In this document: piece by piece, positions 1 to 64,000 of the stretch
Layout: the number at the start of each line of letters is the position of its first letter
Position numbering within the stretch: position 1 is the first letter of the stretch
Source: Burkholderia sp. WP9
Lineage (GTDB): Bacteria; Pseudomonadota; Gammaproteobacteria; Burkholderiales; Burkholderiaceae
Assembly (NCBI RefSeq): GCF_900104795.1
Contig: NZ_FNTG01000001.1
Coordinates: 3,720,001 to 3,784,000 of the forward strand
Length of the DNA: 64,000 bases
Direction: 5' to 3'
Position numbers and translations under genes: made by a program
The notes under the pieces: generated by a model
Database searches by the model: none
Told to the model about the DNA's origin: nothing
The model's input: only the letters and a program-made list of their open reading frames with translations

Positions 1-1
1 C

Positions 2-2125
2 GATGTCGTGGGACTCGTCTGCGAAGTGACCACTCACAGTGAGGTCCCGCCCGACCGCCTGCGCGCAGTCAATGGCGTGTGCACGGCGTGCCCGCCCGTC
101 TCGTCGGAATGGTTGAGGTTGGCCGCGTTTGCCGCGGACTACTACCAGCGCGGTCTTGGCGAAGTGGCGTTGCCGGCTTTGCCGCAGGCGTTGCGCGATG
201 CCTCCCGGTGGTCGCGCCTGTTTGCGCCGCAGGAGCGCTACAGCCTCACGCCCGCTGGCCACGCGTCGCTACCTGACGCGCTGCCTGCGCGGGCGAGCGC
301 GTTGCGCAAGCTCGCGCAGACATTGGCCGGGACCGACTTCCTGCTGGCTGCCGACGCTCGCGCGCTGCATCCCAAAGCGATCGCCGCGCTCGATGCCTGG
401 CAGGCGCAAGGCTGGGTGGCGCTCGACATCATCGAAGCCGCCGCAGCGCTTGCTATTCCAGCGTCGTCCGACGCGCCCGCGCCCACGCTGCCGACGCTCA
501 CCGACGAGCAGGCCGCCGCGGTCGAAGCGATTCGCGACGCCAACGGCTTCGCGCCGTTCCTGCTGCACGGCGTGACGGGGAGCGGCAAGACCGAGGTCTA
601 TTTGCGCGCGTTGGCCGAGATCCTCGCGGCAAAGCCCGACGCTCAGGCGCTGGTTCTCGTGCCCGAAATCAATCTGACCCCACAATTCGAGGCGGCCTTC
701 CGCGCCCGCTTCGCCGCGCTCGAGGGCACGTCGATCGTCACGCTGCACAGCGGTCTCGCGGAAGGCGAGCGTGCTCGCAACTGGTTCGCCGCTCACACGG
801 GCCGCGCCCGCATCGTACTCGGCACCCGGTTGGCGGTGCTCGCCTCGCTGCCGAAGCTCGCGATCATCGTCGTCGATGAAGAGCACGACCCGGCATACAA
901 GCAGCAGGAAGGCTTGCGCTATTCGGCCCGTGATCTGGCGGTCTATCGCGCCAAGCAACTCGGCTTGCCGGTCGTGCTCGGCTCGGCCACGCCGTCGCTG
1001 GAAAGCTGGTGGCAGGCCGATCAGGGGCGCTACAAGCGGCTCACGTTATCGCGCCGCGCGGTCGCCGAGGCCGTGCTGCCTACCGTGAAGCTGATCGATC
1101 TGGAAGAAGAGCGGCGGCGCGGGCGGGCTTTTGTGGAAGGGTTGTCGGGGCCATTGATTGCCGCGCTGAAAGCGCGGCTCGAACGCGGTGAGCAAAGCCT
1201 CGTGTTCCTGAACCGCCGCGGTTATGCGCCGCAACTGGCCTGCGATGCCTGCGGCTGGGTCGCCGGCTGCCCACGTTGCAGCGCGTATGTCGTGTTGCAT
1301 AAGCCCGAGCGCGCGCTACGCTGCCACCACTGCGGCTGGGAAGCGCGCATTCCGCGTTCGTGCCCCGAGTGCGGCAACGTCGACATCGCACCGATGGGCC
1401 GCGGCACGCAGCGCGTCGAAGAAACACTGGCGAGCGCGGTGCCCGGCGCCCGGGTGTTGCGGATCGATGCCGACAGCACGCGCCGCAAAGGCAGCGCACA
1501 GGCGCTGTTCTCCGACGTGCACGCGGGCGAAGTCGACATCCTCGTCGGCACGCAGATGATCGCCAAAGGGCATGACTTCCAGCGCGTGTCGCTGGTCGGC
1601 GTGCTGAACGCCGACACCGCGCTCTTTTCCCACGACTTCCGCGCGAGCGAGCGGCTTTTCGCACAACTGATGCAAGTAAGCGGCCGGGCGGGCCGCGCGG
1701 GTTTGCCCGGCGAAGTGCTCGTGCAAACGCGCTATCCGCGCCACGCGCTCTACCACGCGCTGGGCCGCCACGACTATGTCGGCTTTGCCAACTCCACGCT
1801 GGCCGAGCGGCGCGACGCGCACTTGCCGCCGTTCGTCTATCAGGCGTTGCTGCGGGCCGAAGGCCGCACGCTCGAGGCCGCGCTGGCCTTTCTGCAGCAG
1901 GCGGCGGCCGCACTGGGCGACATTCCCGCTGCAGAACGCGTGACCGTCTATGACGCGGTGCCGCTCACTATCGTCAAGGTGATGCACGTGCATCGCGCAC
2001 AGTTGCTGATCGAGAGTGCGTCGCGTGGCGCGTTGCACGCCACGTTGCGCGCCTGGCAGCCGCTGCTGCGCGGCATGAAGGGCGTGCTGCGCTGGAATCT
2101 CGAAGTCGATCCGCTCGACATTTGA
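2..2125 (+). CDS. priA: Primosomal protein N' (PriA helicase), 5' end missing
   Basis: PriA is the 3'-to-5' superfamily 2 helicase that recognises stalled forks and reloads the replicative helicase. The reading frame is already open at base 2, and the first visible residues align with the PriA N-terminal DNA-binding domain, so roughly 50 residues lie outside the window; the GTG at base 8 is internal. Visible domains in order are the end of the 3'-DNA-binding domain, a winged-helix region, the helicase core with Walker A GVTGSGKTEVY (about residue 190) and DEEHD Walker B (about 290), and the cysteine-rich zinc insertion CDACGW, CPRC, CHHCGW, CPECGN (about 410-460) inside helicase lobe 2. All motifs are intact. 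The next gene is on the same strand, about 170 bp downstream. Confidence 0.97.
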   Translation, partial: DVVGLVCEVTTHSEVPPDRLRAVNGVCTACPPVSSEWLRLAAFAADYYQRGLGEVALPALPQALRDASRWSRLFAPQERYSLTPAGHASLPDALPARASALRKLAQTLAGTDFLLAADARALHPKAIAALDAWQAQGWVALDIIEAAAALAIPASSDAPAPTLPTLTDEQAAAVEAIRDANGFAPFLLHGVTGSGKTEVYLRALAEILAAKPDAQALVLVPEINLTPQFEAAFRARFAALEGTSIVTLHSGLAEGERARNWFAAHTGRARIVLGTRLAVLASLPKLAIIVVDEEHDPAYKQQEGLRYSARDLAVYRAKQLGLPVVLGSATPSLESWWQADQGRYKRLTLSRRAVAEAVLPTVKLIDLEEERRRGRAFVEGLSGPLIAALKARLERGEQSLVFLNRRGYAPQLACDACGWVAGCPRCSAYVVLHKPERALRCHHCGWEARIPRSCPECGNVDIAPMGRGTQRVEETLASAVPGARVLRIDADSTRRKGSAQALFSDVHAGEVDILVGTQMIAKGHDFQRVSLVGVLNADTALFSHDFRASERLFAQLMQVSGRAGRAGLPGEVLVQTRYPRHALYHALGRHDYVGFANSTLAERRDAHLPPFVYQALLRAEGRTLEAALAFLQQAAAALGDIPAAERVTVYDAVPLTIVKVMHVHRAQLLIESASRGALHATLRAWQPLLRGMKGVLRWNLEVDPLDI

Positions 2126-2295
2126 GGCGCTTCGCCAGCACGGCGGCGCCGTTACTCCTTTCGGTCATATTCATAGAGCGAATGGTCGTTTCGTTTTGCG
2201 ACGCCGCTCGCCTATATTTCGCCGAATCGGCGCACATTCAGGCAAAACTCCAACATTCCGGCGCCGACGCACCTCAACTCTCTCGGGGCATGGCG

Positions 2296-3717
2296 ATGAG
2301 CGATACCAATCAAACGCTACCATCCGGCGCCGCTCCGGCGAACCGGCAAAGCACGCACGGCGGTGGACTTTTTTCGACCGAAGACTGGTGGGCGGTCTGG
2401 GTCGGGCTGCTGGTGGTCGTGATTGCGTGGGCGCTGTTCGCGTCCGGCAGCAGCATCAAGTGGCTCGCGGTCGCGCCGGCTAAATGGTCGAGCGTCGCGC
2501 AGGCCGTGCAGGACGCCGGCAAGCATGTGCCGAACTATGCCGCGCTCTTCGTCGTGTTCGCGCTCCTGTTCGGCGTGAGCCTCGCAGCGCTCAAGCAGCG
2601 GGTCGGCGCTTTCCTCGGCTCATTCCTGATTCTGTTCATCGCATCGGCGCTGATTTTTACGCTGGGCGCGTGGGTCAACGCGTCGAAGTACAACCTCGAA
2701 CCACCGCTCGTCGCGCTGGCGCTTGGCCTTTTGATCTCGAACGTGTTCACGCTGCCCGAGTGGTTTTCGGCGGGCTTGCGCGTCGAGTTTTACATCAAGG
2801 TCGGTATCGTGCTGCTCGGCGCGACATTGCCGTTCACGCTGCTGGTGTGGGCGGGGCCGGTGGCGGTCGGGCAGGCGAGCATCGTCTCGCTCGTCACGTT
2901 CTTCGTGATCTTTTTTGCTGCGAAGGCGTTTGGCCTCGACCGGCGTTTTGCGGCCGTGCTCGGTGTCGGCGGCGCGGTGTGCGGCGTCTCCGCGGCGATC
3001 GCGATTGCCGGCGCGGTGCGGGCCAAGCGCGAACAGGCTTCGGTGGCGATCACGCTGGTGGTGCTGTGGGCGATCGTGATGATCTTCGTGTTGCCGTTTG
3101 CGTCCCGCTCGCTCGGATTGTCAACCGCGGTCGCCGGCGCATGGATCGGCACGTCCGAATTCGCCGATGCCGCCGGGATCGCGGCCGCGCAAGCTTATGG
3201 CGACCTCGCCAAACACGCGGGTGGAGCGATCGCGGGTGCGCCGGAGGCGTCGCTACAGGCGTTCACGCTGATGAAAGTGGTCGGCCGCGATATCTGGATC
3301 GGTATCTGGGCGTTCGTGCTCGCAATCGTCGCGAGCACGCGCTGGGAGTCGCAAGATAGCGGCGTCAAAGCCAAACCCAACGCCGGCGAGATCTGGGCGC
3401 GCTTTCCGAAGTTCGTGATCGGCTTCGTGATTGCGTCGGCACTGGTGACGTGGGTCGCCAGCCACTATTCGCTGGCCGATTACCGCAAGGTCGTGACGCC
3501 CGAATTCGTCGCCCCGATCACCGCGTTGCGCACATGGGCGTTCACCTTCTGTTTCCTGAGCATTGGGTTGACCACGCGCCTGCGTTCGCTGAGCGCCACT
3601 GGCCTGAAGCCGTTCCTGGCCTTTACGGTAGGCGTGGTGGTCAATATCGCCATCGGCTACGCGCTGTCCGCGCACGTGTTCGCACCGTACTGGAATAGCT
3701 TGGGGCAGGGCTCGTGA
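2296..3717 (+). CDS. YeiH-family putative sulfate exporter, membrane protein
   Basis: The 473-residue protein is a polytopic membrane protein with about ten hydrophobic segments, beginning after a polar N-terminus of about 35 residues. It carries the glycine-rich, small-residue helices typical of the YeiH/UPF0324 family (Pfam Cons_hypoth698), including GVGGAVCGVSAAIAIAGAV in the middle and a conserved TEFADAAG-like segment (here SEFADAAG). Members are annotated as putative sulfate exporters; transport activity is inferred from the family, not shown here. I chose the ATG at 2296 because it follows a GGGG-containing stretch; the ATG two codons upstream at 2290 is equally possible. The open frame continues upstream to priA, but that part does not look coding. 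Confidence 0.85.
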   Translation: MSDTNQTLPSGAAPANRQSTHGGGLFSTEDWWAVWVGLLVVVIAWALFASGSSIKWLAVAPAKWSSVAQAVQDAGKHVPNYAALFVVFALLFGVSLAALKQRVGAFLGSFLILFIASALIFTLGAWVNASKYNLEPPLVALALGLLISNVFTLPEWFSAGLRVEFYIKVGIVLLGATLPFTLLVWAGPVAVGQASIVSLVTFFVIFFAAKAFGLDRRFAAVLGVGGAVCGVSAAIAIAGAVRAKREQASVAITLVVLWAIVMIFVLPFASRSLGLSTAVAGAWIGTSEFADAAGIAAAQAYGDLAKHAGGAIAGAPEASLQAFTLMKVVGRDIWIGIWAFVLAIVASTRWESQDSGVKAKPNAGEIWARFPKFVIGFVIASALVTWVASHYSLADYRKVVTPEFVAPITALRTWAFTFCFLSIGLTTRLRSLSATGLKPFLAFTVGVVVNIAIGYALSAHVFAPYWNSLGQGS

Positions 3718-4073
3718 CGAGCGGCGCGCTTCGCATCTCCAGCACAGCGGACTCGCGCGACGATGCGTGCGCGCCGTGCTGCGCCAGCTGTCGGTATCGT
3801 GCTGAGAGTCGGGACTCGCTGGAGCAGAGCATGCCGGGTCTCGCGGTGTTGGGTTCGGCATTTGGCGCGAGCGTGGCGGACAGCCGGCTTTGCCGGCTGC
3901 ACGACCAACTCGTTTCGCCCGCCGACGCCTGTCCGCGGTTCGAGCCGATTTTGCGGTACTGACACCGCCTGCGCTTCGCCGCGGCACCAAGCCGGACGTT
4001 ACCCGCGGCTTCCCGCCGTGCAGGCCGGAAGCCAGCGTCGCTCACTCCGGCATGCCACGCCAGACATCCCTAT
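3718..4073. other. Intergenic stretch without a recognisable gene
   Basis: This is about 350 bp between the YeiH-type gene and a small minus-strand ORF. It contains a perfect 7-bp hairpin, AGCCGGC-TTT-GCCGGCT, at 3882-3898. No T-run follows it on either strand, so I do not call it a terminator. Short open frames here lack ribosome-binding sites and protein-like composition. Confidence 0.5.
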
Positions 4074-4244
4074 TCAATCGTTCAGCGCGGCCCGCGGATC
4101 GCCCGCCGATGCGCGCGAAGCCGCGGGTGTTCGTTCCTGCGCGGGTTCCCGCCTGCCCGGGCCACTTGTCGCACCGCGGATGAACAACACCGCGCAAGTC
4201 GCGCACATTGCCCAGATGCCCAGTACCACCAGCCATTTTTCCAT
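4074..4244 (-). CDS. Small single-span membrane protein (56 aa), hypothetical
   Basis: This short ORF starts MEKWLVVLGIWAMCATCAVLF, giving one clear transmembrane helix right at the N-terminus followed by a polar Arg/Pro/Ala tail that ends RAALND. A GAGGA-type ribosome-binding site lies about 10 bases upstream of the ATG. The hydrophobic N-terminus with a positively charged residue after it (FIRGA) predicts one membrane span with a cytoplasmic tail. It is divergent from putA and has no recognised family. The sensible composition and ribosome-binding site support a real gene, but short ORFs in high-GC DNA can arise by chance. Confidence 0.5.
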   Translation of the reverse strand: MEKWLVVLGIWAMCATCAVLFIRGATSGPGRREPAQERTPAASRASAGDPRAALND

Positions 4245-4564
4245 TTCGCCTGTCCTCTAAAACCCCGTACCGTTTTTTTTGTGCGTGCCCCCAGGGAGGC
4301 CGCGCGCCGCTATGTTCCGTATAACGGCGCGCCGACCCGTTCTGATAAGGGTAAATGCAAAAAGAATCACGCCAGGGAAAGTACTGATCGCAACCGCCTT
4401 CGCCCCGCGCAGCGCCATTGCGCGCAAACCCCCGTCACATAAGGCTCACGGCAGGGTGCAACCGCGCGCCTGAGGTGGTTGCACCTTTTTATTGGGAGGC
4501 GTACGATTCGCCCAACTTTTAGTCTTTTTGCCAGCGCATTCGTCTGGTCTCCGAAGAAGGAAAC
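4245..4564. other. Divergent intergenic region between the small membrane ORF and putA
   Basis: The 320-bp region is comparatively AT-rich around 4260-4290 and 4330-4390 and must hold the promoters for both flanking genes, although I could not assign confident -35/-10 hexamers. Its only clear element is the GTTGCA inverted pair at 4455-4485, annotated separately. A GGAAGGA-type sequence just before 4565 serves as the putA ribosome-binding site (GAAGAAGGAAAC-ATG). Confidence 0.5.
4455..4485. promoter_or_regulatory. Inverted GTTGCA pair, probable PutA operator
   Basis: Perfect 9-bp inverted arms GGTGCAACC (4455-4463) and GGTTGCACC (4477-4485) each contain GTTGCA or its complement, with centres 21 bp apart, about two helical turns. 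GTTGCA is the core recognised by the ribbon-helix-helix domain of E. coli PutA, and the PutA encoded 80 bp downstream has that domain. I infer autoregulation. A TTTTT run directly follows on the plus strand, so the same sequence could also work as an intrinsic terminator or attenuator hairpin. Confidence 0.6.
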
Positions 4565-7500
4565 ATGGCTAGCACCACCCTTGGCGTTAAGGTCGACGAC
4601 CTCCTGCGTTCCCGGCTGAAAGATGCCGCCACCCGTCTCGAACGCACTCCGCACTGGCTCATCAAGCAGGCCATCTTCGCGTACCTCGAAAAGATCGAGC
4701 ACGGTCAACTGCCGCCCGAACTGTCGGGCGTGGCGGGCTCGGCCGATCTGACCGACGGCTCTGCGGTCGAGCACGAGGAAGACGGTGCATCGCACCCGTT
4801 CCTCGATTTCGCGCAGAACGTGCAACCGCAGTCGGTGCTGCGCGCCGCGATCACGGCGGCGTACCGTCGTCCGGAACCGGAATGCCTGCCGTTCCTGCTC
4901 GGTCAGGCGCGTTTGCCGGCCAACCTCGCGGGCGACGTGCAGGCCATGGCCGGCAAGCTCGTGGAAACGCTGCGCAGCAAGAGCAAGGGCGGTGGCGTCG
5001 AAGGTCTGATCCACGAGTTCTCGCTGTCGAGCCAGGAAGGCGTGGCGCTGATGTGTCTCGCCGAAGCGCTGCTGCGCATTCCCGATCGCGCCACGCGCGA
5101 CGCGCTGATCCGCGACAAGATCAGCAAGGGCGACTGGAAATCGCACATGGGCCAGGCGCCGTCGATGTTCGTCAACGCCGCGACCTGGGGCTTGATGATC
5201 ACCGGCAAGCTGGTGACGACCAATAGCGAAACGAGCCTCTCGTCGGCGCTCACGCGTCTGATCGGCAAGGGCGGCGAACCGCTGATCCGCAAGGGCGTGG
5301 ACATGGCGATGCGCCTGATGGGCGAGCAGTTCGTCACGGGCGAGAACATCTCCGAGGCGCTCGCCAACAGCCGCAAATACGAAGCACGCGGCTTCCGCTA
5401 CTCGTACGACATGCTCGGCGAAGCGGCCACCACCGAAGCCGACGCGCAGCGCTACTACGCGTCGTACGAACAGGCGATCCACGCGATCGGCAAGGCCGCC
5501 GGCGGCCGTGGCATCTACGAAGGCCCGGGTATCTCGATCAAGCTCTCCGCGCTGCACGCACGCTACTCGCGTTCGCAGCAGGAACGCACGATGAGCGAAC
5601 TGCTGCCGCGCGTGCGCTCGCTCGCGATCCTCGCGCGCCGCTACGACATCGGCCTGAACATCGACGCGGAAGAAGCCGATCGCCTCGAAATCTCGCTCGA
5701 TCTGCTCGAAGCGCTGTGCTTCGATCCGGAGCTGGCCGGCTGGAACGGCATCGGCTTCGTGGTGCAGGCGTATCAGAAGCGCTGCCCGTTCGTGATCGAA
5801 TACCTGATCGATCTGGCGCGCCGCAGCCGTCACCGCATCATGGTGCGCCTCGTGAAGGGCGCGTACTGGGACACCGAAATCAAGCGCGCGCAAGTGGACG
5901 GCCTCGAAGGCTATCCGGTCTACACGCGCAAGATCTACACGGACGTGTCGTACCTCGCCTGCGCGAAGAAGCTGCTCAGCGCGCCCGACGCGGTCTATCC
6001 GCAGTTCGCCACGCACAACGCGCACACGCTGTCGGCGATCTATCACCTCGCGGGCAACAACTACTATCCCGGCCAGTACGAGTTCCAGTGCCTGCACGGC
6101 ATGGGCGAACCGCTGTACGAAGAAGTCACCGGCCGTGACAAGCTGAACCGTCCGTGCCGTGTGTACGCGCCGGTCGGCACGCACGAAACGCTGCTCGCTT
6201 ATCTCGTGCGCCGTCTGCTGGAAAACGGCGCGAACACGTCGTTTGTGAATCGTATTGCCGACGAAACCGTCGCGATCAAGGACCTGATCGCCGACCCGGT
6301 CGACGAAGCCTCGAAGATCGTCCCGCTCGGCGCGCCGCACGCGAAGATTCCGCTGCCGCGCCATCTGTACGGTTCGGAGCGCCTCAACTCGATGGGCCTC
6401 GACCTGTCGAACGAGCATCGTCTGGCGTCGCTGTCGTCGGCGTTGCTGGCGAGCGCGCATCATCCGTGGCGCGCCGCGCCGATGCTCGAAGACAACGAGA
6501 TCGCCGTGGGTCTCGCGCGCGACGTGCGCAATCCGGCCGATCATCGCGACCTCGTCGGCACGGTCGTCGAAGCAACGGCGGAGCACGTGAGCGCTGCTTT
6601 GGCTCACGCAGTCGCCGCCGCGCCGATCTGGCAAGCCACGCCGGTCGATGCGCGCGCCGATTGCCTCGCACGTGCCGCCGATCTGCTCGAAGCGCAGATG
6701 CATACGCTGATGGGCCTCGTGGTGCGTGAAGCCGGCAAGTCGCTGGCGAACGCCGTCGCGGAAATCCGCGAAGCGATCGACTTCCTGCGTTACTACTCCA
6801 CGCAGATTCGCGACGAGTTCTCCAACGACACGCATCGTCCGCTCGGCCCGGTGGTGTGTATCAGCCCGTGGAATTTCCCGCTGGCGATTTTCATGGGTCA
6901 GGTGGCCGCTGCGCTTGCAGCCGGCAACACCGTGCTCGCCAAGCCCGCTGAACAGACGCCGCTGATCGCCGCGCAAGCCGTGCGCATTCTGCGCGAAGCC
7001 GGCGTGCCGGCCGGCGCGGTGCAACTGCTGCCGGGTAACGGCGAAACGGTCGGTGCCGCGTTGGTGGCCGATCCGCGAACCCGCGCCGTGATGTTCACCG
7101 GCTCGACCGAAGTCGCGCGTCTGATCAACAAGACGCTGTCGAGCCGCCTCGATCCGGACGGCAAGCCGATTCCGCTGATCGCCGAAACGGGCGGCCAGAA
7201 CGCGATGATCGTCGACTCGTCGGCGCTCGCCGAACAGGTGGTGGCGGACGTGCTGCAATCGTCGTTCGACTCCGCAGGTCAACGGTGTTCCGCGTTGCGC
7301 GTTCTTTGTCTGCAGGACGATGTTGCGGACCGCACGCTGGAGATGCTGACGGGCGCGATGCGCGAACTGGCCGTGGGCAATCCGGACCGCCTGTCGATCG
7401 ACGTCGGCCCGGTGATCGACCTCGACGCGAAGCGCGGTATCGACGCGCACGTCGCGGCGATGCGCGAGAAAGGCCGCAAGGTCGAGCAACTGCCGATGCC

Positions 7501-8494
7501 GGACGGTTGCGCGCAAGGCACCTTCGTGCCGCCGACGCTGATCGAGCTCGACAGCATCGACGAATTGAAGCGTGAGGTGTTCGGTCCGGTGCTGCACGTG
7601 GTGCGTTACCGCCGCAGCCAGCTGGACAAACTGCTTGAGCAGATCCGCGCGACCGGTTACGGCCTGACGCTCGGCATTCATACGCGGATCGACGAAACGA
7701 TCGCGCATGTGATCAGCCGCGCGCACGTGGGCAACATCTACGTGAACCGTAACGTGATCGGCGCTGTGGTCGGCGTGCAGCCGTTCGGCGGCGAAGGTCT
7801 GTCGGGCACGGGGCCGAAAGCGGGCGGCGCGCTGTATCTGCAGCGTCTCCTCGCCACGCGTCCGGCCGGGTTGCCGAAGTCGCTCGCGCAGGCGTTGGTC
7901 GTGGATGTACCGCGCGCTGCCGAAAACGGCGACAATCCGTCCGCTGCGTTGACGGCTTACCGTGACTGGCTAATTACCGAACGCGAGCCGCAACTGGCCG
8001 CGCGCTGCGACGGCTATCTGTCGCATGTGCCGGCGGGCGCCACGGCGGTATTGTCGGGACCGACCGGCGAGCGCAATACGTACACGCTGGGCGCGCGCGG
8101 CACGGTGCTTTGTGTCGCGTCGACGGCAAGCGGTGCGCGCGTGCAGTTCGCCGCGGCGCTGGCTACGGGAAATCGCGCGTTGTTCGAAGGCGCGGCCGGG
8201 GAACAATTGGTGTCGCAGTTGCCCGCCTCGCTGAAGTCGCATGCAAGCGTGAAGAAGAGCGCGGATACGCCGTTCGACGCCGTGCTGTTCGAAGGCGATA
8301 GCGACGAACTGCTGGCGCTGGTGAAGGAAGTCGCGAAGCGCGCGGGCCCGATCGTGTCGGTGCAGGGCGTCGCGTCTCGCGCGCTGGAAAGCGGCGATGA
8401 GGACTACGCGCTCGAACGTCTGTTGACGGAACGCTCGGTCAGCGTGAATACGGCAGCCGCCGGCGGTAATGCGAATTTGATGACGATCGGTTGA
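4565..8494 (+). CDS. putA: Trifunctional proline utilisation protein PutA
   Basis: PutA oxidises proline to glutamate using an FAD proline dehydrogenase and an NAD-dependent P5C dehydrogenase joined by substrate channelling; with a DNA-binding domain it also represses put genes. The 1309-residue protein begins with a ribbon-helix-helix domain (about 1-50, TTLGVKVDDLLRSRLKDAA). It continues with the PRODH barrel (about 190-490; YWDTEIKRAQ and the substrate-binding YLVRRLLENGANTSFVN), then the aldehyde dehydrogenase domain (SPWNFPLAIF, FTGSTEVA, nucleophile Cys908 in GQRCSALR, PFGGEGLSGTGPKAGG). A C-terminal domain of about 200 residues marks the long PutA type. All key residues are present. 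A binding-protein gene follows on the same strand. Confidence 0.97.
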   Translation: MASTTLGVKVDDLLRSRLKDAATRLERTPHWLIKQAIFAYLEKIEHGQLPPELSGVAGSADLTDGSAVEHEEDGASHPFLDFAQNVQPQSVLRAAITAAYRRPEPECLPFLLGQARLPANLAGDVQAMAGKLVETLRSKSKGGGVEGLIHEFSLSSQEGVALMCLAEALLRIPDRATRDALIRDKISKGDWKSHMGQAPSMFVNAATWGLMITGKLVTTNSETSLSSALTRLIGKGGEPLIRKGVDMAMRLMGEQFVTGENISEALANSRKYEARGFRYSYDMLGEAATTEADAQRYYASYEQAIHAIGKAAGGRGIYEGPGISIKLSALHARYSRSQQERTMSELLPRVRSLAILARRYDIGLNIDAEEADRLEISLDLLEALCFDPELAGWNGIGFVVQAYQKRCPFVIEYLIDLARRSRHRIMVRLVKGAYWDTEIKRAQVDGLEGYPVYTRKIYTDVSYLACAKKLLSAPDAVYPQFATHNAHTLSAIYHLAGNNYYPGQYEFQCLHGMGEPLYEEVTGRDKLNRPCRVYAPVGTHETLLAYLVRRLLENGANTSFVNRIADETVAIKDLIADPVDEASKIVPLGAPHAKIPLPRHLYGSERLNSMGLDLSNEHRLASLSSALLASAHHPWRAAPMLEDNEIAVGLARDVRNPADHRDLVGTVVEATAEHVSAALAHAVAAAPIWQATPVDARADCLARAADLLEAQMHTLMGLVVREAGKSLANAVAEIREAIDFLRYYSTQIRDEFSNDTHRPLGPVVCISPWNFPLAIFMGQVAAALAAGNTVLAKPAEQTPLIAAQAVRILREAGVPAGAVQLLPGNGETVGAALVADPRTRAVMFTGSTEVARLINKTLSSRLDPDGKPIPLIAETGGQNAMIVDSSALAEQVVADVLQSSFDSAGQRCSALRVLCLQDDVADRTLEMLTGAMRELAVGNPDRLSIDVGPVIDLDAKRGIDAHVAAMREKGRKVEQLPMPDGCAQGTFVPPTLIELDSIDELKREVFGPVLHVVRYRRSQLDKLLEQIRATGYGLTLGIHTRIDETIAHVISRAHVGNIYVNRNVIGAVVGVQPFGGEGLSGTGPKAGGALYLQRLLATRPAGLPKSLAQALVVDVPRAAENGDNPSAALTAYRDWLITEREPQLAARCDGYLSHVPAGATAVLSGPTGERNTYTLGARGTVLCVASTASGARVQFAAALATGNRALFEGAAGEQLVSQLPASLKSHASVKKSADTPFDAVLFEGDSDELLALVKEVAKRAGPIVSVQGVASRALESGDEDYALERLLTERSVSVNTAAAGGNANLMTIG

Positions 8495-8580
8495 GCGAAC
8501 CTCTCTGATCACTCAATAAAACGGAAGCGGTACGGCGACCCCGAAACCGCTCCATCCACACCTGGTACCAAGGAGAAGCT

Positions 8581-9729
8581 ATGCAACACAAGATGAAACA
8601 GCTGGCAGGCGCTGCACTGGTTGCGGCGATGTCGCTGGCGGGGACGGCCAACGCTCAATCGACGGAAGACGTGAAGGTCGGCTTTGCCGGCCCGATGACT
8701 GGCGCGCAGGCGCACTACGGCAAGGACTTCCAGAACGGCATCACGCTGGCAGTGGAAGACATGAACGCGACCAAGCCGGTGATCGGCGGCAAGCAAGTTC
8801 GCTTCGTGCTGGACTCGGCCGACGACCAGGCCGACCCGCGTACGGGTACGACCGTTGCGCAAAAGCTGGTGGATGACGGCATCAAGGGCATGCTCGGCCA
8901 CTTCAACTCGGGTACCACGATCCCGGCTTCGCGCATTTACGCGAACGCGGGCATCCCCGAAATCGCAATGGCGACGGCGCCTGAATATACGCAACAAGGT
9001 TTCAAGACCACGTTCCGTATGATGACGTCCGACACGCAGCAAGGTTCGGTCGCCGGCACGTTCGCGGTGAAGACCTTGGGCATGAAGAAGATCGTGATCG
9101 TCGACGACCGCACGGCTTACGGCCAGGGTCTGGCCGATCAGTTCGAAAAGGCAGCGAAGGCAGCGGGCGGCCAGATCGTCGATCGTGAGTACACGAACGA
9201 CAAGGCAGTCGACTTCAAGTCGATCCTGACCAAGCTGAAGGCTGTTCAACCGGACCTGATCTATTACGGCGGCGCGGATTCGCAAGCGGCACCGATGGTC
9301 AAGCAGATGAAGGCGCTGGGCATCAAGGCGCCGCTGATGGGCGGCGAAATGGTCCACACGCCGACGTTCATCCAGATCGCGGGTGACGCGGCGAACGGCA
9401 CGGTGGCTTCGCTCGCCGGCCTGCCGCTGGAAGAAATGCCGGGCGGCAAGGACTATGTCGCAAAGTACAAGAAGCGTTTCAACGAAGACGTGCAAACGTA
9501 CTCGCCGTACGCTTACGACGGCGCAATGGCCATGTTCGACGCAATGAAGAAGGCGAACTCGACCGATCCGGCCAAGTATCTGCCGATGCTCGCGAAGACC
9601 TCGATGCCGGCAGTGACGTCGTCGAACCTCGCTTACGACAGCAAGGGCGACCTGAAGAACGGCGGCATCACGCTGTACAAGGTTGTCGACGGCAAGTGGA
9701 CGACGCTGCAAAGCGTGGGTGGGAAGTAA
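8581..9729 (+). CDS. Branched-chain amino acid-type ABC transporter substrate-binding protein
   Basis: The 382-residue protein is a periplasmic binding protein of the LivJ/LivK type (type 1 fold). It has a signal peptide (KMKQLAGAALVAAMSLAGTANA, cleavage expected after AxA) and a mature region starting STEDVKVGFAGPMTGAQAHYG, the usual opening of this family. The start has an excellent AAGGAGA ribosome-binding site (8570-8577). No permease or ATPase genes adjoin it, so it probably feeds a Liv transporter encoded elsewhere. Its place behind putA suggests amino acid uptake, but the ligand cannot be told from sequence. A strong bidirectional terminator follows. Confidence 0.93.
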   Translation: MQHKMKQLAGAALVAAMSLAGTANAQSTEDVKVGFAGPMTGAQAHYGKDFQNGITLAVEDMNATKPVIGGKQVRFVLDSADDQADPRTGTTVAQKLVDDGIKGMLGHFNSGTTIPASRIYANAGIPEIAMATAPEYTQQGFKTTFRMMTSDTQQGSVAGTFAVKTLGMKKIVIVDDRTAYGQGLADQFEKAAKAAGGQIVDREYTNDKAVDFKSILTKLKAVQPDLIYYGGADSQAAPMVKQMKALGIKAPLMGGEMVHTPTFIQIAGDAANGTVASLAGLPLEEMPGGKDYVAKYKKRFNEDVQTYSPYAYDGAMAMFDAMKKANSTDPAKYLPMLAKTSMPAVTSSNLAYDSKGDLKNGGITLYKVVDGKWTTLQSVGGK

Positions 9730-9791
9730 GCCGTTTTTTTGCTTGAGCATCTGGCTGCTGCGTCATGCTATGACGCCGCAGCCAGCGCAAA

Positions 9792-9827
9792 AAAAAGCCC
9801 TGTGGTTTCTTAACCGCAGGGCTTTTT
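9792..9827. terminator. Bidirectional intrinsic terminator
   Basis: A 16-bp stem, AAAAAGCCCTGTGGTT paired with AACCGCAGGGCTTTTT and one wobble pair, encloses the loop TCTT. It is flanked by A and T runs, so it serves the plus-strand binding-protein gene and the convergent minus-strand ThDP enzyme. Confidence 0.9.
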
Positions 9828-9869
9828 GTTTGCCGCTTCGTTACGCATACGGATCGCACGATAACGCAG

Positions 9870-11594
9870 TTATTCCCCCCGCAACTTCCTCCCCTGCTCG
9901 CGAATCTGCTCCAGCGTCGCCCCCGGCGTGCTCGCTTCCTGCGGCATACGAATTTCGATCACCGCCGCGCGCTTCGCCTCCATCGCACGCTTCAGCGCAG
10001 GCAGAAAATCTTCAGTCCGCTCCACCGTCTCGCCATGCGCGCCGAACGAGCGAGCGAACGCCGCGAAATCCGGATTGGTGAGTCCGGTGCCGTGCACGCG
10101 ATTCGGATAATGCCGCTCCTGATGCATCCGGATCGTGCCGAACTGGCTGTTATTCACCACGATGAAAAGCACGTGCAGGTCGTACTGCATCGCCGTTGCG
10201 AGTTCTTGCGCGGACATCATGAAGCAGCCGTCGCCAGCCAGCGCGACGACAGCGCGTTGCGGATACATCGACTTCGCCGCGATCGCCGCCGGCACGCCAT
10301 AACCCATCGCGCCGCTCGTCGGCGCGAGTTGCGAACGGAAATGGCGATACGAGAAGTGCCGATGCAGCCACGTCGCGTAATTGCCCGCGCCGTTGGTGAG
10401 AATCGCGTCGTCCGGTAGATGCGCGCGCAACTGCTGGATCACTTCGCCCATCTGCACGTCGCCGGGAATCTGGCGCGGTTTGCGCCAGTCGAGATACGCC
10501 TGATGCGCCTCGCTCGCGGCGCCGGACCAGGCAAGTTGCTCGGACGAAGGCTCCAACTCCGCAAGCATTGCCGCCAGCTCCGGCATGCCGGAGACGATCG
10601 GCAGATCCGCCGCATACACGCGTCCCAACTCCTCCGCGCCTTGATGCACATGCACGAGCGTCTGCTTCGTTTTTGGAATGTCGAGCAGCGTGTAGCCGTT
10701 CGTCGTCGCTTCGCCTAAACGAGGTCCGATCGCGAGCAATACGTCGGCGTCGCGGATACGTTGCGCGAGCGCAGGATTGATGCCGAGGCCGACATCGCCG
10801 GCATAGTTGGGATGCTCGTTGTCGAGCGTGTCCTGATAGCGGAACGCGAGGCCGACCGGCAGTTGCCAATTCTCGACGAAGCGTTGAAAGTCCGCGCACG
10901 CAGCAGGCGTCCAGCCGCTGCCGCCCGCGATCACCATCGGCCGTTGTGCGCCTTCGAGCAACGCGCGCAATTTCTCGATCTGCGCCGCCGAAGGTGACGC
11001 CGCGACGCGTTGATACGCCGGCGCCCCTGCTACGGCGTCGCATGCGTCGCTCAACACGTCTTCCGGCAGCGACAATACGACGGGACCAGGCCGTCCGGAC
11101 GTCGCTGTGTGAAACGCATGGCTCAGATACTCGGGAATGCGTTTGGGATCGTCGATTTGCGCAACCCATTTCGCCATCTGACCGAACATGCGCCGATAGT
11201 CGATCTCCTGAAACGCCTCGCGGTCGAGATGCTCGCGTGCGCATTGGCCGATCAACAGGATCATCGGCGTGGAATCCTGAAACGCCGTGTGCACGCCGAT
11301 CGATGCGTGCGTGGCGCCCGGCCCGCGCGTGACCAGCGCGACGCCGGGCCGGCCGGTCAATTTGCCGACGGCTTCGGCCATATTCGCCGCGGCCGCTTCG
11401 TGACGGCACACGATGGTCTGGATCTGTTCGGTTTCGTCGTGCAGCGAATCCAGCACGGCGAGAAAACTTTCGCCGGGCACGCAGAAAACACGTTCGACAC
11501 CGTGCGTCAGCAAAGCATCGACGACAAGACGCGCGCCGGTGGTTTGAGCGGCGGAGGAACCGGAAACTGAAACGGGAGCATTCGGCTGCGACAT
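9870..11594 (-). CDS. Thiamine diphosphate-dependent acetolactate synthase-like enzyme
   Basis: The 574-residue protein has the three-domain architecture of ThDP enzymes of the IlvB/POX group: an N-terminal pyrimidine-binding domain with the catalytic glutamate (Glu66, VCRHEAAAA), a central domain, and a C-terminal cofactor domain with the GDG...NN motif (GDGCFMMSAQELATAMQ then VVNNSQFG). It is monocistronic, without an adjacent regulatory small subunit (ilvN). A catabolic acetolactate synthase or a related decarboxylase/carboligase is therefore more likely than the biosynthetic IlvB. The substrate is undecided. It converges on the binding-protein gene and ends at the shared terminator. Confidence 0.85.
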   Translation of the reverse strand: MSQPNAPVSVSGSSAAQTTGARLVVDALLTHGVERVFCVPGESFLAVLDSLHDETEQIQTIVCRHEAAAANMAEAVGKLTGRPGVALVTRGPGATHASIGVHTAFQDSTPMILLIGQCAREHLDREAFQEIDYRRMFGQMAKWVAQIDDPKRIPEYLSHAFHTATSGRPGPVVLSLPEDVLSDACDAVAGAPAYQRVAASPSAAQIEKLRALLEGAQRPMVIAGGSGWTPAACADFQRFVENWQLPVGLAFRYQDTLDNEHPNYAGDVGLGINPALAQRIRDADVLLAIGPRLGEATTNGYTLLDIPKTKQTLVHVHQGAEELGRVYAADLPIVSGMPELAAMLAELEPSSEQLAWSGAASEAHQAYLDWRKPRQIPGDVQMGEVIQQLRAHLPDDAILTNGAGNYATWLHRHFSYRHFRSQLAPTSGAMGYGVPAAIAAKSMYPQRAVVALAGDGCFMMSAQELATAMQYDLHVLFIVVNNSQFGTIRMHQERHYPNRVHGTGLTNPDFAAFARSFGAHGETVERTEDFLPALKRAMEAKRAAVIEIRMPQEASTPGATLEQIREQGRKLRGE

Positions 11595-11848
11595 TGCGAT
11601 GAAGCCTCCAGGCAGTGCATGAGTGCGATGTGAGAATGCCCGATCGACCTGAGCCTAAGTCGATCGGCGCTCCGACAGCTTACGCCGAGCGCGGCGCCGC
11701 TGTCACGGTGCGGCGCGACTGGATCACTCCCTGCCGGCCGCCGTGCGTGGGCAAGAAGCGCACGTGCCTACGCCCTCTTTGGCTCCGATCCGCAGCACAA
11801 CCATCCGCACGTGATGCATGGATGCGAAGAAGCGACGCCCCAATGAAA
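11595..11848. other. Intergenic region upstream of the ThDP enzyme
   Basis: About 250 bp between the sdaA terminator and the start of the ThDP-enzyme gene. It must contain that gene's minus-strand promoter. I see no further gene, repeat or convincing promoter hexamers. Confidence 0.4.
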
Positions 11849-11868
11849 ACGCGGGCCGTAGCCCGCGT
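11846..11868 (-). terminator. Intrinsic terminator after sdaA
   Basis: On the minus strand an 8-bp perfect stem, ACGCGGGC-TACG-GCCCGCGT, is followed by TTTT. It lies about 30 bases downstream of the sdaA stop codon and probably ends the gcv-sdaA transcript. Confidence 0.75.
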
Positions 11869-11900
11869 CGTCATCTGCATTGAGGCGACGAAACCGCCCT

Positions 11901-13289
11901 TTAGCACTCGACGATATTCACCGCCAGGCCGCCGCGCGACGTTTCCTTGTACTTGGTCTTCATATCCGCGCCGGTTTCACGCATGGTTTTGATCACCGAA
12001 TCGAGCGACACATAGTGGCTGCCGTCGCCGCGCAACGCCATGCGCGCCGCATTGACCGCTTTCACCGATGCCATCGCGTTGCGCTCGATACATGGAATCT
12101 GCACCATGCCGCCGACCGGATCGCACGTCAGGCCGAGGTTGTGTTCCATGCCGATTTCCGCGGCGTTCTCGACCTGCCGGGGCGTGCCGCCCATGACCGC
12201 GGCGAGTGCGCCCGCCGCCATCGAACAGGCCACGCCCACTTCACCCTGGCAACCCACTTCGGCGCCGGAAATCGACGCGTTCAGCTTGTACAGAATGCCG
12301 ATCGCCGCCGCGGTCATCAGGAAGTCGATCACGCCTTGCTGATTCGAGCCGGGCATGAAGCGCGTGTAGTAATGCAGCACTGCCGGGATGATGCCGGCCG
12401 CGCCGTTGGTCGGCGCTGTGACCACACGTCCGCCGGCGGCGTTTTCTTCGTTGACGGCGATCGCATAGAGATTGATCCAGTCGACCATGGAAAGCGGATC
12501 GCGCAGCGCCAGTTCAGGATTGCCCGACAGCGCGCGATACAACTGCGGCGCACGGCGCTTCACCTGGAACGGGCCGGGCAAGTTACCGTCGGCGTCCGGG
12601 TTGTTGATGCCACAACCGCGTGCGACACACGCTTGCATCACGTCCCAGATCTTCAGCAGGCCGGTGCGCGTTTCTTCTTCCGTATGCCAGACGCGCTCGT
12701 TTTCCCACATTAACTGAGCGATGCTTTTGCCAGTCGATTCGCACAGCGCAAGCAACTCGTTGCCGCTGCGAAACGAGTGCGGCAATTGATCGACGGCGCT
12801 CAGCACTTTCGTGTTCGGCGCACCCGCCGTCACCACGAAACCGCCGCCCACCGACAGATAGGTCGACTCGCGCAACGTCTCACCCAGTGCATCGTAAGCG
12901 CGCAGCTTGAGACCGTTCGGATGCTCGGGCAGCGCCTGGCGATAAAACGCAATCTGATCTTTCTGCACGAACGGCACCTCGTGCGTGCCGAGCAGCGCCA
13001 GTTTGCGGGACACGCGCACGTTGTCGAGCCGCTCGGCGATCGTGTCCGGGTTCACGGTGTCGGGCGCATCGCCCATCAGGCCGAGCATTACGCCGCGATC
13101 GGTGCCGTGCCCCTTGCCTGTCGCGCCGAGCGAGCCATACAACTCCGCCTTCACCGATGCGGTCGCAGCAAGCAGCCCATCGCGTTCAAGCCCTTGAGCG
13201 AACATCAGCGCCGCGCGCATCGGCCCGACCGTATGCGAACTGGACGGACCAATGCCGATTTTGAAGAGATCGAACACGCTGACTGCCAT
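11901..13289 (-). CDS. sdaA: L-serine ammonia-lyase (iron-sulfur type)
   Basis: The enzyme deaminates L-serine to pyruvate and ammonia with a [4Fe-4S] cluster. The 462-residue single-chain form has the beta domain opening [19 protein letters not shown], the substrate-loop SSSHT, and the C-terminal cluster cysteines in [15 protein letters not shown] and [14 protein letters not shown]. Start at 13289 is supported by an AGGGAG ribosome-binding site. It is the last gene of the gcv block, 29 bp after an alginate-lyase-like gene. This location fits a route in which glycine is converted to serine (with C1 units from GcvPHT) and then to pyruvate. Confidence 0.95.
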
Positions 13290-13318
13290 TTACTGCTCCC
13301 TGCTGATAGATGGTTGGT

Positions 13319-14449
13319 TCATCGCGCCGGCAGCGGCAAACACACGGCGAGCCAGGCAGGCGGCGTGGGTGCGAGCTGTAGCGCGATCGGCGTATAGCGC
13401 CCGTCGAGGCGTGCCGCCAGGTGAAACAGTTCGGTCGCGTTCTTCGGGTCCCACTGACCCGAATAGCCGGGCAAGCCGGCTTCGCGACGTTTTGCATCGA
13501 ACGGAACGCTCGAATGCACGAATTCTTCGTGGGTCTTGTTGCCGGCCGCGTATGGCGCGAGCCAGTTCAGCGCGGCTTCCAGCGAAGCGCCGTCCGTGCC
13601 CTTCTCCGGCAGCCAGTTGCGGTTATGGCGGCGCGCGGCGAGTGCGGCGGTCACGAGCGGCTGCAGATCGTAGGTGACGTAATGCAGCGCGTCGCGCTCG
13701 CTGAAATCGACCGTCGAACCATCCGGTTCGATGTTGTCGCCGATATGCTCGACGAACAAACGCTGGGCCGCGTTGATCATCTTGCGGTTATCGAGCGTGA
13801 ACGCGGCCATGGCGATCAGTTTGACCCGATGGCTCTGCCAGTTGTTTTTGAACGTGCCTTTGAGCGGCCGCGGCTGCGCGTCGATTTGCCCGATATAGCC
13901 GGTCGCGAGTTTCGTGAGAAACGCCATCGACGCATTGCGCGTCTTAACCGGCAACGCGCTCGCTGTCATGTCGTACGCGAGAATCAGCCCTTCGAAGCGG
14001 GTTTCGTCGATGGGATTGAAGCTCGGTTGATACGTCGTGACCCACGCGAACAGCAAGCGGTCGACGAGCTTCAGATACCGGTCGTCGCTGGTGGCGCGCC
14101 AGGCGAGCGCGGCGTCGCGCATCAGATCGAGATCCTGCTCCGCTTCGACGCTCTGGTCGTAAATGCCTTCGTGCGGCAGCGTGCCTTCGGTATGCAGTTT
14201 CGCCAGCGCATGCGGCTGGTCGTTCAGATGAGCCTGCACGTTGCTCACCAGCGCTTTCACGCCCGGATCGGCGTTCGTGCGTTCACTGGTTTGCAACGCG
14301 GGCGCCGCACAGAAATTCATCGCGGCCTGCGCTTGCGCCAGCGGCAGCAGCACGGCCGCGCCTGCCAGCAACAGTGTGCAGGTTTGCCGCCACGTGGGGG
14401 CTCGCCCTGGTTCGGTCCGGCTTTGCATCGATCGCACCTTTCGCGCCAT
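13319..14449 (-). CDS. Alginate lyase family (PL5-like) exported protein
   Basis: The 376-residue protein has a twin-charged N-terminus and a hydrophobic signal segment (CTLLLAGAAVLLPLAQAQAA), then an all-alpha body typical of the alginate lyase family (Pfam PF05426). It contains the NNWQSHRVK block that corresponds to the NNHSYW/NNW active-site region of that family. It should act in the periplasm on a uronate-containing polymer by beta-elimination, but the actual substrate is uncertain because no alginate biosynthesis genes are visible. An AGGAG ribosome-binding site supports the start. It is placed unexpectedly between gcvP and sdaA with a 29-bp gap to sdaA. Confidence 0.8.
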   Translation of the reverse strand: MARKVRSMQSRTEPGRAPTWRQTCTLLLAGAAVLLPLAQAQAAMNFCAAPALQTSERTNADPGVKALVSNVQAHLNDQPHALAKLHTEGTLPHEGIYDQSVEAEQDLDLMRDAALAWRATSDDRYLKLVDRLLFAWVTTYQPSFNPIDETRFEGLILAYDMTASALPVKTRNASMAFLTKLATGYIGQIDAQPRPLKGTFKNNWQSHRVKLIAMAAFTLDNRKMINAAQRLFVEHIGDNIEPDGSTVDFSERDALHYVTYDLQPLVTAALAARRHNRNWLPEKGTDGASLEAALNWLAPYAAGNKTHEEFVHSSVPFDAKRREAGLPGYSGQWDPKNATELFHLAARLDGRYTPIALQLAPTPPAWLAVCLPLPAR

Positions 14450-14530
14450 GCGAAACTCCTCGTTAGGCTGATTCGGTGTGTGATGTTAGCCGTTTGCGGC
14501 CAGGAGCGACAGAGAACTCAGGGGAGAACC

Positions 14531-14574
14531 GCGCAGCGCCCTGCCGCCTCTTTTCGAGACAGCGGGCGCTGCGC
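14531..14574 (-). repeat. Long perfect hairpin between gcvP and the lyase gene
   Basis: Arms GCGCAGCGCCC (14531-14541) and GGGCGCTGCGC (14564-14574) pair perfectly over 11 bp, with further partial pairing inside the loop. There is no following T-run. It sits in the 138-bp gap after gcvP and may stabilise the upstream mRNA 3' end or lower read-through. Confidence 0.55.
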
Positions 14575-14587
14575 GGCAGCGGTCCGC

Positions 14588-17524
14588 TTACTCGTAGTCG
14601 GCGATCGGCACGCAGGAGCAGAACAGATTGCGGTCGCCGTACACGTTGTCCGCGCGCCCGACCGGCGGCCAATACTTCTTCGCGATCAGCGTGGGCAGCG
14701 GATACGCTGCGGTTTCGCGCGCATACGCGTGCTTCCAATCGTTCGCGATGACCACCGCCGCCGTGTGCGGCGCGTGCTTCAGCGGATTGTCCTCGCGGTC
14801 CGAGCGGCCCTCTTCGACTGCGCGGATTTCCTCGCGGATCGCGATCATCGCTTCGATGAAACGGTCGAGTTCTTCCTTCGATTCCGATTCGGTCGGCTCG
14901 ACCATCAGCGTGCCCGGCACCGGGAAGCTCATGGTCGGCGCGTGGAAGCCGTAGTCGGCGAGACGCTTGGCGACGTCGTCGACGGTGATGCCGCTGGTTT
15001 CCTTGATCGGACGCAGATCGAGAATGCACTCGTGCGCGACCAGTCCGCCCGGGCCCGAATACAGCACCGGATAGTGCGGCGCGAGTTTCTTCGCGACGTA
15101 GTTCGCGTTGAGGATCGCGGTTTCGGTCGCGGCGGTGAGGTTCTTCGCGCCCATCATCGCGATATACATCCACGAGATCGGCAGGATCGACGCCGAGCCG
15201 TACGGTGCGCCGGACACTGCGCCAATGCCGTTCGGCGCGCGTTCATAGCCCGACGAGATCTGGTTCGGCAGGAATTGTGCGAGATGCGCGCCGACCGCAA
15301 CCGGACCGACGCCCGGTCCGCCGCCGCCGTGCGGAATGCAGAACGTCTTGTGCAGGTTCAGGTGCGAGACGTCGCCGCCGAACTGGCCCGGCGCGGTCAG
15401 ACCGACCATGGCGTTCATGTTCGCGCCGTCCACATAGACCTGGCCGCCGTGCGCGTGCACGATCTCGCAGATTTCACGCACGTTCTGCTCGAACACGCCG
15501 TGCGTGGACGGGTACGTGATCATGATCGCCGCGAGTTTGTCGGCGTGCTGATCGGCCTTCTTCTTCAGGTCTTCGATATCGACGTTGCCTTGCGCGTCGC
15601 AGGCAACCACGACTACCTGCATGCCGGCCATCTGTGCCGACGCCGGGTTGGTGCCGTGCGCCGAAGCGGGAATCAGGCAGACATTGCGATGGGCTTCGCC
15701 GCGCGACGCGTGGTAGGCGTGGATGATCAGGAGGCCCGCGTACTCACCTTGCGAGCCGGCGTTCGGTTGCAGCGATACGGCCGCGTAGCCGGTGGCCGCG
15801 ACCAGCATTTCTTCGAGCTGATCGATCATTTCGCGGTAGCCGACGGTTTGCTCAGCCGGTGCGAACGGATGGATCTGGCCGAATTCCGGCCACGTGACCG
15901 GCAGCATTTCCGAGGTCGCGTTCAGCTTCATCGTGCACGAACCGAGCGGGATCATCGAGCGATCGAGCGCGAGATCCTTGTCCGACAGACTGCGCAGATA
16001 GCGCAGCATTTCCGTTTCCGAATGATGACGGTTGAACACGTGGTGCGTGAGGTACGCGCTGGTGCGTTCGAGCGCGGCCGGCACGGATGCGGTGTTCGAT
16101 GCGGCCAGTTTTGCGTCGAGCGTGTCGACTTGCGGAATGTCTTTCGCGCCCGCGGCTTGCGCGAACACTTCGAGCAGATCGGCCAGATCGCGGCGCGACG
16201 TGGTTTCGTCGATCGACAGGCCGACTTGCGTGTCGCTCACGCGGCGCAGGTTGATGCGCTTCGCAATCGCTGCGTCGTGCAGCGCTTGCGTGCGTGCGCC
16301 GGTTTCGAAGGTGAGCGTGTCGAAGAACGTTTCGTTGACGAGCGTATAGCCGAGTTGCTTAGCACCTTCGGCCAGCAACGCGGCGATCCGGTTCACGCGC
16401 AGCGCGATCGTCTTCAGGCCGTGCGGGCCGTGATAGACGGCGTACATGCTGGCCATGATCGCGAGCAGCGCTTGCGCGGTACACACGTTCGAGGTGGCCT
16501 TCTCGCGGCGGATATGTTGTTCGCGCGTTTGCAGCGCGAGACGCAGCGCGGGGTTGCCTTGTGCGTCGACGGTCACGCCGACGAGGCGGCCCGGCATCTG
16601 ACGCTTGAATTCGTCGCGCACAGCGAGGTAAGCCGCATGCGGGCCGCCGAAGCCGACCGGCACGCCAAAGCGCTGCGTATTGCCCACGGCCACGTCCGCG
16701 CCCCATTCGCCCGGCGGCGTGAGCACGGTCAGCGCGAGCAGGTCGGCGGCGACCACCACGTGGCCGCCCGCTGCATGGATCGCTTCGGCGAGCGCGCGAT
16801 AGTCGCGCACGTCGCCGTTCACGCCCGGGTATTGCAGCAGCACGCCGAACGCATTCGCGTTCGCCGCTTCCTCAGCCGGGCCCACTTTGACTTCGATACC
16901 GACCGGCGTGGCGCGCGTCTTCACCACTTCGATGGTTTGCGGCAGCACGTCGTCGGCCACGAAGAACACGTTCGACTTCGGCTTGCCGATGCGCTGCAGC
17001 AGCGTCATCGCTTCAGCGGCGGCGGTTGCTTCGTCGAGCAACGACGCATTCGAGATCGCCAGACCCGTCAAGTCGACGATCATCTGCTGGAAGTTCAGCA
17101 GCGCTTCCAGACGGCCTTGCGAGATTTCCGGCTGATACGGCGTGTACGCGGTGTACCACGCCGGATTTTCCAGCACGTTACGCAGGATCACCGTCGGCGT
17201 GTGCGCGTTGTAATAGCCCTGCCCGATATACGAGCGGAACACCTGGTTCTTGTCCGCGAGTTCACGCAGCGCGGCGAGCGCTTCGGCTTCGCTTTTCGGT
17301 TGCGCGAAGGGGCCGAGCGGCAGCGTTTCGGTGCGGCGGATCGTCTTCGGAATGACGGCGTCGATCAGCGCGGCGCGCGACGCGAAGCCGAGGGCTTCGA
17401 GCATCGCGTGCTGGTCGGCCGCATCCGGGCCGATGTGCCGTTCGGCGAAGGCGTCATGCACTTCGAGCGCGGCGAGCGAGAGAGGAGTGCGGTTCATCAG
17501 ACGATCCGGGTGTTCGAGCTTCAT
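14588..17524 (-). CDS. gcvP: Glycine dehydrogenase (decarboxylating), P protein
   Basis: The P protein uses PLP to decarboxylate glycine and hands the aminomethyl group to lipoylated GcvH. The 978-residue single-chain form has two homologous halves; the C-terminal half carries the PLP-lysine motif [16 protein letters not shown] and other signature blocks ([29 protein letters not shown]). I start it at the ATG at 17524 ([13 protein letters not shown]), which has an AGGAA ribosome-binding site; the frame extends 17 codons further up without support. gcvH lies 73 bp upstream, so both are probably co-transcribed from the glycine riboswitch. Confidence 0.97.
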
Positions 17525-17597
17525 GGGTGTTCCTGGCGGTGCGGCTATCTCTGCGCGAGGGACGCGCCGCACCAATCGGGTTAAACGTAAAGGTGAA

Positions 17598-17978
17598 TCA
17601 GGCGCCGATCGACTTGGTGTACGCGTCGGCGTCGATCAGACGGTCTTGCGTGGCGTCCGCGGCCGGCTTGATCTTGAAGAGCCAGCTTTCGTACGGCGTC
17701 GTGTTGACCGAATCCGGGGTGTCGGCCACGGCCGTGTTCGCTTCGATGATTTCGCCCGAGACCGGCGCGTAGATATCGGAAGCGGCTTTCACCGATTCGA
17801 TCACGGCGACGGTGTCGCCAGCGGTCACGGTTTTGCCCAGTTCCTGGACTTCGAAGAAGACGATATCGCCGAGCGCTTCCTGCGCGTGGTCGGTGATGCC
17901 GACCGTCAGCGTGCCGTCCGCTTCGGTGCGGACCCACTCGTGCGATTCGGTGTATTTCAGATCGGCCGGGATGCTCAT
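17598..17978 (-). CDS. gcvH: Glycine cleavage system H protein
   Basis: GcvH is the small lipoyl carrier that shuttles the aminomethyl group between the P, T and L proteins. The 126-residue protein opens [17 protein letters not shown] and has the lipoylation lysine at position 64 in [16 protein letters not shown]. Length and motif are standard. It sits between gcvT and gcvP in the usual order, with 144 bp to gcvT. Confidence 0.98.
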
Positions 17979-18122
17979 CGGATGCTCCTATGCGGTGTGA
18001 TTCGGTAATGACTTAAAGGGCCCCCAAACCTGTCGCTTCGCGCCAGGTTCCCCCGAGGGGAACAAGAAAACTTGGGGCGGCCCGGCGTTTTCTTGTGAAG
18101 GTTTGCGCACGCGCCGGCTTGC

Positions 18123-19241
18123 TTAAACCGCGAGCACTTTGCCGTTGCGCACGAACGGCAGTTTTACCACGCTTGCGGGAACGTTCTTGTCACGAATTTG
18201 AACGTGAACGGTGTCGCCCGGCTGCACGCCTTTCGGCACGCGCGCAAAGGCGATCGATTCCTGCATGGTCGGGGAAAACGTGCCGCTGGTGATTTCGCCT
18301 TCGCCTTGCGGCGTGACGACTTTCTGATGAGCACGCAGCACGCCTGCTGCCTTGCCGTTGTCCTTCAGCAGGATCAGGCCGACGAACGCGGCCTGCGATC
18401 CGTCCGCTTCCAGCTTGCCCTTGCCGACGAAGTCGCGCGGCGAGGTGAGGTCGACCGTCCAGGCGAGGCCGGCGTCGAGCGGCGAGACGTTGTCGTCCAT
18501 GTCCTGGCCGTACAGATTCATGCCGGCTTCGAGGCGCAGCGTGTCGCGCGCGCCGAGTCCGGCCGGGCGCACGCCTTGCGCTTGCAGCGCGTTCCACAGC
18601 GCTTCGACGTGATCTGCGGGGACGATGATTTCGAAGCCGTCTTCGCCGGTGTAGCCCGTGCGGGCTACGGTCAATTCGCCGAACGGCGTGTCTTCGATGC
18701 GGGCGGCGTTGAACGGCTTCAGCGCTTCGGTGGCGGCGCGCGCGGCCGGCACGGTTTGCCAGACTTTTTCGCGAGCATTCGGGCCTTGCACGGCGACGAT
18801 CGCGTAGTCGCGGCGCGGCGTGATGGTCAGGCCGAAGCTGCCTTCGGCGTTGAGCTGGCCGAACCAGGCGATGTCTTTGTCGGCGGTGCCGGCGTTAACG
18901 ACCACGCGGAAGTGATCTTCGCCGAAGTAATAGACGATCAGGTCGTCGATCACGCCGCCGTTCGGGTTCAGCAGACAGGAGTACAGCGCGCGGCCGGGCG
19001 TTTGCAGCTTGGCGACGTTATTGGCCAGCGCATATTCGAAGAAGGCGCGCACGCGCTCGCCGGTGAAATCGACGACGCACATGTGCGAGACGTCGAACAT
19101 GCCGGCGTCGGTGCGCACGGCGCGGTGTTCGTCGATCTGCGAGCCGTAGTTGACGGGCATGTCCCAGCCGCCAAAATCGACCATGCGGGCATTGAGCGCA
19201 CGATGGGTGGCGTTGAGCGGGGTGTGTTTGAGTTCGGTCAT
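18123..19241 (-). CDS. gcvT: Aminomethyltransferase, T protein
   Basis: GcvT transfers the methylene group from the H-protein intermediate to tetrahydrofolate and releases ammonia. The 372-residue protein starts MTELKHTPL at the ATG at 19241, after a GAGG ribosome-binding site; an in-frame ATG at 19277 lies inside the terminator hairpin of the riboswitch and is not used. Family signatures include the N-terminal [20 protein letters not shown] and the folate-binding [14 protein letters not shown] block. It is the first gene of gcvT-gcvH-gcvP and directly follows the glycine riboswitch. Confidence 0.97.
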
Positions 19242-19265
19242 GGGGCCTCGGGCATCTCGCGAAAC

Positions 19266-19302
19266 AAAAAAGGCCATGCGGCGCTACGCCTCGCGGCCTT
19301 TT
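19266..19302 (-). terminator. Expression-platform terminator of the glycine riboswitch
   Basis: On the minus strand AAAAGGCCGCGAGGCG folds back on the following GCGCCGCATGGCC and is followed by TTTTTTG, a typical intrinsic terminator. It lies between the second glycine aptamer and the gcvT start, as expected for a transcriptional switch that reads through when glycine is bound. Confidence 0.75.
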
Positions 19303-19324
19303 AGCTGCGAGCGATGCGTTGCAT

Positions 19325-19607
19325 GGCCCCTCTGTCCTCGATACCTGAGAGATTGCGTTGCCGTGAGAATGTGAATTCGTCACGGTGAAACGCGCGCCCC
19401 TTCGGTGGGCAGCCTGCCAGATCCGCTCGATTTATAACGACGCAGACGGCTACTGCCGCTCTCCAGAGTGCGAAAAACCTGTGCGCTGAGCTTGGTTCAA
19501 CGCGGGTTCTTCGACGCGGTCGGTCCTTTTGCCTGAGAGTTTGCGGGTGTGCCCCTTCGGCGGCGCGGCCTGCGGTTTCCCGCGGCCAGCGCGCTCTCCC
19601 GACGCGT
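19325..19607 (-). ncRNA. Tandem glycine riboswitch upstream of gcvT
   Basis: Two glycine aptamers follow one another on the minus strand. Aptamer 1 (about 19510-19607) has GGGAGAGCGCGC, then CCGAAGGGGCA, then CTCAGGCAAAAGGACC. Aptamer 2 (about 19325-19475) has TCTGGAGAGCGGC, CACCGAAGGGGCGC and TCTCAGGTATCGAGGACAGAG. These are the conserved cores of the gcvT RNA element. Both modules are complete, and a terminator hairpin separates them from gcvT. The expected effect is glycine-induced expression of the glycine cleavage operon. Confidence 0.93.
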
Positions 19608-19749
19608 GCGGCGAATGTACGCGAGGGCCGGGGGCTTGTCAAATCTGGGCCCGCGAGCGGCACGGCGGTTGACGCGGCGTCTTGCCCTCGCCAAAAAAGC
19701 GCGGGACGCGATGCCCGCGCTTGCACTGCTTCGGCGCCTGAGCGCGCGA

Positions 19750-20100
19750 TTATTCGCCGATGGCGTGTGCCGCGTTGTCCAGTTCCTGATTCAGCACGCG
19801 CTGTTCGTCGCTGGACAGGCCACCGCCGTGTTGCGCGGCCATGTCATGCGCTTCCTGACGGATCACATCGAGACGATGGTGCAGCGCGCCGCCTTGCGGG
19901 GGCGGGTAATAGCCCTGATTCACGCGATTGTCGATACGGCGGCTGAGATTCTCGATGCGGCCGTCGACCTGGCGCAGGCGCTGATCCGCGATCTGCTGCG
20001 GGTTGGGGCGCGGTGCTGGCGCGGGTTGAGGCGTCACCACACAGGCGGCGAGCGAACTGAGCAGGGCGCACGCGGCGAGCGCGCGGATAGTACGGGGCAT
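19750..20100 (-). CDS. Small lipoprotein, function unknown
   Basis: The 116-residue protein has a lipoprotein signal sequence with lipobox LAAC (MPRTIRALAACALLSSLAAC), a Pro-rich linker (TPQPAPAPRPNPQQ), and a charged, probably helical domain (RQVDGRIENLSRRIDNRVNQ) that suggests a coiled coil. A GGAGA ribosome-binding site supports the ATG at 20100. It should be anchored in the membrane on the periplasmic side. I recognise no enzymatic motif. It lies upstream of, and on the same strand as, the gcv riboswitch, separated by about 140 bp. Confidence 0.75.
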   Translation of the reverse strand: MPRTIRALAACALLSSLAACVVTPQPAPAPRPNPQQIADQRLRQVDGRIENLSRRIDNRVNQGYYPPPQGGALHHRLDVIRQEAHDMAAQHGGGLSSDEQRVLNQELDNAAHAIGE

Positions 20101-20294
20101 GAACTCTCCGGAAGTCATAGTCGTTTTGTCTTGCTACTTGGGTAGCAACGGCTGACTGCCGGAGCGCGCTGACTGGCGGCACGGCCTTATTTGTAACGTT
20201 ATGTTCCTTTCGGGCCTGTCAGGAGCGTGGCCCGCGCGGAGGCGACAAGTGCCGTTTTAGGTACACAAGGCGTTTCGACGCGCGGGCAAACGGG

Positions 20295-21344
20295 TCAGCG
20301 AACGCGCTCGAACGGCAGCCGGACGCCTTCTTCAGAACTCCGGGCGGCGAGTTCGATAATTGTCATTACGTCCACAGCGTCCTGAGCGCTGACCGGGAAC
20401 TTCACGCCGTTCTGGATGGCGTCGGCCACGGCGATATAGAAGCCAACGTAATCTCCATTACGCGTCGGCAGCTCGCGCTCGACTTCCTGATCGCCTTCCA
20501 GCACGCGCAGCAACCCGGCCGCATTGCCCGCGCCGAAGCCTTCGTCGCCGGGCCGCAGGCCGGCTTTCAATTGATCTTCCTGCGTGTCGAGCCCGGTTTT
20601 CACATAGCTGCCGCGCGTGCCGTGAATCGAGAAGCGCGGCGCGACCAGCGCGGTCAACGCGCTGGCGTGCAACACCACTTCGAACTCACCGTAGCCGAGC
20701 TGGATATGCACGTAGTCAGGCGCGCTGGCATTGTCGCGATGCGTGCGCACGGTGGCCGACACGCTCTGCGGCGTGCCGAACAGGGCCAACGCCTGGTCGA
20801 CCAGATGCGGCCCCAGGTCCAGCAGCAGACCGCCGCCTCGCGACGCTTCTTCACGCCAACGCTGCCGCACCTCCGGCCGGAAACGGTCGAAATGTGATTC
20901 ATATTGCGTGATCCGTCCCAATTCGCCGCTCGCGAGCAGATCGCGCACGGTCAGAAAATCACCGTCCCAGCGACGGTTGTGAAACGGCATGAAGAGCTTG
21001 CAGCGGGCGAGTGCGATGTTGGCCAGCGTGCGGGCGTCGGCGGCGTTCAGCGTGACCGGCTTGTCGACCACCACGTGCTTGCCCGCTTCCAGCGTGCGGC
21101 GCGCCAGCTCGAAGTGCGTGTCGTTCGGCGTGGCGATCACGACGCAGTCGATGTCGTCGAGCGCGAGCAGCGCGTCGAGGTCGGCCACCACCTTCGTGTG
21201 CGGATAATCGGCGAGCGCGCGCTCCGGCTGGCTCGTGGCGATGGCCGCGACGCTCGCGCGGCCGCAGTGCGCGATTACCGGCGCGTGAAAGGTCGCGCCG
21301 GCGAAACCGTAACCCATCAATCCAATCTTCAGCGATGCGGACAT
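20295..21344 (-). CDS. Gfo/Idh/MocA-family NAD(P)-dependent oxidoreductase
   Basis: The 349-residue protein has an N-terminal Rossmann fold (GLMGYGFAGATFHAPVI) and the family motif in GKHVVVDKPVTLNAADA, which matches the EKP/DKP lysine-containing signature of Gfo/Idh/MocA enzymes. The rest forms the alpha/beta dimerisation and substrate domain (RWREEASRGGGLLLDLGPHLVDQAL, a conserved GGG-x-L-x-D-x-G-x-H block in this family). The substrate is probably a sugar or cyclitol, and it cannot be told which. An AGGAAG ribosome-binding site precedes the start. It is divergent from rep and apparently monocistronic. Confidence 0.88.
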   Translation of the reverse strand: MSASLKIGLMGYGFAGATFHAPVIAHCGRASVAAIATSQPERALADYPHTKVVADLDALLALDDIDCVVIATPNDTHFELARRTLEAGKHVVVDKPVTLNAADARTLANIALARCKLFMPFHNRRWDGDFLTVRDLLASGELGRITQYESHFDRFRPEVRQRWREEASRGGGLLLDLGPHLVDQALALFGTPQSVSATVRTHRDNASAPDYVHIQLGYGEFEVVLHASALTALVAPRFSIHGTRGSYVKTGLDTQEDQLKAGLRPGDEGFGAGNAAGLLRVLEGDQEVERELPTRNGDYVGFYIAVADAIQNGVKFPVSAQDAVDVMTIIELAARSSEEGVRLPFERVR

Positions 21345-21664
21345 GCGTGTCTTCCTGCAAAAACGGCGCGCCGCTTTGCCACCGTGGCGGCGGCGCGCAA
21401 CACCGCAATTGTGGCATGTCCTGAAGGTGGATCGGCAGCGTCGTCGTGATGCCGACGGCTGTCATGGGGCGCGGGCATTGGTTGCGTGCATCCGTGTTAA
21501 CATCGCTCCTCTCGCGCGTTTGCGAAGCGGGCCAGAACACCCTCCGCACCGTGCGGGGCGCCTGTTCCGGCACGGCGCCGCGCAGCATGCCCCCGGGCCT
21601 TCGGCCGGCGTTTCGCCACCGCGCCCTCAACCGCCGCTTTAACCGCATCACCCATCCACAGACG
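21345..21664. other. Divergent intergenic region between the oxidoreductase and rep
   Basis: The 320-bp stretch must hold promoters for both genes. The rep frame stays open upstream to 21446, but its composition (Arg/Ala-rich, no family match) does not look coding. I see no repeat, RNA element or confident promoter. Confidence 0.4.
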
Positions 21665-23755
21665 ATGTCCGCAGGCCTGAACCCCGCTCAAAATGAAGCG
21701 GTCCGTTATCTCGACGGTCCGTGTCTCGTGCTCGCCGGCGCAGGCAGCGGCAAGACGCGCGTGATCACGCAGAAAATCGCGCATCTGATCGAGGCCAAAG
21801 GCTTCGAGCCGCGCCACATCGCCGCCGTCACATTCACGAACAAGGCCGCGCTGGAAATGCGCGAGCGCGTGGGCAAGCTGCTCGAAGGCAAGACGCTCAC
21901 CACGCCCGGCAAGGAAGGCCGCAAAGTGCCCGTCAATCAGTTGACGGTCTGCACCTTCCACTCGCTCGGCGTGCAGATTCTGCGGCAGGAAGCGGAACAC
22001 GTCGGCCTGAAGCCGCAGTTCTCGATCATGGATTCGGACGACTGCTTCGGCATGATCCAGGAACAGGTCGGCTCGACGGACAAGGGTTTCATCCGCAAGA
22101 TCCAGTCGATCATCTCGCTGTGGAAGAACGGCATGATCATGCCCGAGCAGGCGATTGCCATTGCCGCGAACGAGGACGAGCATCAGGCCGCGATTGTCTA
22201 CCGCAATTACGTGGCGACGCTGCATGCCTATCAGGCAGTGGATTTCGACGATCTGATCCGCCTGCCCGCCGAACTGTTCGAGAAGAACGAACAGGTGCGC
22301 GACCGCTGGCAGAACAAGCTGCGCTATCTGCTGATCGACGAATATCAGGACACCAACGCCTGTCAGTACGAACTGGTGAAACTGCTGGCCGGCAAGCGCG
22401 CGGCGTTCACGGCGGTCGGCGACGACGATCAGGCCATTTACGGCTGGCGCGGCGCGACGCTCGAAAATCTCGGGCAGCTCAGCAAAGATTTTCCGAAGCT
22501 GCATCTGATCAAGCTGGAGCAGAACTACCGCTCGACGGTGCGCATTCTGACGGCCGCGAACAACGTGATCGCGAACAATCCAAAGCTGTTCGAAAAGAAG
22601 CTGTGGTCCGAACACGGCATGGGCGACACGATCACCGTCACGCCGTGCAACGACGAAGAACACGAGGCCGAGTCCGTGGTGTTTCGCCTGTCGGCGCACA
22701 AGTTCGAGCGCCGCGCGAATTTCCGCGACTACGCGATCCTGTATCGCGGCAATTTCCAGGCGCGCATCTTCGAACAGGTGTTGCGGCGTGAGCGGATTCC
22801 GTATGTGCTGTCCGGCGGCCAATCGTTCTTCGACAAGGCCGAGATCAAGGACATCTGCGCCTATCTGCGTCTGATCGCCAACGCGAACGACGACCCCGCG
22901 TTCATCCGCGCGATCACCACGCCGCGCCGCGGCGTCGGCAATACCACGCTCGAGGCGCTCGGCTCGTTCGCAGGACAGGCCAAGGTGTCGCTGTTCGAAG
23001 CGGTGTACATGGGCGGCATCGAGGCGCGTCTGTCGCCGCGGCAGATCGAACCGATGCGCGTGTTCTGCGACTTCATGCAGCGCCTCACCGACCGCGCCGA
23101 GAAAGACGCCGCCGGCACGCTGCTCGACGAACTGATGGACGCCATCCACTACGAAGCCTATCTGTACGACGCGTTCGACGAACGTCAGGCGCAGTCCAAG
23201 TGGCAGAACGTGCTTGAGTTCATGGAGTGGCTGAAGCGCAAAGGCACCAAGGCTGAGCCGACGGGCGCCGCGGCCGACGAAGCCACCGGCTACGACACCG
23301 CCGACGGTCTCGGCGACACTGGCAAGAATCTGCTCGGTCTGATCCAGACCGTCGCGCTCATGTCGATGCTCGAAGGCCGCGAGGAAGATCCCGACGCGGT
23401 GCGGCTCTCAACGGTGCATGCGTCGAAGGGCCTGGAGTATCCGCACGTGTTTCTGGTTGGTGTCGAAGAAGGCATCATGCCGCATCGCGGCGGTCCCGAC
23501 GACGAGCCGATCGACGACGCGCGCATCGAAGAAGAGCGCCGGCTGATGTACGTCGCGATCACGCGTGCGCAGCGCAGTTTGCATCTGAACTGGTGCAAGA
23601 AGCGCAAGCGCGCGCGAGAAACGGTGGTGTGCGAGCCGTCGCGCTTCATTCCCGAAATGCTGCTCGACGACGCTCCCCCGCCGACGCCCGAAGAAGCGCC
23701 GATGTCGCCGAAAGACCGGCTTGCCAGTTTGAAGGCGCTGTTGCAGAAGCCTTGA
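21665..23755 (+). CDS. rep: ATP-dependent DNA helicase Rep
   Basis: Rep is a superfamily 1A 3'-to-5' helicase that clears proteins ahead of the replication fork. The 696-residue protein closely follows E. coli Rep in order and wording: LNPAQNEAVRYLDGPCLVLAGAGSGKTRVI (Q motif and Walker A), TFTNKAALEMRERV, DEYQDTN (Walker B), GDDDQAIYGWRGA (motif III), EQNYRS (IV), LSTVHASKGLE (V), and EERRLMYVAITRA (VI). I start it at ATG 21665 (MSAGLNPAQNEAV), where homology begins. It converges on a cytochrome c gene and shares its terminator. Confidence 0.93.
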   Translation: MSAGLNPAQNEAVRYLDGPCLVLAGAGSGKTRVITQKIAHLIEAKGFEPRHIAAVTFTNKAALEMRERVGKLLEGKTLTTPGKEGRKVPVNQLTVCTFHSLGVQILRQEAEHVGLKPQFSIMDSDDCFGMIQEQVGSTDKGFIRKIQSIISLWKNGMIMPEQAIAIAANEDEHQAAIVYRNYVATLHAYQAVDFDDLIRLPAELFEKNEQVRDRWQNKLRYLLIDEYQDTNACQYELVKLLAGKRAAFTAVGDDDQAIYGWRGATLENLGQLSKDFPKLHLIKLEQNYRSTVRILTAANNVIANNPKLFEKKLWSEHGMGDTITVTPCNDEEHEAESVVFRLSAHKFERRANFRDYAILYRGNFQARIFEQVLRRERIPYVLSGGQSFFDKAEIKDICAYLRLIANANDDPAFIRAITTPRRGVGNTTLEALGSFAGQAKVSLFEAVYMGGIEARLSPRQIEPMRVFCDFMQRLTDRAEKDAAGTLLDELMDAIHYEAYLYDAFDERQAQSKWQNVLEFMEWLKRKGTKAEPTGAAADEATGYDTADGLGDTGKNLLGLIQTVALMSMLEGREEDPDAVRLSTVHASKGLEYPHVFLVGVEEGIMPHRGGPDDEPIDDARIEEERRLMYVAITRAQRSLHLNWCKKRKRARETVVCEPSRFIPEMLLDDAPPPTPEEAPMSPKDRLASLKALLQKP

Positions 23756-23854
23756 GCGAGTGTCGCGAATACCGAGGCAAGAGACGCGCGTTCAGCGCGC
23801 GTGAGTGAGTGTCGAAATCGGGCACCTGGGTAGCGCGCTTCAGCGATGGCCGAT

Positions 23855-23896
23855 AAAAAAATCCCTGCACCGCGTCACCGCGGGCAGGGATTTTTT
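23855..23896. terminator. Bidirectional terminator between rep and cytochrome c
   Basis: AAAAAATCCCTGC pairs with GCAGGGATTTTTT around a GC-rich loop, with A and T runs on both sides. It serves both converging genes. Confidence 0.9.
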
Positions 23897-23923
23897 ACGA
23901 CCTGGCAGACGCCGTCGTTCGTC

Positions 23924-24823
23924 TTACTTCACCGCGCTGACCATGTAGTCGACGGCGGCCTTCACGTCCGCGTCCGAGGCATTCGAGCCGCCTTTCGCGG
24001 GCATCGCGCCCTTGCCGTGCAGCGCGTAGTTATAGACCGTGTCCATGGGTTCTTTCAGACGTGGCGCCCAGGCGTCCTTGTCGCCGTACTTCGGTGCGTT
24101 CAGTACGCCTGCCGCGTGACAGGCCTGACAGACTTGCTGATACAGCGCCTTGCCGGCTTGCGAGGCATCCGCGCTTTGCGTGCCGCCGGCCGCCGGTGCG
24201 GCCGCTTGCGGCACGCTGGCCATCGCGGCCATGGCCGCGGCGGCTTGGGCCGCGCCTGCGTCAGAAGCGCCGGCCGGAGCCGCGGCTGCTGCTGCACCGG
24301 ATGCCGCCGCGGCGCCCGCCGCCGGTTGGGCCGGTTCAGGGAAGCTCGCGCCGGAATTGTTCGCCATATAGGTGACTGCGCGGGCGATTTCGAAGTCGCT
24401 GTAGTCGTCCGGGCTGGTGCCGCCGCGCGGCGGCATTGCGCCTTTGCCGGCGAGCGCCGTGTGCAGCAGCGTGTCGAAGCCCTGCGCGATGCGCGGCGCC
24501 CAGTCGGCGGTATTGGTGAATTTCGGCGCGCCCGCCGCACCCGATGCGTGACAAGCGGAGCAAACGGCTTTGTAGACTTCTTCGCCGGTCTTGTAGACGC
24601 GCGGCGCATTGGCGTCGCGAATGTCGACCTGGGCGAATGGCTTGATGCGGGCGGTGACCTCGGCTTCGGAGAGAGAGTCGGTGCCGGCGCCGGTGCGCGT
24701 CGAGTTATCGACGTAGACGGCCAGCAGAACGATGATGACGATCGGTACCGCAAAACTGGCAATGATCGCAGCGACGAGCTGCCCGGGGGTTTTGATCGGG
24801 GCTCCGTGTGGTGCTTCGCTCAT
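23924..24823 (-). CDS. Membrane-anchored dihaem cytochrome c (c5 family)
   Basis: The 299-residue protein has one N-terminal membrane anchor (AAIIASFAVPIVIIVLLAVYV) followed by two class I cytochrome c domains. Each has a haem-binding CxxCH (CSACH at about residue 90 and CQACH at about 215) and a later Met ligand in the GKGAMP motif. An Ala-rich linker of about 60 residues separates the domains. It should transfer electrons on the periplasmic face of the inner membrane, probably toward terminal oxidases. A CxxCH pair with GKGAMPxxGG is typical of cytochrome c5-like proteins. It is monocistronic. Confidence 0.9.
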   Translation of the reverse strand: MSEAPHGAPIKTPGQLVAAIIASFAVPIVIIVLLAVYVDNSTRTGAGTDSLSEAEVTARIKPFAQVDIRDANAPRVYKTGEEVYKAVCSACHASGAAGAPKFTNTADWAPRIAQGFDTLLHTALAGKGAMPPRGGTSPDDYSDFEIARAVTYMANNSGASFPEPAQPAAGAAAASGAAAAAAPAGASDAGAAQAAAAMAAMASVPQAAAPAAGGTQSADASQAGKALYQQVCQACHAAGVLNAPKYGDKDAWAPRLKEPMDTVYNYALHGKGAMPAKGGSNASDADVKAAVDYMVSAVK

Positions 24824-25098
24824 GCTTGTCTCGTCTCCGTGGGTATGTGAGCGGTACAGCGTGACGGCAACTTCTTGTTCTCAAATCAGCCACGGACGAT
24901 TATAGACGCAAGATTTCGACGGCGGCGAGGGGCGCGGCGAGCTGTTCAGCAGGCGTTTACCCGCATCGCGAGGGTCGGCCGGAAGGCGCCGTGTGCCGCC
25001 ATTCAGGCCGTCCGGTGGACGGTATGGCTGAAACCGGGTATCCTTTCGGTCTCGCTTTGGCGTCGCATCCATTCTGGTTGCCGCGCTTTCGTGTTGAA

Positions 25099-25174
25099 GC
25101 GCCCGTAGCTCAATGGATAGAGTACTGCCCTCCGAAGGCAGGGGTTGCTGGTTCGATCCCAGCCGGGCGCACCA
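25099..25174 (+). tRNA. tRNA-Arg (anticodon CCG)
   Basis: The 76-nt cloverleaf has acceptor arms GCGCCCG/CGGGCGC, the D-arm AGCTCAATGGATAGAGT, the anticodon stem-loop CTGCC-CTCCGAA-GGCAG giving anticodon CCG, the T-arm GCTGGTTCGATCCCAGC, and an encoded CCA end. It should decode the arginine codon CGG. A strong intrinsic terminator follows 20 bp later. Confidence 0.97.
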
Positions 25175-25193
25175 TAAAGAGTCGATCTCGATC

Positions 25194-25226
25194 AAGGGCT
25201 TGCGCTGTGTGCGCCAAGCCCTTTTT
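25194..25226 (+). terminator. Intrinsic terminator of the tRNA-Arg gene
   Basis: AAGGGCTTGCGC and GCGCCAAGCCCTT form a stem with one bulged base around TGTGT, followed by TTTTTG and more T-rich sequence. Confidence 0.85.
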
Positions 25227-25301
25227 GTTTTTCCACCGTCTTGCGATGTCTTCCGGGCGCCGCAATCCCGCCGATAAGCCGCACATAAGCCACAGATACG
25301 C

Positions 25302-25505
25302 TCACTGCCGGCCGTCCACGATCTCATCCGCGTCGACAGAATTATCCCAAGATCTCTGTAGCTTACTGTTCGTCAATTCAGATTCAGACATATAAACGTC
25401 CGTCTTCTGAAATTTCCAATTGCCCCAGCCTATCCGTTTAATTAGCATGCGTTGACCATCCAAATCGTATAACGCGTGGATGTTCCATAAGCGGTAATTC
25501 AACAA
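25302..25505 (-). CDS. Hypothetical 67-aa protein, uncertain
   Basis: The ORF begins with TTG after an AGGGAA ribosome-binding site about 9 bases upstream and encodes a Trp/Lys/Asp-rich soluble protein (for example GWGNWKFQKTDVYMSESEL). Base composition is clearly lower in GC than the neighbouring core genes. No family is recognised. It lies in the non-core patch after the tRNA and could be a small acquired gene, a fragment, or chance. Confidence 0.3.
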   Translation of the reverse strand: MLNYRLWNIHALYDLDGQRMLIKRIGWGNWKFQKTDVYMSESELTNSKLQRSWDNSVDADEIVDGRQ

Positions 25506-25571
25506 TCGCTTCCCTAATTAATAAAGGCATTGCGAAGCCATCCGCGCGCCCATTGTTTTATTTTGCAGGTC

Positions 25572-26093
25572 ATGTACAAAATAGCCCGGTTGATTTTAAT
25601 CGCATCGATCACGATGCTATCCAATCTCGTGCACGCGCAATCGGTTCCGCCTGTCACGGTGGCAAGCCAATTTGCCGGTCCCTATCTGGGCTTCAAGGTG
25701 GGTGTGAATAATTCCGATGCTTCCGGCGTCATCAACAAGCCATCGCACACTACGGTTTTTCCGGGTTTCACGGCTGGATATAACTTCGACGTCGAACGGT
25801 TCATAGTGGGCGCCGAGGCTTTTGCTGATTTACATCACGGCTCGACAACCTATAAAGACGCCGGAATCGATGCGAAATTCGGCATGCCGTTCAACCAGAT
25901 TCTGCCTTATGTCCGCATTGGGTTTACTGGCGACGATCCGGACACACGCTTCCATTGGGGTTTGGGCGTCGAATATAAATTTGCCAAGCACGTAAGCGCG
26001 GTAGGTGAATGGACAACCGACACCGGCAATTGCGACGGCACCAAAAGAACGAATAACAGTTTCACAATCGGACTGCAGTATCACTTCAATTGA
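25572..26093 (+). CDS. Small outer-membrane beta-barrel protein (Opa-like)
   Basis: The 173-residue protein has a signal peptide (MYKIARLILIASITMLSNLVHA) and a mature part with the alternating pattern of an eight-stranded barrel: an early GPYLGFKVG strand, GFTAGYNFDVERFIVGAEAF, and a final strand TIGLQYHFN ending in aromatic-Asn. This matches the opacity/OmpA-like barrel superfamily (Pfam OMP_b-brl). It should sit in the outer membrane; the role is unknown. The ATG at 25572 follows a GCAGGTC ribosome-binding site. Codon use is more AT-rich than in surrounding genes, which suggests acquisition. Confidence 0.75.
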   Translation: MYKIARLILIASITMLSNLVHAQSVPPVTVASQFAGPYLGFKVGVNNSDASGVINKPSHTTVFPGFTAGYNFDVERFIVGAEAFADLHHGSTTYKDAGIDAKFGMPFNQILPYVRIGFTGDDPDTRFHWGLGVEYKFAKHVSAVGEWTTDTGNCDGTKRTNNSFTIGLQYHFN

Positions 26094-26260
26094 CCCGTTC
26101 GGCTCGCGGCCGGGCGGCAAATTCATCGAACATCGCATTTCCTGCGCTCTTGCCGCAAAGCCGCACCGAACCGGGCAAAGCTCCGAGGTGCCGCGCCACC
26201 CCGGCTGCCTCTCGCTGCAACAAGGTTGTTGAAAGCGTCCCCTGCCGTTAGAATCCCCCG

Positions 26261-26367
26261 GTCACTGGGGAGTAGCCTTCCTTCATCCATTGAAGGAGAG
26301 CGCGTCAACATACTTGGCCTTTCGGTCATGGCGCGTTCGACCGGGTCGGTTTGGCGAGACCATTGAC
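26261..26367 (+). ncRNA. yybP-ykoY manganese riboswitch
   Basis: The conserved core of the yybP-ykoY element is present in order: P1 5' side GTCACTGG, then GGGGAGTAG (26267-26275), the loop CGTCAACATACTTGG (26302-26316), and GGCGAGACC (26353-26361) with P1 closing CCATTGAC (26360-26367). This RNA senses Mn2+ in other bacteria and activates export genes. It lies 160 bp upstream of a CaCA-family exchanger. A 9-bp perfect hairpin GGTCGGACG/CGTCCGACC (26383-26430) follows and may be part of the expression platform; there is no T-run, so control may be translational. Confidence 0.88.
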
Positions 26368-26526
26368 GTACTGCCTCGTTCTGGTCGGACGGGTGGCGGT
26401 GCGTCATTGGTTTGTCATCTACGTCCGACCGCGGAGTTGTCCCGTGATACCTCGTTTTGCCCTGCCAGTCTTCCCGCTTGGCCGTCCGCCGCGCCGCTGC
26501 CTCTCCATGCTTGAAGGGAAACGCGC

Positions 26527-27537
26527 ATGACCAGTCTCCTGCTCGAACTCGCAGTCATGCTGGTCGTCATTCTGCTGGCGGCCGAACTCTTCACCAACGC
26601 GCTCGAGCACCTGGGCGAACGTCTCAAGATTTCCGAAGGCGTGACAGGTTCGCTGTTCGCCGCCGTCGGCACGGCTCTGCCCGAGACTCTCGTGCCGTTG
26701 CTGGCGATCGCCGGCGGCACGACCGATAGTGCGGTCAATCAGGAGATCGGCGTCGGCGCAATTCTCGGCGCGCCGCTAATGCTTTCCACCCTCTCCACCT
26801 TTCTGATGACGCTCGCGATCCTCGGCTCGCGCGGCGCTAGCGGCTGGGTCGCGCCGGAGCGCTCGGGCTTCACGCGCGACCTCAACTATTTCCTGTGCGC
26901 GTTCGTGCTGGCCGCCGCGGCGATGTACGTGCCGCACGAGCGGATGCTCGTGCGTGCGCTCTTCAGCGTGGCGCTGGTCGGGGTGTATGTCACCTATGTG
27001 GTGATGACTTTCCGCGCGTCGAATGATCTGGTCGATGCCGGTCACGGCACCGAAGCGCCGGGCAAGATGCTGATCTCGCGCCTCGGCGTGCCGACCAACA
27101 TGGCCACGATCGTGGTGCAGCTGGCGCTGGCCGTCGCGTTGCTGGTGTGGGGCGCGGAGGGCTTCATCCACGGGGTGCGCGGCGTCTCGCAGGCGCTCGG
27201 CGTGTCGCCGCTGCTGCTCTCGCTGCTGATCATTCCGATCGCTACCGAACTGCCTGAGAAGGTCAACAGCATTTTGTGGATTCGCCGCGGCAAAGACACG
27301 CTGGCGTTCGGCAATATCACCGGTGCAATGGTGTTCCAGGGCACCTTGCTGCCCGCGATAGGCATTCTGCTGACCCCGTGGACGCCGCGCATCGAAGTGG
27401 TGACCGGCATCGTGATCACGCTCGCCGCGGCGGCCTGGCTGCGCATCAATGTGCGCGAGCGCGGCGTGCCGGTGTGGGCGTTGCTGGTTTGCGGCGTGCT
27501 GTACGTCACGTATCTGGCCATTACGCTGACGCGCTAG
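26527..27537 (+). CDS. CaCA-family cation exchanger, probable Mn2+-controlled exporter
   Basis: The 336-residue inner-membrane protein has about ten membrane segments in two inverted halves, as in sodium/calcium exchangers. Each half bears an alpha repeat: VGTALPETLVPLLAIAGG in the first and IPIATELPEKVNSILWIRRG in the second, with the ion-binding Glu in the PE of each. An AAGGGA ribosome-binding site precedes the ATG. The family moves Ca2+ or other divalent cations against Na+ or H+. The manganese riboswitch in its leader points to Mn2+ export, a role I infer from context rather than from residues. Confidence 0.85.
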   Translation: MTSLLLELAVMLVVILLAAELFTNALEHLGERLKISEGVTGSLFAAVGTALPETLVPLLAIAGGTTDSAVNQEIGVGAILGAPLMLSTLSTFLMTLAILGSRGASGWVAPERSGFTRDLNYFLCAFVLAAAAMYVPHERMLVRALFSVALVGVYVTYVVMTFRASNDLVDAGHGTEAPGKMLISRLGVPTNMATIVVQLALAVALLVWGAEGFIHGVRGVSQALGVSPLLLSLLIIPIATELPEKVNSILWIRRGKDTLAFGNITGAMVFQGTLLPAIGILLTPWTPRIEVVTGIVITLAAAAWLRINVRERGVPVWALLVCGVLYVTYLAITLTR

Positions 27538-27582
27538 CCGCGCGGCTCAATGCGTCAACGAGCGGCAGGTGAAGCAATCGGG

Positions 27583-27606
27583 AAAGGCCGCGCACCGGCG
27601 GCTTTT
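27583..27606. terminator. Probable bidirectional terminator
   Basis: GGCCGC-GCACC-GGCGGC flanked by AAA on the left and TTTTC on the right lies between the exchanger and the convergent phosphatase gene. The stem is short with one unpaired G, so the call is moderate. Confidence 0.55.
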
Positions 27607-27618
27607 CTCGCTTCAGGC

Positions 27619-28686
27619 TCAATGGGCCGGCGCGCCCGCTGCTGCTGATGTCGTTGCGCTGGCTGGCCTGAACACGGTGTTCCAGTCGTCTTTCATGTCG
27701 ACGACGAGCCAGCCCTTTGCGCCGGCTTCGTCGAGACCCTTGTCGAGCTTGCCACTCTTCGACGTGCGGTCATACTGGTATTCGCGTTCCGCATCCGTGT
27801 GATGCACGAGCGCGGCAAGGCGCGGGCCGTCACCTGCCGAAGTCCATTCGAGCATCGGCGCGTCGCCATCCGCGTTACCGAACGCGATCACCGGACGTCG
27901 GCCGATCACGCGATCGATGGCAAGCGGTTTGGCCGCGCCGTCGACCAGCGTGTCGACTTGCGCGAGGCGCGTCAGCGAAATTGCGCCGTTGGTCTGGCTG
28001 TACCGGTATTTGACGGTGCTGCCGATCACCTGCTCCGGCGGAATGCCATACATGCGCTGAGCCACCTCGCGGACGAACTCGACATCGCCGCCCGTCACCA
28101 GATAAGTTTTGAAGCCGTTCGCGCGCAGATAGGCAAGCAATTCGAGCATGGGCTGATACGCGAGATCGGCATAAGGACGGTTGAAGCGCGGGTCGCTCGA
28201 TGAATCGAACCATTCGTGCACGAGCGCGGCGAACTGCTCGCTCGTCATGCCTGCGTGCGCCGTGGCCAGTAGCCGCATCGAGCCGGCGTCGCCGCTTGCC
28301 GCCACATTCCTGAGGTTGCCTTTGAGGATCGAGCGGAACGGTTCCTGACGCTTCCACTCCGGATGCCGTCCGGCCACCGTCTTCACACGTTGCAGCGCGA
28401 ACACCAGCTGCACGGAGGCCGGCTGCTCGGGCCACAGTGTGCCGTCGTTATCGAACACGGCAATACGGTCGGCGCGCGGGATGAAGTCCTTGGACTCCGG
28501 TGTCGTCACGAGCGTGACGAAATCGACGATCGAGCGCTTGGCCCTGGTGCCGTTCCATGATGCCAACGTCGCGGCCGTCGCTGCGCCGGCCTGCGATTCG
28601 CCGCCATCCTGGCGCGGCGTGACGGAGCAAGCGGAGAGAAGTACGACGGTGAAGGCGATGCAGTACCGGTGCAGCGAGCGAATCAT
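27619..28686 (-). CDS. HAD-superfamily phosphatase, lipoprotein
   Basis: The 355-residue protein starts with a lipoprotein signal (MIRSLHRYCIAFTVVLLSAC), so it should be lipidated and exported. The catalytic domain has HAD motif I in AVFDNDGTLWPE (nucleophile and acid/base Asp), motif II around YLVTGGD, and a late acidic motif in IAFGNADGDAPM. These indicate a phosphohydrolase of the haloacid dehalogenase group, acting on an unknown periplasmic phosphate ester. The ATG at 28686 has a GAGG ribosome-binding site; the frame extends upstream without signal-peptide sense. It is monocistronic. Confidence 0.85.
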   Translation of the reverse strand: MIRSLHRYCIAFTVVLLSACSVTPRQDGGESQAGAATAATLASWNGTRAKRSIVDFVTLVTTPESKDFIPRADRIAVFDNDGTLWPEQPASVQLVFALQRVKTVAGRHPEWKRQEPFRSILKGNLRNVAASGDAGSMRLLATAHAGMTSEQFAALVHEWFDSSSDPRFNRPYADLAYQPMLELLAYLRANGFKTYLVTGGDVEFVREVAQRMYGIPPEQVIGSTVKYRYSQTNGAISLTRLAQVDTLVDGAAKPLAIDRVIGRRPVIAFGNADGDAPMLEWTSAGDGPRLAALVHHTDAEREYQYDRTSKSGKLDKGLDEAGAKGWLVVDMKDDWNTVFRPASATTSAAAGAPAH

Positions 28687-29958
28687 GAAAGCCTCATCGA
28701 AAACGGTGGGTCGAATCTGGAGCGAGCGCCAGTCTAATGGGCTAAGGCGCTTATTGCAGCCCTTGCGAGATTTTTTCGGTGACAGCGGAGCCCGCTCCTT
28801 CGGCACGAATATCCATTGAATAAATCAGCAAGCCGGACGACTCCCCGCTTCGCCTAGCCCTTCGGCAGCGTTACAAATTTATCTCTGAAATTGCCGGAAA
28901 CGTTGCTAGTATTGCCAACGATGCCAGCGTGGTGATTCGTCCACTTTCCGCATGCTTCGTTTGATGCGGCGTTTCTCGTTTTCAAGGAGCGCTCATGCAA
29001 GCCCTGTATTCCGTCGCACTGCCATTCCCAATTGTTCGAGTGACATAGCATGCTTTATCCGCGTGGATTGATATCTGCTTGCCGATTTCTCGGCCGCATG
29101 AACACGCGCGAAATAATGAATTCGATTTAAATCGGACACGCGAAAGCCACCGCTCCTTTGAAACGATTTCGCGTAGGCAAAGGCGGGCGCTCGGCAATGA
29201 GAGCGCCCATAGACGAGGCCCAATAATGGGTTATAGCTGCGTGTTTGGGGAGGAAACGGTATGCGCGGTCGCGTTCGTGTCTGTGTTCTCGCCGGTCGGT
29301 ATGCGGGCCGATTTGAGCCAACGCGACAATACGAACCTTGACGCCACAAGCGATGTCTTGCCGGGGAACCGCCGTACGATCAGGAGCGGCGCTGTCTTTG
29401 ACACCGACCAGCGTACCCAAACGCTGATAGAGAAGTCGAACAGCTTTGTCAACAGCGTGAGCAAGACAAACTGTTTTTATTCGGACACCGACGCATCGGG
29501 CCCATTTCGCGACGGCGGCGGGCGCTACACTGCGAGCTTCCATGGAGATCGGCAGCCGTCTGAGAAAGGCGCCCGGTCGCTGACGTTATACAACTGGCAT
29601 TACTTTTCTTCACTCAACGCACATAACCGCTACGCGCCCCGGCAAGCCGATCAAAAACTCGAATTTCAACGCAAACGGCTTGCTCTCGCTCCACGTGCGA
29701 GACGAGAGGCCCGCGAAGACAGTTTCGCCAATGCGTCGCCGGTGCCGGCTGTTGCAAAGTTCTCCCTGTACTTGCGCGCCTACGGGTCGCGGCAAGCCAT
29801 GCTCGATGAAAACTGGACGCCGCCGTCAATCGCGTGCGAAGGTCGACACAAGGCCGACACACGGGCGCACCCGCGCGCGTGCGGCTTGGCGACGCAGACG
29901 GTGCGGATGCGGTTCGGCTGGAGTGAGAATGCCGAACTTCTATTTGATGAGGACGATC
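28687..29958. other. Gene-poor 1.27-kb stretch, partly AT-richer
   Basis: Neither strand contains a recognisable gene. A plus-strand frame is open from 29079 to 29972 (297 codons), but it overlaps the next gene's start, lacks a ribosome-binding site and has no family-like segment, so I do not call it. Base composition around 28860-29130 and 29400-29660 is more AT-rich than the core. The region upstream of 29959 presumably holds the promoter of the outer-membrane protein gene. It may be decayed DNA. Confidence 0.45.
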
Positions 29959-30933
29959 ATGAGTCAACCTAACCGTTTCTTCGCGACGAGGCAGCTCGTC
30001 ACCCAGCTGTGCAAAGGCGCGCTTCTGACCACTGCCGGTGTGAGTCTCTGCCAAACGGCGTGGGCGACTGAAGGCGGTATAGGCCGGCCCATTACCGGCA
30101 TGCAGGTGACGCCGTACGGCGGTGTCGTGCCGCCCACCAACGACTGGATCGTGTCCGCCGCCACGATCTATTACGAAGGGTCGCTAGGCGCGAGCAAATC
30201 GATTCCGATCGCCGGGCAGGTCACGGCCGGCGTCAACGCGACGGCCGAGTACACCATCCTCGCTGCGGTCAAGACGTGGGGTATCACCGCGGGTGGCTGG
30301 AACTTCGCGTCCTCGTTCGGCGTGCCGGTCCAGTACACCGACATCTCGTCGTTCCATGGCCGCTTGCCGAACGACCACGGCACGCAATTCGCCGATTTCT
30401 TCTTCACGCCGGTCATCGCCGGTTATCACCTGACCAAGACAGACCATGTCGCGCTGAGCGTGCAGATCTATGCGCCGACTGGCGCATACAACCCTAACCG
30501 GCTGGCCAATGCCGGGCAGAACACGTGGACCTTCACGCCGACGATCGCCTATACGAAGCTGCTTCCGAAAGAGAACATCGAATTGTCGTTGAACTATGGT
30601 CTCGAGTTCTACACACCCAATAACGACACCCACTATCACAACGCGCCGGTCAGCGTGCTCGATCTACTTGCGCTCAAGCGCTTCAGCAATGGCTGGGGCG
30701 TCGGCGTGGTGGGCGGCTACATTCAGCAGATCGGCAATGACAGCGGCGGTATCGCAGACCTCGTCGGCGGCAGTCAGGGGCATTCCGTCGGCCTCGGGCC
30801 GATGGTCACGTGGTCGGGCAAGATCCAGAAAACCCCCGTGTCGGCGGCCCTGCGGTGGGTCAATGAGTTCAACACGAGCAACCGGCCGAAGGGCAATGCG
30901 GTGCAACTGTCGGTCAATGCGACTTTTCAGTAG
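29959..30933 (+). CDS. MetA/SphA-type outer membrane transporter-like protein
   Basis: The 324-residue protein has an N-terminal export signal (KGALLTTAGVSLCQTAWA) and a barrel-like body rich in alternating Gly/aromatic strands (GQNTWTFTPTIAYTKLL, IELSLNYGLEFYTPN, GWGVGVVGGYIQQIG). It ends in the outer-membrane signature VNATFQ. This matches the family annotated as phenol-degradation protein MetA / SphA, outer-membrane proteins often found with aromatic-compound catabolism genes. None of those genes is nearby. I take ATG 29959 because GAGGA lies 6 bases upstream; ATGs at 29929 and 29947 are alternatives. Confidence 0.8.
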   Translation: MSQPNRFFATRQLVTQLCKGALLTTAGVSLCQTAWATEGGIGRPITGMQVTPYGGVVPPTNDWIVSAATIYYEGSLGASKSIPIAGQVTAGVNATAEYTILAAVKTWGITAGGWNFASSFGVPVQYTDISSFHGRLPNDHGTQFADFFFTPVIAGYHLTKTDHVALSVQIYAPTGAYNPNRLANAGQNTWTFTPTIAYTKLLPKENIELSLNYGLEFYTPNNDTHYHNAPVSVLDLLALKRFSNGWGVGVVGGYIQQIGNDSGGIADLVGGSQGHSVGLGPMVTWSGKIQKTPVSAALRWVNEFNTSNRPKGNAVQLSVNATFQ

Positions 30934-31165
30934 CGCGCGCGGTGAGTCGAGCGTGAGACGTGAGTTGCCGGAAGCGTTGCGCCCGTCGCTTGCTTGAATG
31001 GCAAGGAAAGACTGTGTGGTCGCTTGGGGGCCGCGATGCGTCCGCCTCCGCCGTAACATCTATCGGCAAGAGCGCGGCTGTGGCGGCCGGCGGCCGCGCG
31101 GCAGCGCACCGCCGAAGATCGGGCAGCCCGCTCAGGCAGACGCAAACTGGACTCGAGCGTCCCGA

Positions 31166-31903
31166 TCAGCGCTCCATCTCGCGCTGGCATATCGCGTACA
31201 CGCTCGAGCACAAATCAGGATAGACGCGGCCTAACTCGAAACAGCCGTCCAGATACGCTCGGGAGATAATGCCGGCCTGCAATGCCGCATCGATCTGGAA
31301 GTTGGCGAGACCCTTGAAAAACACGCCGCCTTCAGTCACCGGGCGCAGGTTCGCCGCACGCAGATCGGCCCGCAGCGTATCGATCGAATAGGTTACCCGG
31401 TGTCCATGTGCGGCTTCCGCCGGCGTCACGGCGGCGTGATGGTCGATCAGTCCCATGTTGACCGCGATCTGCCGGGAGCCGGCGCGCGCATTCGGCGCGG
31501 CCACGAACAGCCGGCCACCCTCGGATAACCAGCCACCAATCCGCCTCAGCACTTCAACCGGATCATCGAGGTGTTCGAGCGTATGGATGAGGAAAATATT
31601 GTCATAGCGTCGCGACGGTTCGAAAGTCTCGAACGTCGAGTGATGGAAGCTGGCGGCGCCTTGGGTCTTATCCGACGCAACGGCGATACAGTCCGCGGAT
31701 GCTTCGACCACTTCCACTGAATCGAAGCGCTTCGTCAGAAGGCGCGTGAAGTTGCCTTCGAAGCATCCCAGTTCAAGCGCGTTATCGCCGGCGAGGAACG
31801 GCTCGAAGGTCCGAAGCATGTACTCATGCATCAGGTAGTCGAAGTCGTAAGCGTAGCGATGTTCCGGATGATCTTTCGCTTCCGCGTTGTAGTCTCTGCT
31901 CAT
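31166..31903 (-). CDS. SAM-dependent class I methyltransferase
   Basis: The 245-residue protein has the SAM-binding glycine motif NALELGCFEGNFTRLL, an acidic beta-2 residue (VEVVEAS), and the post-motifs IFLIHTLEHLDDPVEVLRRI and GGRLFVAAPN of small-molecule methyltransferases. It is the last gene of the seven-gene glycan operon. Its ATG is four bases behind the stop of the PhyH-family gene. I infer O- or N-methylation of the sugar made by the operon, as known for several flagellin glycans; a free metabolite as substrate is possible. Confidence 0.85.
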   Translation of the reverse strand: MSRDYNAEAKDHPEHRYAYDFDYLMHEYMLRTFEPFLAGDNALELGCFEGNFTRLLTKRFDSVEVVEASADCIAVASDKTQGAASFHHSTFETFEPSRRYDNIFLIHTLEHLDDPVEVLRRIGGWLSEGGRLFVAAPNARAGSRQIAVNMGLIDHHAAVTPAEAAHGHRVTYSIDTLRADLRAANLRPVTEGGVFFKGLANFQIDAALQAGIISRAYLDGCFELGRVYPDLCSSVYAICQREMER

Positions 31904-31907
31904 GTCG

Positions 31908-32693
31908 TCAATCCTGTCCGCGTTGATAGAACCGCTGCTCCACCGGCACGTAAAATTCATCGAGCGACTCCGGCACCCGGGCATTGAAGCCGAGCACCTG
32001 GCGCATCCATGCATTGCAGCGGTCGAGATTGCGGTAGCCGAACAGCCGCGCGTAATCGAGCTGTGGCTTGAAGAATGGGCTGGTGAAAGTCAGTGTCAGC
32101 GCACGTCGCGGCGCGTCGGTGGTATTGCGTCCGGTGGCATGCCACATGCGCGAATCGAACAGCAGAACCGAGCCGCGCTCGCCGGTCGCACGTGCGGCCT
32201 GAGCGTAGAAATGCTCGTCGGTAGGCTGCTGCTGGATGTTTTGCGAGTGCGAGAGAACATGCGTCGCGCCGTTCTCGAGCGTGAAATCGTCGAGCATCAC
32301 CAACGCGTTCACCATGAAGCGCCGCGTGTCCGAGCCGAAGCGAATGTCGCGATGCACGTTCTGCACATACGAGCGCGAGGCGCGTTCGTTGATCACGCCG
32401 CCGTACGAATTCAGGATGAAGTTGCCTTCAAAGTATCCTTTGAAAACCGGCTCCAGCGCCGAGAGTTCCGCGAGCAATTCGACGTAGCACGGGTCATCCA
32501 TCAGCAGATGATGCAAGGTGCCGGCGCTGTTTTCCAGCACGCCGTTGCGTCGTCGGATTGCGTCGCGCAGCGCGAGCGAAGGGCCCAGCGCCTGGACCAG
32601 CGAATCGAGCAATTCGCTGCGTATCAGGCGGGGAAGCACGGTCCAGCCTGCCGTTGCAAGTGCGGTGTGGTGGTGAGCGTCAATCGTGTTCAT
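31908..32693 (-). CDS. Phytanoyl-CoA dioxygenase (PhyH)-family oxygenase
   Basis: The 261-residue protein belongs to the Fe(II)/2-oxoglutarate dioxygenases of the PhyH type. It has the iron-binding HxD in VQNVHRDIRFG (about residue 115) and the distal His in DSRMWHATGRN, with a jelly-roll-like run between them (MVNALVMLDDFTLENGATHV). It should hydroxylate a small molecule or acyl/sugar substrate using O2 and 2-oxoglutarate. It lies between a GNAT gene (33 bp upstream) and a methyltransferase (4 bp downstream), so hydroxylation followed by methylation of a glycan or its acyl group is the likely use. Confidence 0.85.
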   Translation of the reverse strand: MNTIDAHHHTALATAGWTVLPRLIRSELLDSLVQALGPSLALRDAIRRRNGVLENSAGTLHHLLMDDPCYVELLAELSALEPVFKGYFEGNFILNSYGGVINERASRSYVQNVHRDIRFGSDTRRFMVNALVMLDDFTLENGATHVLSHSQNIQQQPTDEHFYAQAARATGERGSVLLFDSRMWHATGRNTTDAPRRALTLTFTSPFFKPQLDYARLFGYRNLDRCNAWMRQVLGFNARVPESLDEFYVPVEQRFYQRGQD

Positions 32694-32726
32694 GGGTGGA
32701 GCAAGACAACGGCAAAAGGGAAGGGC

Positions 32727-33251
32727 TCAGCGCCGATCGTCAGCCAGGATGGCCATCGGAATGATGTCGAGATAGCGGCCGCCTTTGAAGGCGGCCTGGC
32801 GCAGCAGACCTTCGGCACGAAAGCCCACTTTCTCGTAAAGCGCGATGGCGCGCGCATTGGATGCGAGCACGGTCAACGAAATGCGGTTGAGATTGAGGTC
32901 GCCGAACGCGTGGTCGAGCGTCTGACGCGTCGCGGCCTCGCCGATGCCCCGGCCGCGTGCCGTTTCCGCGCCGATCTGAATCGAGAACTCCGCGCTGCGG
33001 TTCACCCAGTCGATGCCCAGCAGGTATGTCACGCCCACCACGGCCTGGGTCGAGGCGAGACACACGGCGAGACGCACGTTGCCCGCGCGGGAACCGAGGT
33101 AACTATCGAACCATTTGTTGTCGATCTCGGCGCCCACATAGCGGAAGGCGCCGCCCAGCAGGCTGACCAATGCCTTGTCGGCGCGCCATGCATTGATTGT
33201 CGGCAGATCGCCGCGCTCGATTTCGCGCAGGAATATCGTGTTGTCGCTCAT
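32727..33251 (-). CDS. GNAT-family N-acetyltransferase
   Basis: The 174-residue protein has the GNAT fold signatures: a strand ending VVGVTYLLGID, the acetyl-CoA pyrophosphate loop in ETARGRGIGEAATRQTLDHAF, and the C-terminal ASNARAIALYEKVGFRAEG. These resemble acetyltransferases acting on amino sugars or protein amines (RimJ/RimL-like). The ATG overlaps the stop codon of the upstream DegT-like gene (ATGA), which implies translational coupling. The amine made by the operon's aminotransferase is the likely acceptor. Confidence 0.88.
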   Translation of the reverse strand: MSDNTIFLREIERGDLPTINAWRADKALVSLLGGAFRYVGAEIDNKWFDSYLGSRAGNVRLAVCLASTQAVVGVTYLLGIDWVNRSAEFSIQIGAETARGRGIGEAATRQTLDHAFGDLNLNRISLTVLASNARAIALYEKVGFRAEGLLRQAAFKGGRYLDIIPMAILADDRR

Positions 33252-34225
33252 GCGAGCCGGTCCAGTAAGTGTTGCACGATCGGCTCGAGATCGTCGCGTG
33301 TGAGGCGCTGATCGCACGGCACGCAAAGCGTCGAACCCGGGAGATCGCGTTCGAAGTCCGGCGCGCCTTCAGCGTCCGCCACGTCCGGCCAGTAGGTGGG
33401 TGTATAGATGCGCTGCGCACGAAGCGCTTCGCGCGCGCCGGTGGGCGCGTTGAACAACGGATAGCAGAGCGGCACCGTCTGTTCGTCGTAGCGAAACGTG
33501 AAGCGGTTGTAGCGCTGCAGCTTCTCGTGCAGGAAGGCGAAATTTTCGACTCGCCGTGCCTTCACACTATCGTAGTCGATGCTGGCGAGTAACCGCTCGG
33601 TCAATGTCGACATCCGCAACGGCTCTTGTTGCTTCAGACTTTCTTCGGCCGCCGCGTAGTCGGCGTAGCCTGCTTCCGCATCTTTCGCGAGCCGGGTCAG
33701 CAGATGCCCGCAGCGCAGCAATGAGCCTTCGTCAAACGCTGCCGGCATGTCGACTGGCTGCTGCGTGACGAGATAGCCGCCGTCCGGCACGCCGAGAAAT
33801 TTTCGCGGCGAATACAGTGTGGCGAGACAATCGGCGGGCCGCGCGAACAACGCCTGCGCATTGTCGATCAGCACGCGTTCGCGCGGAAACCGGCTGAGCA
33901 CGTCGTCGACCTGGCGAGCGCACAGTCCGAAGTAGTTGACGTAGACGAGCCACTCGCCGTGCGCGAGGTCGGCAGACTGCACGCGCAAGTCGGCATCGAG
34001 CCGATAGCGTTTGACCGGCGTGCCGGTCATGCGCAGCGGTTCGATCATCGCATCGCAGACGTACCAGGGCATCCAGACGGCAGTCGGTCGCCCCGCGCGA
34101 AGCAGTGCAAGAAACGCGGCGCGCGACGACTGAAAGCGCAGTGCGTTGCCGTGAAGCGACGCGTCGACTCGCGGCAGTTCGAGTTCGAAATAGCCGCCGA
34201 TTGCGCGCGATTCGCGAGCCGTCAT
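33248..34225 (-). CDS. Divergent DegT-like PLP aminotransferase homologue
   Basis: The 325-residue protein resembles the DegT/DnrJ/EryC1 fold but is short and divergent. Visible markers are VWMPWYVCDAMIEPL near the N-terminus, an Asp that would bind PLP in VLIDNAQALFA, and a lysine candidate for the internal aldimine in LYSPRKFLGVPDGGYL. Start and stop both overlap the neighbouring genes by ATGA. It could be a second sugar aminotransferase or a related PLP enzyme such as a dehydratase; catalytic competence is unproven. It is the fourth gene of the glycan operon. Confidence 0.7.
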   Translation of the reverse strand: MTARESRAIGGYFELELPRVDASLHGNALRFQSSRAAFLALLRAGRPTAVWMPWYVCDAMIEPLRMTGTPVKRYRLDADLRVQSADLAHGEWLVYVNYFGLCARQVDDVLSRFPRERVLIDNAQALFARPADCLATLYSPRKFLGVPDGGYLVTQQPVDMPAAFDEGSLLRCGHLLTRLAKDAEAGYADYAAAEESLKQQEPLRMSTLTERLLASIDYDSVKARRVENFAFLHEKLQRYNRFTFRYDEQTVPLCYPLFNAPTGAREALRAQRIYTPTYWPDVADAEGAPDFERDLPGSTLCVPCDQRLTRDDLEPIVQHLLDRLA

Positions 34226-34920
34226 GCGTTCACCTCGACGCACAGCATATCTCTCACGCTGTTTTTGCTATTGAACATCAGGACGTCGAGAATGGATAAG
34301 GCCGGGTGAAACGCGTCATCGAACTGTGCGTACGGGCTCAGGTTCGGCTCGATAAAGGCAAGCTCCACGCCGCGTGCCGAGAATGCGTTGCTATCGTAAA
34401 GCGCTCGACCGCCCGGCAGGTTCACATAGGTAGCCGCCTGCTCTCGCGCGCAGATGTCCAGGACCCGCTCAGTACCTTTGAGTTGCGCATTGCCGTATTT
34501 CGTCGACGACGGGACGAACTCGGTATCGATCTCGAGGTATTTGCAGATTTCCATCACGGTGTGCGAGGCGAGCAGCGAAACCGGCGCGAGCGGCTCCGCC
34601 AGAATCCGTCCGACCAACGCGCTCACCTGCGGGTAGTGAGGCGCTTTGGCATAAGCATGCCGAATCGATTCGAGCAGCTTGCGTAGCCAGCGCTCGCGCG
34701 GCTCGACCAGCACCTCGTTGATCTTCAGCATAGGGCTCGCGCCACTGAGCGGCACGGTGAGATAACGCACCTGGTCGCCCTGCAGCATGCGGTTGCGGTT
34801 GATCCAGCCGTTCTTGATGAAGTTCACGTCGTCGTAAAAGACGAACTTGTCGACAGCCGCTGCCAGCTGAAAATAGCCGATATACGGCAGCAGGTAGGGC
34901 TGCATGATCGCGAGCTTCAT
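34222..34920 (-). CDS. WbqC-family protein
   Basis: The 232-residue protein begins MKLAIMQPYLLPYIGYFQL and continues with FVFYDDVNFIKNGWINRNR, the signature of the WbqC family (Pfam PF08889). Members are found in O-antigen and flagellar glycan clusters, and their reaction is poorly defined. It has no signal peptide or membrane segment, so it should be cytoplasmic. The ATG is five bases behind the upstream aminotransferase stop, and its own stop overlaps the next ATG. Its presence supports a sugar-tailoring pathway. Confidence 0.85.
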   Translation of the reverse strand: MKLAIMQPYLLPYIGYFQLAAAVDKFVFYDDVNFIKNGWINRNRMLQGDQVRYLTVPLSGASPMLKINEVLVEPRERWLRKLLESIRHAYAKAPHYPQVSALVGRILAEPLAPVSLLASHTVMEICKYLEIDTEFVPSSTKYGNAQLKGTERVLDICAREQAATYVNLPGGRALYDSNAFSARGVELAFIEPNLSPYAQFDDAFHPALSILDVLMFNSKNSVRDMLCVEVNA

Positions 34921-34925
34921 GGCGT

Positions 34926-36071
34926 TCAGGTATCCGCGATGATCCCGATGATGCGATCGAGCATGTCGTCGGTCAGCGCCGGGAAAATCGGCAGACACAG
35001 TACCTGTTGTGCAGCGGTATGCGCGACCGGCAGATTGTCCTGACGCGCCGAAGGCAGGCCGCGATAAATCGGAAAGTCCGAGATCAGCGGATAGAAATAG
35101 CGGCGCGCGTAGATATTCTGGTCGCGGAACTTCTGATACAGCGCATCCCGGCTGATCGGATACTCCGGGCCGACGAGAATCGGAAAGTACGAATGGTTCG
35201 CGACTTTCTGGCCTTCTTTGGGCAGGCAGCGGATACCGCGCACGTCGCGCAGCCGTTCGCGATAGATTGCGTCGATCCGCGCGCGCCGCGCCAGCGCTTC
35301 GTCGATGTGCTGCAATTGCAGCAACCCAAACGCGGCGTTGATTTCGCTCATCTTGCCGTTGATGCCGGACGCAACTACAGTCACCTCATCGACGAATCCA
35401 AAGTTCTTCAGATGGTCGATGCGCTGTTTGGTCTTGGCGTCCTGGCAAATGATCGCGCCACCTTCGAAGGTATTGAAGACCTTCGTCGCGTGGAAGCTCA
35501 GCACGGCAAGGTCGCCGTGTTCGAGCACACTGCCGGTTTCGGTCTGCACGCCGAAAGCATGGGCCGCGTCGTAAATCACCTTCAGATTGTAGTTGTCGGC
35601 GATCTTCTGGATCGCCTCGACGTCGCACGGCTTGCCGTAGCAATGCACCGGCATGATCGCGGTGGTCTGCGGCGTGATCGCGGCCTCGATTTTGGCGGGA
35701 TCGAGATTGAGCGTATGCGGATCGACGTCGGCGAATACCGGTTTGATGCCGTTCCAGACCAGCGAGTGGGCGGTTGCCACGAACGAATAGGGCGTCGTGA
35801 TCACCTCGCCGGTCACGCGCAGCGCCTGCAGCGCGGTGAGCAGCGCCAGCGTGCCGTTGGTGAACAGCGCAAGATGACGCACGCCGAGGTACTTGCACAG
35901 CGCCTCTTCGAACTGCTGGTGAAATGGGCCGGCATTGGTGAGGATCTTGCTGTCCCAGATCTGTTGAAGATAGGGGATGAATTCTTCAAGCGGCGCAAGG
36001 TGCGGCTGGGTAACGTAAATGCGCTCGTCGATCTGCGGGTCGATGGCCCCAAGCGGTAAGGCTGCGTTCAC
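34926..36071 (-). CDS. DegT/DnrJ/EryC1 sugar aminotransferase, VioA-like
   Basis: The 381-residue PLP enzyme transfers an amino group to a keto-sugar nucleotide. The PLP lysine lies in LSFHATKVFNTFEGGAI, wording I associate with VioA-type dTDP-4-keto-6-deoxyglucose 4-aminotransferases; the PLP-binding Asp is in VIYDAAHAFG. The N-terminal TNGTLALLTALQAL block is also typical. The GTG start at 36071 overlaps the TGA of the upstream OGT gene (GTGA), fixing the start and implying coupling. Its product would be a 4-amino-4,6-dideoxyhexose; this is inference from motif and context. Confidence 0.9.
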   Translation of the reverse strand: MNAALPLGAIDPQIDERIYVTQPHLAPLEEFIPYLQQIWDSKILTNAGPFHQQFEEALCKYLGVRHLALFTNGTLALLTALQALRVTGEVITTPYSFVATAHSLVWNGIKPVFADVDPHTLNLDPAKIEAAITPQTTAIMPVHCYGKPCDVEAIQKIADNYNLKVIYDAAHAFGVQTETGSVLEHGDLAVLSFHATKVFNTFEGGAIICQDAKTKQRIDHLKNFGFVDEVTVVASGINGKMSEINAAFGLLQLQHIDEALARRARIDAIYRERLRDVRGIRCLPKEGQKVANHSYFPILVGPEYPISRDALYQKFRDQNIYARRYFYPLISDFPIYRGLPSARQDNLPVAHTAAQQVLCLPIFPALTDDMLDRIIGIIADT

Positions 36072-38455
36072 TTGTTGTCCCCTGTCTTGGACGGCGCGGC
36101 GGCGTCGTCGGTGGCGGCGGTGGCTTCTTCTGCCGTTACTTCGAACGCGACGGGCGGTTGGTCGTCGCACCAGCGTTGCCACATGATTCGCAATGCGCGC
36201 GACAAGCCCGCGGCGACGACTTCAGGCCGGAATGCCGCCGAGGCCATGCAGCGCTCGCGCAAACCGGTGCGCAGTGCGGCGAGCGCCTCGATATCCGACG
36301 ACAGCGCGACGCCCTTGGCGACGAAGTCCGCCTTATCGGCGGCGAGATACTGTTGCAGGCCGACGTGCGACATCCAGGTGGCGCCGGCGCGGCTCGGCAA
36401 CGTCTCGCCTGCAATCGTCAAGGTCGGCACGCCCATCCACAGGGAATTCAGCACGGTGGTCGAACCCGTGTACGGGAACGTGTCGAGGCAGATATCGACG
36501 TGAAAATGCTGCTGCAGATAGACCGGAATGCTCGAGCGGCGGCGGAACATCAGACGCTCGCGCGAGATGCCTGCTTTGTCGAACCAGTCGAGGAGCAATT
36601 GTTCGTCCTCGTCGGTTGCAATCGCGCCCAGCAACATTCGCGACGACGGTTGCGCGTTCAGCAATTCCGCCCAGAGGGCGATCACGTCGGGGCGCAGTTT
36701 GTTGAGGCGGTTGAAGCTGCCGAACGTCACGTAGCCGTTGTGCATGGCCGGCAGGATGTTGACCGGCGGCGCGCTTTTTTCCGGCAGGAAGGGCGCGTTC
36801 GCGGGCAAATGGACGATCTTCTCGGAGAACATGCGCTCCGGTTCGCCGAACGGCACACCGAACCGGTCCACGAGGTAATAGTCCATCGCGCTCAGGCCGG
36901 TCGTGGCCGGGTAGCCGAGCCAGCTGACCTGGATCGGCGCGGGCTTGCGCGCGAACGTGAGAAGACGATTGCGGCCCGTGTGGCCGGACAGGTCGAACAG
37001 AATGTCGATTCTGTCGTCGCGGATCCGGTTGGCCAGGTGCGCGTCCGGCATGCCGGTGACCTGGTGCCATTCATGGGCGCACTTGCGCAGCAAATGGGTG
37101 TAGTCGTCTTCCAGGATGTGGTTGTTGTACACATGAAGCGAGACGCTGGCGTCGGTCGCGAGACGCTCCATGATCGGCAACAGATACGAGGCGACGGCGT
37201 GACGGAACAGGTCACCGGAAACGAGGCCGATCTTCAGCTTGCGATTCGGCGTGCGCTTGTTCACATGACGCGGCCACTGCGAACGCACCGGCGCTTCGTG
37301 CTGTTGCGCGAATTTAATGTGTTCGGCGAACAGCGTGTCCTGCTTGACTTCAGGATTGTGGGCGAGCGAAAACAGATAGTTGTCCGCCGCGATCGGGTCT
37401 TTCGGGTCTTTCTCCAGCGCGACGTGAAAGCTTTTCTCCGCTTCGCTCACCATGCCCAGATCGAGCTGCAACACGCCCAGTGTGTTGTACATGCCGGACG
37501 TGTCCGGCGCCAGTTCGATCGCGCGCCGGGCCGCAGCCAGACCTTCGGCCACTCGTCCCTGGTGAACCAGCGACATGCCGTAGATCCGTTGCGCTTCGGC
37601 GTAGGCCGGGTTGATCGCGATGATCGCGCGGCAGACTTCTTCGGCGTCCTTGTGCAAGCCTTTCAGTCGCAGCGTATCCGCGAGGACGGCGCGACTCTCC
37701 AGCTCTTCGGGCAGGAGTTCGGCAGCCTTGCGCAGCGGGATGAGCGCGTCGTCGTAACGGCCCAGACGATGCAACGCAATCCCGAACCAGCGCCACGCGT
37801 TGCCGTCGGCGGGGAAGCGCTGGGTTAGCGTGCGAGCCAGTTTGACGGCGTCGGCGATCTGGCCTTTGTTGTAGAGCGACGTGAATCGCGAGGTTTCCTG
37901 CTGGCTTACGCGCCGTCCGGCTGCGATCGTGGACTTGCCGGCATCTGCGGTTGCTTCTGCGCCTTCGCTATTTGTTGGAGCGGCCGCGCTGCCGGCTGAC
38001 TGCGGGTTCTGGGCTGCCACGGGCTGCGTCAGGACGATCTTGCCGGGATTCGCCATCCGCACGATCAGGCCGTCCACCGCCGGGCCCTTCAGTCCTTGCT
38101 TCTGCGCCATTTCCAGCGCGAGCCACGCGGCGGCGGTTTCACCGGCGTCGATCAACGCGCTGATATAAGCCGTCCAATACTGGCCGTTTTGCGGTTGCTG
38201 ACCTAGCGCCAGTTCGAAGCGGGGCAATGCGTCTTTGGGACGGTCCGTTTGAACGAGCAGCACGCCAAGGTCGTAAAGCGCGTCCGAGTGCTGCGGTTTG
38301 GCGTCGAGGATCGCCAGATAGAGCGCTTCGGCGTCGTCGAATTCGCCCTTGTGGTGGTGCTCCAGCGCCGTTTGCAAAACGAGTGCGATGTCGTGCTCGA
38401 GCTGTTGTTCGGGCGTCAAGGGGTCAGCTGTCGGCTGCTCGTACAGGAGAGTCAT
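36068..38455 (-). CDS. TPR-containing O-GlcNAc transferase-like (SPINDLY) glycosyltransferase
   Basis: The 795-residue protein has TPR repeats (about 25-420, with canonical segments such as ALYLAILDAKPQHSDALYDLG and AIIAINPAYAEAQRIYG) and a C-terminal GT41 domain (about 440-790; RKLKIGLVSGDLFRHAVASYLLPI, LFDLSGHTGRNRLLTF, VTFGSFNRLNKLRPDV, LDTFPYTGSTTVLNSLWMGVP). Such enzymes attach sugars to Ser/Thr of proteins in the cytoplasm, and several bacterial ones glycosylate flagellin. It follows fliC-fliD-fliT, separated by a terminator, and heads the glycan operon. I chose ATG 38455 after AGGAGA; the frame is open further upstream without homology. Confidence 0.92.
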   Translation of the reverse strand: MTLLYEQPTADPLTPEQQLEHDIALVLQTALEHHHKGEFDDAEALYLAILDAKPQHSDALYDLGVLLVQTDRPKDALPRFELALGQQPQNGQYWTAYISALIDAGETAAAWLALEMAQKQGLKGPAVDGLIVRMANPGKIVLTQPVAAQNPQSAGSAAAPTNSEGAEATADAGKSTIAAGRRVSQQETSRFTSLYNKGQIADAVKLARTLTQRFPADGNAWRWFGIALHRLGRYDDALIPLRKAAELLPEELESRAVLADTLRLKGLHKDAEEVCRAIIAINPAYAEAQRIYGMSLVHQGRVAEGLAAARRAIELAPDTSGMYNTLGVLQLDLGMVSEAEKSFHVALEKDPKDPIAADNYLFSLAHNPEVKQDTLFAEHIKFAQQHEAPVRSQWPRHVNKRTPNRKLKIGLVSGDLFRHAVASYLLPIMERLATDASVSLHVYNNHILEDDYTHLLRKCAHEWHQVTGMPDAHLANRIRDDRIDILFDLSGHTGRNRLLTFARKPAPIQVSWLGYPATTGLSAMDYYLVDRFGVPFGEPERMFSEKIVHLPANAPFLPEKSAPPVNILPAMHNGYVTFGSFNRLNKLRPDVIALWAELLNAQPSSRMLLGAIATDEDEQLLLDWFDKAGISRERLMFRRRSSIPVYLQQHFHVDICLDTFPYTGSTTVLNSLWMGVPTLTIAGETLPSRAGATWMSHVGLQQYLAADKADFVAKGVALSSDIEALAALRTGLRERCMASAAFRPEVVAAGLSRALRIMWQRWCDDQPPVAFEVTAEEATAATDDAAAPSKTGDNK

Positions 38456-38594
38456 GGTCTCAGCGCAGAATGGTCTATGACGGAAATTGTGCGACGGAGA
38501 GGGCGTTTCCGATGCTCGGAGATGACGGTAAAAAGGCCGCCTGTTTAGCGTATGGAGAGGGGGGCGGAAAGCCGGAAGACCAGCGGGGAAAAAG

Positions 38595-38618
38595 AAAAAA
38601 GCCCGCACGAGGCGGGCT
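38595..38618 (-). terminator. Intrinsic terminator after fliT
   Basis: On the minus strand AGCCCGC-CTCGT-GCGGGCT is followed by TTTTTTC. It ends the fliC-fliD-fliT transcripts about 110 bp past fliT and separates them from the glycan operon. Confidence 0.88.
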
Positions 38619-38730
38619 GAGGGAACGAGCGCGCCTCACTTTGGCGCGTAGTTCTTATTATTCGGTCGGCCGGTCGAACCGGCTCTTACGGAGCGGATGC
38701 CGCTTCGGGGCATGCCGCTTCGGGTGATTT

Positions 38731-39045
38731 TTAAAGGCGGGCCATGCGCTGATATTCGCCGGCGGCCTTGGTGCGCCCGATCGCCGCTTCAAACTCGGTA
38801 TGCAGTTCGTTCTGGGTGACTGCCGCGTCGGCGACCAGGGCCGCGTCGATCGCCTGGATCTGGCGGATCATTTCCAGCGCGGCCGGCTCCTGCTCCGCGG
38901 TGAGCGACATCAGCAGCGGCGAGCGTGCTTCGGTCAGGCGGGCGGCTTCCGGCCAGTCGGCAAGCGAGGCCGCCTGCTCGATTTCGCGCGTGATCGACAG
39001 CACGCGTTCGACCAGTTCCGTCTGATTCATGGTGTGCGCGTTCAT
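38731..39045 (-). CDS. fliT: Flagellar export chaperone FliT
   Basis: The 104-residue, all-helical protein has the size and composition of FliT, the cytoplasmic chaperone of the filament cap FliD. FliT also restrains FlhDC in enteric bacteria. It starts 3 bp after the fliD stop, the usual fliD-fliT order. Sequence identity in this family is low, so the call rests on length, helical pattern (ELVERVLSITREIEQAASLADW) and position. There is no membrane segment. Confidence 0.85.
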   Translation of the reverse strand: MNAHTMNQTELVERVLSITREIEQAASLADWPEAARLTEARSPLLMSLTAEQEPAALEMIRQIQAIDAALVADAAVTQNELHTEFEAAIGRTKAAGEYQRMARL

Positions 39046-39048
39046 TGC

Positions 39049-40554
39049 TTAGCCCTTGTTCGTGGCCAGCGCGCCCGCGCTGTTGGTGCCGCCGAACAGC
39101 GCGGTCAGGTACTGCGAATTGTTGTTCATGGTCGCCATCAACGTATTCAGGGCGGTGAACTGCGCCTGATACTGGTTCGTCAACTGTGTCGTGTAGTCGG
39201 CGAGGGCGGTTTGCTGCGTGGTGATGCTCTTCAGATCGGCATTGAGCGCGGTATTACGCGTGTCGATGATGCCGCCGGTCTGCGTGAACGTGGTGATGCT
39301 GGAGTTCAACTGCTCGGCAATGCCGTTGGTCGAGTTGAAGAGCGATGCGACCGTGGCCGGACTGCTCGTCAGCGCGGTATTCAGCGCGGTATTGTCGACC
39401 ACCAGCGTGCCGTCCGCCGGATTGTCCTTCAGCGAGATGCCGATCGCCGCCAGCGTGGTGCCGGTGCTACCCGAGCCGACCGAGCCGCCGATGATGGTGG
39501 CCAGCGTGTTCTTGATCGTCTGCAGCGTGGAGTCGCCGAGCAGCGGACCTTGCGAGGACGAGCCGGAGCTGAACGAGGTGAGCGTGGACATCGTCGTGAC
39601 GACGGTGTTGTAGAGGCTCACGAAATTATTGATCGCGGTGTTCTGCGAGGTGGTGTCGGCCGCAATGGTCAGCGTCTGCGTGGTGCCGGCGGATGCGGAC
39701 GTCAGGTTCATCGTGACGCCCGCAATGGCGCTCGTCACCGCATTGGTCGAACTGCTGGCCGCGATTCCGCCCACGGTGAATTCCGCGTCCTGGGCAAAAC
39801 CGCTCTGCGTCCAGGCGCTCCCCGCGTTGGCCGAGGTGATCGTCGACTGGCCGCCGGTGGTGCTGGCGGTCGAGGTCACGCCGAGGCTCGACAGGCCGTT
39901 GTCGGTCGTGATGTTGCTGGTCGTGACGTTGATGACGTTCGCTGCCCCGGTGTTCGCCGCGCGCAGCACGAGGTGGGCGCCGTCCGTGCCGGTCACGATG
40001 GTCGCCGTGACGCCGGGGTTGCTGCTGCTCGCGTTGATTGCCGAAGCGATGCCCGAGAGCGTGTTGTTGGTGCTGTCGACGTTGATATCCATCGACTTGC
40101 CGCCCAGCGAGATGGAGAGCGTGCCGGTGCCCAGTTGTGTCGTGGAGCCGAAGGCCGCCGACGACAAGGCTTGCGAGCTGGCAATCTGCGTCACGGCGAC
40201 CGAGTAGCTACCGGCCACGGCGCCGACGCCGGCGGTCGCGGTCAAGCCGGTGCCGCTCGCGGTGGCCGCGAACGTCGACAGCGTGGTGCCGTTGGCGAGA
40301 TTCGTGATGCCCGACTGCAGTGCGCTCAGCGCCGAGCTTAGTGCGCCGTAGGCGGACAGCGTGGTGTTGTCGGTGGTTTGTCGTGCCGCCAGAGCCGCGG
40401 TTTGTCCTGCGGTCTTCGCGTTCACAAGCGCCGTGACGAGCGTCGACACGTCCATCGACGAATTGCCCGTCGAGCCGCTGATGATCGATTGAGCAGCCGA
40501 CTGCAGCGCGGCGTTGGCGCTTGCTGTAGAAGACGAGGTTGAGATCGAGGACAT
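39049..40554 (-). CDS. fliD: Flagellar filament cap protein FliD
   Basis: FliD caps the filament tip and folds flagellin subunits as they exit. The 501-residue protein is rich in Ser/Thr/Ala, with heptad-like helices at both ends, typical of the D0/D1 coiled-coil parts of FliD. The N-terminal segment includes DVSTLVTALVNAKTAGQTA, and the C-terminal end contains TTQQTALADYTTQLTNQYQ. No signal peptide is present, as expected for type III export. It lies between fliC (157 bp upstream) and fliT. Confidence 0.9.
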   Translation of the reverse strand: MSSISTSSSTASANAALQSAAQSIISGSTGNSSMDVSTLVTALVNAKTAGQTAALAARQTTDNTTLSAYGALSSALSALQSGITNLANGTTLSTFAATASGTGLTATAGVGAVAGSYSVAVTQIASSQALSSAAFGSTTQLGTGTLSISLGGKSMDINVDSTNNTLSGIASAINASSSNPGVTATIVTGTDGAHLVLRAANTGAANVINVTTSNITTDNGLSSLGVTSTASTTGGQSTITSANAGSAWTQSGFAQDAEFTVGGIAASSSTNAVTSAIAGVTMNLTSASAGTTQTLTIAADTTSQNTAINNFVSLYNTVVTTMSTLTSFSSGSSSQGPLLGDSTLQTIKNTLATIIGGSVGSGSTGTTLAAIGISLKDNPADGTLVVDNTALNTALTSSPATVASLFNSTNGIAEQLNSSITTFTQTGGIIDTRNTALNADLKSITTQQTALADYTTQLTNQYQAQFTALNTLMATMNNNSQYLTALFGGTNSAGALATNKG

Positions 40555-40630
40555 GCAGAGGCTCCGGGCGTCTGGAAATCTGTATTGGGTGGTGCGCGAT
40601 GCTACATCACTGCGTGATGGAAATGCACAG

Positions 40631-40695
40631 CGGGAGGCATGCCTCCCGTCGTTTGAAACCGGCGATGCGCCCCGCTTGCGCGCGACGCATCGCCG
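40631..40695 (-). repeat. Two tandem hairpins in the fliC-fliD gap
   Basis: Just behind the fliC stop codon are a 10-bp stem CGGCGATGCG/CGCATCGCCG (40660-40695) and an 18-bp palindrome CGGGAGGCATGCCTCCCG (40631-40648). Neither is followed by a T-run. They could protect the abundant flagellin mRNA 3' end or reduce read-through into fliD. Confidence 0.6.
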
Positions 40696-40710
40696 TTACT
40701 GCGTCAGCTC

Positions 40711-41859
40711 TTACTGCAGGAGCTTCAGAACTTGCTGCGGGTTCGAGTTAGCTTGCGCCAACACCGAGATACCAGCTTGCTGCAGCACTTGCGCCTTGCT
40801 CAGGTTCGCCGTTTCTTGTGCGAAGTTGGCGTCCGTGATTTGCGACTGTGCCGACGACAGGTCGGTCGATTCAGCTTGCTGCGACGTCGAGATTGCCGTG
40901 AAGCGGTTTTGCGCGGCGCCCAGTGCAGCTTGCAGCGTGTTCACGGTCTGCAGTGCGTTGTCGATCGAGACCATTGCTTCGTTCGCGCCGGTGACCGTGC
41001 TGATGTCGAGGCCCGAAACCGTCGGCGGGTTGTTGATCGCATTGATCTGTGCGATCGATGCGGTCGCGACGCCGGAAGCCGTTGCGCCCATCGCCGTGGC
41101 GAGCGTGGCGTTCAGCGTCAGGTTCGTGATTGCCGTGCCCGTACCCGATGCCGTACCGGCCGAGAAGATGTTGGACACTGCGCCCGACGAGATTGCCTGG
41201 TTGTTCTGGTCGGTGAAGGTGTAGCCACCCTTGCCGTCCGACAGCACGTTGACCGACGTGATCGTCGCGCCCGTGCTGGTGTACGTGCCGGTCGCGTCCG
41301 TGTTGACGGCGATCGTGCCAACCGTTTGACCCGTTTGCACCAGACCGCCACCGATCTTCGCTGCCGACATCGATTGGCTCAGGTCCAGGCTGATCGTCTG
41401 ACCGACGTTCGCGCCGACCTGGAACGTCACGCTGCCTGCCGAGCCGTCCAGAATGTTCGTGCCGTTGTACGTCGTTTGCGAAGCGATACGGTTCACTTCA
41501 GCGATCTGCGCCGAGACTTCCTTCTGCAGAGCTGCCTGGTCGCTCGACGACAGCGAACCGGTCGATGCTTGCACGGCCAGTTGGCGGATACGTTGCAGGC
41601 TCGAGGTCAGCGACGACAGTGCGCTCGATGCGGTTTGAATCATCGACACGCCGTCGTTCGCATTCGACACGCCCTGGTTCAGGCCGTTGATCTGCGTTTG
41701 CATACGCGTCGAGATTGCCAGACCTGCTGCGTCGTCAGCCGCGCTGTTGATGCGCTTGCCCGACGACAGGCGGGTGATGGCTTGCGAAAGGGCGCTTTGC
41801 GAGCCATTAAGGTTTTGCTGTGCAACCAGCGAGTTGATGTTGCTATTGATTCCGAGCAT
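40711..41859 (-). CDS. fliC: Flagellin
   Basis: FliC polymerises into the flagellar filament. The 382-residue protein has the conserved N-terminal D0/D1 region (MLGINSNINSLVAQQNL, LSSGKRINSAADDAAGLAIS), a short Thr/Ser/Gly-rich variable centre (about 175-280) and the conserved C-terminal helix ending QAGISVLAQANSNPQQVLKLL. It is shorter than enteric flagellins because the D2/D3 domains are small. The ATG at 41859 has an AGGAGA ribosome-binding site. The sigma-28 promoter lies about 90 bp upstream. The Ser/Thr-rich centre offers many O-glycosylation acceptors for the transferase encoded 2.2 kb downstream. Confidence 0.97.
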   Translation of the reverse strand: MLGINSNINSLVAQQNLNGSQSALSQAITRLSSGKRINSAADDAAGLAISTRMQTQINGLNQGVSNANDGVSMIQTASSALSSLTSSLQRIRQLAVQASTGSLSSSDQAALQKEVSAQIAEVNRIASQTTYNGTNILDGSAGSVTFQVGANVGQTISLDLSQSMSAAKIGGGLVQTGQTVGTIAVNTDATGTYTSTGATITSVNVLSDGKGGYTFTDQNNQAISSGAVSNIFSAGTASGTGTAITNLTLNATLATAMGATASGVATASIAQINAINNPPTVSGLDISTVTGANEAMVSIDNALQTVNTLQAALGAAQNRFTAISTSQQAESTDLSSAQSQITDANFAQETANLSKAQVLQQAGISVLAQANSNPQQVLKLLQ

Positions 41860-41947
41860 GGAAAATCTCCTAAATAAGCCTTGAGCCCAATACGCCACGT
41901 TGGCATCGGCGGAAGCACTCGTTCATTGCTGGCCGCCTCAATGAAGG

Positions 41948-41974
41948 TTGACGGCGCCCCTAAAAAAAACTTGA
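41948..41974 (-). promoter_or_regulatory. Sigma-28 (FliA) promoter of fliC
   Basis: On the minus strand TCAAGTTT, an 11-base spacer, then GCCGTCAA, matches the FliA consensus TCAAGTTT-N11-GCCGATAA in 14 of 16 positions. It lies about 90 bp before the fliC ATG and drives late flagellar expression. Confidence 0.88.
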
Positions 41975-42127
41975 GGAACTTTGTGCAATGGCGCGCCAAA
42001 CGTTTTCCATGCCGGTTTATTGCAATGTCGCTGAAAGCCGCTTGCAGCCTTGCTCTGCGGACCGACTGCAGGTATTGAAAAGTCGGCGTATTCTCTTTTC
42101 TCTCTTGTGACAAACCCTGGAAAAATC

Positions 42128-43069
42128 ATGCAAAAGCGCAGAATCGGACGTTCGGAATTACAGGTCGCGCCGCTGATGTTCGGCGGCAATGTTTTCGGCT
42201 GGACCGCCGATGAAGCCACCTCGTTTTCGATTCTTGATGCATTTGTCGATGCCGGTCTCGACTTTATCGATACCGCCGATGTCTATTCAGCATGGGTGCC
42301 TGGCAATCAGGGCGGGGAGTCGGAAACCATCATCGGCAAGTGGTTCCGTCAGAGCGGCAAGCGCGACAAAATTGTGCTCGCCACCAAGGTCTCGAAGCAT
42401 CCGCAGCGCAAGGGGTTGTCGGCGGCCAACATCCAGGCGGCGGTCGAGGATTCGCTGCGGCGCTTGCAAACCGATTACATCGACGTCTACTTTTCTCACG
42501 ACGACGACACCGAAACGCCGCTCGCCGAAACACTGGGCGCGTATCAGAAGCTGATCGAGGCGGGGAAGGTGAGGGTGATCGGCGCGTCGAACTACACTGG
42601 CGCGCGTATCGAGGAGGCGCTCGCGGTGTCCCGCCAGCACGGGTTGCCCGAATATCAGCTGCTGCAGCCGGAATACAACCTTTATGACCGCGCGGACTAT
42701 GAGCGCGACATCGAGCCGGTGGCGCTCGCCAATCAGCTTGGCGTGGTGGTGTACTACAGTCTTGCGAGCGGATTTCTGTCGGGCAAATACCGGTCGCGGG
42801 CGGATCTGGCCAACAAGGCGCGCGGCAGCCGGGTCGAAAAATACTTGAACGAGCGCGGTTTGCGCATTCTCGCCGCACTGGACCGGATCGCCGAGGCGCA
42901 CGGCAGCACGCCGGCCACTGTCGCGTTGGCATGGCTGATCGCGCGGCCCAGTGTTACGGCCCCTATTGCCAGCGCAACGTCGGTCGACCAGCTCAAAAGT
43001 CTCGCGGCAGCCGTCCACCTGATGCTGACAGGCGCAGATATCCGCGAACTGGACGAAGCGAGCGCCTGA
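42128..43069 (+). CDS. Aldo/keto reductase
   Basis: The 313-residue protein has the AKR barrel signature: GGNVFGWTADEAT, catalytic Asp-Tyr in DFIDTADVYSAW, the lysine in IVLATKVSKHP, and RVIGASNYTGARI followed by QPEYNLYDR. These match the NADPH-dependent aldo/keto reductases of the Tas/YajO/YghZ-like group. The substrate is unknown. Start is at ATG 42128 (MQKRRIGRSELQV), where homology begins; the ribosome-binding site is weak. It is divergent from fliC. Confidence 0.92.
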   Translation: MQKRRIGRSELQVAPLMFGGNVFGWTADEATSFSILDAFVDAGLDFIDTADVYSAWVPGNQGGESETIIGKWFRQSGKRDKIVLATKVSKHPQRKGLSAANIQAAVEDSLRRLQTDYIDVYFSHDDDTETPLAETLGAYQKLIEAGKVRVIGASNYTGARIEEALAVSRQHGLPEYQLLQPEYNLYDRADYERDIEPVALANQLGVVVYYSLASGFLSGKYRSRADLANKARGSRVEKYLNERGLRILAALDRIAEAHGSTPATVALAWLIARPSVTAPIASATSVDQLKSLAAAVHLMLTGADIRELDEASA

Positions 43070-43427
43070 GGCACAAGTGACCTGGCGCAATCGCTAAACC
43101 CCTGGTAGGATGGAGAGTTTCCTGATATCATCGGGAGTGAATTGAGATCTTTGCCTGTTTCGTCAATGCTTTTCTGTTGATGAAAGGTTGGCGAAACGGC
43201 AGCAGACGCGGCTTTTGCATGTTGTCTGTCCGCGTTCCGCGGTGAACTCCCCACCTCTCTTTTCCGGCCTCCGTGGCCGCTTTGCCTCTCGTTTCAATCG
43301 TGGTTTGGCCGGGTTCTGCCCGCGTTTGCCTGTTACTGGCCATGAATTGGAACGACCGGAGGGCCGGCGCGTGAGCGGTATGCCGCCACGCAATTTACCC
43401 CTATCAAGTGATTGAGTTAGGAATTAC
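43070..43427. other. Long leader region upstream of rpsU
   Basis: The 358-bp stretch between the reductase gene and rpsU holds no recognisable gene. It is T-rich in places (43140-43280) and may contain the rpsU promoter and a leader. A TTAGGAATTAC ribosome-binding site ends it. I see no known RNA element. Confidence 0.4.
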
Positions 43428-43640
43428 ATGACGACGATTCTTCTGAAAGAAAACGAGCCGTTCGAAGTGGCGATTCGCCGCTTTCGTCGCGCAATCGAAA
43501 AGAATGGCCTGATCGCTGAACTGCGTGAGCGCCAATCGTACGAAAAGCCGACCACGGCACGTAAGCGCAAGAAGGCTGCTGCTGTGAAGCGCCTGCACAA
43601 GCGCCTGCGCAGCCAGATGCTGCCGAAAAAGCTGCACTAA
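43428..43640 (+). CDS. rpsU: 30S ribosomal protein S21
   Basis: The 70-residue basic protein reads [25 protein letters not shown] and ends [17 protein letters not shown], the full S21 pattern with a lysine/arginine-rich C-terminus. It binds the 30S platform near the anti-Shine-Dalgarno end and helps mRNA selection. It is monocistronic here, with its own terminator 25 bp downstream. Confidence 0.98.
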
Positions 43641-43662
43641 GCACGCTTTTTCCGCACGGCCG

Positions 43663-43705
43663 AACGGCGGTGTGAGCTTCGAAAGAAGCCACATCGCCGT
43701 TTTGC
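43663..43705 (+). terminator. Intrinsic terminator of rpsU
   Basis: AACGGCGGTGTG pairs with CACATCGCCGTT (one mismatch) around an inner GCTTC/GAAGC stem and is followed by TTTGCTTTTT. Confidence 0.85.
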
Positions 43706-43879
43706 TTTTTGGGGCCTTTTTCTAGCATTTTTGTGGTCTCTTCTTGGGCCTTTGATGCCCGTTCGTTGCTGGGGCACTCAGTCACGGGCGGGGCAACGCC
43801 GTTACGGGGCACGGTCGTGAATGGCGGACGGTGTGCGCCAGGCGCGCAAACGCAGAAGCGCAGAAGCGCCTGCCCTGCC

Positions 43880-44476
43880 TTACCCCGCTTTGCGATTCCG
43901 TCCTTTCTTGCCGAGTGCCGCGCATCGCGCCCGGCACATGCAACTCGCCTCGTGGTCGTTGACCATGCCGACCGCCTGCATGAACGCGTAACAGATCGTC
44001 GAGCCGACGAACTTGCAGCCATAGCGCTTCAGCCCCTTGCTCAGCGCGTCGGAAATGTCGGTCGACGCGGGAGCCTGCTTGTACGAAGCCCAATCGTTCT
44101 GGATCGGCGTCTGATCGACGAAGGACCAAACGAAATTGGCGAGCGAGCCGTGCTCGGCCTGTATCTGTTGGACCGCCCGAGCGTTGTTAATGGCAGCTTC
44201 GATCTTGCCGCGATGACGCACGATGCTTTCGTCTTTCACCAGGGCATCGACGTGCTTCGGCGTAAAGCGCGCAACCTTGTCGATGTCGAAGTCGGCAAAA
44301 GCGCGGCGGTAGCCGGCCCGCTTGTTGAGAATCGTCGACCACGACAACCCTGCCTGAGCGCCCTCCAGCACCAGCATCTCGAACAGATGCCGGTCATCGC
44401 GCGAGGGCACGCCCCATTCGGTGTCGTGATAGTGCGCGAGCGCCTCGCTCGATACCCAGTTGCATCGCTGTGTCAC
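43880..44476 (-). CDS. tag: DNA-3-methyladenine glycosylase I
   Basis: Tag removes 3-methyladenine from alkylated DNA. The 198-residue protein has all zinc-site residues of the family: Cys in TQRCNWV, His in AHYHDTEWGVP, and the C-terminal His and Cys in NDHEASCMC. The core QAGLSWSTILNKRAGYRRAF and KFVGSTICYAFMQAVGM blocks are also typical. I start at GTG 44476, which has AGGAG at good spacing and aligns with the family N-terminus; an in-frame ATG is 20 codons upstream. Confidence 0.93.
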   Translation of the reverse strand: MTQRCNWVSSEALAHYHDTEWGVPSRDDRHLFEMLVLEGAQAGLSWSTILNKRAGYRRAFADFDIDKVARFTPKHVDALVKDESIVRHRGKIEAAINNARAVQQIQAEHGSLANFVWSFVDQTPIQNDWASYKQAPASTDISDALSKGLKRYGCKFVGSTICYAFMQAVGMVNDHEASCMCRARCAALGKKGRNRKAG

Positions 44477-44616
44477 TGTCGCGCTCCTGTATTGTGATGT
44501 CGCTCGCCAGCATAGCCGAAGCCGTGCGCACTGCAAGTCGGCCGTTCGGCCGATTGCGGGATTGAAACTGACCTGCCACGCTACGCGTTATTCACCCACT
44601 GAACTCACTCGACTTC

Positions 44617-45498
44617 ATGAGCAAAGACTTCTTTCTGATCGGCATCGACGGCGGCGGCAGCGGCACGCGCGTCGTGCTCGGCGACGCACAAGGCCGCGAG
44701 CTGGCGCAGGCGGCAAGCGGGCCGTCTGGCTTGGGGCTCGGCGTCGAACGTGCTTGGCAGGCCATTGCGGCCGGCTGCGGCGAAGCATTTGCAAGCGTCG
44801 GCATGGCGCTGGACTGGTCGCGCTGCGTGCTCGGCTGCGGACTGGCGGGCGTCAATAATCGCGACTGGCTGAGCGCGTTTCGCGCTCAGGCTCCCGCGGT
44901 CGCCGGACTCGCCGTGGAAAGCGACGCCTATACCACCCTGCTGGGCGCGCACGCCGGCGCGCCTGGTGTGATCGTCGCGCTTGGCACCGGCAGCGTGGCG
45001 GCCGTGCTGGATAGCAATGGCGAATGCCGTTCGGTCAGCGGCTACGGTTTTCCCTCGGGCGACGAAGCAAGCGGTGCATGGCTCGGACTGCGGGGCATCG
45101 TGCATGCACAACATGCGCTCGACGGTCGCGGCCCCAACGACGATTTCGCGCAGGCGCTGATCAGCCATACCGGCGCGCATGACCGCGACAGTCTCGTCGT
45201 GTGGCTTTGCGAAGCCAATCAGACAGCTTATGCGAGGCTCGCGCGGATCGTCGTCGCCAATCGCGCGCATCCGTTCGCGGCGCGGTTGCTCGGCGAGGCC
45301 GGCGCGGAAGTGGGCAAGATGATCGCCGCGCTGGATCCCTCGGCGAGCCTGCCGGTCGCGTTGTGCGGCGGCCTCGGCGCGCCGTTGCGTGAGTACGTGC
45401 CGCAGATCCATCAGGCGCGTTTGCGCGAGCCGCTGGCCGATTCGGCGCACGGCGGAATGCAACTGGCGCAGCGCGAAGCGGGTCGCGTCGGCGGCTAA
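44617..45498 (+). CDS. BadF/BadG/BcrA/BcrD-family kinase, probable N-acetylglucosamine kinase
   Basis: The 293-residue protein has the actin-like ATPase fold of this family: phosphate 1 motif IGIDGGGSGTRVVLGD, a central LGTGSVAAVLD with GYGFPSGDEASGAWLG, and the adenosine motif PVALCGGLGAPL. Close relatives with this size and motif set phosphorylate N-acetylglucosamine or glucosamine, which suits cell-wall amino sugar recycling. It is divergent from tag and is followed by a Cof-type phosphatase on the same strand, 133 bp away. Confidence 0.85.
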   Translation: MSKDFFLIGIDGGGSGTRVVLGDAQGRELAQAASGPSGLGLGVERAWQAIAAGCGEAFASVGMALDWSRCVLGCGLAGVNNRDWLSAFRAQAPAVAGLAVESDAYTTLLGAHAGAPGVIVALGTGSVAAVLDSNGECRSVSGYGFPSGDEASGAWLGLRGIVHAQHALDGRGPNDDFAQALISHTGAHDRDSLVVWLCEANQTAYARLARIVVANRAHPFAARLLGEAGAEVGKMIAALDPSASLPVALCGGLGAPLREYVPQIHQARLREPLADSAHGGMQLAQREAGRVGG

Positions 45499-45631
45499 AA
45501 AACGGCAGCTAGAAACAGCGGCACGCGGCGCGCTCGCGGGCGAGACCCGTCGGGCATGGCTGGCGCGTTTCCGGTGAGCGCGGCTGGCAACGGTAAAATA
45601 CGCACTTCGACGCTGCCCGACTGCTCACACC

Positions 45632-46453
45632 ATGTACAAAGTTATCGCCACGGATCTCGACGGCACGCTGCTCAACGCTGATCACCAGGTGGACCCGTTC
45701 ACGGTCGCCACCGTGCGTAAGCTCGAGAGCGACGGCCTGCGGTTCGTGATTGCAACGGGCCGCCATTATTGCGACGTCGCCGGCATCCGCGACGTGCTCG
45801 GCATCAATCCGTATCTGATCACGTCGAATGGCGCGCGCGTCCACTCGCCGGACAACACGGTGATCCATGCCGACGACCTGCCTTCCGCTATCGTACAACG
45901 GTTGGTGCAGCCGGAAATCGCCGGCGCTCATGGCCGCGTGATCGTCAATCTGTTCGCCGATCAGGCCTGGCTGATCGACCGCGACGCACCGCATCTGCTG
46001 AAGTTTCATCAGGACTCGGGCTTCACCTATGAGGTGACCGATCTGCCGAAACACGACGGCGCCGACATCGCGAAGGCCCTCTACATTGGCGAGCCCGCCG
46101 ATCTTGCACAGGTCGCGGCGAACCTCGCTCGTGAATTCGGCGACGCCCTTTACGTGACCTATTCGCTGCCGGACTGCCTGGAAGTGATGACGGCGAACGT
46201 GTCGAAGGGACGCGCGTTGCAGATCGTGCTCGAACGCGTGGGCGTGGATGCCTCGCACTGCGTGGCGTTTGGCGACAACATGAACGATATCGATCTGCTG
46301 GAAACGGCCGGCCATCCGTTCATGATGAACAACGCCAATCCCGATCTCATGACGCGCCTGCCGAACGTGCCGCGCATCGGCAACAACTTCGAAGCCGGCG
46401 TCGCGCATCATCTGCGCAAGCTCTTCTCGCTCGACGACGAATTGACGTCCTGA
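45632..46453 (+). CDS. Cof-type HAD-IIB phosphatase
   Basis: The 273-residue cytoplasmic protein has HAD motif I (IATDLDGTLLNADH), motif II (FVIATGRHY), a C2b-type cap, and motifs III/IV (SKGRALQIVLERVGV and VAFGDNMNDIDLLETAG). These mark Cof/YbjI/YidA-type phosphatases acting on sugar phosphates or related metabolites. The particular substrate is unknown. A strong terminator follows directly. Confidence 0.92.
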   Translation: MYKVIATDLDGTLLNADHQVDPFTVATVRKLESDGLRFVIATGRHYCDVAGIRDVLGINPYLITSNGARVHSPDNTVIHADDLPSAIVQRLVQPEIAGAHGRVIVNLFADQAWLIDRDAPHLLKFHQDSGFTYEVTDLPKHDGADIAKALYIGEPADLAQVAANLAREFGDALYVTYSLPDCLEVMTANVSKGRALQIVLERVGVDASHCVAFGDNMNDIDLLETAGHPFMMNNANPDLMTRLPNVPRIGNNFEAGVAHHLRKLFSLDDELTS

Positions 46454-46463
46454 TCCGAAATGG

Positions 46464-46503
46464 AAACGGCCCACATCCGTCTTGATGGATGCGGGCCGTT
46501 TCT
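46464..46503 (+). terminator. Intrinsic terminator after the Cof-type phosphatase
   Basis: AAACGGCCCACATCC and GGATGCGGGCCGTTT form a long stem with one mismatch around GTCTTGAT, followed by TTTC. Confidence 0.8.
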
Positions 46504-46632
46504 TCACGCGAGCCTTTGTGCGCTTGCGGCCGCGATTAGCGGCGCGGCGGGCAACGGGGAAGCGCTGCGTGCTTCCCGTTGATCAGCGCCGGTCAACTAC
46601 TTTGTTAGCTGCCGCTCGCCGACCCAAGGCGA

Positions 46633-46944
46633 TCAGCCGTGCCATCCGCCGCGACGGTCACCATGGTCGCCCCGGTCGTCGTGGCCCCAGCCGCGACCAT
46701 TGTGATTCCAGTTGCGATCATATCGATGGTCGCCCCGATAGTAGTCGCCGCGGTCGTAACGGTGGTCCCAGCCGCCGTTGCCGTAATACACCGGTTGCGG
46801 TGCGGCATAGACGGGAGCCGGGCTGCCATAAACCGGTGCGCCGAGCGACAGGCCGATGTTCAGATCCGTATGCGCTTGCGCGACACCGCATGCGCCCGCT
46901 GCGAGTCCTGCGGCAACCAGCAAGTGAGTGACGATGCGTTTCAT
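46633..46944 (-). CDS. Small exported Gly/Asp/His/Arg-rich protein
   Basis: The 103-residue protein has a signal peptide (MKRIVTHLLVAAGLAAGACGVAQA) and a mature part with Pro/Tyr/Gly repeats (APVYGSPAPVYAAPQPVYYG) and a tail of alternating Asp, Arg, His, Gly and Tyr (DHRYDRGDYYRGDHRYDR). The tail is low complexity and probably disordered, and may bind metal ions or surfaces. Similar exported proteins are common in Burkholderia. An AGGAG ribosome-binding site supports the start. Function is unknown. Confidence 0.8.
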   Translation of the reverse strand: MKRIVTHLLVAAGLAAGACGVAQAHTDLNIGLSLGAPVYGSPAPVYAAPQPVYYGNGGWDHRYDRGDYYRGDHRYDRNWNHNGRGWGHDDRGDHGDRRGGWHG

Positions 46945-47230
46945 GTTTGTTCTCCTGTGAGGCGACGTATGTTTGTCGCACAGGACCAATCTACGCATTC
47001 CGGCCGGTAGGAACTGCGACGAGATGTTACGGACTGCAAGCATCGTCGCGGGGATTGAAACGTGCGCACGGCGGGATTCGGGTGCGGGACGTGTCACGCG
47101 TTGCCTGGTCAAAGCCCCGCCTTATAAGGGCGTGCGCTCCATTGAGCCGATTCAGCGGACGGTCGGCGCCACGTTCGGCCCAAATCAAGCGGCCGCAGTG
47201 GTAATTGCGGCTTACATCTGTATTACCCGA

Positions 47231-47926
47231 TTAATCTGCCGCACTAGCGGAAGGCGCCGATGCAGCCGCCGACGACGCCCCCGGCAGCGACGCGCAAGGG
47301 CAGTCGGTCGTGCGTCCGTCCAATCCTTGCCGATCATGTTTGAAGCTTGCCCGCGCGCTGCCGTTTTGCCAGCTGAGGCGAACAATGTAAATGCTGTCGA
47401 AGTCGTCGCTCTTCCAGTTCGGGACATCAGCGGCGTTACCGCCGTGCGCGCTTAGCATCTGGCGCAATAGCTTCACGATCAGTTTGTGTTCCCACGCCAC
47501 GACGATCAGCTTGTTTCGATTGGCAGGATTGACCAGTGCGGTGCCAAGCTGGTCGATCTGCGCGAAACCATATGGCGTTTGCACCGGCATCTGGAACTGG
47601 ATGGCGGTTGGCTCGATCGTCGCCAGTGGCCGGATGTAGTAGTAGGGCTTGCCGCTGTCGTCTTTTTGCTGCCCGGGATCGGGGGCGTAGATTGCGTCCG
47701 GCTTGCCGAACTTGGCAGCGATCACCGCCGGCAGGGCCAGCGCCCGGTTGAGTCCCTGGCAGTTGAGCTGGCCGTAGCCTTGAGCCGGTTTCTCACCGTG
47801 CCGTACGAACACGAGCGTTTCAACGTCGCTGTCGGCCGCATGCGCGACGGGTAGCGCCGACAGACCCGCGCACAGGCCGCCGACGGAGAGTGCGACGCCA
47901 TGCAGAAATCCGCGGAAACGCTTCAT
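47231..47926 (-). CDS. Exported histidine phosphatase-family protein
   Basis: The 231-residue protein has a signal peptide (FLHGVALSVGGLCAGLSALPVAHA) and the phosphohistidine motif TLVFVRHGEKP directly after it, with the second catalytic His in VVAWEHKLIV. These are the features of the histidine phosphatase (phosphoglycerate mutase-like) superfamily, here exported to the periplasm. The substrate is unknown. The C-terminal 25 residues are Ala/Ser-rich. It is monocistronic. Confidence 0.85.
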   Translation of the reverse strand: MKRFRGFLHGVALSVGGLCAGLSALPVAHAADSDVETLVFVRHGEKPAQGYGQLNCQGLNRALALPAVIAAKFGKPDAIYAPDPGQQKDDSGKPYYYIRPLATIEPTAIQFQMPVQTPYGFAQIDQLGTALVNPANRNKLIVVAWEHKLIVKLLRQMLSAHGGNAADVPNWKSDDFDSIYIVRLSWQNGSARASFKHDRQGLDGRTTDCPCASLPGASSAAASAPSASAAD

Positions 47927-48027
47927 AGGTAACACCTGTGCGAGCTTGGAAGGTCGCACGATTCTAGCAGCGGCGCTCGCGTGCGCCATTGGCGCGCTGT
48001 CACGGTGCCTGCGATAGCCAAACAGAA

Positions 48028-48045
48028 CGGGCGCCGCAGCGCCCG
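48028..48045 (-). terminator. Probable terminator of aqpZ
   Basis: On the minus strand CGGGCGC-TGCG-GCGCCCG is followed by TTCTGTTTGG, a weak T-rich stretch, about 30 bp beyond the aqpZ stop. Confidence 0.5.
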
Positions 48046-48073
48046 CTTTGAATGCCTGAATTACCGCGCGTTG

Positions 48074-48814
48074 TCAGTCGAGCGCGAGCTTTTGAGAATT
48101 GCCGCCGCGGCTTTCGGCGAGGGCCGGATACAACACGCCGGCGACCACCGCGCCGAGAACCGGCGCAAGCCAGAACAGCCACAACTGATCCACCGCCGCA
48201 CCGCCGACGAACAGCGCCGGGCCGGTGGAGCGCGCCGGGTTGACCGACGTATTGGTCACCGGGATCGAGATCAGGTGAATCAGCGTGAGGCACAGACCGA
48301 TGGCGATCGGCGCGAAGCCGGCAGGCGCACGCTTGTCGGTCGCGCCGAGAATGACGAAGAGAAAGAAGCCGGTCATCACCACTTCGCAAATGAATGCCGC
48401 GGCGAGCGAGTAGTGACCCGGGGAGCGCTCGCCGTAGCCATTGCTGGCAAAACCGCTGGCAACGAGGTCGAAACCAGGCTTGCCCGATGCAATCAACGAC
48501 AGCACCAGCGCACCCAACACCGCGCCGATCACCTGCGCGACGATGTACGGCAGCAGATCGCGAGCCGGAAAGCGGCCGGCGACGGTCAGGCCGACGCTCA
48601 CCGCGGGATTCAGGTGACAGCCGGAAATGTGGCCGATTGCGTAAGCCATTGTCAGTACGGTCAGGCCGAAGGCGAGCGACACGCCCACGAACCCGATGCC
48701 CAGCCCGTGAACCGGGCCGGCGAAATTGGCGGCGAGGACAGCGCTGCCACAGCCCCCCAGCACGAGCCAGAAGGTGCCGAACAATTCGGCAGCGAGGCGT
48801 TTTGACAACTGCAT
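48074..48814 (-). CDS. aqpZ: Aquaporin Z
   Basis: AqpZ is a six-helix water channel of the inner membrane. The 246-residue protein has both pore NPA motifs ([12 protein letters not shown] and [15 protein letters not shown]), the conserved Arg after the second NPA, and the expected hydrophobic segments. The start at 48814 gives [21 protein letters not shown], the standard family N-terminus. An AGGA ribosome-binding site lies slightly far upstream. It is divergent from an H-NS-family gene. Confidence 0.97.
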
Positions 48815-49102
48815 GATTGGTAATCCTAAAAAAATGACGTTTCCGCTAGCACGCACGGCTAAGTCCGGATGCCATGCCTTGAGCGCGCAATTCTAGGGAA
48901 AGGTTGCCAATTCGGGTGTCAAGAATTGTCAATGTGGCATCGTGCTTACCTATTATTGCGAGATAAAGAGGGGGTTTAACAATTCATCCGTGTTAATAAT
49001 TATCAGAGGATATCTCGCTAAATCGGTATTCTTGTCCATTGCGAATTTTTATAATTGCAGTTAGTCTGCGAGCCAATGAGTTCTAAAAAGGGGAGAACCG
49101 GA

Positions 49103-49405
49103 ATGTCTCAATATGCAGACCTCAAGGCGCAGATCGCCAAATTGCAGGCACAGGCAGAAGAAGCGCGGCGTACCGAAATCGACAACGTGGTCGCCGACAT
49201 CCGCCAAAAGATCGCTGAATACGGTCTCACGGCTCAAGATTTAGGCTTTGCCGTCGCTGCCAAGCGCGGCCGCCCGCCCAAGAAGGCGCCGCTGCCGGCG
49301 AAATACCAGGACCCGAAATCTGGAAATACGTGGAGCGGGCGTGGCAAACCGCCCAAGTGGATCGTCGGCAAGAATCGCGAGCGCTTTCTGATTGGCGCGG
49401 CTTGA
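49103..49405 (+). CDS. H-NS family nucleoid-associated protein
   Basis: The 100-residue protein has an N-terminal coiled-coil dimerisation part (SQYADLKAQIAKLQAQAEEA) and the C-terminal DNA-binding domain with the RGRPPKKAP linker and KYQDPKSGNTWSGRGKPPKW, the complete H-NS/BpH3 signature. It should bind curved, AT-rich DNA and silence transcription. The ATG at 49103 follows GGGGAGA. The upstream 290 bp are AT-rich with a TATAAT hexamer, possibly allowing autoregulation. A strong terminator follows. Confidence 0.93.
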   Translation: MSQYADLKAQIAKLQAQAEEARRTEIDNVVADIRQKIAEYGLTAQDLGFAVAAKRGRPPKKAPLPAKYQDPKSGNTWSGRGKPPKWIVGKNRERFLIGAA

Positions 49406-49506
49406 GTCGATTGCCGCTAGAGACGAAAGCCAACTGAAGGTTATTGGCACTCCGGCTTTATTGGTTGAGCGCTAATCCGCGATGGAAGCGCATCCATACC
49501 CGTATT

Positions 49507-49537
49507 AAAAAAGCCGCCCTTGAGGGGCGGCTTTTTT
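49507..49537. terminator. Bidirectional terminator after the H-NS gene
   Basis: AAAAAAGCCGCCC and GGGCGGCTTTTTT form a perfect stem around TTGAG, with A and T runs on both sides. It separates the H-NS-type gene from the convergent glycosyltransferase gene. Confidence 0.92.
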
Positions 49538-49695
49538 GGACAAGAAGCGGGATAAGTGGGATTTACCGTTCGCGCAAACGATTCACACGACGAAATGCCC
49601 CGCTATTCATCTGCAAATCGAAATCGGCACATGAGGCGGATTCGGACCCTCGAGCGGCCGAGCGCATAAATTGCCACGGCCGCTCGAATGCCACG

Positions 49696-50760
49696 TTAGC
49701 CCACCGCGACTTGACGCAGTACCGGGCGGCGCGTGGCTTCGATCAGCGCCGAATAGCCATCCACATAGTTCTGAGCCATGGTCTTCGAGCTGAAGCGTCG
49801 TTCGAACTGGGCGCGAATTTCGGTGCGCGACAGTTCGTCCAGGCGTTGCAGCGCTGCGACCGCTCCTTGTACGTCCTCAACGATGTAACCCGTCACGCCG
49901 TGGTCGATCACTTCCGGCACGGAGCCGCGGTTGAAGGCGATCACCGGCGTGCCGCACGCCATCGATTCGATCATCACGAGGCCAAACGGCTCCGACCAGT
50001 CGATCGGGAACAGCAGCGCCTTCGCGCCGGAGAGAAACTCGGGCTTCTGCGCCTCATTGATCTCGCCGACGAATTCCACGTGCGCCTGCGACAGCAGCGG
50101 CTCGATCTCCCGTTTGAAATATTCCTGGTCGGCTTTGTCCACCTTGGCGGCGATCTTCAGCGGCAAACCGCTTTGTGCAGCGATCTTGATGGCTGTATCG
50201 ACGCGCTTCTCAGGGCAAATACGGCCGAGGAACGCCAGGTATTCCGGCTTCTTGTGCGTTTGCGGCGTCAACAGCTGTTCCGGCAAGCCGTGATAAATCG
50301 TATTGAGCCAGTTCGCTTGCGGCAGCGGCGCACGCTGCGAATCGGAAATGGACACCACCGGCACGTCCGAGAACGCGTCGAATACCGGTTGCAGTTCCGG
50401 CAAGTCCAGGCGGCCGTGCAGCGTCGTCACGAACGGCGTGTCCATCGTGGTAAAAAGCGGGAAGGGCATGTAGTCGAGGTGGAAGTGCAGCACGTCGAAC
50501 TCGTGCGCGACCTTTCGCACCTTTTCCATCATGAGGATGTGCGGAGCCAGCGCGTCGCGGATCGTCGGATCGAGGCGCAGTGCACGAGGCCAGCAGGCGT
50601 CGAGGTTCGCGGAGGTGACCGAGTCGCCGCTCGCAAACAGCGTGACGTCGTGGCCGAGGCCGACCAGTGCTTCGGTCAGATACGATACGACGCGTTCGGT
50701 ACCACCGTAGAGTTTCGGCGGGACGGCTTCATACAACGGCGCAATTTGTGCGATTCGCAT
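49696..50760 (-). CDS. Glycosyltransferase family 4 protein
   Basis: The 354-residue protein has the two Rossmann domains of GT-B enzymes. Its N-terminus has KLYGGTERVVSYLTEAL, the middle has LAFLGRICPEKRVDTAI, and the C-terminal nucleotide-sugar site has EPFGLVMIESMACGTPVIAF, with the E-x7-E motif complete. It probably transfers a sugar to a polysaccharide or lipid acceptor at the cytoplasmic face of the membrane. It is monocistronic and lies upstream of, and divergent from, flhDC, but no direct link to motility is shown. Confidence 0.9.
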   Translation of the reverse strand: MRIAQIAPLYEAVPPKLYGGTERVVSYLTEALVGLGHDVTLFASGDSVTSANLDACWPRALRLDPTIRDALAPHILMMEKVRKVAHEFDVLHFHLDYMPFPLFTTMDTPFVTTLHGRLDLPELQPVFDAFSDVPVVSISDSQRAPLPQANWLNTIYHGLPEQLLTPQTHKKPEYLAFLGRICPEKRVDTAIKIAAQSGLPLKIAAKVDKADQEYFKREIEPLLSQAHVEFVGEINEAQKPEFLSGAKALLFPIDWSEPFGLVMIESMACGTPVIAFNRGSVPEVIDHGVTGYIVEDVQGAVAALQRLDELSRTEIRAQFERRFSSKTMAQNYVDGYSALIEATRRPVLRQVAVG

Positions 50761-51278
50761 GCGTTTTTCTCCTAATCAGATCGGCATCGCACAGCGGCGC
50801 TCGAGTAGAGCGAGGAGTGAATGCCTGACGGACGGTTGGGCGCGGTAAGCCGCCGCCCGGCGGTGTTCCGAACCTGCATCGGGTAATCCCTTAGCTTCAT
50901 TATCGGGATCGACCGCGCGAATTCGAGTTATTTTTCAAACGCTTAACGTTGTTACAGCGCGAAACATGCGGCGTTACAGGTCGTCTGGAAGGCAGTCCCG
51001 ATAATTGAGAGCGAAACCCGGCCGTTTTATTCGAACGCAGCGCTTTCTATGAGCAATCCGCGGGCCCGCCCGTCCGAGCGCGGCGCCTACACTGGGCGGA
51101 TTACGCGGAAGTGAAAACGTCTTATAATTCGGCCTCACCGCAGCAACGGTGCGGAGCGTGAGTTAGCCAGACTCACCCTTCGGCCTCATTCCGCATCACC
51201 TCAGGCAGTCATTCAACGCGCATAGCCGTCCAGACTGCGCGTCAATAAGTCCTCCTTAGCCCCTTCCTTACACGACTT

Positions 51279-51297
51279 TGTAGGAAAAATTCCTACA
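51279..51297. promoter_or_regulatory. Perfect palindrome TGTAGGAAAAATTCCTACA upstream of flhDC
   Basis: 8-bp arms TGTAGGAA and TTCCTACA flank AAA. The TAGGAA/TTCCTA core resembles the RcsB box found in the flhDC control region of enterobacteria and other LuxR-type response-regulator sites. A further TTCCTTACA half-site lies at 51264-51272. The cognate regulator here is unknown. Confidence 0.55.
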
Positions 51298-51301
51298 TGA
51301 A

Positions 51302-51319
51302 TGACGGATTTATCCGTCA
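51302..51319. promoter_or_regulatory. Second perfect palindrome TGACGGATTTATCCGTCA
   Basis: 8-bp arms TGACGGAT and ATCCGTCA flank TT, only 5 bp after the first palindrome and about 155 bp before the flhD ATG. It looks like a dimer-binding operator of unknown owner. Confidence 0.5.
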
Positions 51320-51473
51320 ACAAGGCTGGGTGTCTATCCGATTTTCGTCCGCTCCCCCTTTCGACACAATGCTCGCAAGACCAGAAACGAGCCGATTCGT
51401 GCGGTTTAAGCGCGCGCGTCCGAGCAAACGTTTTCGTAACGGCCTGACCAGCCAGATACACCCCGGGGGAATC

Positions 51474-51794
51474 ATGAGCGCGACAAGCGAAATGCTCAAT
51501 GAGATCAGAGAAGTCAACCTGTCTTATCTCCTGCTCGCACAGCGACTGCTGCGCGAAGACAAGCCGATGGGCATGTTTCGCATGGGGATTTCGGACCAGT
51601 TAGCCGATGTGCTCGCCAATCTGTCGTTGGCGCAGACCGTCAAGCTGGCGGCGTCCAATCAGGTGTTGTGCCGTTTCCGTTTCGACGACCATGCCGTGCT
51701 GTCCGCTCTGGCGGACAAAGGCAAATCCAGCGCCGTGGCACAGGCGCATTCCGCGATCCTGATGGCAAGCCAGCCGGTCGAGCAGCTCGGCTGA
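51474..51794 (+). CDS. flhD: Flagellar master regulator subunit FlhD
   Basis: FlhD joins FlhC in the FlhD4C2 activator of class 2 flagellar promoters. The 106-residue protein opens SATSEMLNEIREVNLSYLLLAQRLLREDK and contains GISDQLADVLANLSLAQTVKLA, the family core, with the helix-turn-helix-like C-terminal part. I chose ATG 51474, after CCGGGGGAATC; the open frame upstream to 51297 runs through the palindromes and is not coding. flhC follows after 51 bp. Confidence 0.95.
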   Translation: MSATSEMLNEIREVNLSYLLLAQRLLREDKPMGMFRMGISDQLADVLANLSLAQTVKLAASNQVLCRFRFDDHAVLSALADKGKSSAVAQAHSAILMASQPVEQLG

Positions 51795-51845
51795 TGGCAC
51801 GTTGTATTCAAAGCCGAATAATCAGGACCGGGGAAACGCCAACGG

Positions 51846-52406
51846 ATGGCCTATAAAAGTGTTGTGCTCGAAGTCAGGGAGATCACCCTGGCCATTGAAC
51901 TGATCGAGCTTGGCGCGCGTTTGCAATTGCTGGAAGCCGAAACCAGTCTGTCGCGCGACCGCCTGATCAAGCTGTACAAGGAATTGAAAGGGGTCTCGCC
52001 GCCCAAAGGCATGCTGCCGTTTTCGACCGACTGGTTCATGACCTGGCAGCCGAACTTTCACTCATCGCTGTTCTACAACATCTACCGTTTCATGGCCGGA
52101 CACGGCGGTTGCCTGACGATCCAGTCGATCGTGAAGAGCTACCGGCTCTACCTGGAGCACGTCCGGTTGCACGACGACGAGCCCGTGCTCAGTCTCACGC
52201 GCGCGTGGACGCTGGTGCGCTTTTTCGACTCCGGGATGCTGCAAATGACCGCCTGCTGCCGCTGCGGGGGACGTTTTGTCGCGCACGCGCACGATCCGCA
52301 GCACGCGTTCGTCTGCGGACTGTGCCAGCCGCCCTCGCGCGCCGGTAAGACAAAGAAATCTGCCGACGCCCGGGCCCGCGAGAGCCTCGCCGCCCTCGAA
52401 GCTTGA
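51846..52406 (+). CDS. flhC: Flagellar master regulator subunit FlhC
   Basis: FlhC provides DNA-binding specificity of the FlhDC complex. The 186-residue protein has the family regions [19 protein letters not shown] and the C-terminal four-cysteine zinc site, visible in ACCRCGGRF followed by FVCGLCQPP. Length is normal. It is the second gene of flhDC; 214 bp separate it from motA, which has its own sigma-28 promoter. Confidence 0.96.
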
Positions 52407-52548
52407 CCCGCAAGGCGGCCACGCAAGTGCGGTCCGCCGCCCGCGTCCCATCGGGCGGGCCTTCCAGCCCGCTCGCCCAAGGCCCGATTGAACCGGGCCG
52501 CCGACCTCGACCTCTGGTTTACACCGGATCGCCGAGCCACATTTCCAC

Positions 52549-52575
52549 CAAAGTTTTCTGTTCCTTTGCCGTAAA
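52549..52575 (+). promoter_or_regulatory. Sigma-28 (FliA) promoter of motAB-che
   Basis: CAAAGTTT, an 11-base spacer, then GCCGTAAA matches the FliA consensus TCAAGTTT-N11-GCCGATAA in most positions. It lies 46 bp before the motA GTG and would drive class 3 expression of the motor and chemotaxis genes. Confidence 0.85.
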
Positions 52576-52620
52576 CCTGAATAACGACGGTCACCGTCGC
52601 TTCTTTGTGAGGGCTCGGCA

Positions 52621-53481
52621 GTGCTGATTTTCGTGGGAACACTCGTGACGCTTTTGTCCGTTTTCGGCGGTTACGCGCTGGAAGGCGGCCATCTCGGCGC
52701 GCTGCTGCAGCCCGTTGAAGTGCTGATGATCGTGGGCGCTGGCGTCGGCGCGTTCATTCTCGGTAACGGAATGAAGACGATCAAGGCGACGCTGCGCGTC
52801 ATTCCGACCCTGTTCAAGGGCGCGAAGTACAACAAGGACGTCTATATGGAGCTGATGGCGCTCCTCTACGTCCTGCTGGCCAAGGCGCGCAAGGAAGGCA
52901 CGCTGACGCTGGAAGCGGACATCGACGATCCGTCGAAGAGTCCGATCTTCACCCAATACCCGAAGATTCTTGCCGACCACCACATCATCGAATTCCTGAC
53001 CGACTACCTGCGTCTGATGGTGGGCGGCAACATGAATGCGTTCGAGATCGAAAGCCTGATGGACGAGGAGATCGAGACGCACCACCAGGAAGGCGAGGCG
53101 CCCGCGCATGCGCTGAACAAGGTCGGCGACGCGATGCCGGCGTTCGGTATCGTGGCCGCGGTGATGGGCGTGGTGCACACCATGGCCTCCGCCGACAAGC
53201 CGCCAGCGGTGCTCGGCGAGATGATCGCCCAGGCGCTGGTCGGCACTTTCCTCGGGATTCTGCTTTCGTACGGGCTGATCGGGCCGCTCGCGAGCGTCGC
53301 CGAACAGCGCGTGACCGAGTCGACCAAGATGTTCCAGTGCATCAAGGTGACGATTCTGGCCAGCCTGAACGGTTACGCGCCGGCGATCGCCGTCGAGTTC
53401 GGCCGCAAGGTGCTCTTCTCGACCGAACGCCCGTCGTTCGCCGAGCTGGAAGAGCACGTGCGCCGCGTCAAGGCCAAGTAA
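52621..53481 (+). CDS. motA: Flagellar motor stator protein MotA
   Basis: MotA forms the proton-driven stator with MotB in the inner membrane. The 286-residue protein follows E. coli MotA closely, with four membrane segments and the torque-generating charged residues Arg90 and Glu98 in the cytoplasmic loop (LLAKARKEGTLTLEADI). The ion-path segment GDAMPAFGIVAAVMGVVH is conserved. The start is a GTG (residues LIFVGTLVTLLSVFGGY follow), preceded by GTGAGGG. motB follows after 21 bp. Confidence 0.97.
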   Translation: MLIFVGTLVTLLSVFGGYALEGGHLGALLQPVEVLMIVGAGVGAFILGNGMKTIKATLRVIPTLFKGAKYNKDVYMELMALLYVLLAKARKEGTLTLEADIDDPSKSPIFTQYPKILADHHIIEFLTDYLRLMVGGNMNAFEIESLMDEEIETHHQEGEAPAHALNKVGDAMPAFGIVAAVMGVVHTMASADKPPAVLGEMIAQALVGTFLGILLSYGLIGPLASVAEQRVTESTKMFQCIKVTILASLNGYAPAIAVEFGRKVLFSTERPSFAELEEHVRRVKAK

Positions 53482-53502
53482 AGGCCACCGGAAACCGAAC
53501 CC

Positions 53503-54510
53503 ATGAGCAAGGACAAAGACCGCGCCATTGTCGTCAAGCGCGCCGCGCCGAAGAAAGCCGGCCACCATGGCGGCGCCTGGAAGCTCGCGTATGCGGACTT
53601 CATGACCGCGATGATGGCGTTCTTCCTGCTGATGTGGCTGCTGAGTTCGGCGTCCACCGTGCAGTTGAAGGGCATTGCCGATTACTTCAATCAGCCGCTG
53701 AAGATCACGCTGTGGGGCGGTGACCGCAGCGCGGAGGATTCGAGCATTCTGAAGGGCGGCGGCCGCGACATTTCGACCGACGCGCAAGGCGTGACGCGCT
53801 CCAGCGACGGAGCGAACAACCGTTCCGAACACACCGCAGTGCACGGCAGCGAAGAGTCGATGAAGCAGTTGCAGGGCGAGTTGGAGCGTCGCGAGCAGGT
53901 TCGCCTGCACGATCTGCAGGTCAAGCTGATGGCCGCGATCGAAGCGAATCCGGTGCTGCGCCAGTTCAAGCAGCAGATCCGCATTGATTCGACGCTGACC
54001 GGCTTGCGTATCGAAATCGTCGACTCGCAGAAGCGGCCCATGTTCGCGACCGCGAAAGACCAGGTCGAGCCGTATATGCGCGACATCCTGCGCGAAATCG
54101 GCCACACGCTGAACGACGTGCCGAACCGCATCATCGTGCAGGGACACACCGACGCCGCGCAATACGCGGGCGGCGAGAAGGGCTACAGCAACTGGGAATT
54201 GTCCGCGGACCGCGCCAATGCGTCGCGCCGCGAACTGATCGCCGGCGGCATGGATGAAGCGAAGGTGATGCGCGTGCTCGGCCTCGCGTCGACGCAAAAC
54301 CTGAACAAGGCGGACCCGATGGATCCGGAGAATCGCCGCATCAGCATCATCGTGTTGAACAGGAAGTCGGAGGATGCGCTGAATCACGACGATTCCACCA
54401 CGACGACCTTGTCGGACGACGCAGCCGGCTCCAAGCCGCTGCTGCAAAAGCTTGCGCAACCGGTAACGGTTGCCCCGAAGTTGCCGGCGGTAGCGCCGGC
54501 GGCCCAGTAA
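53503..54510 (+). CDS. motB: Flagellar motor stator protein MotB
   Basis: The 335-residue protein has one N-terminal membrane helix (DFMTAMMAFFLLMWLLSS) with the essential proton-binding Asp32, a periplasmic plug/linker, and a C-terminal OmpA-like peptidoglycan-binding domain (about 190-300; IIVQGHTDAAQYAG and NWELSADRANASRREL). The tail after residue 300 is Pro/Ala/Thr-rich. It anchors MotA to the cell wall. Confidence 0.97.
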   Translation: MSKDKDRAIVVKRAAPKKAGHHGGAWKLAYADFMTAMMAFFLLMWLLSSASTVQLKGIADYFNQPLKITLWGGDRSAEDSSILKGGGRDISTDAQGVTRSSDGANNRSEHTAVHGSEESMKQLQGELERREQVRLHDLQVKLMAAIEANPVLRQFKQQIRIDSTLTGLRIEIVDSQKRPMFATAKDQVEPYMRDILREIGHTLNDVPNRIIVQGHTDAAQYAGGEKGYSNWELSADRANASRRELIAGGMDEAKVMRVLGLASTQNLNKADPMDPENRRISIIVLNRKSEDALNHDDSTTTTLSDDAAGSKPLLQKLAQPVTVAPKLPAVAPAAQ

Positions 54511-54594
54511 CAGACAGCGATCGTTCCGCTGGCTCACGCGCCCTGCCGGCGCGGAGCGCGGGGCGATCCATAGCGTAGGTGCAGCGAGGTTTTC

Positions 54595-54972
54595 ATGATC
54601 AGGCACATCCTGGCAATCGACGATTCGGCATCGATGCGGCAGATTCTTGCCGCCACGTTGACGACGGCCGGCTATGAGGTGACGCTCGCGGCGGACGGCA
54701 ACGAAGGGCTCGAAAACGCGCTCGCCATGTCGTTCGATCTCGTGCTCACCGATCAGCACATGCCGGGCAGGACCGGTCTCGATCTGATCGCCGCGCTACG
54801 CAACAACCCGGCTTACCAGGCCACGCCCATCCTCGTCCTCACGACGGAATCGGGCGAGCCGTTCAAGGAAGCGGCGCGGGCCGCGGGCGCGACCGGCTGG
54901 ATCGAAAAGCCGCTCGACCCGGACATGCTGACCGAACTGGTGGCGGCGTTAGCCGAGCCAGATCACGCATAA
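54595..54972 (+). CDS. CheY-like response regulator
   Basis: The 125-residue protein is a lone receiver domain. It has the acidic pair Asp9-Asp10 (LAIDDSAS), phosphoacceptor Asp53 (LVLTDQHMPG), a Thr-rich switch region (ILVLTTESG) and the conserved lysine in WIEKPL. It stands between motB and cheA. A second CheY at 62945 looks more like the canonical motor-binding CheY, so this copy may act as a phosphate sink or in another output. Confidence 0.93.
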   Translation: MIRHILAIDDSASMRQILAATLTTAGYEVTLAADGNEGLENALAMSFDLVLTDQHMPGRTGLDLIAALRNNPAYQATPILVLTTESGEPFKEAARAAGATGWIEKPLDPDMLTELVAALAEPDHA

Positions 54973-55060
54973 GCACCACTCATAGACCCAGTTATAGAAG
55001 CTCTCGACGCGGCGGCACGGTAGCCCACGCCTAGACAGGAACTCTCGCGGTGACCCAGGC

Positions 55061-57370
55061 ATGACACTCGACATCACTCAGTTCTATCAGACGTTTTTCG
55101 ACGAAGCGGACGAACTGCTCGCGCAGATGGAGCAGTTGCTGCTCAATCTGGATATCGCGCATCCGGACCCCGAAGACCTCGCGGCCATTTTCCGCGCGGC
55201 GCATTCGATCAAGGGCGGCGCGGCGACGTTCGGCTTTACCGCGCTGACGGAAACGACCCACATTCTCGAATCGCTGCTCGATCGCGCGCGCAATAACGAA
55301 CTCGTGCTGCGCAAGGACATGATCGACACGTTCCTCGAAACCAAGGACGTGCTGTCGGGCCAGTTGGCCGATTACCGCGCGAGCGCCGAGCCGGATGCGG
55401 CGACCGCTCGTGCGATCTGCGCGAAGCTCGAACGGCTGCACAAGGAAAGCGCCGAAGGCGGCGCGCCCGCCGCAGCCGCAGCCGTGGCACCAGTTGCAGT
55501 AGAGGCAAATCAGGGAGGGTCCGCGCCGGAGCACGTCGTCGAACAGGCGGTGCAGGCAGCGGGTGGATGGACTGACGGCGAACCGGCACAGACCGGGCAA
55601 GCCGCGGGTGCCGGCGGTGCGGATGACAGCGCCGGTCCCCATCTGAAAATTACGCTACGGGGCGTTGGTGAGAAGGACCAGGAACTGCTGGCCGAAGAGC
55701 TCGGCAACCTGGGCAACATTGTCGGGCAGGTCAAGAGCGGCGGCGATTTGACGCTGTGGCTCGCGACCGATGTGACCTCCGACGACATCATCGCCGTGTG
55801 CTGTTTCGTGATCGACGAAAGTCAGATCGTGATCGGCCGCGGCACCGCACCGGCGGATGAGACGCAGCAAGGCGAACCTGGAACGCCCGACGCTGCCGAT
55901 TCGTCCCCGGCGCAAGCAGTACCGGCCCATCAGGCGGGACACGCAGCATCGCCGGCACCGGCTGCCGGCACCGCTGCACCCGCTTCGGCGGCCACGCACG
56001 GCCTGTTCGACGCACCGGCCGCGCCGGCGTCTGCCGCGGCTCAATCCGCAGCGGCGACTGGCGCAGCGGCGCCGGCTCAGGCAGCAGCAACTCAAGCCGC
56101 AACGACACAAGCAGCAAGCGCGGCCGCACCCGCGGAGCACGATCGCAAGGCGGCACGTCCGGCTGCGGCGGCAGGCGGCGCGGAAGGCAGCTCGATTCGC
56201 GTCGGCGTGGAAAAGGTCGATCAGCTGATCAACCTGGTCGGCGAACTGGTGATCACGCAAGCCATGCTCGCGGAAACCACCAGCACGTTCGACCCGGCGT
56301 TGCACGACCGGCTCTTCAACGGCATGGCGCAGCTCGAACGCAATGCGCGCGATCTGCAGGAAGCAGTGATGTCGATCCGCATGATGCCGATGGATTACGT
56401 GTTCAGCCGCTTCCCGCGTCTGGTGCGCGATCTGGCGGCGAAACTCGGCAAGGAAGTGGAGCTCGTCACCTTCGGTCAGGCGACCGAACTCGACAAGAGC
56501 CTCATTGAACGGATCATCGATCCGTTGACTCACCTCGTGCGCAACAGTCTCGACCACGGCATCGAAACCGTGGAAGCGCGGCGCGCGGCGGGCAAGGATT
56601 CGACCGGCCAGCTGGTGCTGTCGGCGGCGCATCACGGCGGCAACATCGTCATCGAAGTGAGCGACGACGGCGCGGGCCTGCGCCGCGATAAGATTCTCGC
56701 GAAGGCGGCCAAGCAGGGCATGCAGGTCAGCGAGACCATGTCCGACGAAGAAGTCTGGAACCTGATCTTCCTGCCGGGCTTCTCGACGGCGGAACAGGTC
56801 ACGGATGTGTCGGGCCGCGGCGTCGGCATGGACGTGGTGAAGCGGAACATCCAGTCGATGGGTGGTCACGTGGAAATCACCTCGCACGCCGGCAAGGGCA
56901 GCACCACGCGCATCGTGTTGCCGCTCACGCTGGCGATTCTCGACGGCATGTCGGTCAAGGTCGGCAACGAGATCTTCATTCTGCCGCTGAACTTCGTGAT
57001 GGAGTCGCTGCAACCCCAAGCCGAAGATATTTACACGGTGGCCAACGGCGAGCGTGTGGTGCGGGTGCGCGGTGAATATCTGCCACTCGTGGCGTTGCAC
57101 GAAGTGTTCAACGTCGAAGACGCGAAGCAGGAGCCCACGCAAGGCATCGTCACCATCATGCAAACCGAGGGGCGCCGCTTTGCGATGCTGATCGACGAAC
57201 TGGTGGGCCAGCAGCAGGTGGTCGTGAAGAATCTGGAAACGAACTACCGCAAGGTGCACGGCATTTCCGCCGCGACCATTCTCGGCGACGGCAGCGTCGC
57301 GCTGATCGTCGACGTGGCCGCGTTGAACCGCGAAACGCGCAACGCGCATGGCGCAATGAGCCTCGCATGA
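55061..57370 (+). CDS. cheA: Chemotaxis histidine kinase CheA
   Basis: CheA autophosphorylates and passes phosphate to CheY and CheB. The 769-residue protein has an HPt domain with phospho-His48 (FRAAHSIKGGAATFG), a P2 region with FVIDESQIVIGRG near 250, an Ala/Pro-rich linker of about 110 residues, the dimerisation P3, the ATPase P4 (LVRNSLDHGIE, VSDDGAGLRRDKI, GRGVGMDVV) and the CheW-like P5 (MLIDELVGQQQVVVKNL). All catalytic boxes are intact. cheW follows 63 bp later. Confidence 0.97.
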   Translation: MTLDITQFYQTFFDEADELLAQMEQLLLNLDIAHPDPEDLAAIFRAAHSIKGGAATFGFTALTETTHILESLLDRARNNELVLRKDMIDTFLETKDVLSGQLADYRASAEPDAATARAICAKLERLHKESAEGGAPAAAAAVAPVAVEANQGGSAPEHVVEQAVQAAGGWTDGEPAQTGQAAGAGGADDSAGPHLKITLRGVGEKDQELLAEELGNLGNIVGQVKSGGDLTLWLATDVTSDDIIAVCCFVIDESQIVIGRGTAPADETQQGEPGTPDAADSSPAQAVPAHQAGHAASPAPAAGTAAPASAATHGLFDAPAAPASAAAQSAAATGAAAPAQAAATQAATTQAASAAAPAEHDRKAARPAAAAGGAEGSSIRVGVEKVDQLINLVGELVITQAMLAETTSTFDPALHDRLFNGMAQLERNARDLQEAVMSIRMMPMDYVFSRFPRLVRDLAAKLGKEVELVTFGQATELDKSLIERIIDPLTHLVRNSLDHGIETVEARRAAGKDSTGQLVLSAAHHGGNIVIEVSDDGAGLRRDKILAKAAKQGMQVSETMSDEEVWNLIFLPGFSTAEQVTDVSGRGVGMDVVKRNIQSMGGHVEITSHAGKGSTTRIVLPLTLAILDGMSVKVGNEIFILPLNFVMESLQPQAEDIYTVANGERVVRVRGEYLPLVALHEVFNVEDAKQEPTQGIVTIMQTEGRRFAMLIDELVGQQQVVVKNLETNYRKVHGISAATILGDGSVALIVDVAALNRETRNAHGAMSLA

Positions 57371-57433
57371 TGCCGGTCAAACTCGTCTCGACTCTTAATC
57401 AACTCATTTCATCCCAACCGTTTGGGGGCTAAC

Positions 57434-57970
57434 GTGGCAGAAGTCCAATCCATCAATTCGAGCGTCGCTAACGCGAACGGTACGACTGGCCGGCGCGACG
57501 TGCAGCAGGCAGACGCCGGCGGTCAGGAGTTCCTCGTCTTCACGCTCGGCGCCGAAGAGTACGGCATCGACATTCTCAAGGTGCAGGAAATCCGCGGCTA
57601 CGACAACGTGACGCGTATCGCCAATGCGCCCGAGTTCATCAAGGGCGTGATCAATCTGCGCGGCATCATCGTGCCGATCGTCGACATGCGCATCAAGTTC
57701 CATCTGGGCCGTGTCGAGTACGACCACCAGACGGTGGTGATCATCCTGAACGTCGCGCACCGCGTGGTCGGGATGGTGGTGGACGGCGTGTCGGACGTGC
57801 TGACGCTCGCCACCGACCAGATCATGCCCGCGCCGGAATTCGGCGCCACGCTGACGACCGAGTACCTCACGGGGCTGGGCACCGTCGACGGCCGCATGCT
57901 GATCCTGATGGACATCGAGAAGCTCATGACCAGCCGCGAAATGGCGCTGATCGAAACGCTCGGCGTCTAA
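57434..57970 (+). CDS. cheW: Chemotaxis coupling protein CheW
   Basis: CheW bridges receptors and CheA. The 178-residue protein has a polar N-terminal extension of about 35 residues and a single CheW domain ([52 protein letters not shown]). The GTG at 57434 follows GGGGG with 6-base spacing, so I prefer it over TTG at 57422. A methyl-accepting protein gene follows. Confidence 0.95.
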
Positions 57971-58012
57971 CGGCGGCAGCCTTCACGAACGATTGGGATA
58001 GGGAGCATCGAA

Positions 58013-59872
58013 ATGTTGAGCAGGTGGTCGATTCGCACGTCGTTGACGATGGTGGGGATCATTCTGGTCGCGCTGACCGTAACGGTCGGCGTACTTGGGC
58101 TGAGCGCGTTGAATCGCGCGAGTCAATCGCTCGACCGCATTGCGCGCGGCGATCTGGTCGCCATTCACGCGCTCGACGATGCCTCGGCGTACCTGCTGCG
58201 CTCGCGCCTCGCGGTGGACCGCTTCAACACGTTGTCCGCCGCGGGCAACGCGGACGAAGCGAAGAAAGCGATCGAACGCGCGCAGGAGTTGCTGACCAAG
58301 GGCAACCAAAGCTGGCAGAGCTATCTCGACGCACCGAAGCCCGGCGTCGATCAGGCGCTGCTCGACGACGTTATCGCCAAGCGCATGAGCGTGATGCGCG
58401 AAGGCGTCGACCCGGAGTTCGCGGCGTTGAATGCGAACGACATGGCCGCCTACCACGCGATTGCCGATACGAAAATCAGCCCGATGTTCATCGCTTATGA
58501 CGCGGCGGCGGCGGCGGTCATCAAGGGCTTGCAGCAAAGCGCCGTGGATCAGCAGGCGAGCGCGCAATCGAACATTTCGCTGATGACCACGCTGATCATC
58601 GCCATCACCGCGCTCGCGCTGCTGATGGTGGTGGGTATCCGTTTCGCGCTGCGCGGCCTGATCGTGCAGCCGCTCGCCGACGCGACGGCATGCTTCGAGC
58701 GCATTGCTTCGGGCGATCTGTCGGAGACCATCAACGTATTCAGCAGCAATGAAATCGGGCGGTTGTTCGCGGGTATCAAGCGCATGCAGGACAGCATGTC
58801 GACGATGGTGAAAGCGGTTCACAGCAGCACGGAATCGATCGACACCGGCGCCCGCGAAATCGCGATGGGCAACACCGATCTCTCACAGCGCACCGAACAG
58901 CAGGCTGCCTCGTTGCAGGAAACCGCGTCGAGCATGGAGCAACTGACCGGCACCGTGCGGCAGAACGCCGAGAACGCGCGTCAGGCGAGCCAGCTGGCGG
59001 TCAACGCGTCCGATATCGCCACGCGCGGCGGCGACGTGGTGAGCCAGGTCGTCACGACCATGCAGGATATCGCGAGCAGTTCGAACAAGGTCGTCGACAT
59101 CATCGGCGTGATCGAAGGCATTGCCTTCCAGACCAATATTCTCGCGTTGAACGCGGCAGTCGAAGCGGCGCGCGCCGGCGAACAGGGCCGCGGCTTTGCC
59201 GTGGTGGCCGGCGAAGTGCGCAGCCTCGCGCAGCGCAGCGCCAGTGCCGCGAAGGAAATCAAGGAACTGATCGGCGACTCGGTCGACAAGGTGCAAAGCG
59301 GCTCGGCGCTGGTCGGCCGCGCGGGCACCACGATGGATGAGATCGTGCAGGCCGTGCGCCGTGTGACCGACATCATGGGCGAAATCAGCGCGGCGTCCGA
59401 GGAGCAATCGGGCGGCATCGAACAGGTGAATCGCGCCGTCGTGCAGATGGACGAAGTCACGCAGCAGAACGCGGCGCTGGTCGAACAGGCGGCGGCCGCG
59501 GCTGCTTCGCTCGAAGATCAGACGCGCCAATTGCAGGCGGTGGTGAACGGCTGGAAAGTGGCCGGTGGCCCGGCGGTGCGCAGCAGCGCAGCGGTACGTC
59601 CGCACACGGCGCAGCCTCGCGTCACCGGCAGCAAGAGCAAGCCGGCCGCCAAAGCCGCGCCGCAGACGTCCGCGCATGGCGCAGCGCATCCGGTTGCGGC
59701 TACGGCGGCAACGAACACCGCGCAGGCGTCGGTCAATCACGATGCAGGCTCGGCACGCGTCGAACCGGCGCTCAAGCCGAAGCCGGCTCGTGCGCCATCC
59801 GAATCCGCAGCACGTCCGGCCGCCGTCAGCGCGGCCACGGCAAGCTCGGACGCGGACTGGGAAACATTCTAG
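58013..59872 (+). CDS. Methyl-accepting chemotaxis protein (Tar/Tsr type)
   Basis: The 619-residue receptor has a first membrane helix ([21 protein letters not shown]), a periplasmic four-helix-bundle ligand domain (about 35-190), a second membrane helix ([19 protein letters not shown]), a HAMP domain, and the signalling domain with the hairpin core [20 protein letters not shown]. The C-terminus, after an Ala/Pro/Lys-rich flexible tail, ends DADWETF, the WETF-type tether for CheR and CheB. The ligand is unknown. It is the receptor of this chemotaxis operon. Confidence 0.96.
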
Positions 59873-60076
59873 GAAGTGGCACAAAGACATGCAGTCATTC
59901 GACATCTCGCTCCATGAGGGGCGAATCATCGAAGCACGCTTTAGCAGCGTGTCGCGGGCCGACTGCGTGTTGCCAGAACTCGCGGGCGGGCGCGACCCCG
60001 CGAACACAATCCCTTCTTCTCAGGCAAACGGCCTGGGCGGAAAGCGGGATGGCTCGTATCGCAGGCAGGAATCTTC

Positions 60077-61027
60077 ATGATGGCAACGCGCGCACAGCAC
60101 CGTCCCGAACGGGCGGAGCCGGTTAGGTCCGGCGAACAGGGAAGGGACTTCGAGTTCACGTCGGCGGATTTCGCCCGTATTCGCGAACTGATTCACAGCA
60201 GCGCGGGCATCTCGCTGTCGGATCACAAGCGCGATATGGCGTATAGCCGGCTGGCGCGCCGTCTGCGCACCCGCGGCCTCGACACGTTCAAGCAGTATCT
60301 CGATCTGCTGGAAGCGGAGAATGATCCGGCCGAGTGGGAAGCGTTCACCAATGCGTTGACCACCAATCTGACGGCCTTCTTTCGCGAAGCGCACCACTTT
60401 CCGATCCTCGCCGAGTTCGTGCCGCGCCGCGCGCAGCCGGTTTCGGTATGGTGCTCGGCGGCTTCGACCGGCGAGGAGCCGTACTCGATCGCGATGACGC
60501 TAATCGAAGCGCTCGGCGAGAGCGGCGCGCGCCAGGCCTCCGTGCTCGCCACCGACATCGACACGCAGGTGTTGGCCAAGGCCGAAGCCGGCATGTATCA
60601 GTTCGACCAGGTGAAGCACCTGTCGCCCGAGCGGCTCAAACGCTTCTTCCTGAAGGGCACCGGCGCGCATGCCGGCATGGTCAAGGTGCGCCCGGAAGTG
60701 CGCGCGCTGGTGCGCTTCCAGCAACTGAACCTGACCGACCGCGATTACCAGTTGCGCTCGCAATTCGACGCGATCTTCTGCCGCAACGTGATGATCTATT
60801 TCGACAAGCCGACTCAAGCGCAAGTGCTCGCACGCTTCGAGCCGCTGGTGAAGCCGGGCGGGCTGTTGTTCGCCGGCCATTCGGAGAACTTCACGTACGT
60901 CACGCAAGCGTTCAAGCTGCGCGGCCAGACCGTCTACGAACTGACGCGCGACGCCGCCGGCGAGCGGACGGCGGCACGCACGAGCGCAACCGCGGCGCGC
61001 CACACGACGAGCGGGGTGACGGTATGA
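60077..61027 (+). CDS. cheR: Chemotaxis protein methyltransferase CheR
   Basis: CheR methylates glutamates of the receptors using SAM. The 316-residue protein has the N-terminal helical domain ([29 protein letters not shown]), the SAM site ([17 protein letters not shown]) and the ATDIDTQVL and [13 protein letters not shown] blocks. The ATG at 60077 has AGGAA upstream. Its stop overlaps the cheD start (ATGA), so the two are coupled. The C-terminal 30 residues are a Thr/Ala-rich tail. Confidence 0.96.
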
Positions 61028-61776
61028 GCAGCGCCCTGCCGATCGCGACCAATCTGTATTACGACAACCACTTCCAGCGCCCCGGCGTGAAGCTGTTGCC
61101 CAACGAGTTCTACACCACCCACGAAGACATGGTGCTGGTCACCGTGCTGGGCTCATGCGTGGCGGCCTGCATTCAGGATCGCACGGCGGGCATCGGCGGC
61201 ATGAATCATTTCATGCTGCCCGACGACGGCGCGGACGTCGGCCAGCCCGCATCGGATTCGATGCGCTACGGTGCGTACGCGATGGAAGTGCTGATCAACG
61301 AACTCATCAAGGCCGGCGGCCGGCGCGAGCGCTTCGAAGCCAAGGTGTTCGGCGGCGGCGCGGTGCTCGCGGGCATGACGACGATGAACATCGGCGATCG
61401 CAATTCGGAGTTCGTGCGCCGCTATCTGGCGCTCGAAAAGATCCGCATCGTCGCCGAGGACTTGCAGGGCTCGCACCCGCGCAAGGTGGCGTTCATGCCG
61501 CGCACCGGCCAGGTGATGGTGAAGAAGTTGCGCCTGCAGCAGGAAGCGGGCGTGGCCGAGCGCGAACAGGCGCTGATGCGGCAAAGCGCGCAAGCGCGCG
61601 CCGAGCGGCTCGCCGCGGCGCGCAAGCGGGTGGAATTGTTCTCGACGCCGGCCGCGTCGAAACCCAAGGTCGAGCTGTTTTCGACGCCCGCAGCAGGCCG
61701 CCCGAAGGTCGAGCTGTTCGGGACCACGCCGCGCCCGATTAACTCAAACAACGCCAGAACTACAGAGGAGGCGTGA
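61024..61776 (+). CDS. cheD: Chemoreceptor glutamine deamidase CheD with repeated C-terminal tail
   Basis: CheD deamidates specific glutamines in receptors. The 250-residue protein has the catalytic Cys in [13 protein letters not shown], the His in GMNHFMLPD, and the KVFGGGAVL core, over residues 1-185. Uniquely, residues 203-240 contain three 13-residue repeats starting [26 protein letters not shown] and [10 protein letters not shown], preceded by an Arg/Ala-rich helix. This tail is extra to the catalytic core and could bind another chemotaxis protein. Start and stop overlap cheR and the first in-frame cheB GTG. Confidence 0.95.
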
Positions 61777-61781
61777 GCGCT

Positions 61782-62870
61782 GTGCAAAAGATCAAAGTAC
61801 TGTGCGTCGACGATTCGGCACTGATCCGCAGCCTGATGACGGAAATCATCAACGGCCAGCCGGACATGACGGTGGTGGCGACCGCACCCGACCCGCTGGT
61901 CGCGCGCGAGCTCATCAAGCAGCACAACCCGGACGTACTGACGCTCGACGTCGAAATGCCGCGCATGGATGGCCTCGATTTCCTCGAGAAGCTGATGCGC
62001 CTGCGGCCGATGCCGGTCGTGATGGTGTCGTCGCTGACCGAGCGCGGCAACGAAATCACACTGCGCGCGCTGGAACTCGGCGCGGTCGACTTCGTAACCA
62101 AGCCGAAGGTCGGCATTCGCGACGGCATGCTCGACTACTCGGAAAAGCTCGCCGACAAGATTCGCGCGGCGGCCCGCGCGCGCGTGCGACAGGCCGCGCC
62201 GGTGCAGCACGCGGCGGCGCATGCCGCGCATGCGCCGGTCGGCGCCGCGCCGCTCTTCAACAATCCGCTGCTCAGTACCGAGAAGCTGATTATCGTCGGC
62301 GCATCGACGGGCGGCACCGAAGCGATCCGCGAAGTGCTGGTGCCGCTACCGCCGGACGCGCCCGCCGTGCTGATCGCGCAGCATATGCCGCCGGGCTTCA
62401 CAAAATCTTTTGCGCAACGCCTCAATGGTTTGTGCCGGATTACCGTTAAAGAGGCAGAGCACGGCGAACGCGTACTGCCGGGACATGCGTATATCGCGCC
62501 AGGCCACGCTCACCTGTTGCTTGCTCGCAGTGGCGCGAACTATATTGCTCACCTTTCGGACGAACCGCCGGTGAACCGGCATCGTCCGTCAGTGGATGTG
62601 CTGTTCCGTTCGGCCGCGCAGCACGCGGGCAAGAACGCGGTCGGGGTGATTCTGACCGGGATGGGGCGCGACGGCGCCGCCGGACTGCTGGACATGAAAA
62701 AAGCAGGGGCGTATACCCTTGCGCAGGACGAAGCGAGCTGTATCGTGTTCGGCATGCCGCGTGAAGCAATTGCGCTCGGCGCGGCCGACGAGATCGCGTC
62801 GTTGCCGGAAATGAGCCGGCGTGTGATGGCGCGTCTGTCGTCGATGGGCGATCGCGTTCAGCGGGTATGA
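61782..62870 (+). CDS. cheB: Chemotaxis response regulator protein-glutamate methylesterase CheB
   Basis: CheB removes methyl groups from receptors when phosphorylated by CheA. The 362-residue protein has a receiver domain ([12 protein letters not shown], phospho-Asp in [12 protein letters not shown]) and a C-terminal esterase domain with catalytic Ser ([14 protein letters not shown]), His ([13 protein letters not shown]) and Asp ([12 protein letters not shown]). The start is either GTG 61773, overlapping cheD, or GTG 61782, which has GGAGG at a proper 10-base spacing and matches known family N-termini ([13 protein letters not shown]). I use the latter. Confidence 0.95.
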
Positions 62871-62944
62871 TGCGCGCCAGTAGGATTTGAGACGCGGTTT
62901 GAGGCAGTCAGGCGCCGCACCATGGAAAAAGCAAAGGGAATGAA

Positions 62945-63340
62945 ATGGATAAGGGAATGAAGATTCTGGTGGTTGACGACTTTCCGACGATGCGCCGGAT
63001 CGTCCGCAACCTGCTCAAAGAGCTCGGCTACTCGAACGTCGACGAAGCCGAAGATGGCCAGGCCGGCCTCGCGCGTCTGCGCGGAGGTACGTACGACTTC
63101 GTGATCTCCGACTGGAACATGCCGAACCTGGACGGTCTGGCCATGCTCAAGGAAATCCGCGCCGACGCCAACCTGACGCACCTGCCTGTGCTGATGGTGA
63201 CGGCCGAGTCGAAGAAGGAAAACATCATCGCGGCGGCTCAGGCCGGCGCGAGCGGTTATGTCGTCAAGCCGTTCACGGCTGCGACGCTCGACGAGAAGCT
63301 CAACAAGATTCTCGAGAAGATGGCCAAAGCCGGGAGCTGA
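62945..63340 (+). CDS. cheY: Chemotaxis response regulator CheY
   Basis: CheY binds the flagellar switch when phosphorylated. The 131-residue protein resembles enteric CheY over its whole length: [20 protein letters not shown], phospho-Asp56 in [13 protein letters not shown], the Thr in [12 protein letters not shown], and Lys in [11 protein letters not shown]. It directly precedes cheZ (one base between), which supports the canonical motor role. Confidence 0.97.
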
Positions 63341-63341
63341 T

Positions 63342-64000
63342 GTGAATCTGCCGACCAACGCGCAAGGCGCCGAAGCGGTCAACGAGAGCGGCGACTTCGC
63401 GTCCGACCGTATCCTCGCCCGTATCGGACAACTGACGCGCACGCTGCGCGACTCGATGCGTGAGCTTGGGCTCGACAAGCATGTCGAACGTGCGGCGGAA
63501 GCCGTGCCCGATGCTCGCGACCGTCTGAAGTACATCGCGGATATGACGGAGCAGGCCGCCGAGCGCGTGCTGTCCGCAATCGACATCGCCAAGCCGCTCC
63601 AGGAGCAGTTGAAGGAAGACGCGGGCAAACTCGACGCGCGTTGGGAGCAGTGGTACGCGGCGCCGATCGAGCGCGAGGAAGTGCGCGCGCTGATGGACGA
63701 CACGCGAACCTTCCTGCGCGGCGTGCCCGAGGCGGCGAGCGCGACCAACGCGCAGTTGATGGAGATCATGCTGGCGCAGGACTTCCAGGATCTGACCGGC
63801 CAGGTCATCAAGAAGATCACGGATGTCGTGTACCTGATCGAGCAGCAACTGCTCGGCGTGCTGGTCGAGAACATCGCGCTCGAACGGCGCGAGCAGTTCG
63901 CGGCGAACGCGGCGGCGCTGGCGGCCGAAGTCTCGCCGACCGGCAGCCCCGAACATCTGCTGAACGGTCCGCAGATCAATCCGGAAGGCAAAACGGATGT
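63342..64000 (+). CDS. cheZ: Protein phosphatase CheZ, 3' end beyond window
   Basis: CheZ dephosphorylates CheY-P. The frame starts at GTG 63342, one base after the cheY stop with GGGAG upstream, and stays open to the window edge (219 codons). The helical N-terminal part (ILARIGQLTRTLRDSMRELGLDK) and the active-site block LAQDFQDLTGQVIKKI, which contains the catalytic Gln, identify it. The C-terminal CheY-binding end is not seen. Longer frames on the opposite strand here are shadows. Confidence 0.95.
   Translation, partial: MNLPTNAQGAEAVNESGDFASDRILARIGQLTRTLRDSMRELGLDKHVERAAEAVPDARDRLKYIADMTEQAAERVLSAIDIAKPLQEQLKEDAGKLDARWEQWYAAPIEREEVRALMDDTRTFLRGVPEAASATNAQLMEIMLAQDFQDLTGQVIKKITDVVYLIEQQLLGVLVENIALERREQFAANAAALAAEVSPTGSPEHLLNGPQINPEGKTD

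Follow-up and report, generated by a model that had tools for sequence, protein, structure and literature searches.

Introduction

Among the described systems closest to the locus reported here, the viosamine island of Pseudomonas syringae comprises, in the available portion of its description, the genes vioA, vioM, vioT, vioS, vioB, vioR and acp (PMC3927599), and the flagellin of Burkholderia cenocepacia is listed with Qui4N(3-OHBut) in the table of a review (PMC12355684). In Dickeya zeae WH1, according to the accessible part of another report, genes for WbqC and DegT proteins lie between fliA and fliC (PMC9650423). A second line of comparison is offered by O-antigens, for which reviews cite N-acetylglycyl-Qui4N in the unit of S. 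dysenteriae 7 (O121 being another cited source), N-(3-hydroxybutyryl)-D-alanyl-Qui4N in the O123 unit, and acetyl on Qui4N in O116; for clusters bearing WbqC, the printed structures, as conveyed by those reviews, cover two cluster types. Aminoacylated Qui4N is likewise cited for the O-antigens of V. cholerae O43, P. alcalifaciens O35, P. stuartii O33 and H. alvei 1205 (PMC10609480, PMC3210612). The excerpted text of one paper states that WbqC "may be involved in O-antigen production" (PMC5507510), and no assigned function was found for it in the accessible portions of the literature on WbqC, Qui4N and the O121 and O123 antigens.

We describe a set of seven genes in Burkholderia sp. WP9 which is very probably a flagellin-glycosylation operon, of a kind already known in Burkholderia. 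The DNA analysed, here called the window, is a stretch of 64,000 nt (GCF_900104795.1, NZ_FNTG01000001.1, positions 3,720,001 to 3,784,000), and coordinates below are those of the window.

Organization of the locus

The seven ORFs, all on the minus strand between 31166 and 38455, are closely packed (Table 1). A GTGA overlap joins the GT41 and VioA-like genes (36068-36071), ATGA overlaps join WbqC to DegT4 (34222-34225) and DegT4 to the GNAT gene (33248-33251), and gaps of 5, 33 and 4 bp separate VioA-like from WbqC, GNAT from PhyH, and PhyH from the methyltransferase gene, respectively. This is the arrangement of seven genes on one strand, in this order and with GTGA/ATGA overlaps or gaps of 4-33 bp, that the first-pass annotation had reported, and it can be read directly from the sequence. 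Its placement of the operon beside fliC-fliD-fliT also holds: FliD and flagellin genes were recognized upstream by Pfam and NCBIfam profiles, and FliT, which is without a library match, takes its name from its position and from its counterparts in 11 of the 80 relatives (82-90% identical in L001-L004). The real start of fliC is probably near 41859, as judged from the genome match.

Table 1. Features of the operon and the adjoining flagellar genes, in window coordinates.
Feature	Size	Coordinates	Strand	Basis
GT41 (OGT/SPINDLY-like) protein O-glycosyltransferase with TPRs	795 aa	36068..38455	-	Pfam
VioA-like dTDP-4-keto-6-deoxyglucose 4-aminotransferase	381 aa	34926..36071	-	Pfam, NCBIfam
WbqC family protein	232 aa	34222..34920	-	PF08889; O121, O123/O186 context
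DegT-like PLP-fold protein (DegT4)	325 aa	33248..34225	-	homologues, VioA profile match
GNAT N-acyltransferase	174 aa	32727..33251	-	Acetyltransf_3
PhyH-family Fe(II)/2-oxoglutarate dioxygenase	261 aa	31908..32693	-	PhyH
SAM-dependent methyltransferase	245 aa	31166..31903	-	Methyltransf_23
Intrinsic-terminator-like hairpin between fliT and GT41		38600..38618	-	7-pair stem and T-run, consensus match only
FliT-like ORF	104 aa	38731..39045	-	position 3' of fliD, ORFs of relatives
fliD, filament cap		39049..40554	-	FliD_N and FliD_C (Pfam)
fliC flagellin, presumed acceptor		40711..41898	-	NF006470, 677 bits against a cut-off of 423

The ten-gene order from flagellin to methyltransferase recurs in relatives (e.g., L001-L005, L010 and L013), which argues that the arrangement is not a product of chance. 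Since a terminator-like hairpin, on which the first-pass annotation did not remark, lies 5' of the GT41 gene, the operon may form a separate transcription unit, although such sites numbered 18 in the scanned region against a shuffle mean of 12.1. GC content per kb, at 0.595-0.646, is flat across 31000 to 41999 and thus gives no sign of recent foreign insertion. On the plus strand, the operon faces large ORFs antisense to its genes; the one that was scanned (38800-40341) had no Pfam match.

The encoded proteins

Pfam agrees with the identities first proposed for six of the products. The transferase matches GT41 (8e-46) and contains TPRs, its best solved relatives being SPINDLY and the TPR_2 repeat protein 5djs. 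The VioA-like protein matches the DegT/DnrJ family (1e-104); its best NCBIfam model is DesI (313 bits, below the DesI cut-off), followed by PseC (243 bits) and the dideoxygalactose transaminase NF008687 (183), and it scores 57-64% against the aminotransferases of six E. coli O-serogroup clusters. WbqC scores 230.9 bits with PF08889 (cut-off 21.3, E 2e-68). The GNAT protein matches Acetyltransf_3 (1e-17), with sub-cut-off NCBIfam matches that include PseH (60 bits against a cut-off of 93). The dioxygenase matches PhyH (2e-18), and its translation contains H-R-D and a distal His, for which we assume the usual residue roles. The methyltransferase matches Methyltransf_23 (7e-21).

The seventh product, DegT4, had been called a divergent DegT-like protein. 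At E<=1e-3 it matches nothing in Pfam, PF01041 included, or in NCBIfam, but the call is borne out by alignment of its family profile to that of VioA over 286 columns (probability 83, E 8e-6), in which D121 and K142 fall on the PLP aspartate and lysine of VioA. Both residues, which presumably have the corresponding PLP roles, are invariant in 26 rows and present in the E. coli O123 orthologue. The family is large, with 1306 homologues at E<=1e-3 among 7997 candidates scored. An AlphaFold2 model of DegT4 has a mean pLDDT of 89.4. Sequence searches against solved structures returned nothing useful for either DegT4 (best E 0.56) or WbqC (best E 0.99).

Features of its N-terminus raised the idea that WbqC is a PanC-like HIGH-motif enzyme. 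This was provisionally set aside, as hhalign of a 55-row WbqC alignment against 25 sequences of the amide-forming PanC found no profile similarity (probability 1) and did not align the motif; these are shallow profiles and the evidence is weak.

A flagellin site with exchangeable decoration genes

The locus has two features of a GT41-type flagellin glycosylation island, namely a glycosyltransferase gene conserved beside flagellin and a nucleotide-sugar gene, here VioA-like. In 18 same-genus loci chosen as lacking DegT4, the order fliC-fliD-fliT-GT41 was found in every case and a VioA-like gene followed GT41 in 15, which supports the earlier proposal that this flagellin-linked operon makes a 4-amino-4,6-dideoxyhexose and attaches it. 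What follows VioA is variable: a VioB/PglD-type acyltransferase in 6/18, a VioS/VioR-like fatty-acyl set (KASIII/SDR/hexapeptide) in another 6/18, and WbqC plus a methyltransferase in 1/18. The window carries WbqC, DegT4, GNAT, PhyH and methyltransferase genes at this swapped site. Among 117 genomes of the genus searched, 14 carry DegT4, and in 11 of these it lies <12 kb from flagellin.

Confinement of the operon to O-antigen loci, which the first-pass annotation had named as an observation that would count against its reading, is not what was found, as the module is found near flagellar genes as well as in O-antigen loci. Profile matches to FliC or FliD were obtained in 25/80 DegT4 loci (that of L074 is FlgL by sequence) and in none of the other 55 over the DNA available. 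All components recur adjoining flagellin in L036, and do so in a different order in two genomes of one genus (L204 and L205). In some loci (e.g., L024), Wzx-like and GT2 genes accompany the VioA-(WbqC or ATP-grasp)-DegT4-GNAT block.

WbqC and its alternation with ATP-grasp genes

Counts from tblastn rows and from profiles agree in placing VioA in 76/80 DegT4 loci, with a profile that also catches any DegT-family sugar aminotransferase, and WbqC in 68/80. WbqC lies within 4.5 kb of DegT4 in 66 loci. An ATP-grasp gene of one clade is present within 1.5 kb directly before DegT4 in 10; at these distances the two occur together in none of the 80 loci, and neither occurs in 4, including L019, where WbqC is ~5.5 kb away. 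WbqC is also found ~8.5 kb from the ATP-grasp gene at DegT4 in L058. Each of the ten ATP-grasp genes scores above the cut-off with a Pfam model of ATP-grasp type, and eight do so with the D-Ala-D-Ala ligase C-terminal model; LAL_C2 (L-amino acid ligase) is matched by six at E<=1e-3 and by one above cut-off. The replacement of WbqC by these genes points to ligase chemistry, an argument that derives from the ATP-grasp fold and not from the LAL_C2 C-terminus. L069 has WbqC together with a different kind of ATP-grasp gene (ATPgrasp_Ter) after DegT4, indicating that ATP-grasp genes and WbqC can share one locus.

WbqC does not need DegT4: in 23 WbqC loci sampled irrespective of DegT4, a VioA-family gene was present in 18 and DegT4 in 4. 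One of the five lacking a VioA-family gene is only 4 kb long. A GNAT gene lies immediately 3' of DegT4 in 31/80 loci, an undercount that misses at least two (L010 and L013), where GNAT was seen by tblastn. GT2 proteins were picked up by a GNAT profile in L012 and L019, probably via fused ORFs, and the L024 ORF at 13055-13981 is likewise GT2, not GNAT.

Eleven vioA-type regions of E. coli extend this comparison. WbqC is present in three (O121, and O123/O186 twice) and an acyltransferase lies beside vioA in seven; in the last, whose flippase is of the O116 family, vioA is accompanied by neither. The O7 and O116 clusters use a VioB-type acyltransferase. A DegT4 orthologue is present in O123/O186. 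The O121 GNAT has no detectable similarity to that of the window, and the O123 GNAT only 27%.

Proposed pathway and alternatives

We favor, with a probability of about 0.55, a stepwise reading in which the operon O-glycosylates flagellin with an amino sugar bearing an N-acylated amino acid. RmlA and RmlB, each with above-cut-off matches at two sites elsewhere in the genome, would provide dTDP-4-keto-6-deoxyglucose, which the VioA-like protein is predicted to aminate to dTDP-Qui4N. WbqC, a predicted aminoacyl (amide-forming) enzyme, would form an amide between the 4-amino group of the sugar and an amino acid. DegT4 would make that residue alanine-like and not glycine, acting either as the source of the amino acid or as a transaminase on a 2-oxoacyl group already in place; that it determines an alanyl type of residue is a guess drawn from one published structure. 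The GNAT protein is predicted to cap the free amine of the amino acid by acylation, PhyH to hydroxylate the glycan or its acyl part, and the SAM-dependent methyltransferase to perform O-methylation, whereupon the GT41 protein would transfer the sugar to flagellin Ser/Thr in the cytoplasm. What was observed is the gene content of the locus, its order and recurrence, and the agreement of gene sets with O-antigen structures as cited in reviews; all of the chemistry, the identity of the amino acid and of the acceptor, and the sequence in which PhyH and the methyltransferase act are inferred.

The alternative that survives best, yet which we consider unlikely, retains the flagellin operon and has WbqC and DegT4 act on the sugar itself, e.g., in a second amination, an epimerization or an O-acyl step, with GNAT N-acetylating Qui4N. 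The resemblance of the DegT4 profile to sugar aminotransferases fits this scheme, as does the sub-cut-off PseH match, PseH-type GNAT enzymes being acetylases of 4-amino sugars. It is less easily reconciled with O121, where VioA-WbqC-GNAT accompanies, in the S. dysenteriae 7 unit as cited in reviews, an N-acetylglycyl on Qui4N; with the ATP-grasp gene standing in the place of WbqC in 10/80 DegT4 loci; or with the VioB-type enzyme employed by O7 and O116.

More improbable is a modified viosamine like that of P. syringae, i.e., 3-hydroxybutyryl Qui4N, O-methylated, with GNAT as the acyltransferase. VioA and a methyltransferase are common to that island and the window, and the review table entry for B. 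cenocepacia flagellin, Qui4N(3-OHBut), also accords with it (PMC12355684). By Pfam, none of the seven window proteins is a KASIII, SDR reductase, hexapeptide acyltransferase or MaoC; the KASIII/SDR/hexapeptide set occupies the same site in 6/18 relatives; and WbqC and DegT4 are left unexplained. The P. syringae-like acyl group of the first-pass annotation, for which VioS, VioR, VioB and ACP are absent, is therefore not retained.

Production of an O-antigen or other surface polysaccharide, with a fortuitous flagellin adjacency, is very improbable, despite the block's occurrence with Wzx-like and GT2 genes (L024) and in E. coli O clusters, and despite the 55/80 DegT4 loci in whose available DNA FliC and FliD have no match, since Wzx, Wzy and GT2 are all lacking among the seven proteins, one of which is a protein glycosyltransferase of the GT41 type, GT41 follows fliT in 18/18 genus loci, and 11/14 genus carriers have DegT4 near flagellin.

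Extending the aminoacyl reading beyond this locus, we suggest tentatively, at slightly less than even odds, that WbqC is a hitherto unassigned enzyme family, evolutionarily interchangeable with ATP-grasp ligases, which couples amino acids to nucleotide-linked 4-amino-4,6-dideoxy sugars at their amine; that DegT4 represents a new branch of PLP proteins devoted to the alanyl group; and that they belong to a portable O-antigen/flagellin cassette which here would yield an N-acyl-aminoacyl, hydroxylated, methylated Qui4N on flagellin. A testable function is thereby offered for WbqC and for a widespread PLP-type family without a Pfam match. If true, amino-acid-bearing sugars could be predicted from genomes for O-antigens, capsules and flagella. 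The decoration genes behind flagellin-GT41 vary within one genus like a swappable cassette, and exchange at this site could affect host or phage recognition.

Comparison with known systems

In the islands of Enterobacteriaceae, as far as the available text describes them (PMC4875605), GT41, DegT and methyltransferase genes adjoin fliC, as in the window; the terms "phytanoyl", "viosamine" and "vioA" are absent from the main text of that paper. The combination with WbqC and PhyH had not been recognized as described in the first-pass annotation. No report combining flagellin, glycosylation and phytanoyl-CoA dioxygenase was found in the literature searched, but a WbqC/DegT insert is on record for D. 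zeae WH1, where, in the accessible part of the paper, WbqC is mentioned in passing and no function is stated (PMC9650423). The B. cenocepacia system (Hanuszkiewicz 2014, as cited in other papers) has a Qui4N-derivative flagellin as predicted for the window; its listed acyl group is 3-hydroxybutyryl, whereas the window has WbqC-DegT4-GNAT-PhyH-methyltransferase. The P. syringae island and the window are alike in their VioA-type aminotransferase, methyltransferase and flagellin target. However, vioS, vioB, vioR and acp have no counterpart among the seven window proteins, and the window transferase, unlike that of P. syringae, is a GT41 protein encoded directly after fliT, with no rhamnose chain implied. 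E. coli O121 shares the VioA-WbqC-GNAT module with the window, and O123/O186 shares VioA-WbqC-DegT4-GNAT, with MaoC in addition. Both clusters make O-antigen with Wzx/Wzy, unlike the window, which has GT41, PhyH and methyltransferase genes, none of them annotated in the stretches of those clusters that were covered. For the VioA-WbqC-DegT4-GNAT portion of the window, O121 and O123/O186, with published sugars that bear N-acylated amino acids, offer a better parallel than P. syringae.

Gene organization and the DegT4 protein

The first-pass annotation described a seven-gene, one-strand, tightly packed operon at fliC-fliD-fliT, and this is borne out by its junctions and flagellar neighbours. The minus-strand order is GT41, VioA-like, WbqC, DegT4 (a DegT-like protein of PLP fold with no Pfam family), GNAT, PhyH and SAM methyltransferase. 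Three of the six junctions are 4-base overlaps, and the other three leave gaps of 5, 33 and 4 bases. Upstream of GT41, also on the minus strand, stand FliT, FliD and flagellin. Paraburkholderia and Burkholderia are the closest named relatives, and the DNA probably comes from this group.

Coordinates of features in the window and at loci on other contigs
Feature	Position	Strand	Remark
Operon	window 38455 to 31166	minus	GT41 first
DegT4	window 33248-34225	minus	
Terminator-like hairpin	window 38618-38600		between fliT and GT41
Phenol_MetA_deg family protein	window 29680-30933	opposite to operon	just past operon end
Two glycine riboswitch aptamers in tandem	window 19322-19602	minus	Rfam
Manganese riboswitch	window 26255-26430	plus	Rfam
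ORF of 694 aa, possible fusion	L012 13010-15094		
ORF of 791 aa, possible fusion	L019 12066-14441		
Second flagellin locus, source genome	L139, G000:C3:1-19000		189-kb contig

Across a 26-row alignment of DegT4, D121, a YSPRKF motif containing K142 and a DGG are invariant, and the DegT4 profile aligns with that of VioA over 286 columns, placing D121 and K142 on the PLP aspartate and lysine. Among seven control profiles compared with DegT4, GNAT ranked above VioA (probability 95), probably through fused ORFs in the GNAT profile; for the remaining six the probability was at most 0.3. The long ORFs of L012 and L019 match both the DegT4 profile and a GNAT profile contaminated with GT2. AlphaFold2 models of DegT4 and WbqC are both confident (mean pLDDT 89.4 and 96.6).

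A conserved flagellar backbone with variable cassettes

At E<=1e-20, 14 of the 117 genus genomes searched carry DegT4. With NF006470 at E<=1e-60 as the criterion, 11 of these carriers have flagellin no more than 12 kb away on the contig that holds DegT4, at about 6.5 kb in nine of the 11, and no such match was found within that distance in the remaining three. We compared 18 flagellin-bearing genus genomes without DegT4, chosen not at random, represented by one locus each and all with a full-length flagellin match. In these chosen loci fliC-fliD-fliT-GT41 is found in 18 of 18 and VioA follows in 15; the site behind (L140-L157) is polymorphic, with three recognised cassettes besides that of the window.

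Genes following VioA in the 18 chosen genus loci
Arrangement	Count	Loci
PglD/VioB-type acyltransferase	6/18	L143, L145, L146, L147, L149, L152
KASIII, SDR, hexapeptide, Rieske set	6/18	L140, L141, L144, L148, L150, L153
WbqC + methyltransferase	1/18	L142
VioA, no cassette recognised behind	2/18	L151, L155
No VioA	3/18	L154, L156, L157

A PhyH-family gene also occurs in five of the six KASIII-type loci; none of the 18 loci holds a match (E<=1e-10) to the PhyH or the methyltransferase of the window itself. The window VioA is 90-93% identical to VioA of the KASIII-type loci and 76-77% to that of the PglD-type loci. Thus the flagellin-GT41-VioA backbone is conserved, and the acyl genes that follow it appear to have been exchanged. 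The second flagellin of the source genome is accompanied by FliD, a FliT-like ORF and another GT41; a 1438-aa protein of ALTTAQ repeats separates this GT41 from FliT.

Alternation of WbqC and ATP-grasp genes at DegT4

Pattern hits in genome contigs numbered 234, of which 208 encode DegT4 relatives; the figures that follow concern the best 80 of these 208, assigned by record titles to Pseudomonadota, Bacteroidota, Clostridium and others. A VioA-family gene is present in 76/80, WbqC in 68/80 and a FliC or FliD match in 25/80. Where WbqC is missing, a gene for an ATP-grasp protein often stands between VioA and DegT4, and eight such genes were used to build a profile. In 66 loci WbqC is no more than 4.5 kb from DegT4, and in 10 an ATP-grasp gene is no more than 1.5 kb away, so that one or the other is nearby in 76/80; both within these distances of one DegT4 were found in none of the 80, and neither in four (L019, L044, L047, L053). 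The exclusion is not strict, since further WbqC genes lie about 8.5 kb away in L058 and about 5.5 kb away in L019, and L069 holds WbqC with an ATP-grasp gene of another type. Each of the 10 ATP-grasp genes scores above cut-off with one or more Pfam models of ATP-grasp type, and eight do so with the D-Ala-D-Ala ligase C-terminal model; LAL_C2 (L-amino acid ligase C-terminal domain) matches six, above cut-off in one (L024). This alternation is a displacement pattern, and the displacement of WbqC by an ATP-grasp gene suggests that the WbqC step is amide-bond formation. L053, from Clostridium, has two DegT4 genes (9983, 13132) with neither WbqC nor the ATP-grasp clade nearby.

WbqC itself was found in 23 of 274 genomes of the class. 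In the 23 loci read (own genome and a broken copy in genome G160 left out), a VioA-family gene occurs in 18, DegT4 in four and a FliC or FliD match in three; thus WbqC occurs without DegT4. Two genomes of one genus (L204, L205) group flagellin, GT41, GNAT, DegT4, WbqC, methyltransferase, PhyH and VioA in an order different from that of the window, and are another assembly of this set of genes.

The predicted sugar

The window VioA scores best with the NCBIfam model DesI (313 bits), followed by PseC (243), the dideoxygalactose transaminase NF008687 (183) and WecE (147), and reaches the cut-off of none of these four. WecE is presumably a Fuc4N enzyme; the NCBIfam text on it names dideoxyglucose. 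In six E. coli clusters of assigned O-serogroup the aminotransferases are 57-64% identical to it; for the aminotransferase of locus L087 the figure is 56%. The model scores and the identity to the E. coli enzymes point to Qui4N as the likely product. Elsewhere in the source genome, the models for RmlA and RmlB exceed their cut-offs at two places. WbqC has a single match in this genome.

Comparison with known systems

In the literature searched on Qui4N, O121/O123, flagellin glycosylation, ATP-grasp and WbqC, we found neither the window's gene combination, nor the WbqC/ATP-grasp substitution, nor the present reading of WbqC and DegT4. Flagellin glycosylation islands with GT41 and DegT genes are known (PMC4875605), Qui4N is listed for B. 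cenocepacia flagellin (table in PMC12355684), P. syringae has a modified viosamine (PMC3927599), and a WbqC/DegT insert at fliC of Dickeya zeae appears, in the excerpt of PMC9650423, with no interpretation.

Eleven E. coli vioA-type regions were read, with O-types taken from RefSeq flippase or strain names. The O121 order is DegT(VioA)-WbqC-GNAT, and that of O123/O186 (two strains) DegT-WbqC-'hypothetical'-GNAT-MaoC, the 'hypothetical' of the first strain being DegT4 (37% identical to its window counterpart, with both K and D retained; profile E 9e-120). Of 5426 genomes, 13 and 10, respectively, carry these two WbqC cluster types by DNA similarity. An acyltransferase adjoins vioA in seven of the 11 regions (O7, O49 twice, O116, O39, two others); the last region, which has an O116-family flippase, lacks both WbqC and an acyltransferase. 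We take the O-unit to be common to E. coli O121 and S. dysenteriae 7.

On the structural side, the relevant passages of one review (PMC10609480) describe Qui4N bearing N-acetyl-glycyl in S. dysenteriae D7 and N-[(S)-3-hydroxybutyryl]-D-alanyl in E. coli O123; those of another (PMC3210612) cite an E. coli O121 paper, with 'Shigella-like' in its title, for N-acetylglycyl and an E. coli O116 paper for acetyl on Qui4N. When the O121 and O123/O186 gene sets are set against these structures, WbqC accompanies an aminoacyl group, DegT4 the alanyl as opposed to the glycyl form, and GNAT the cap; MaoC plausibly belongs to the hydroxybutyryl cap.
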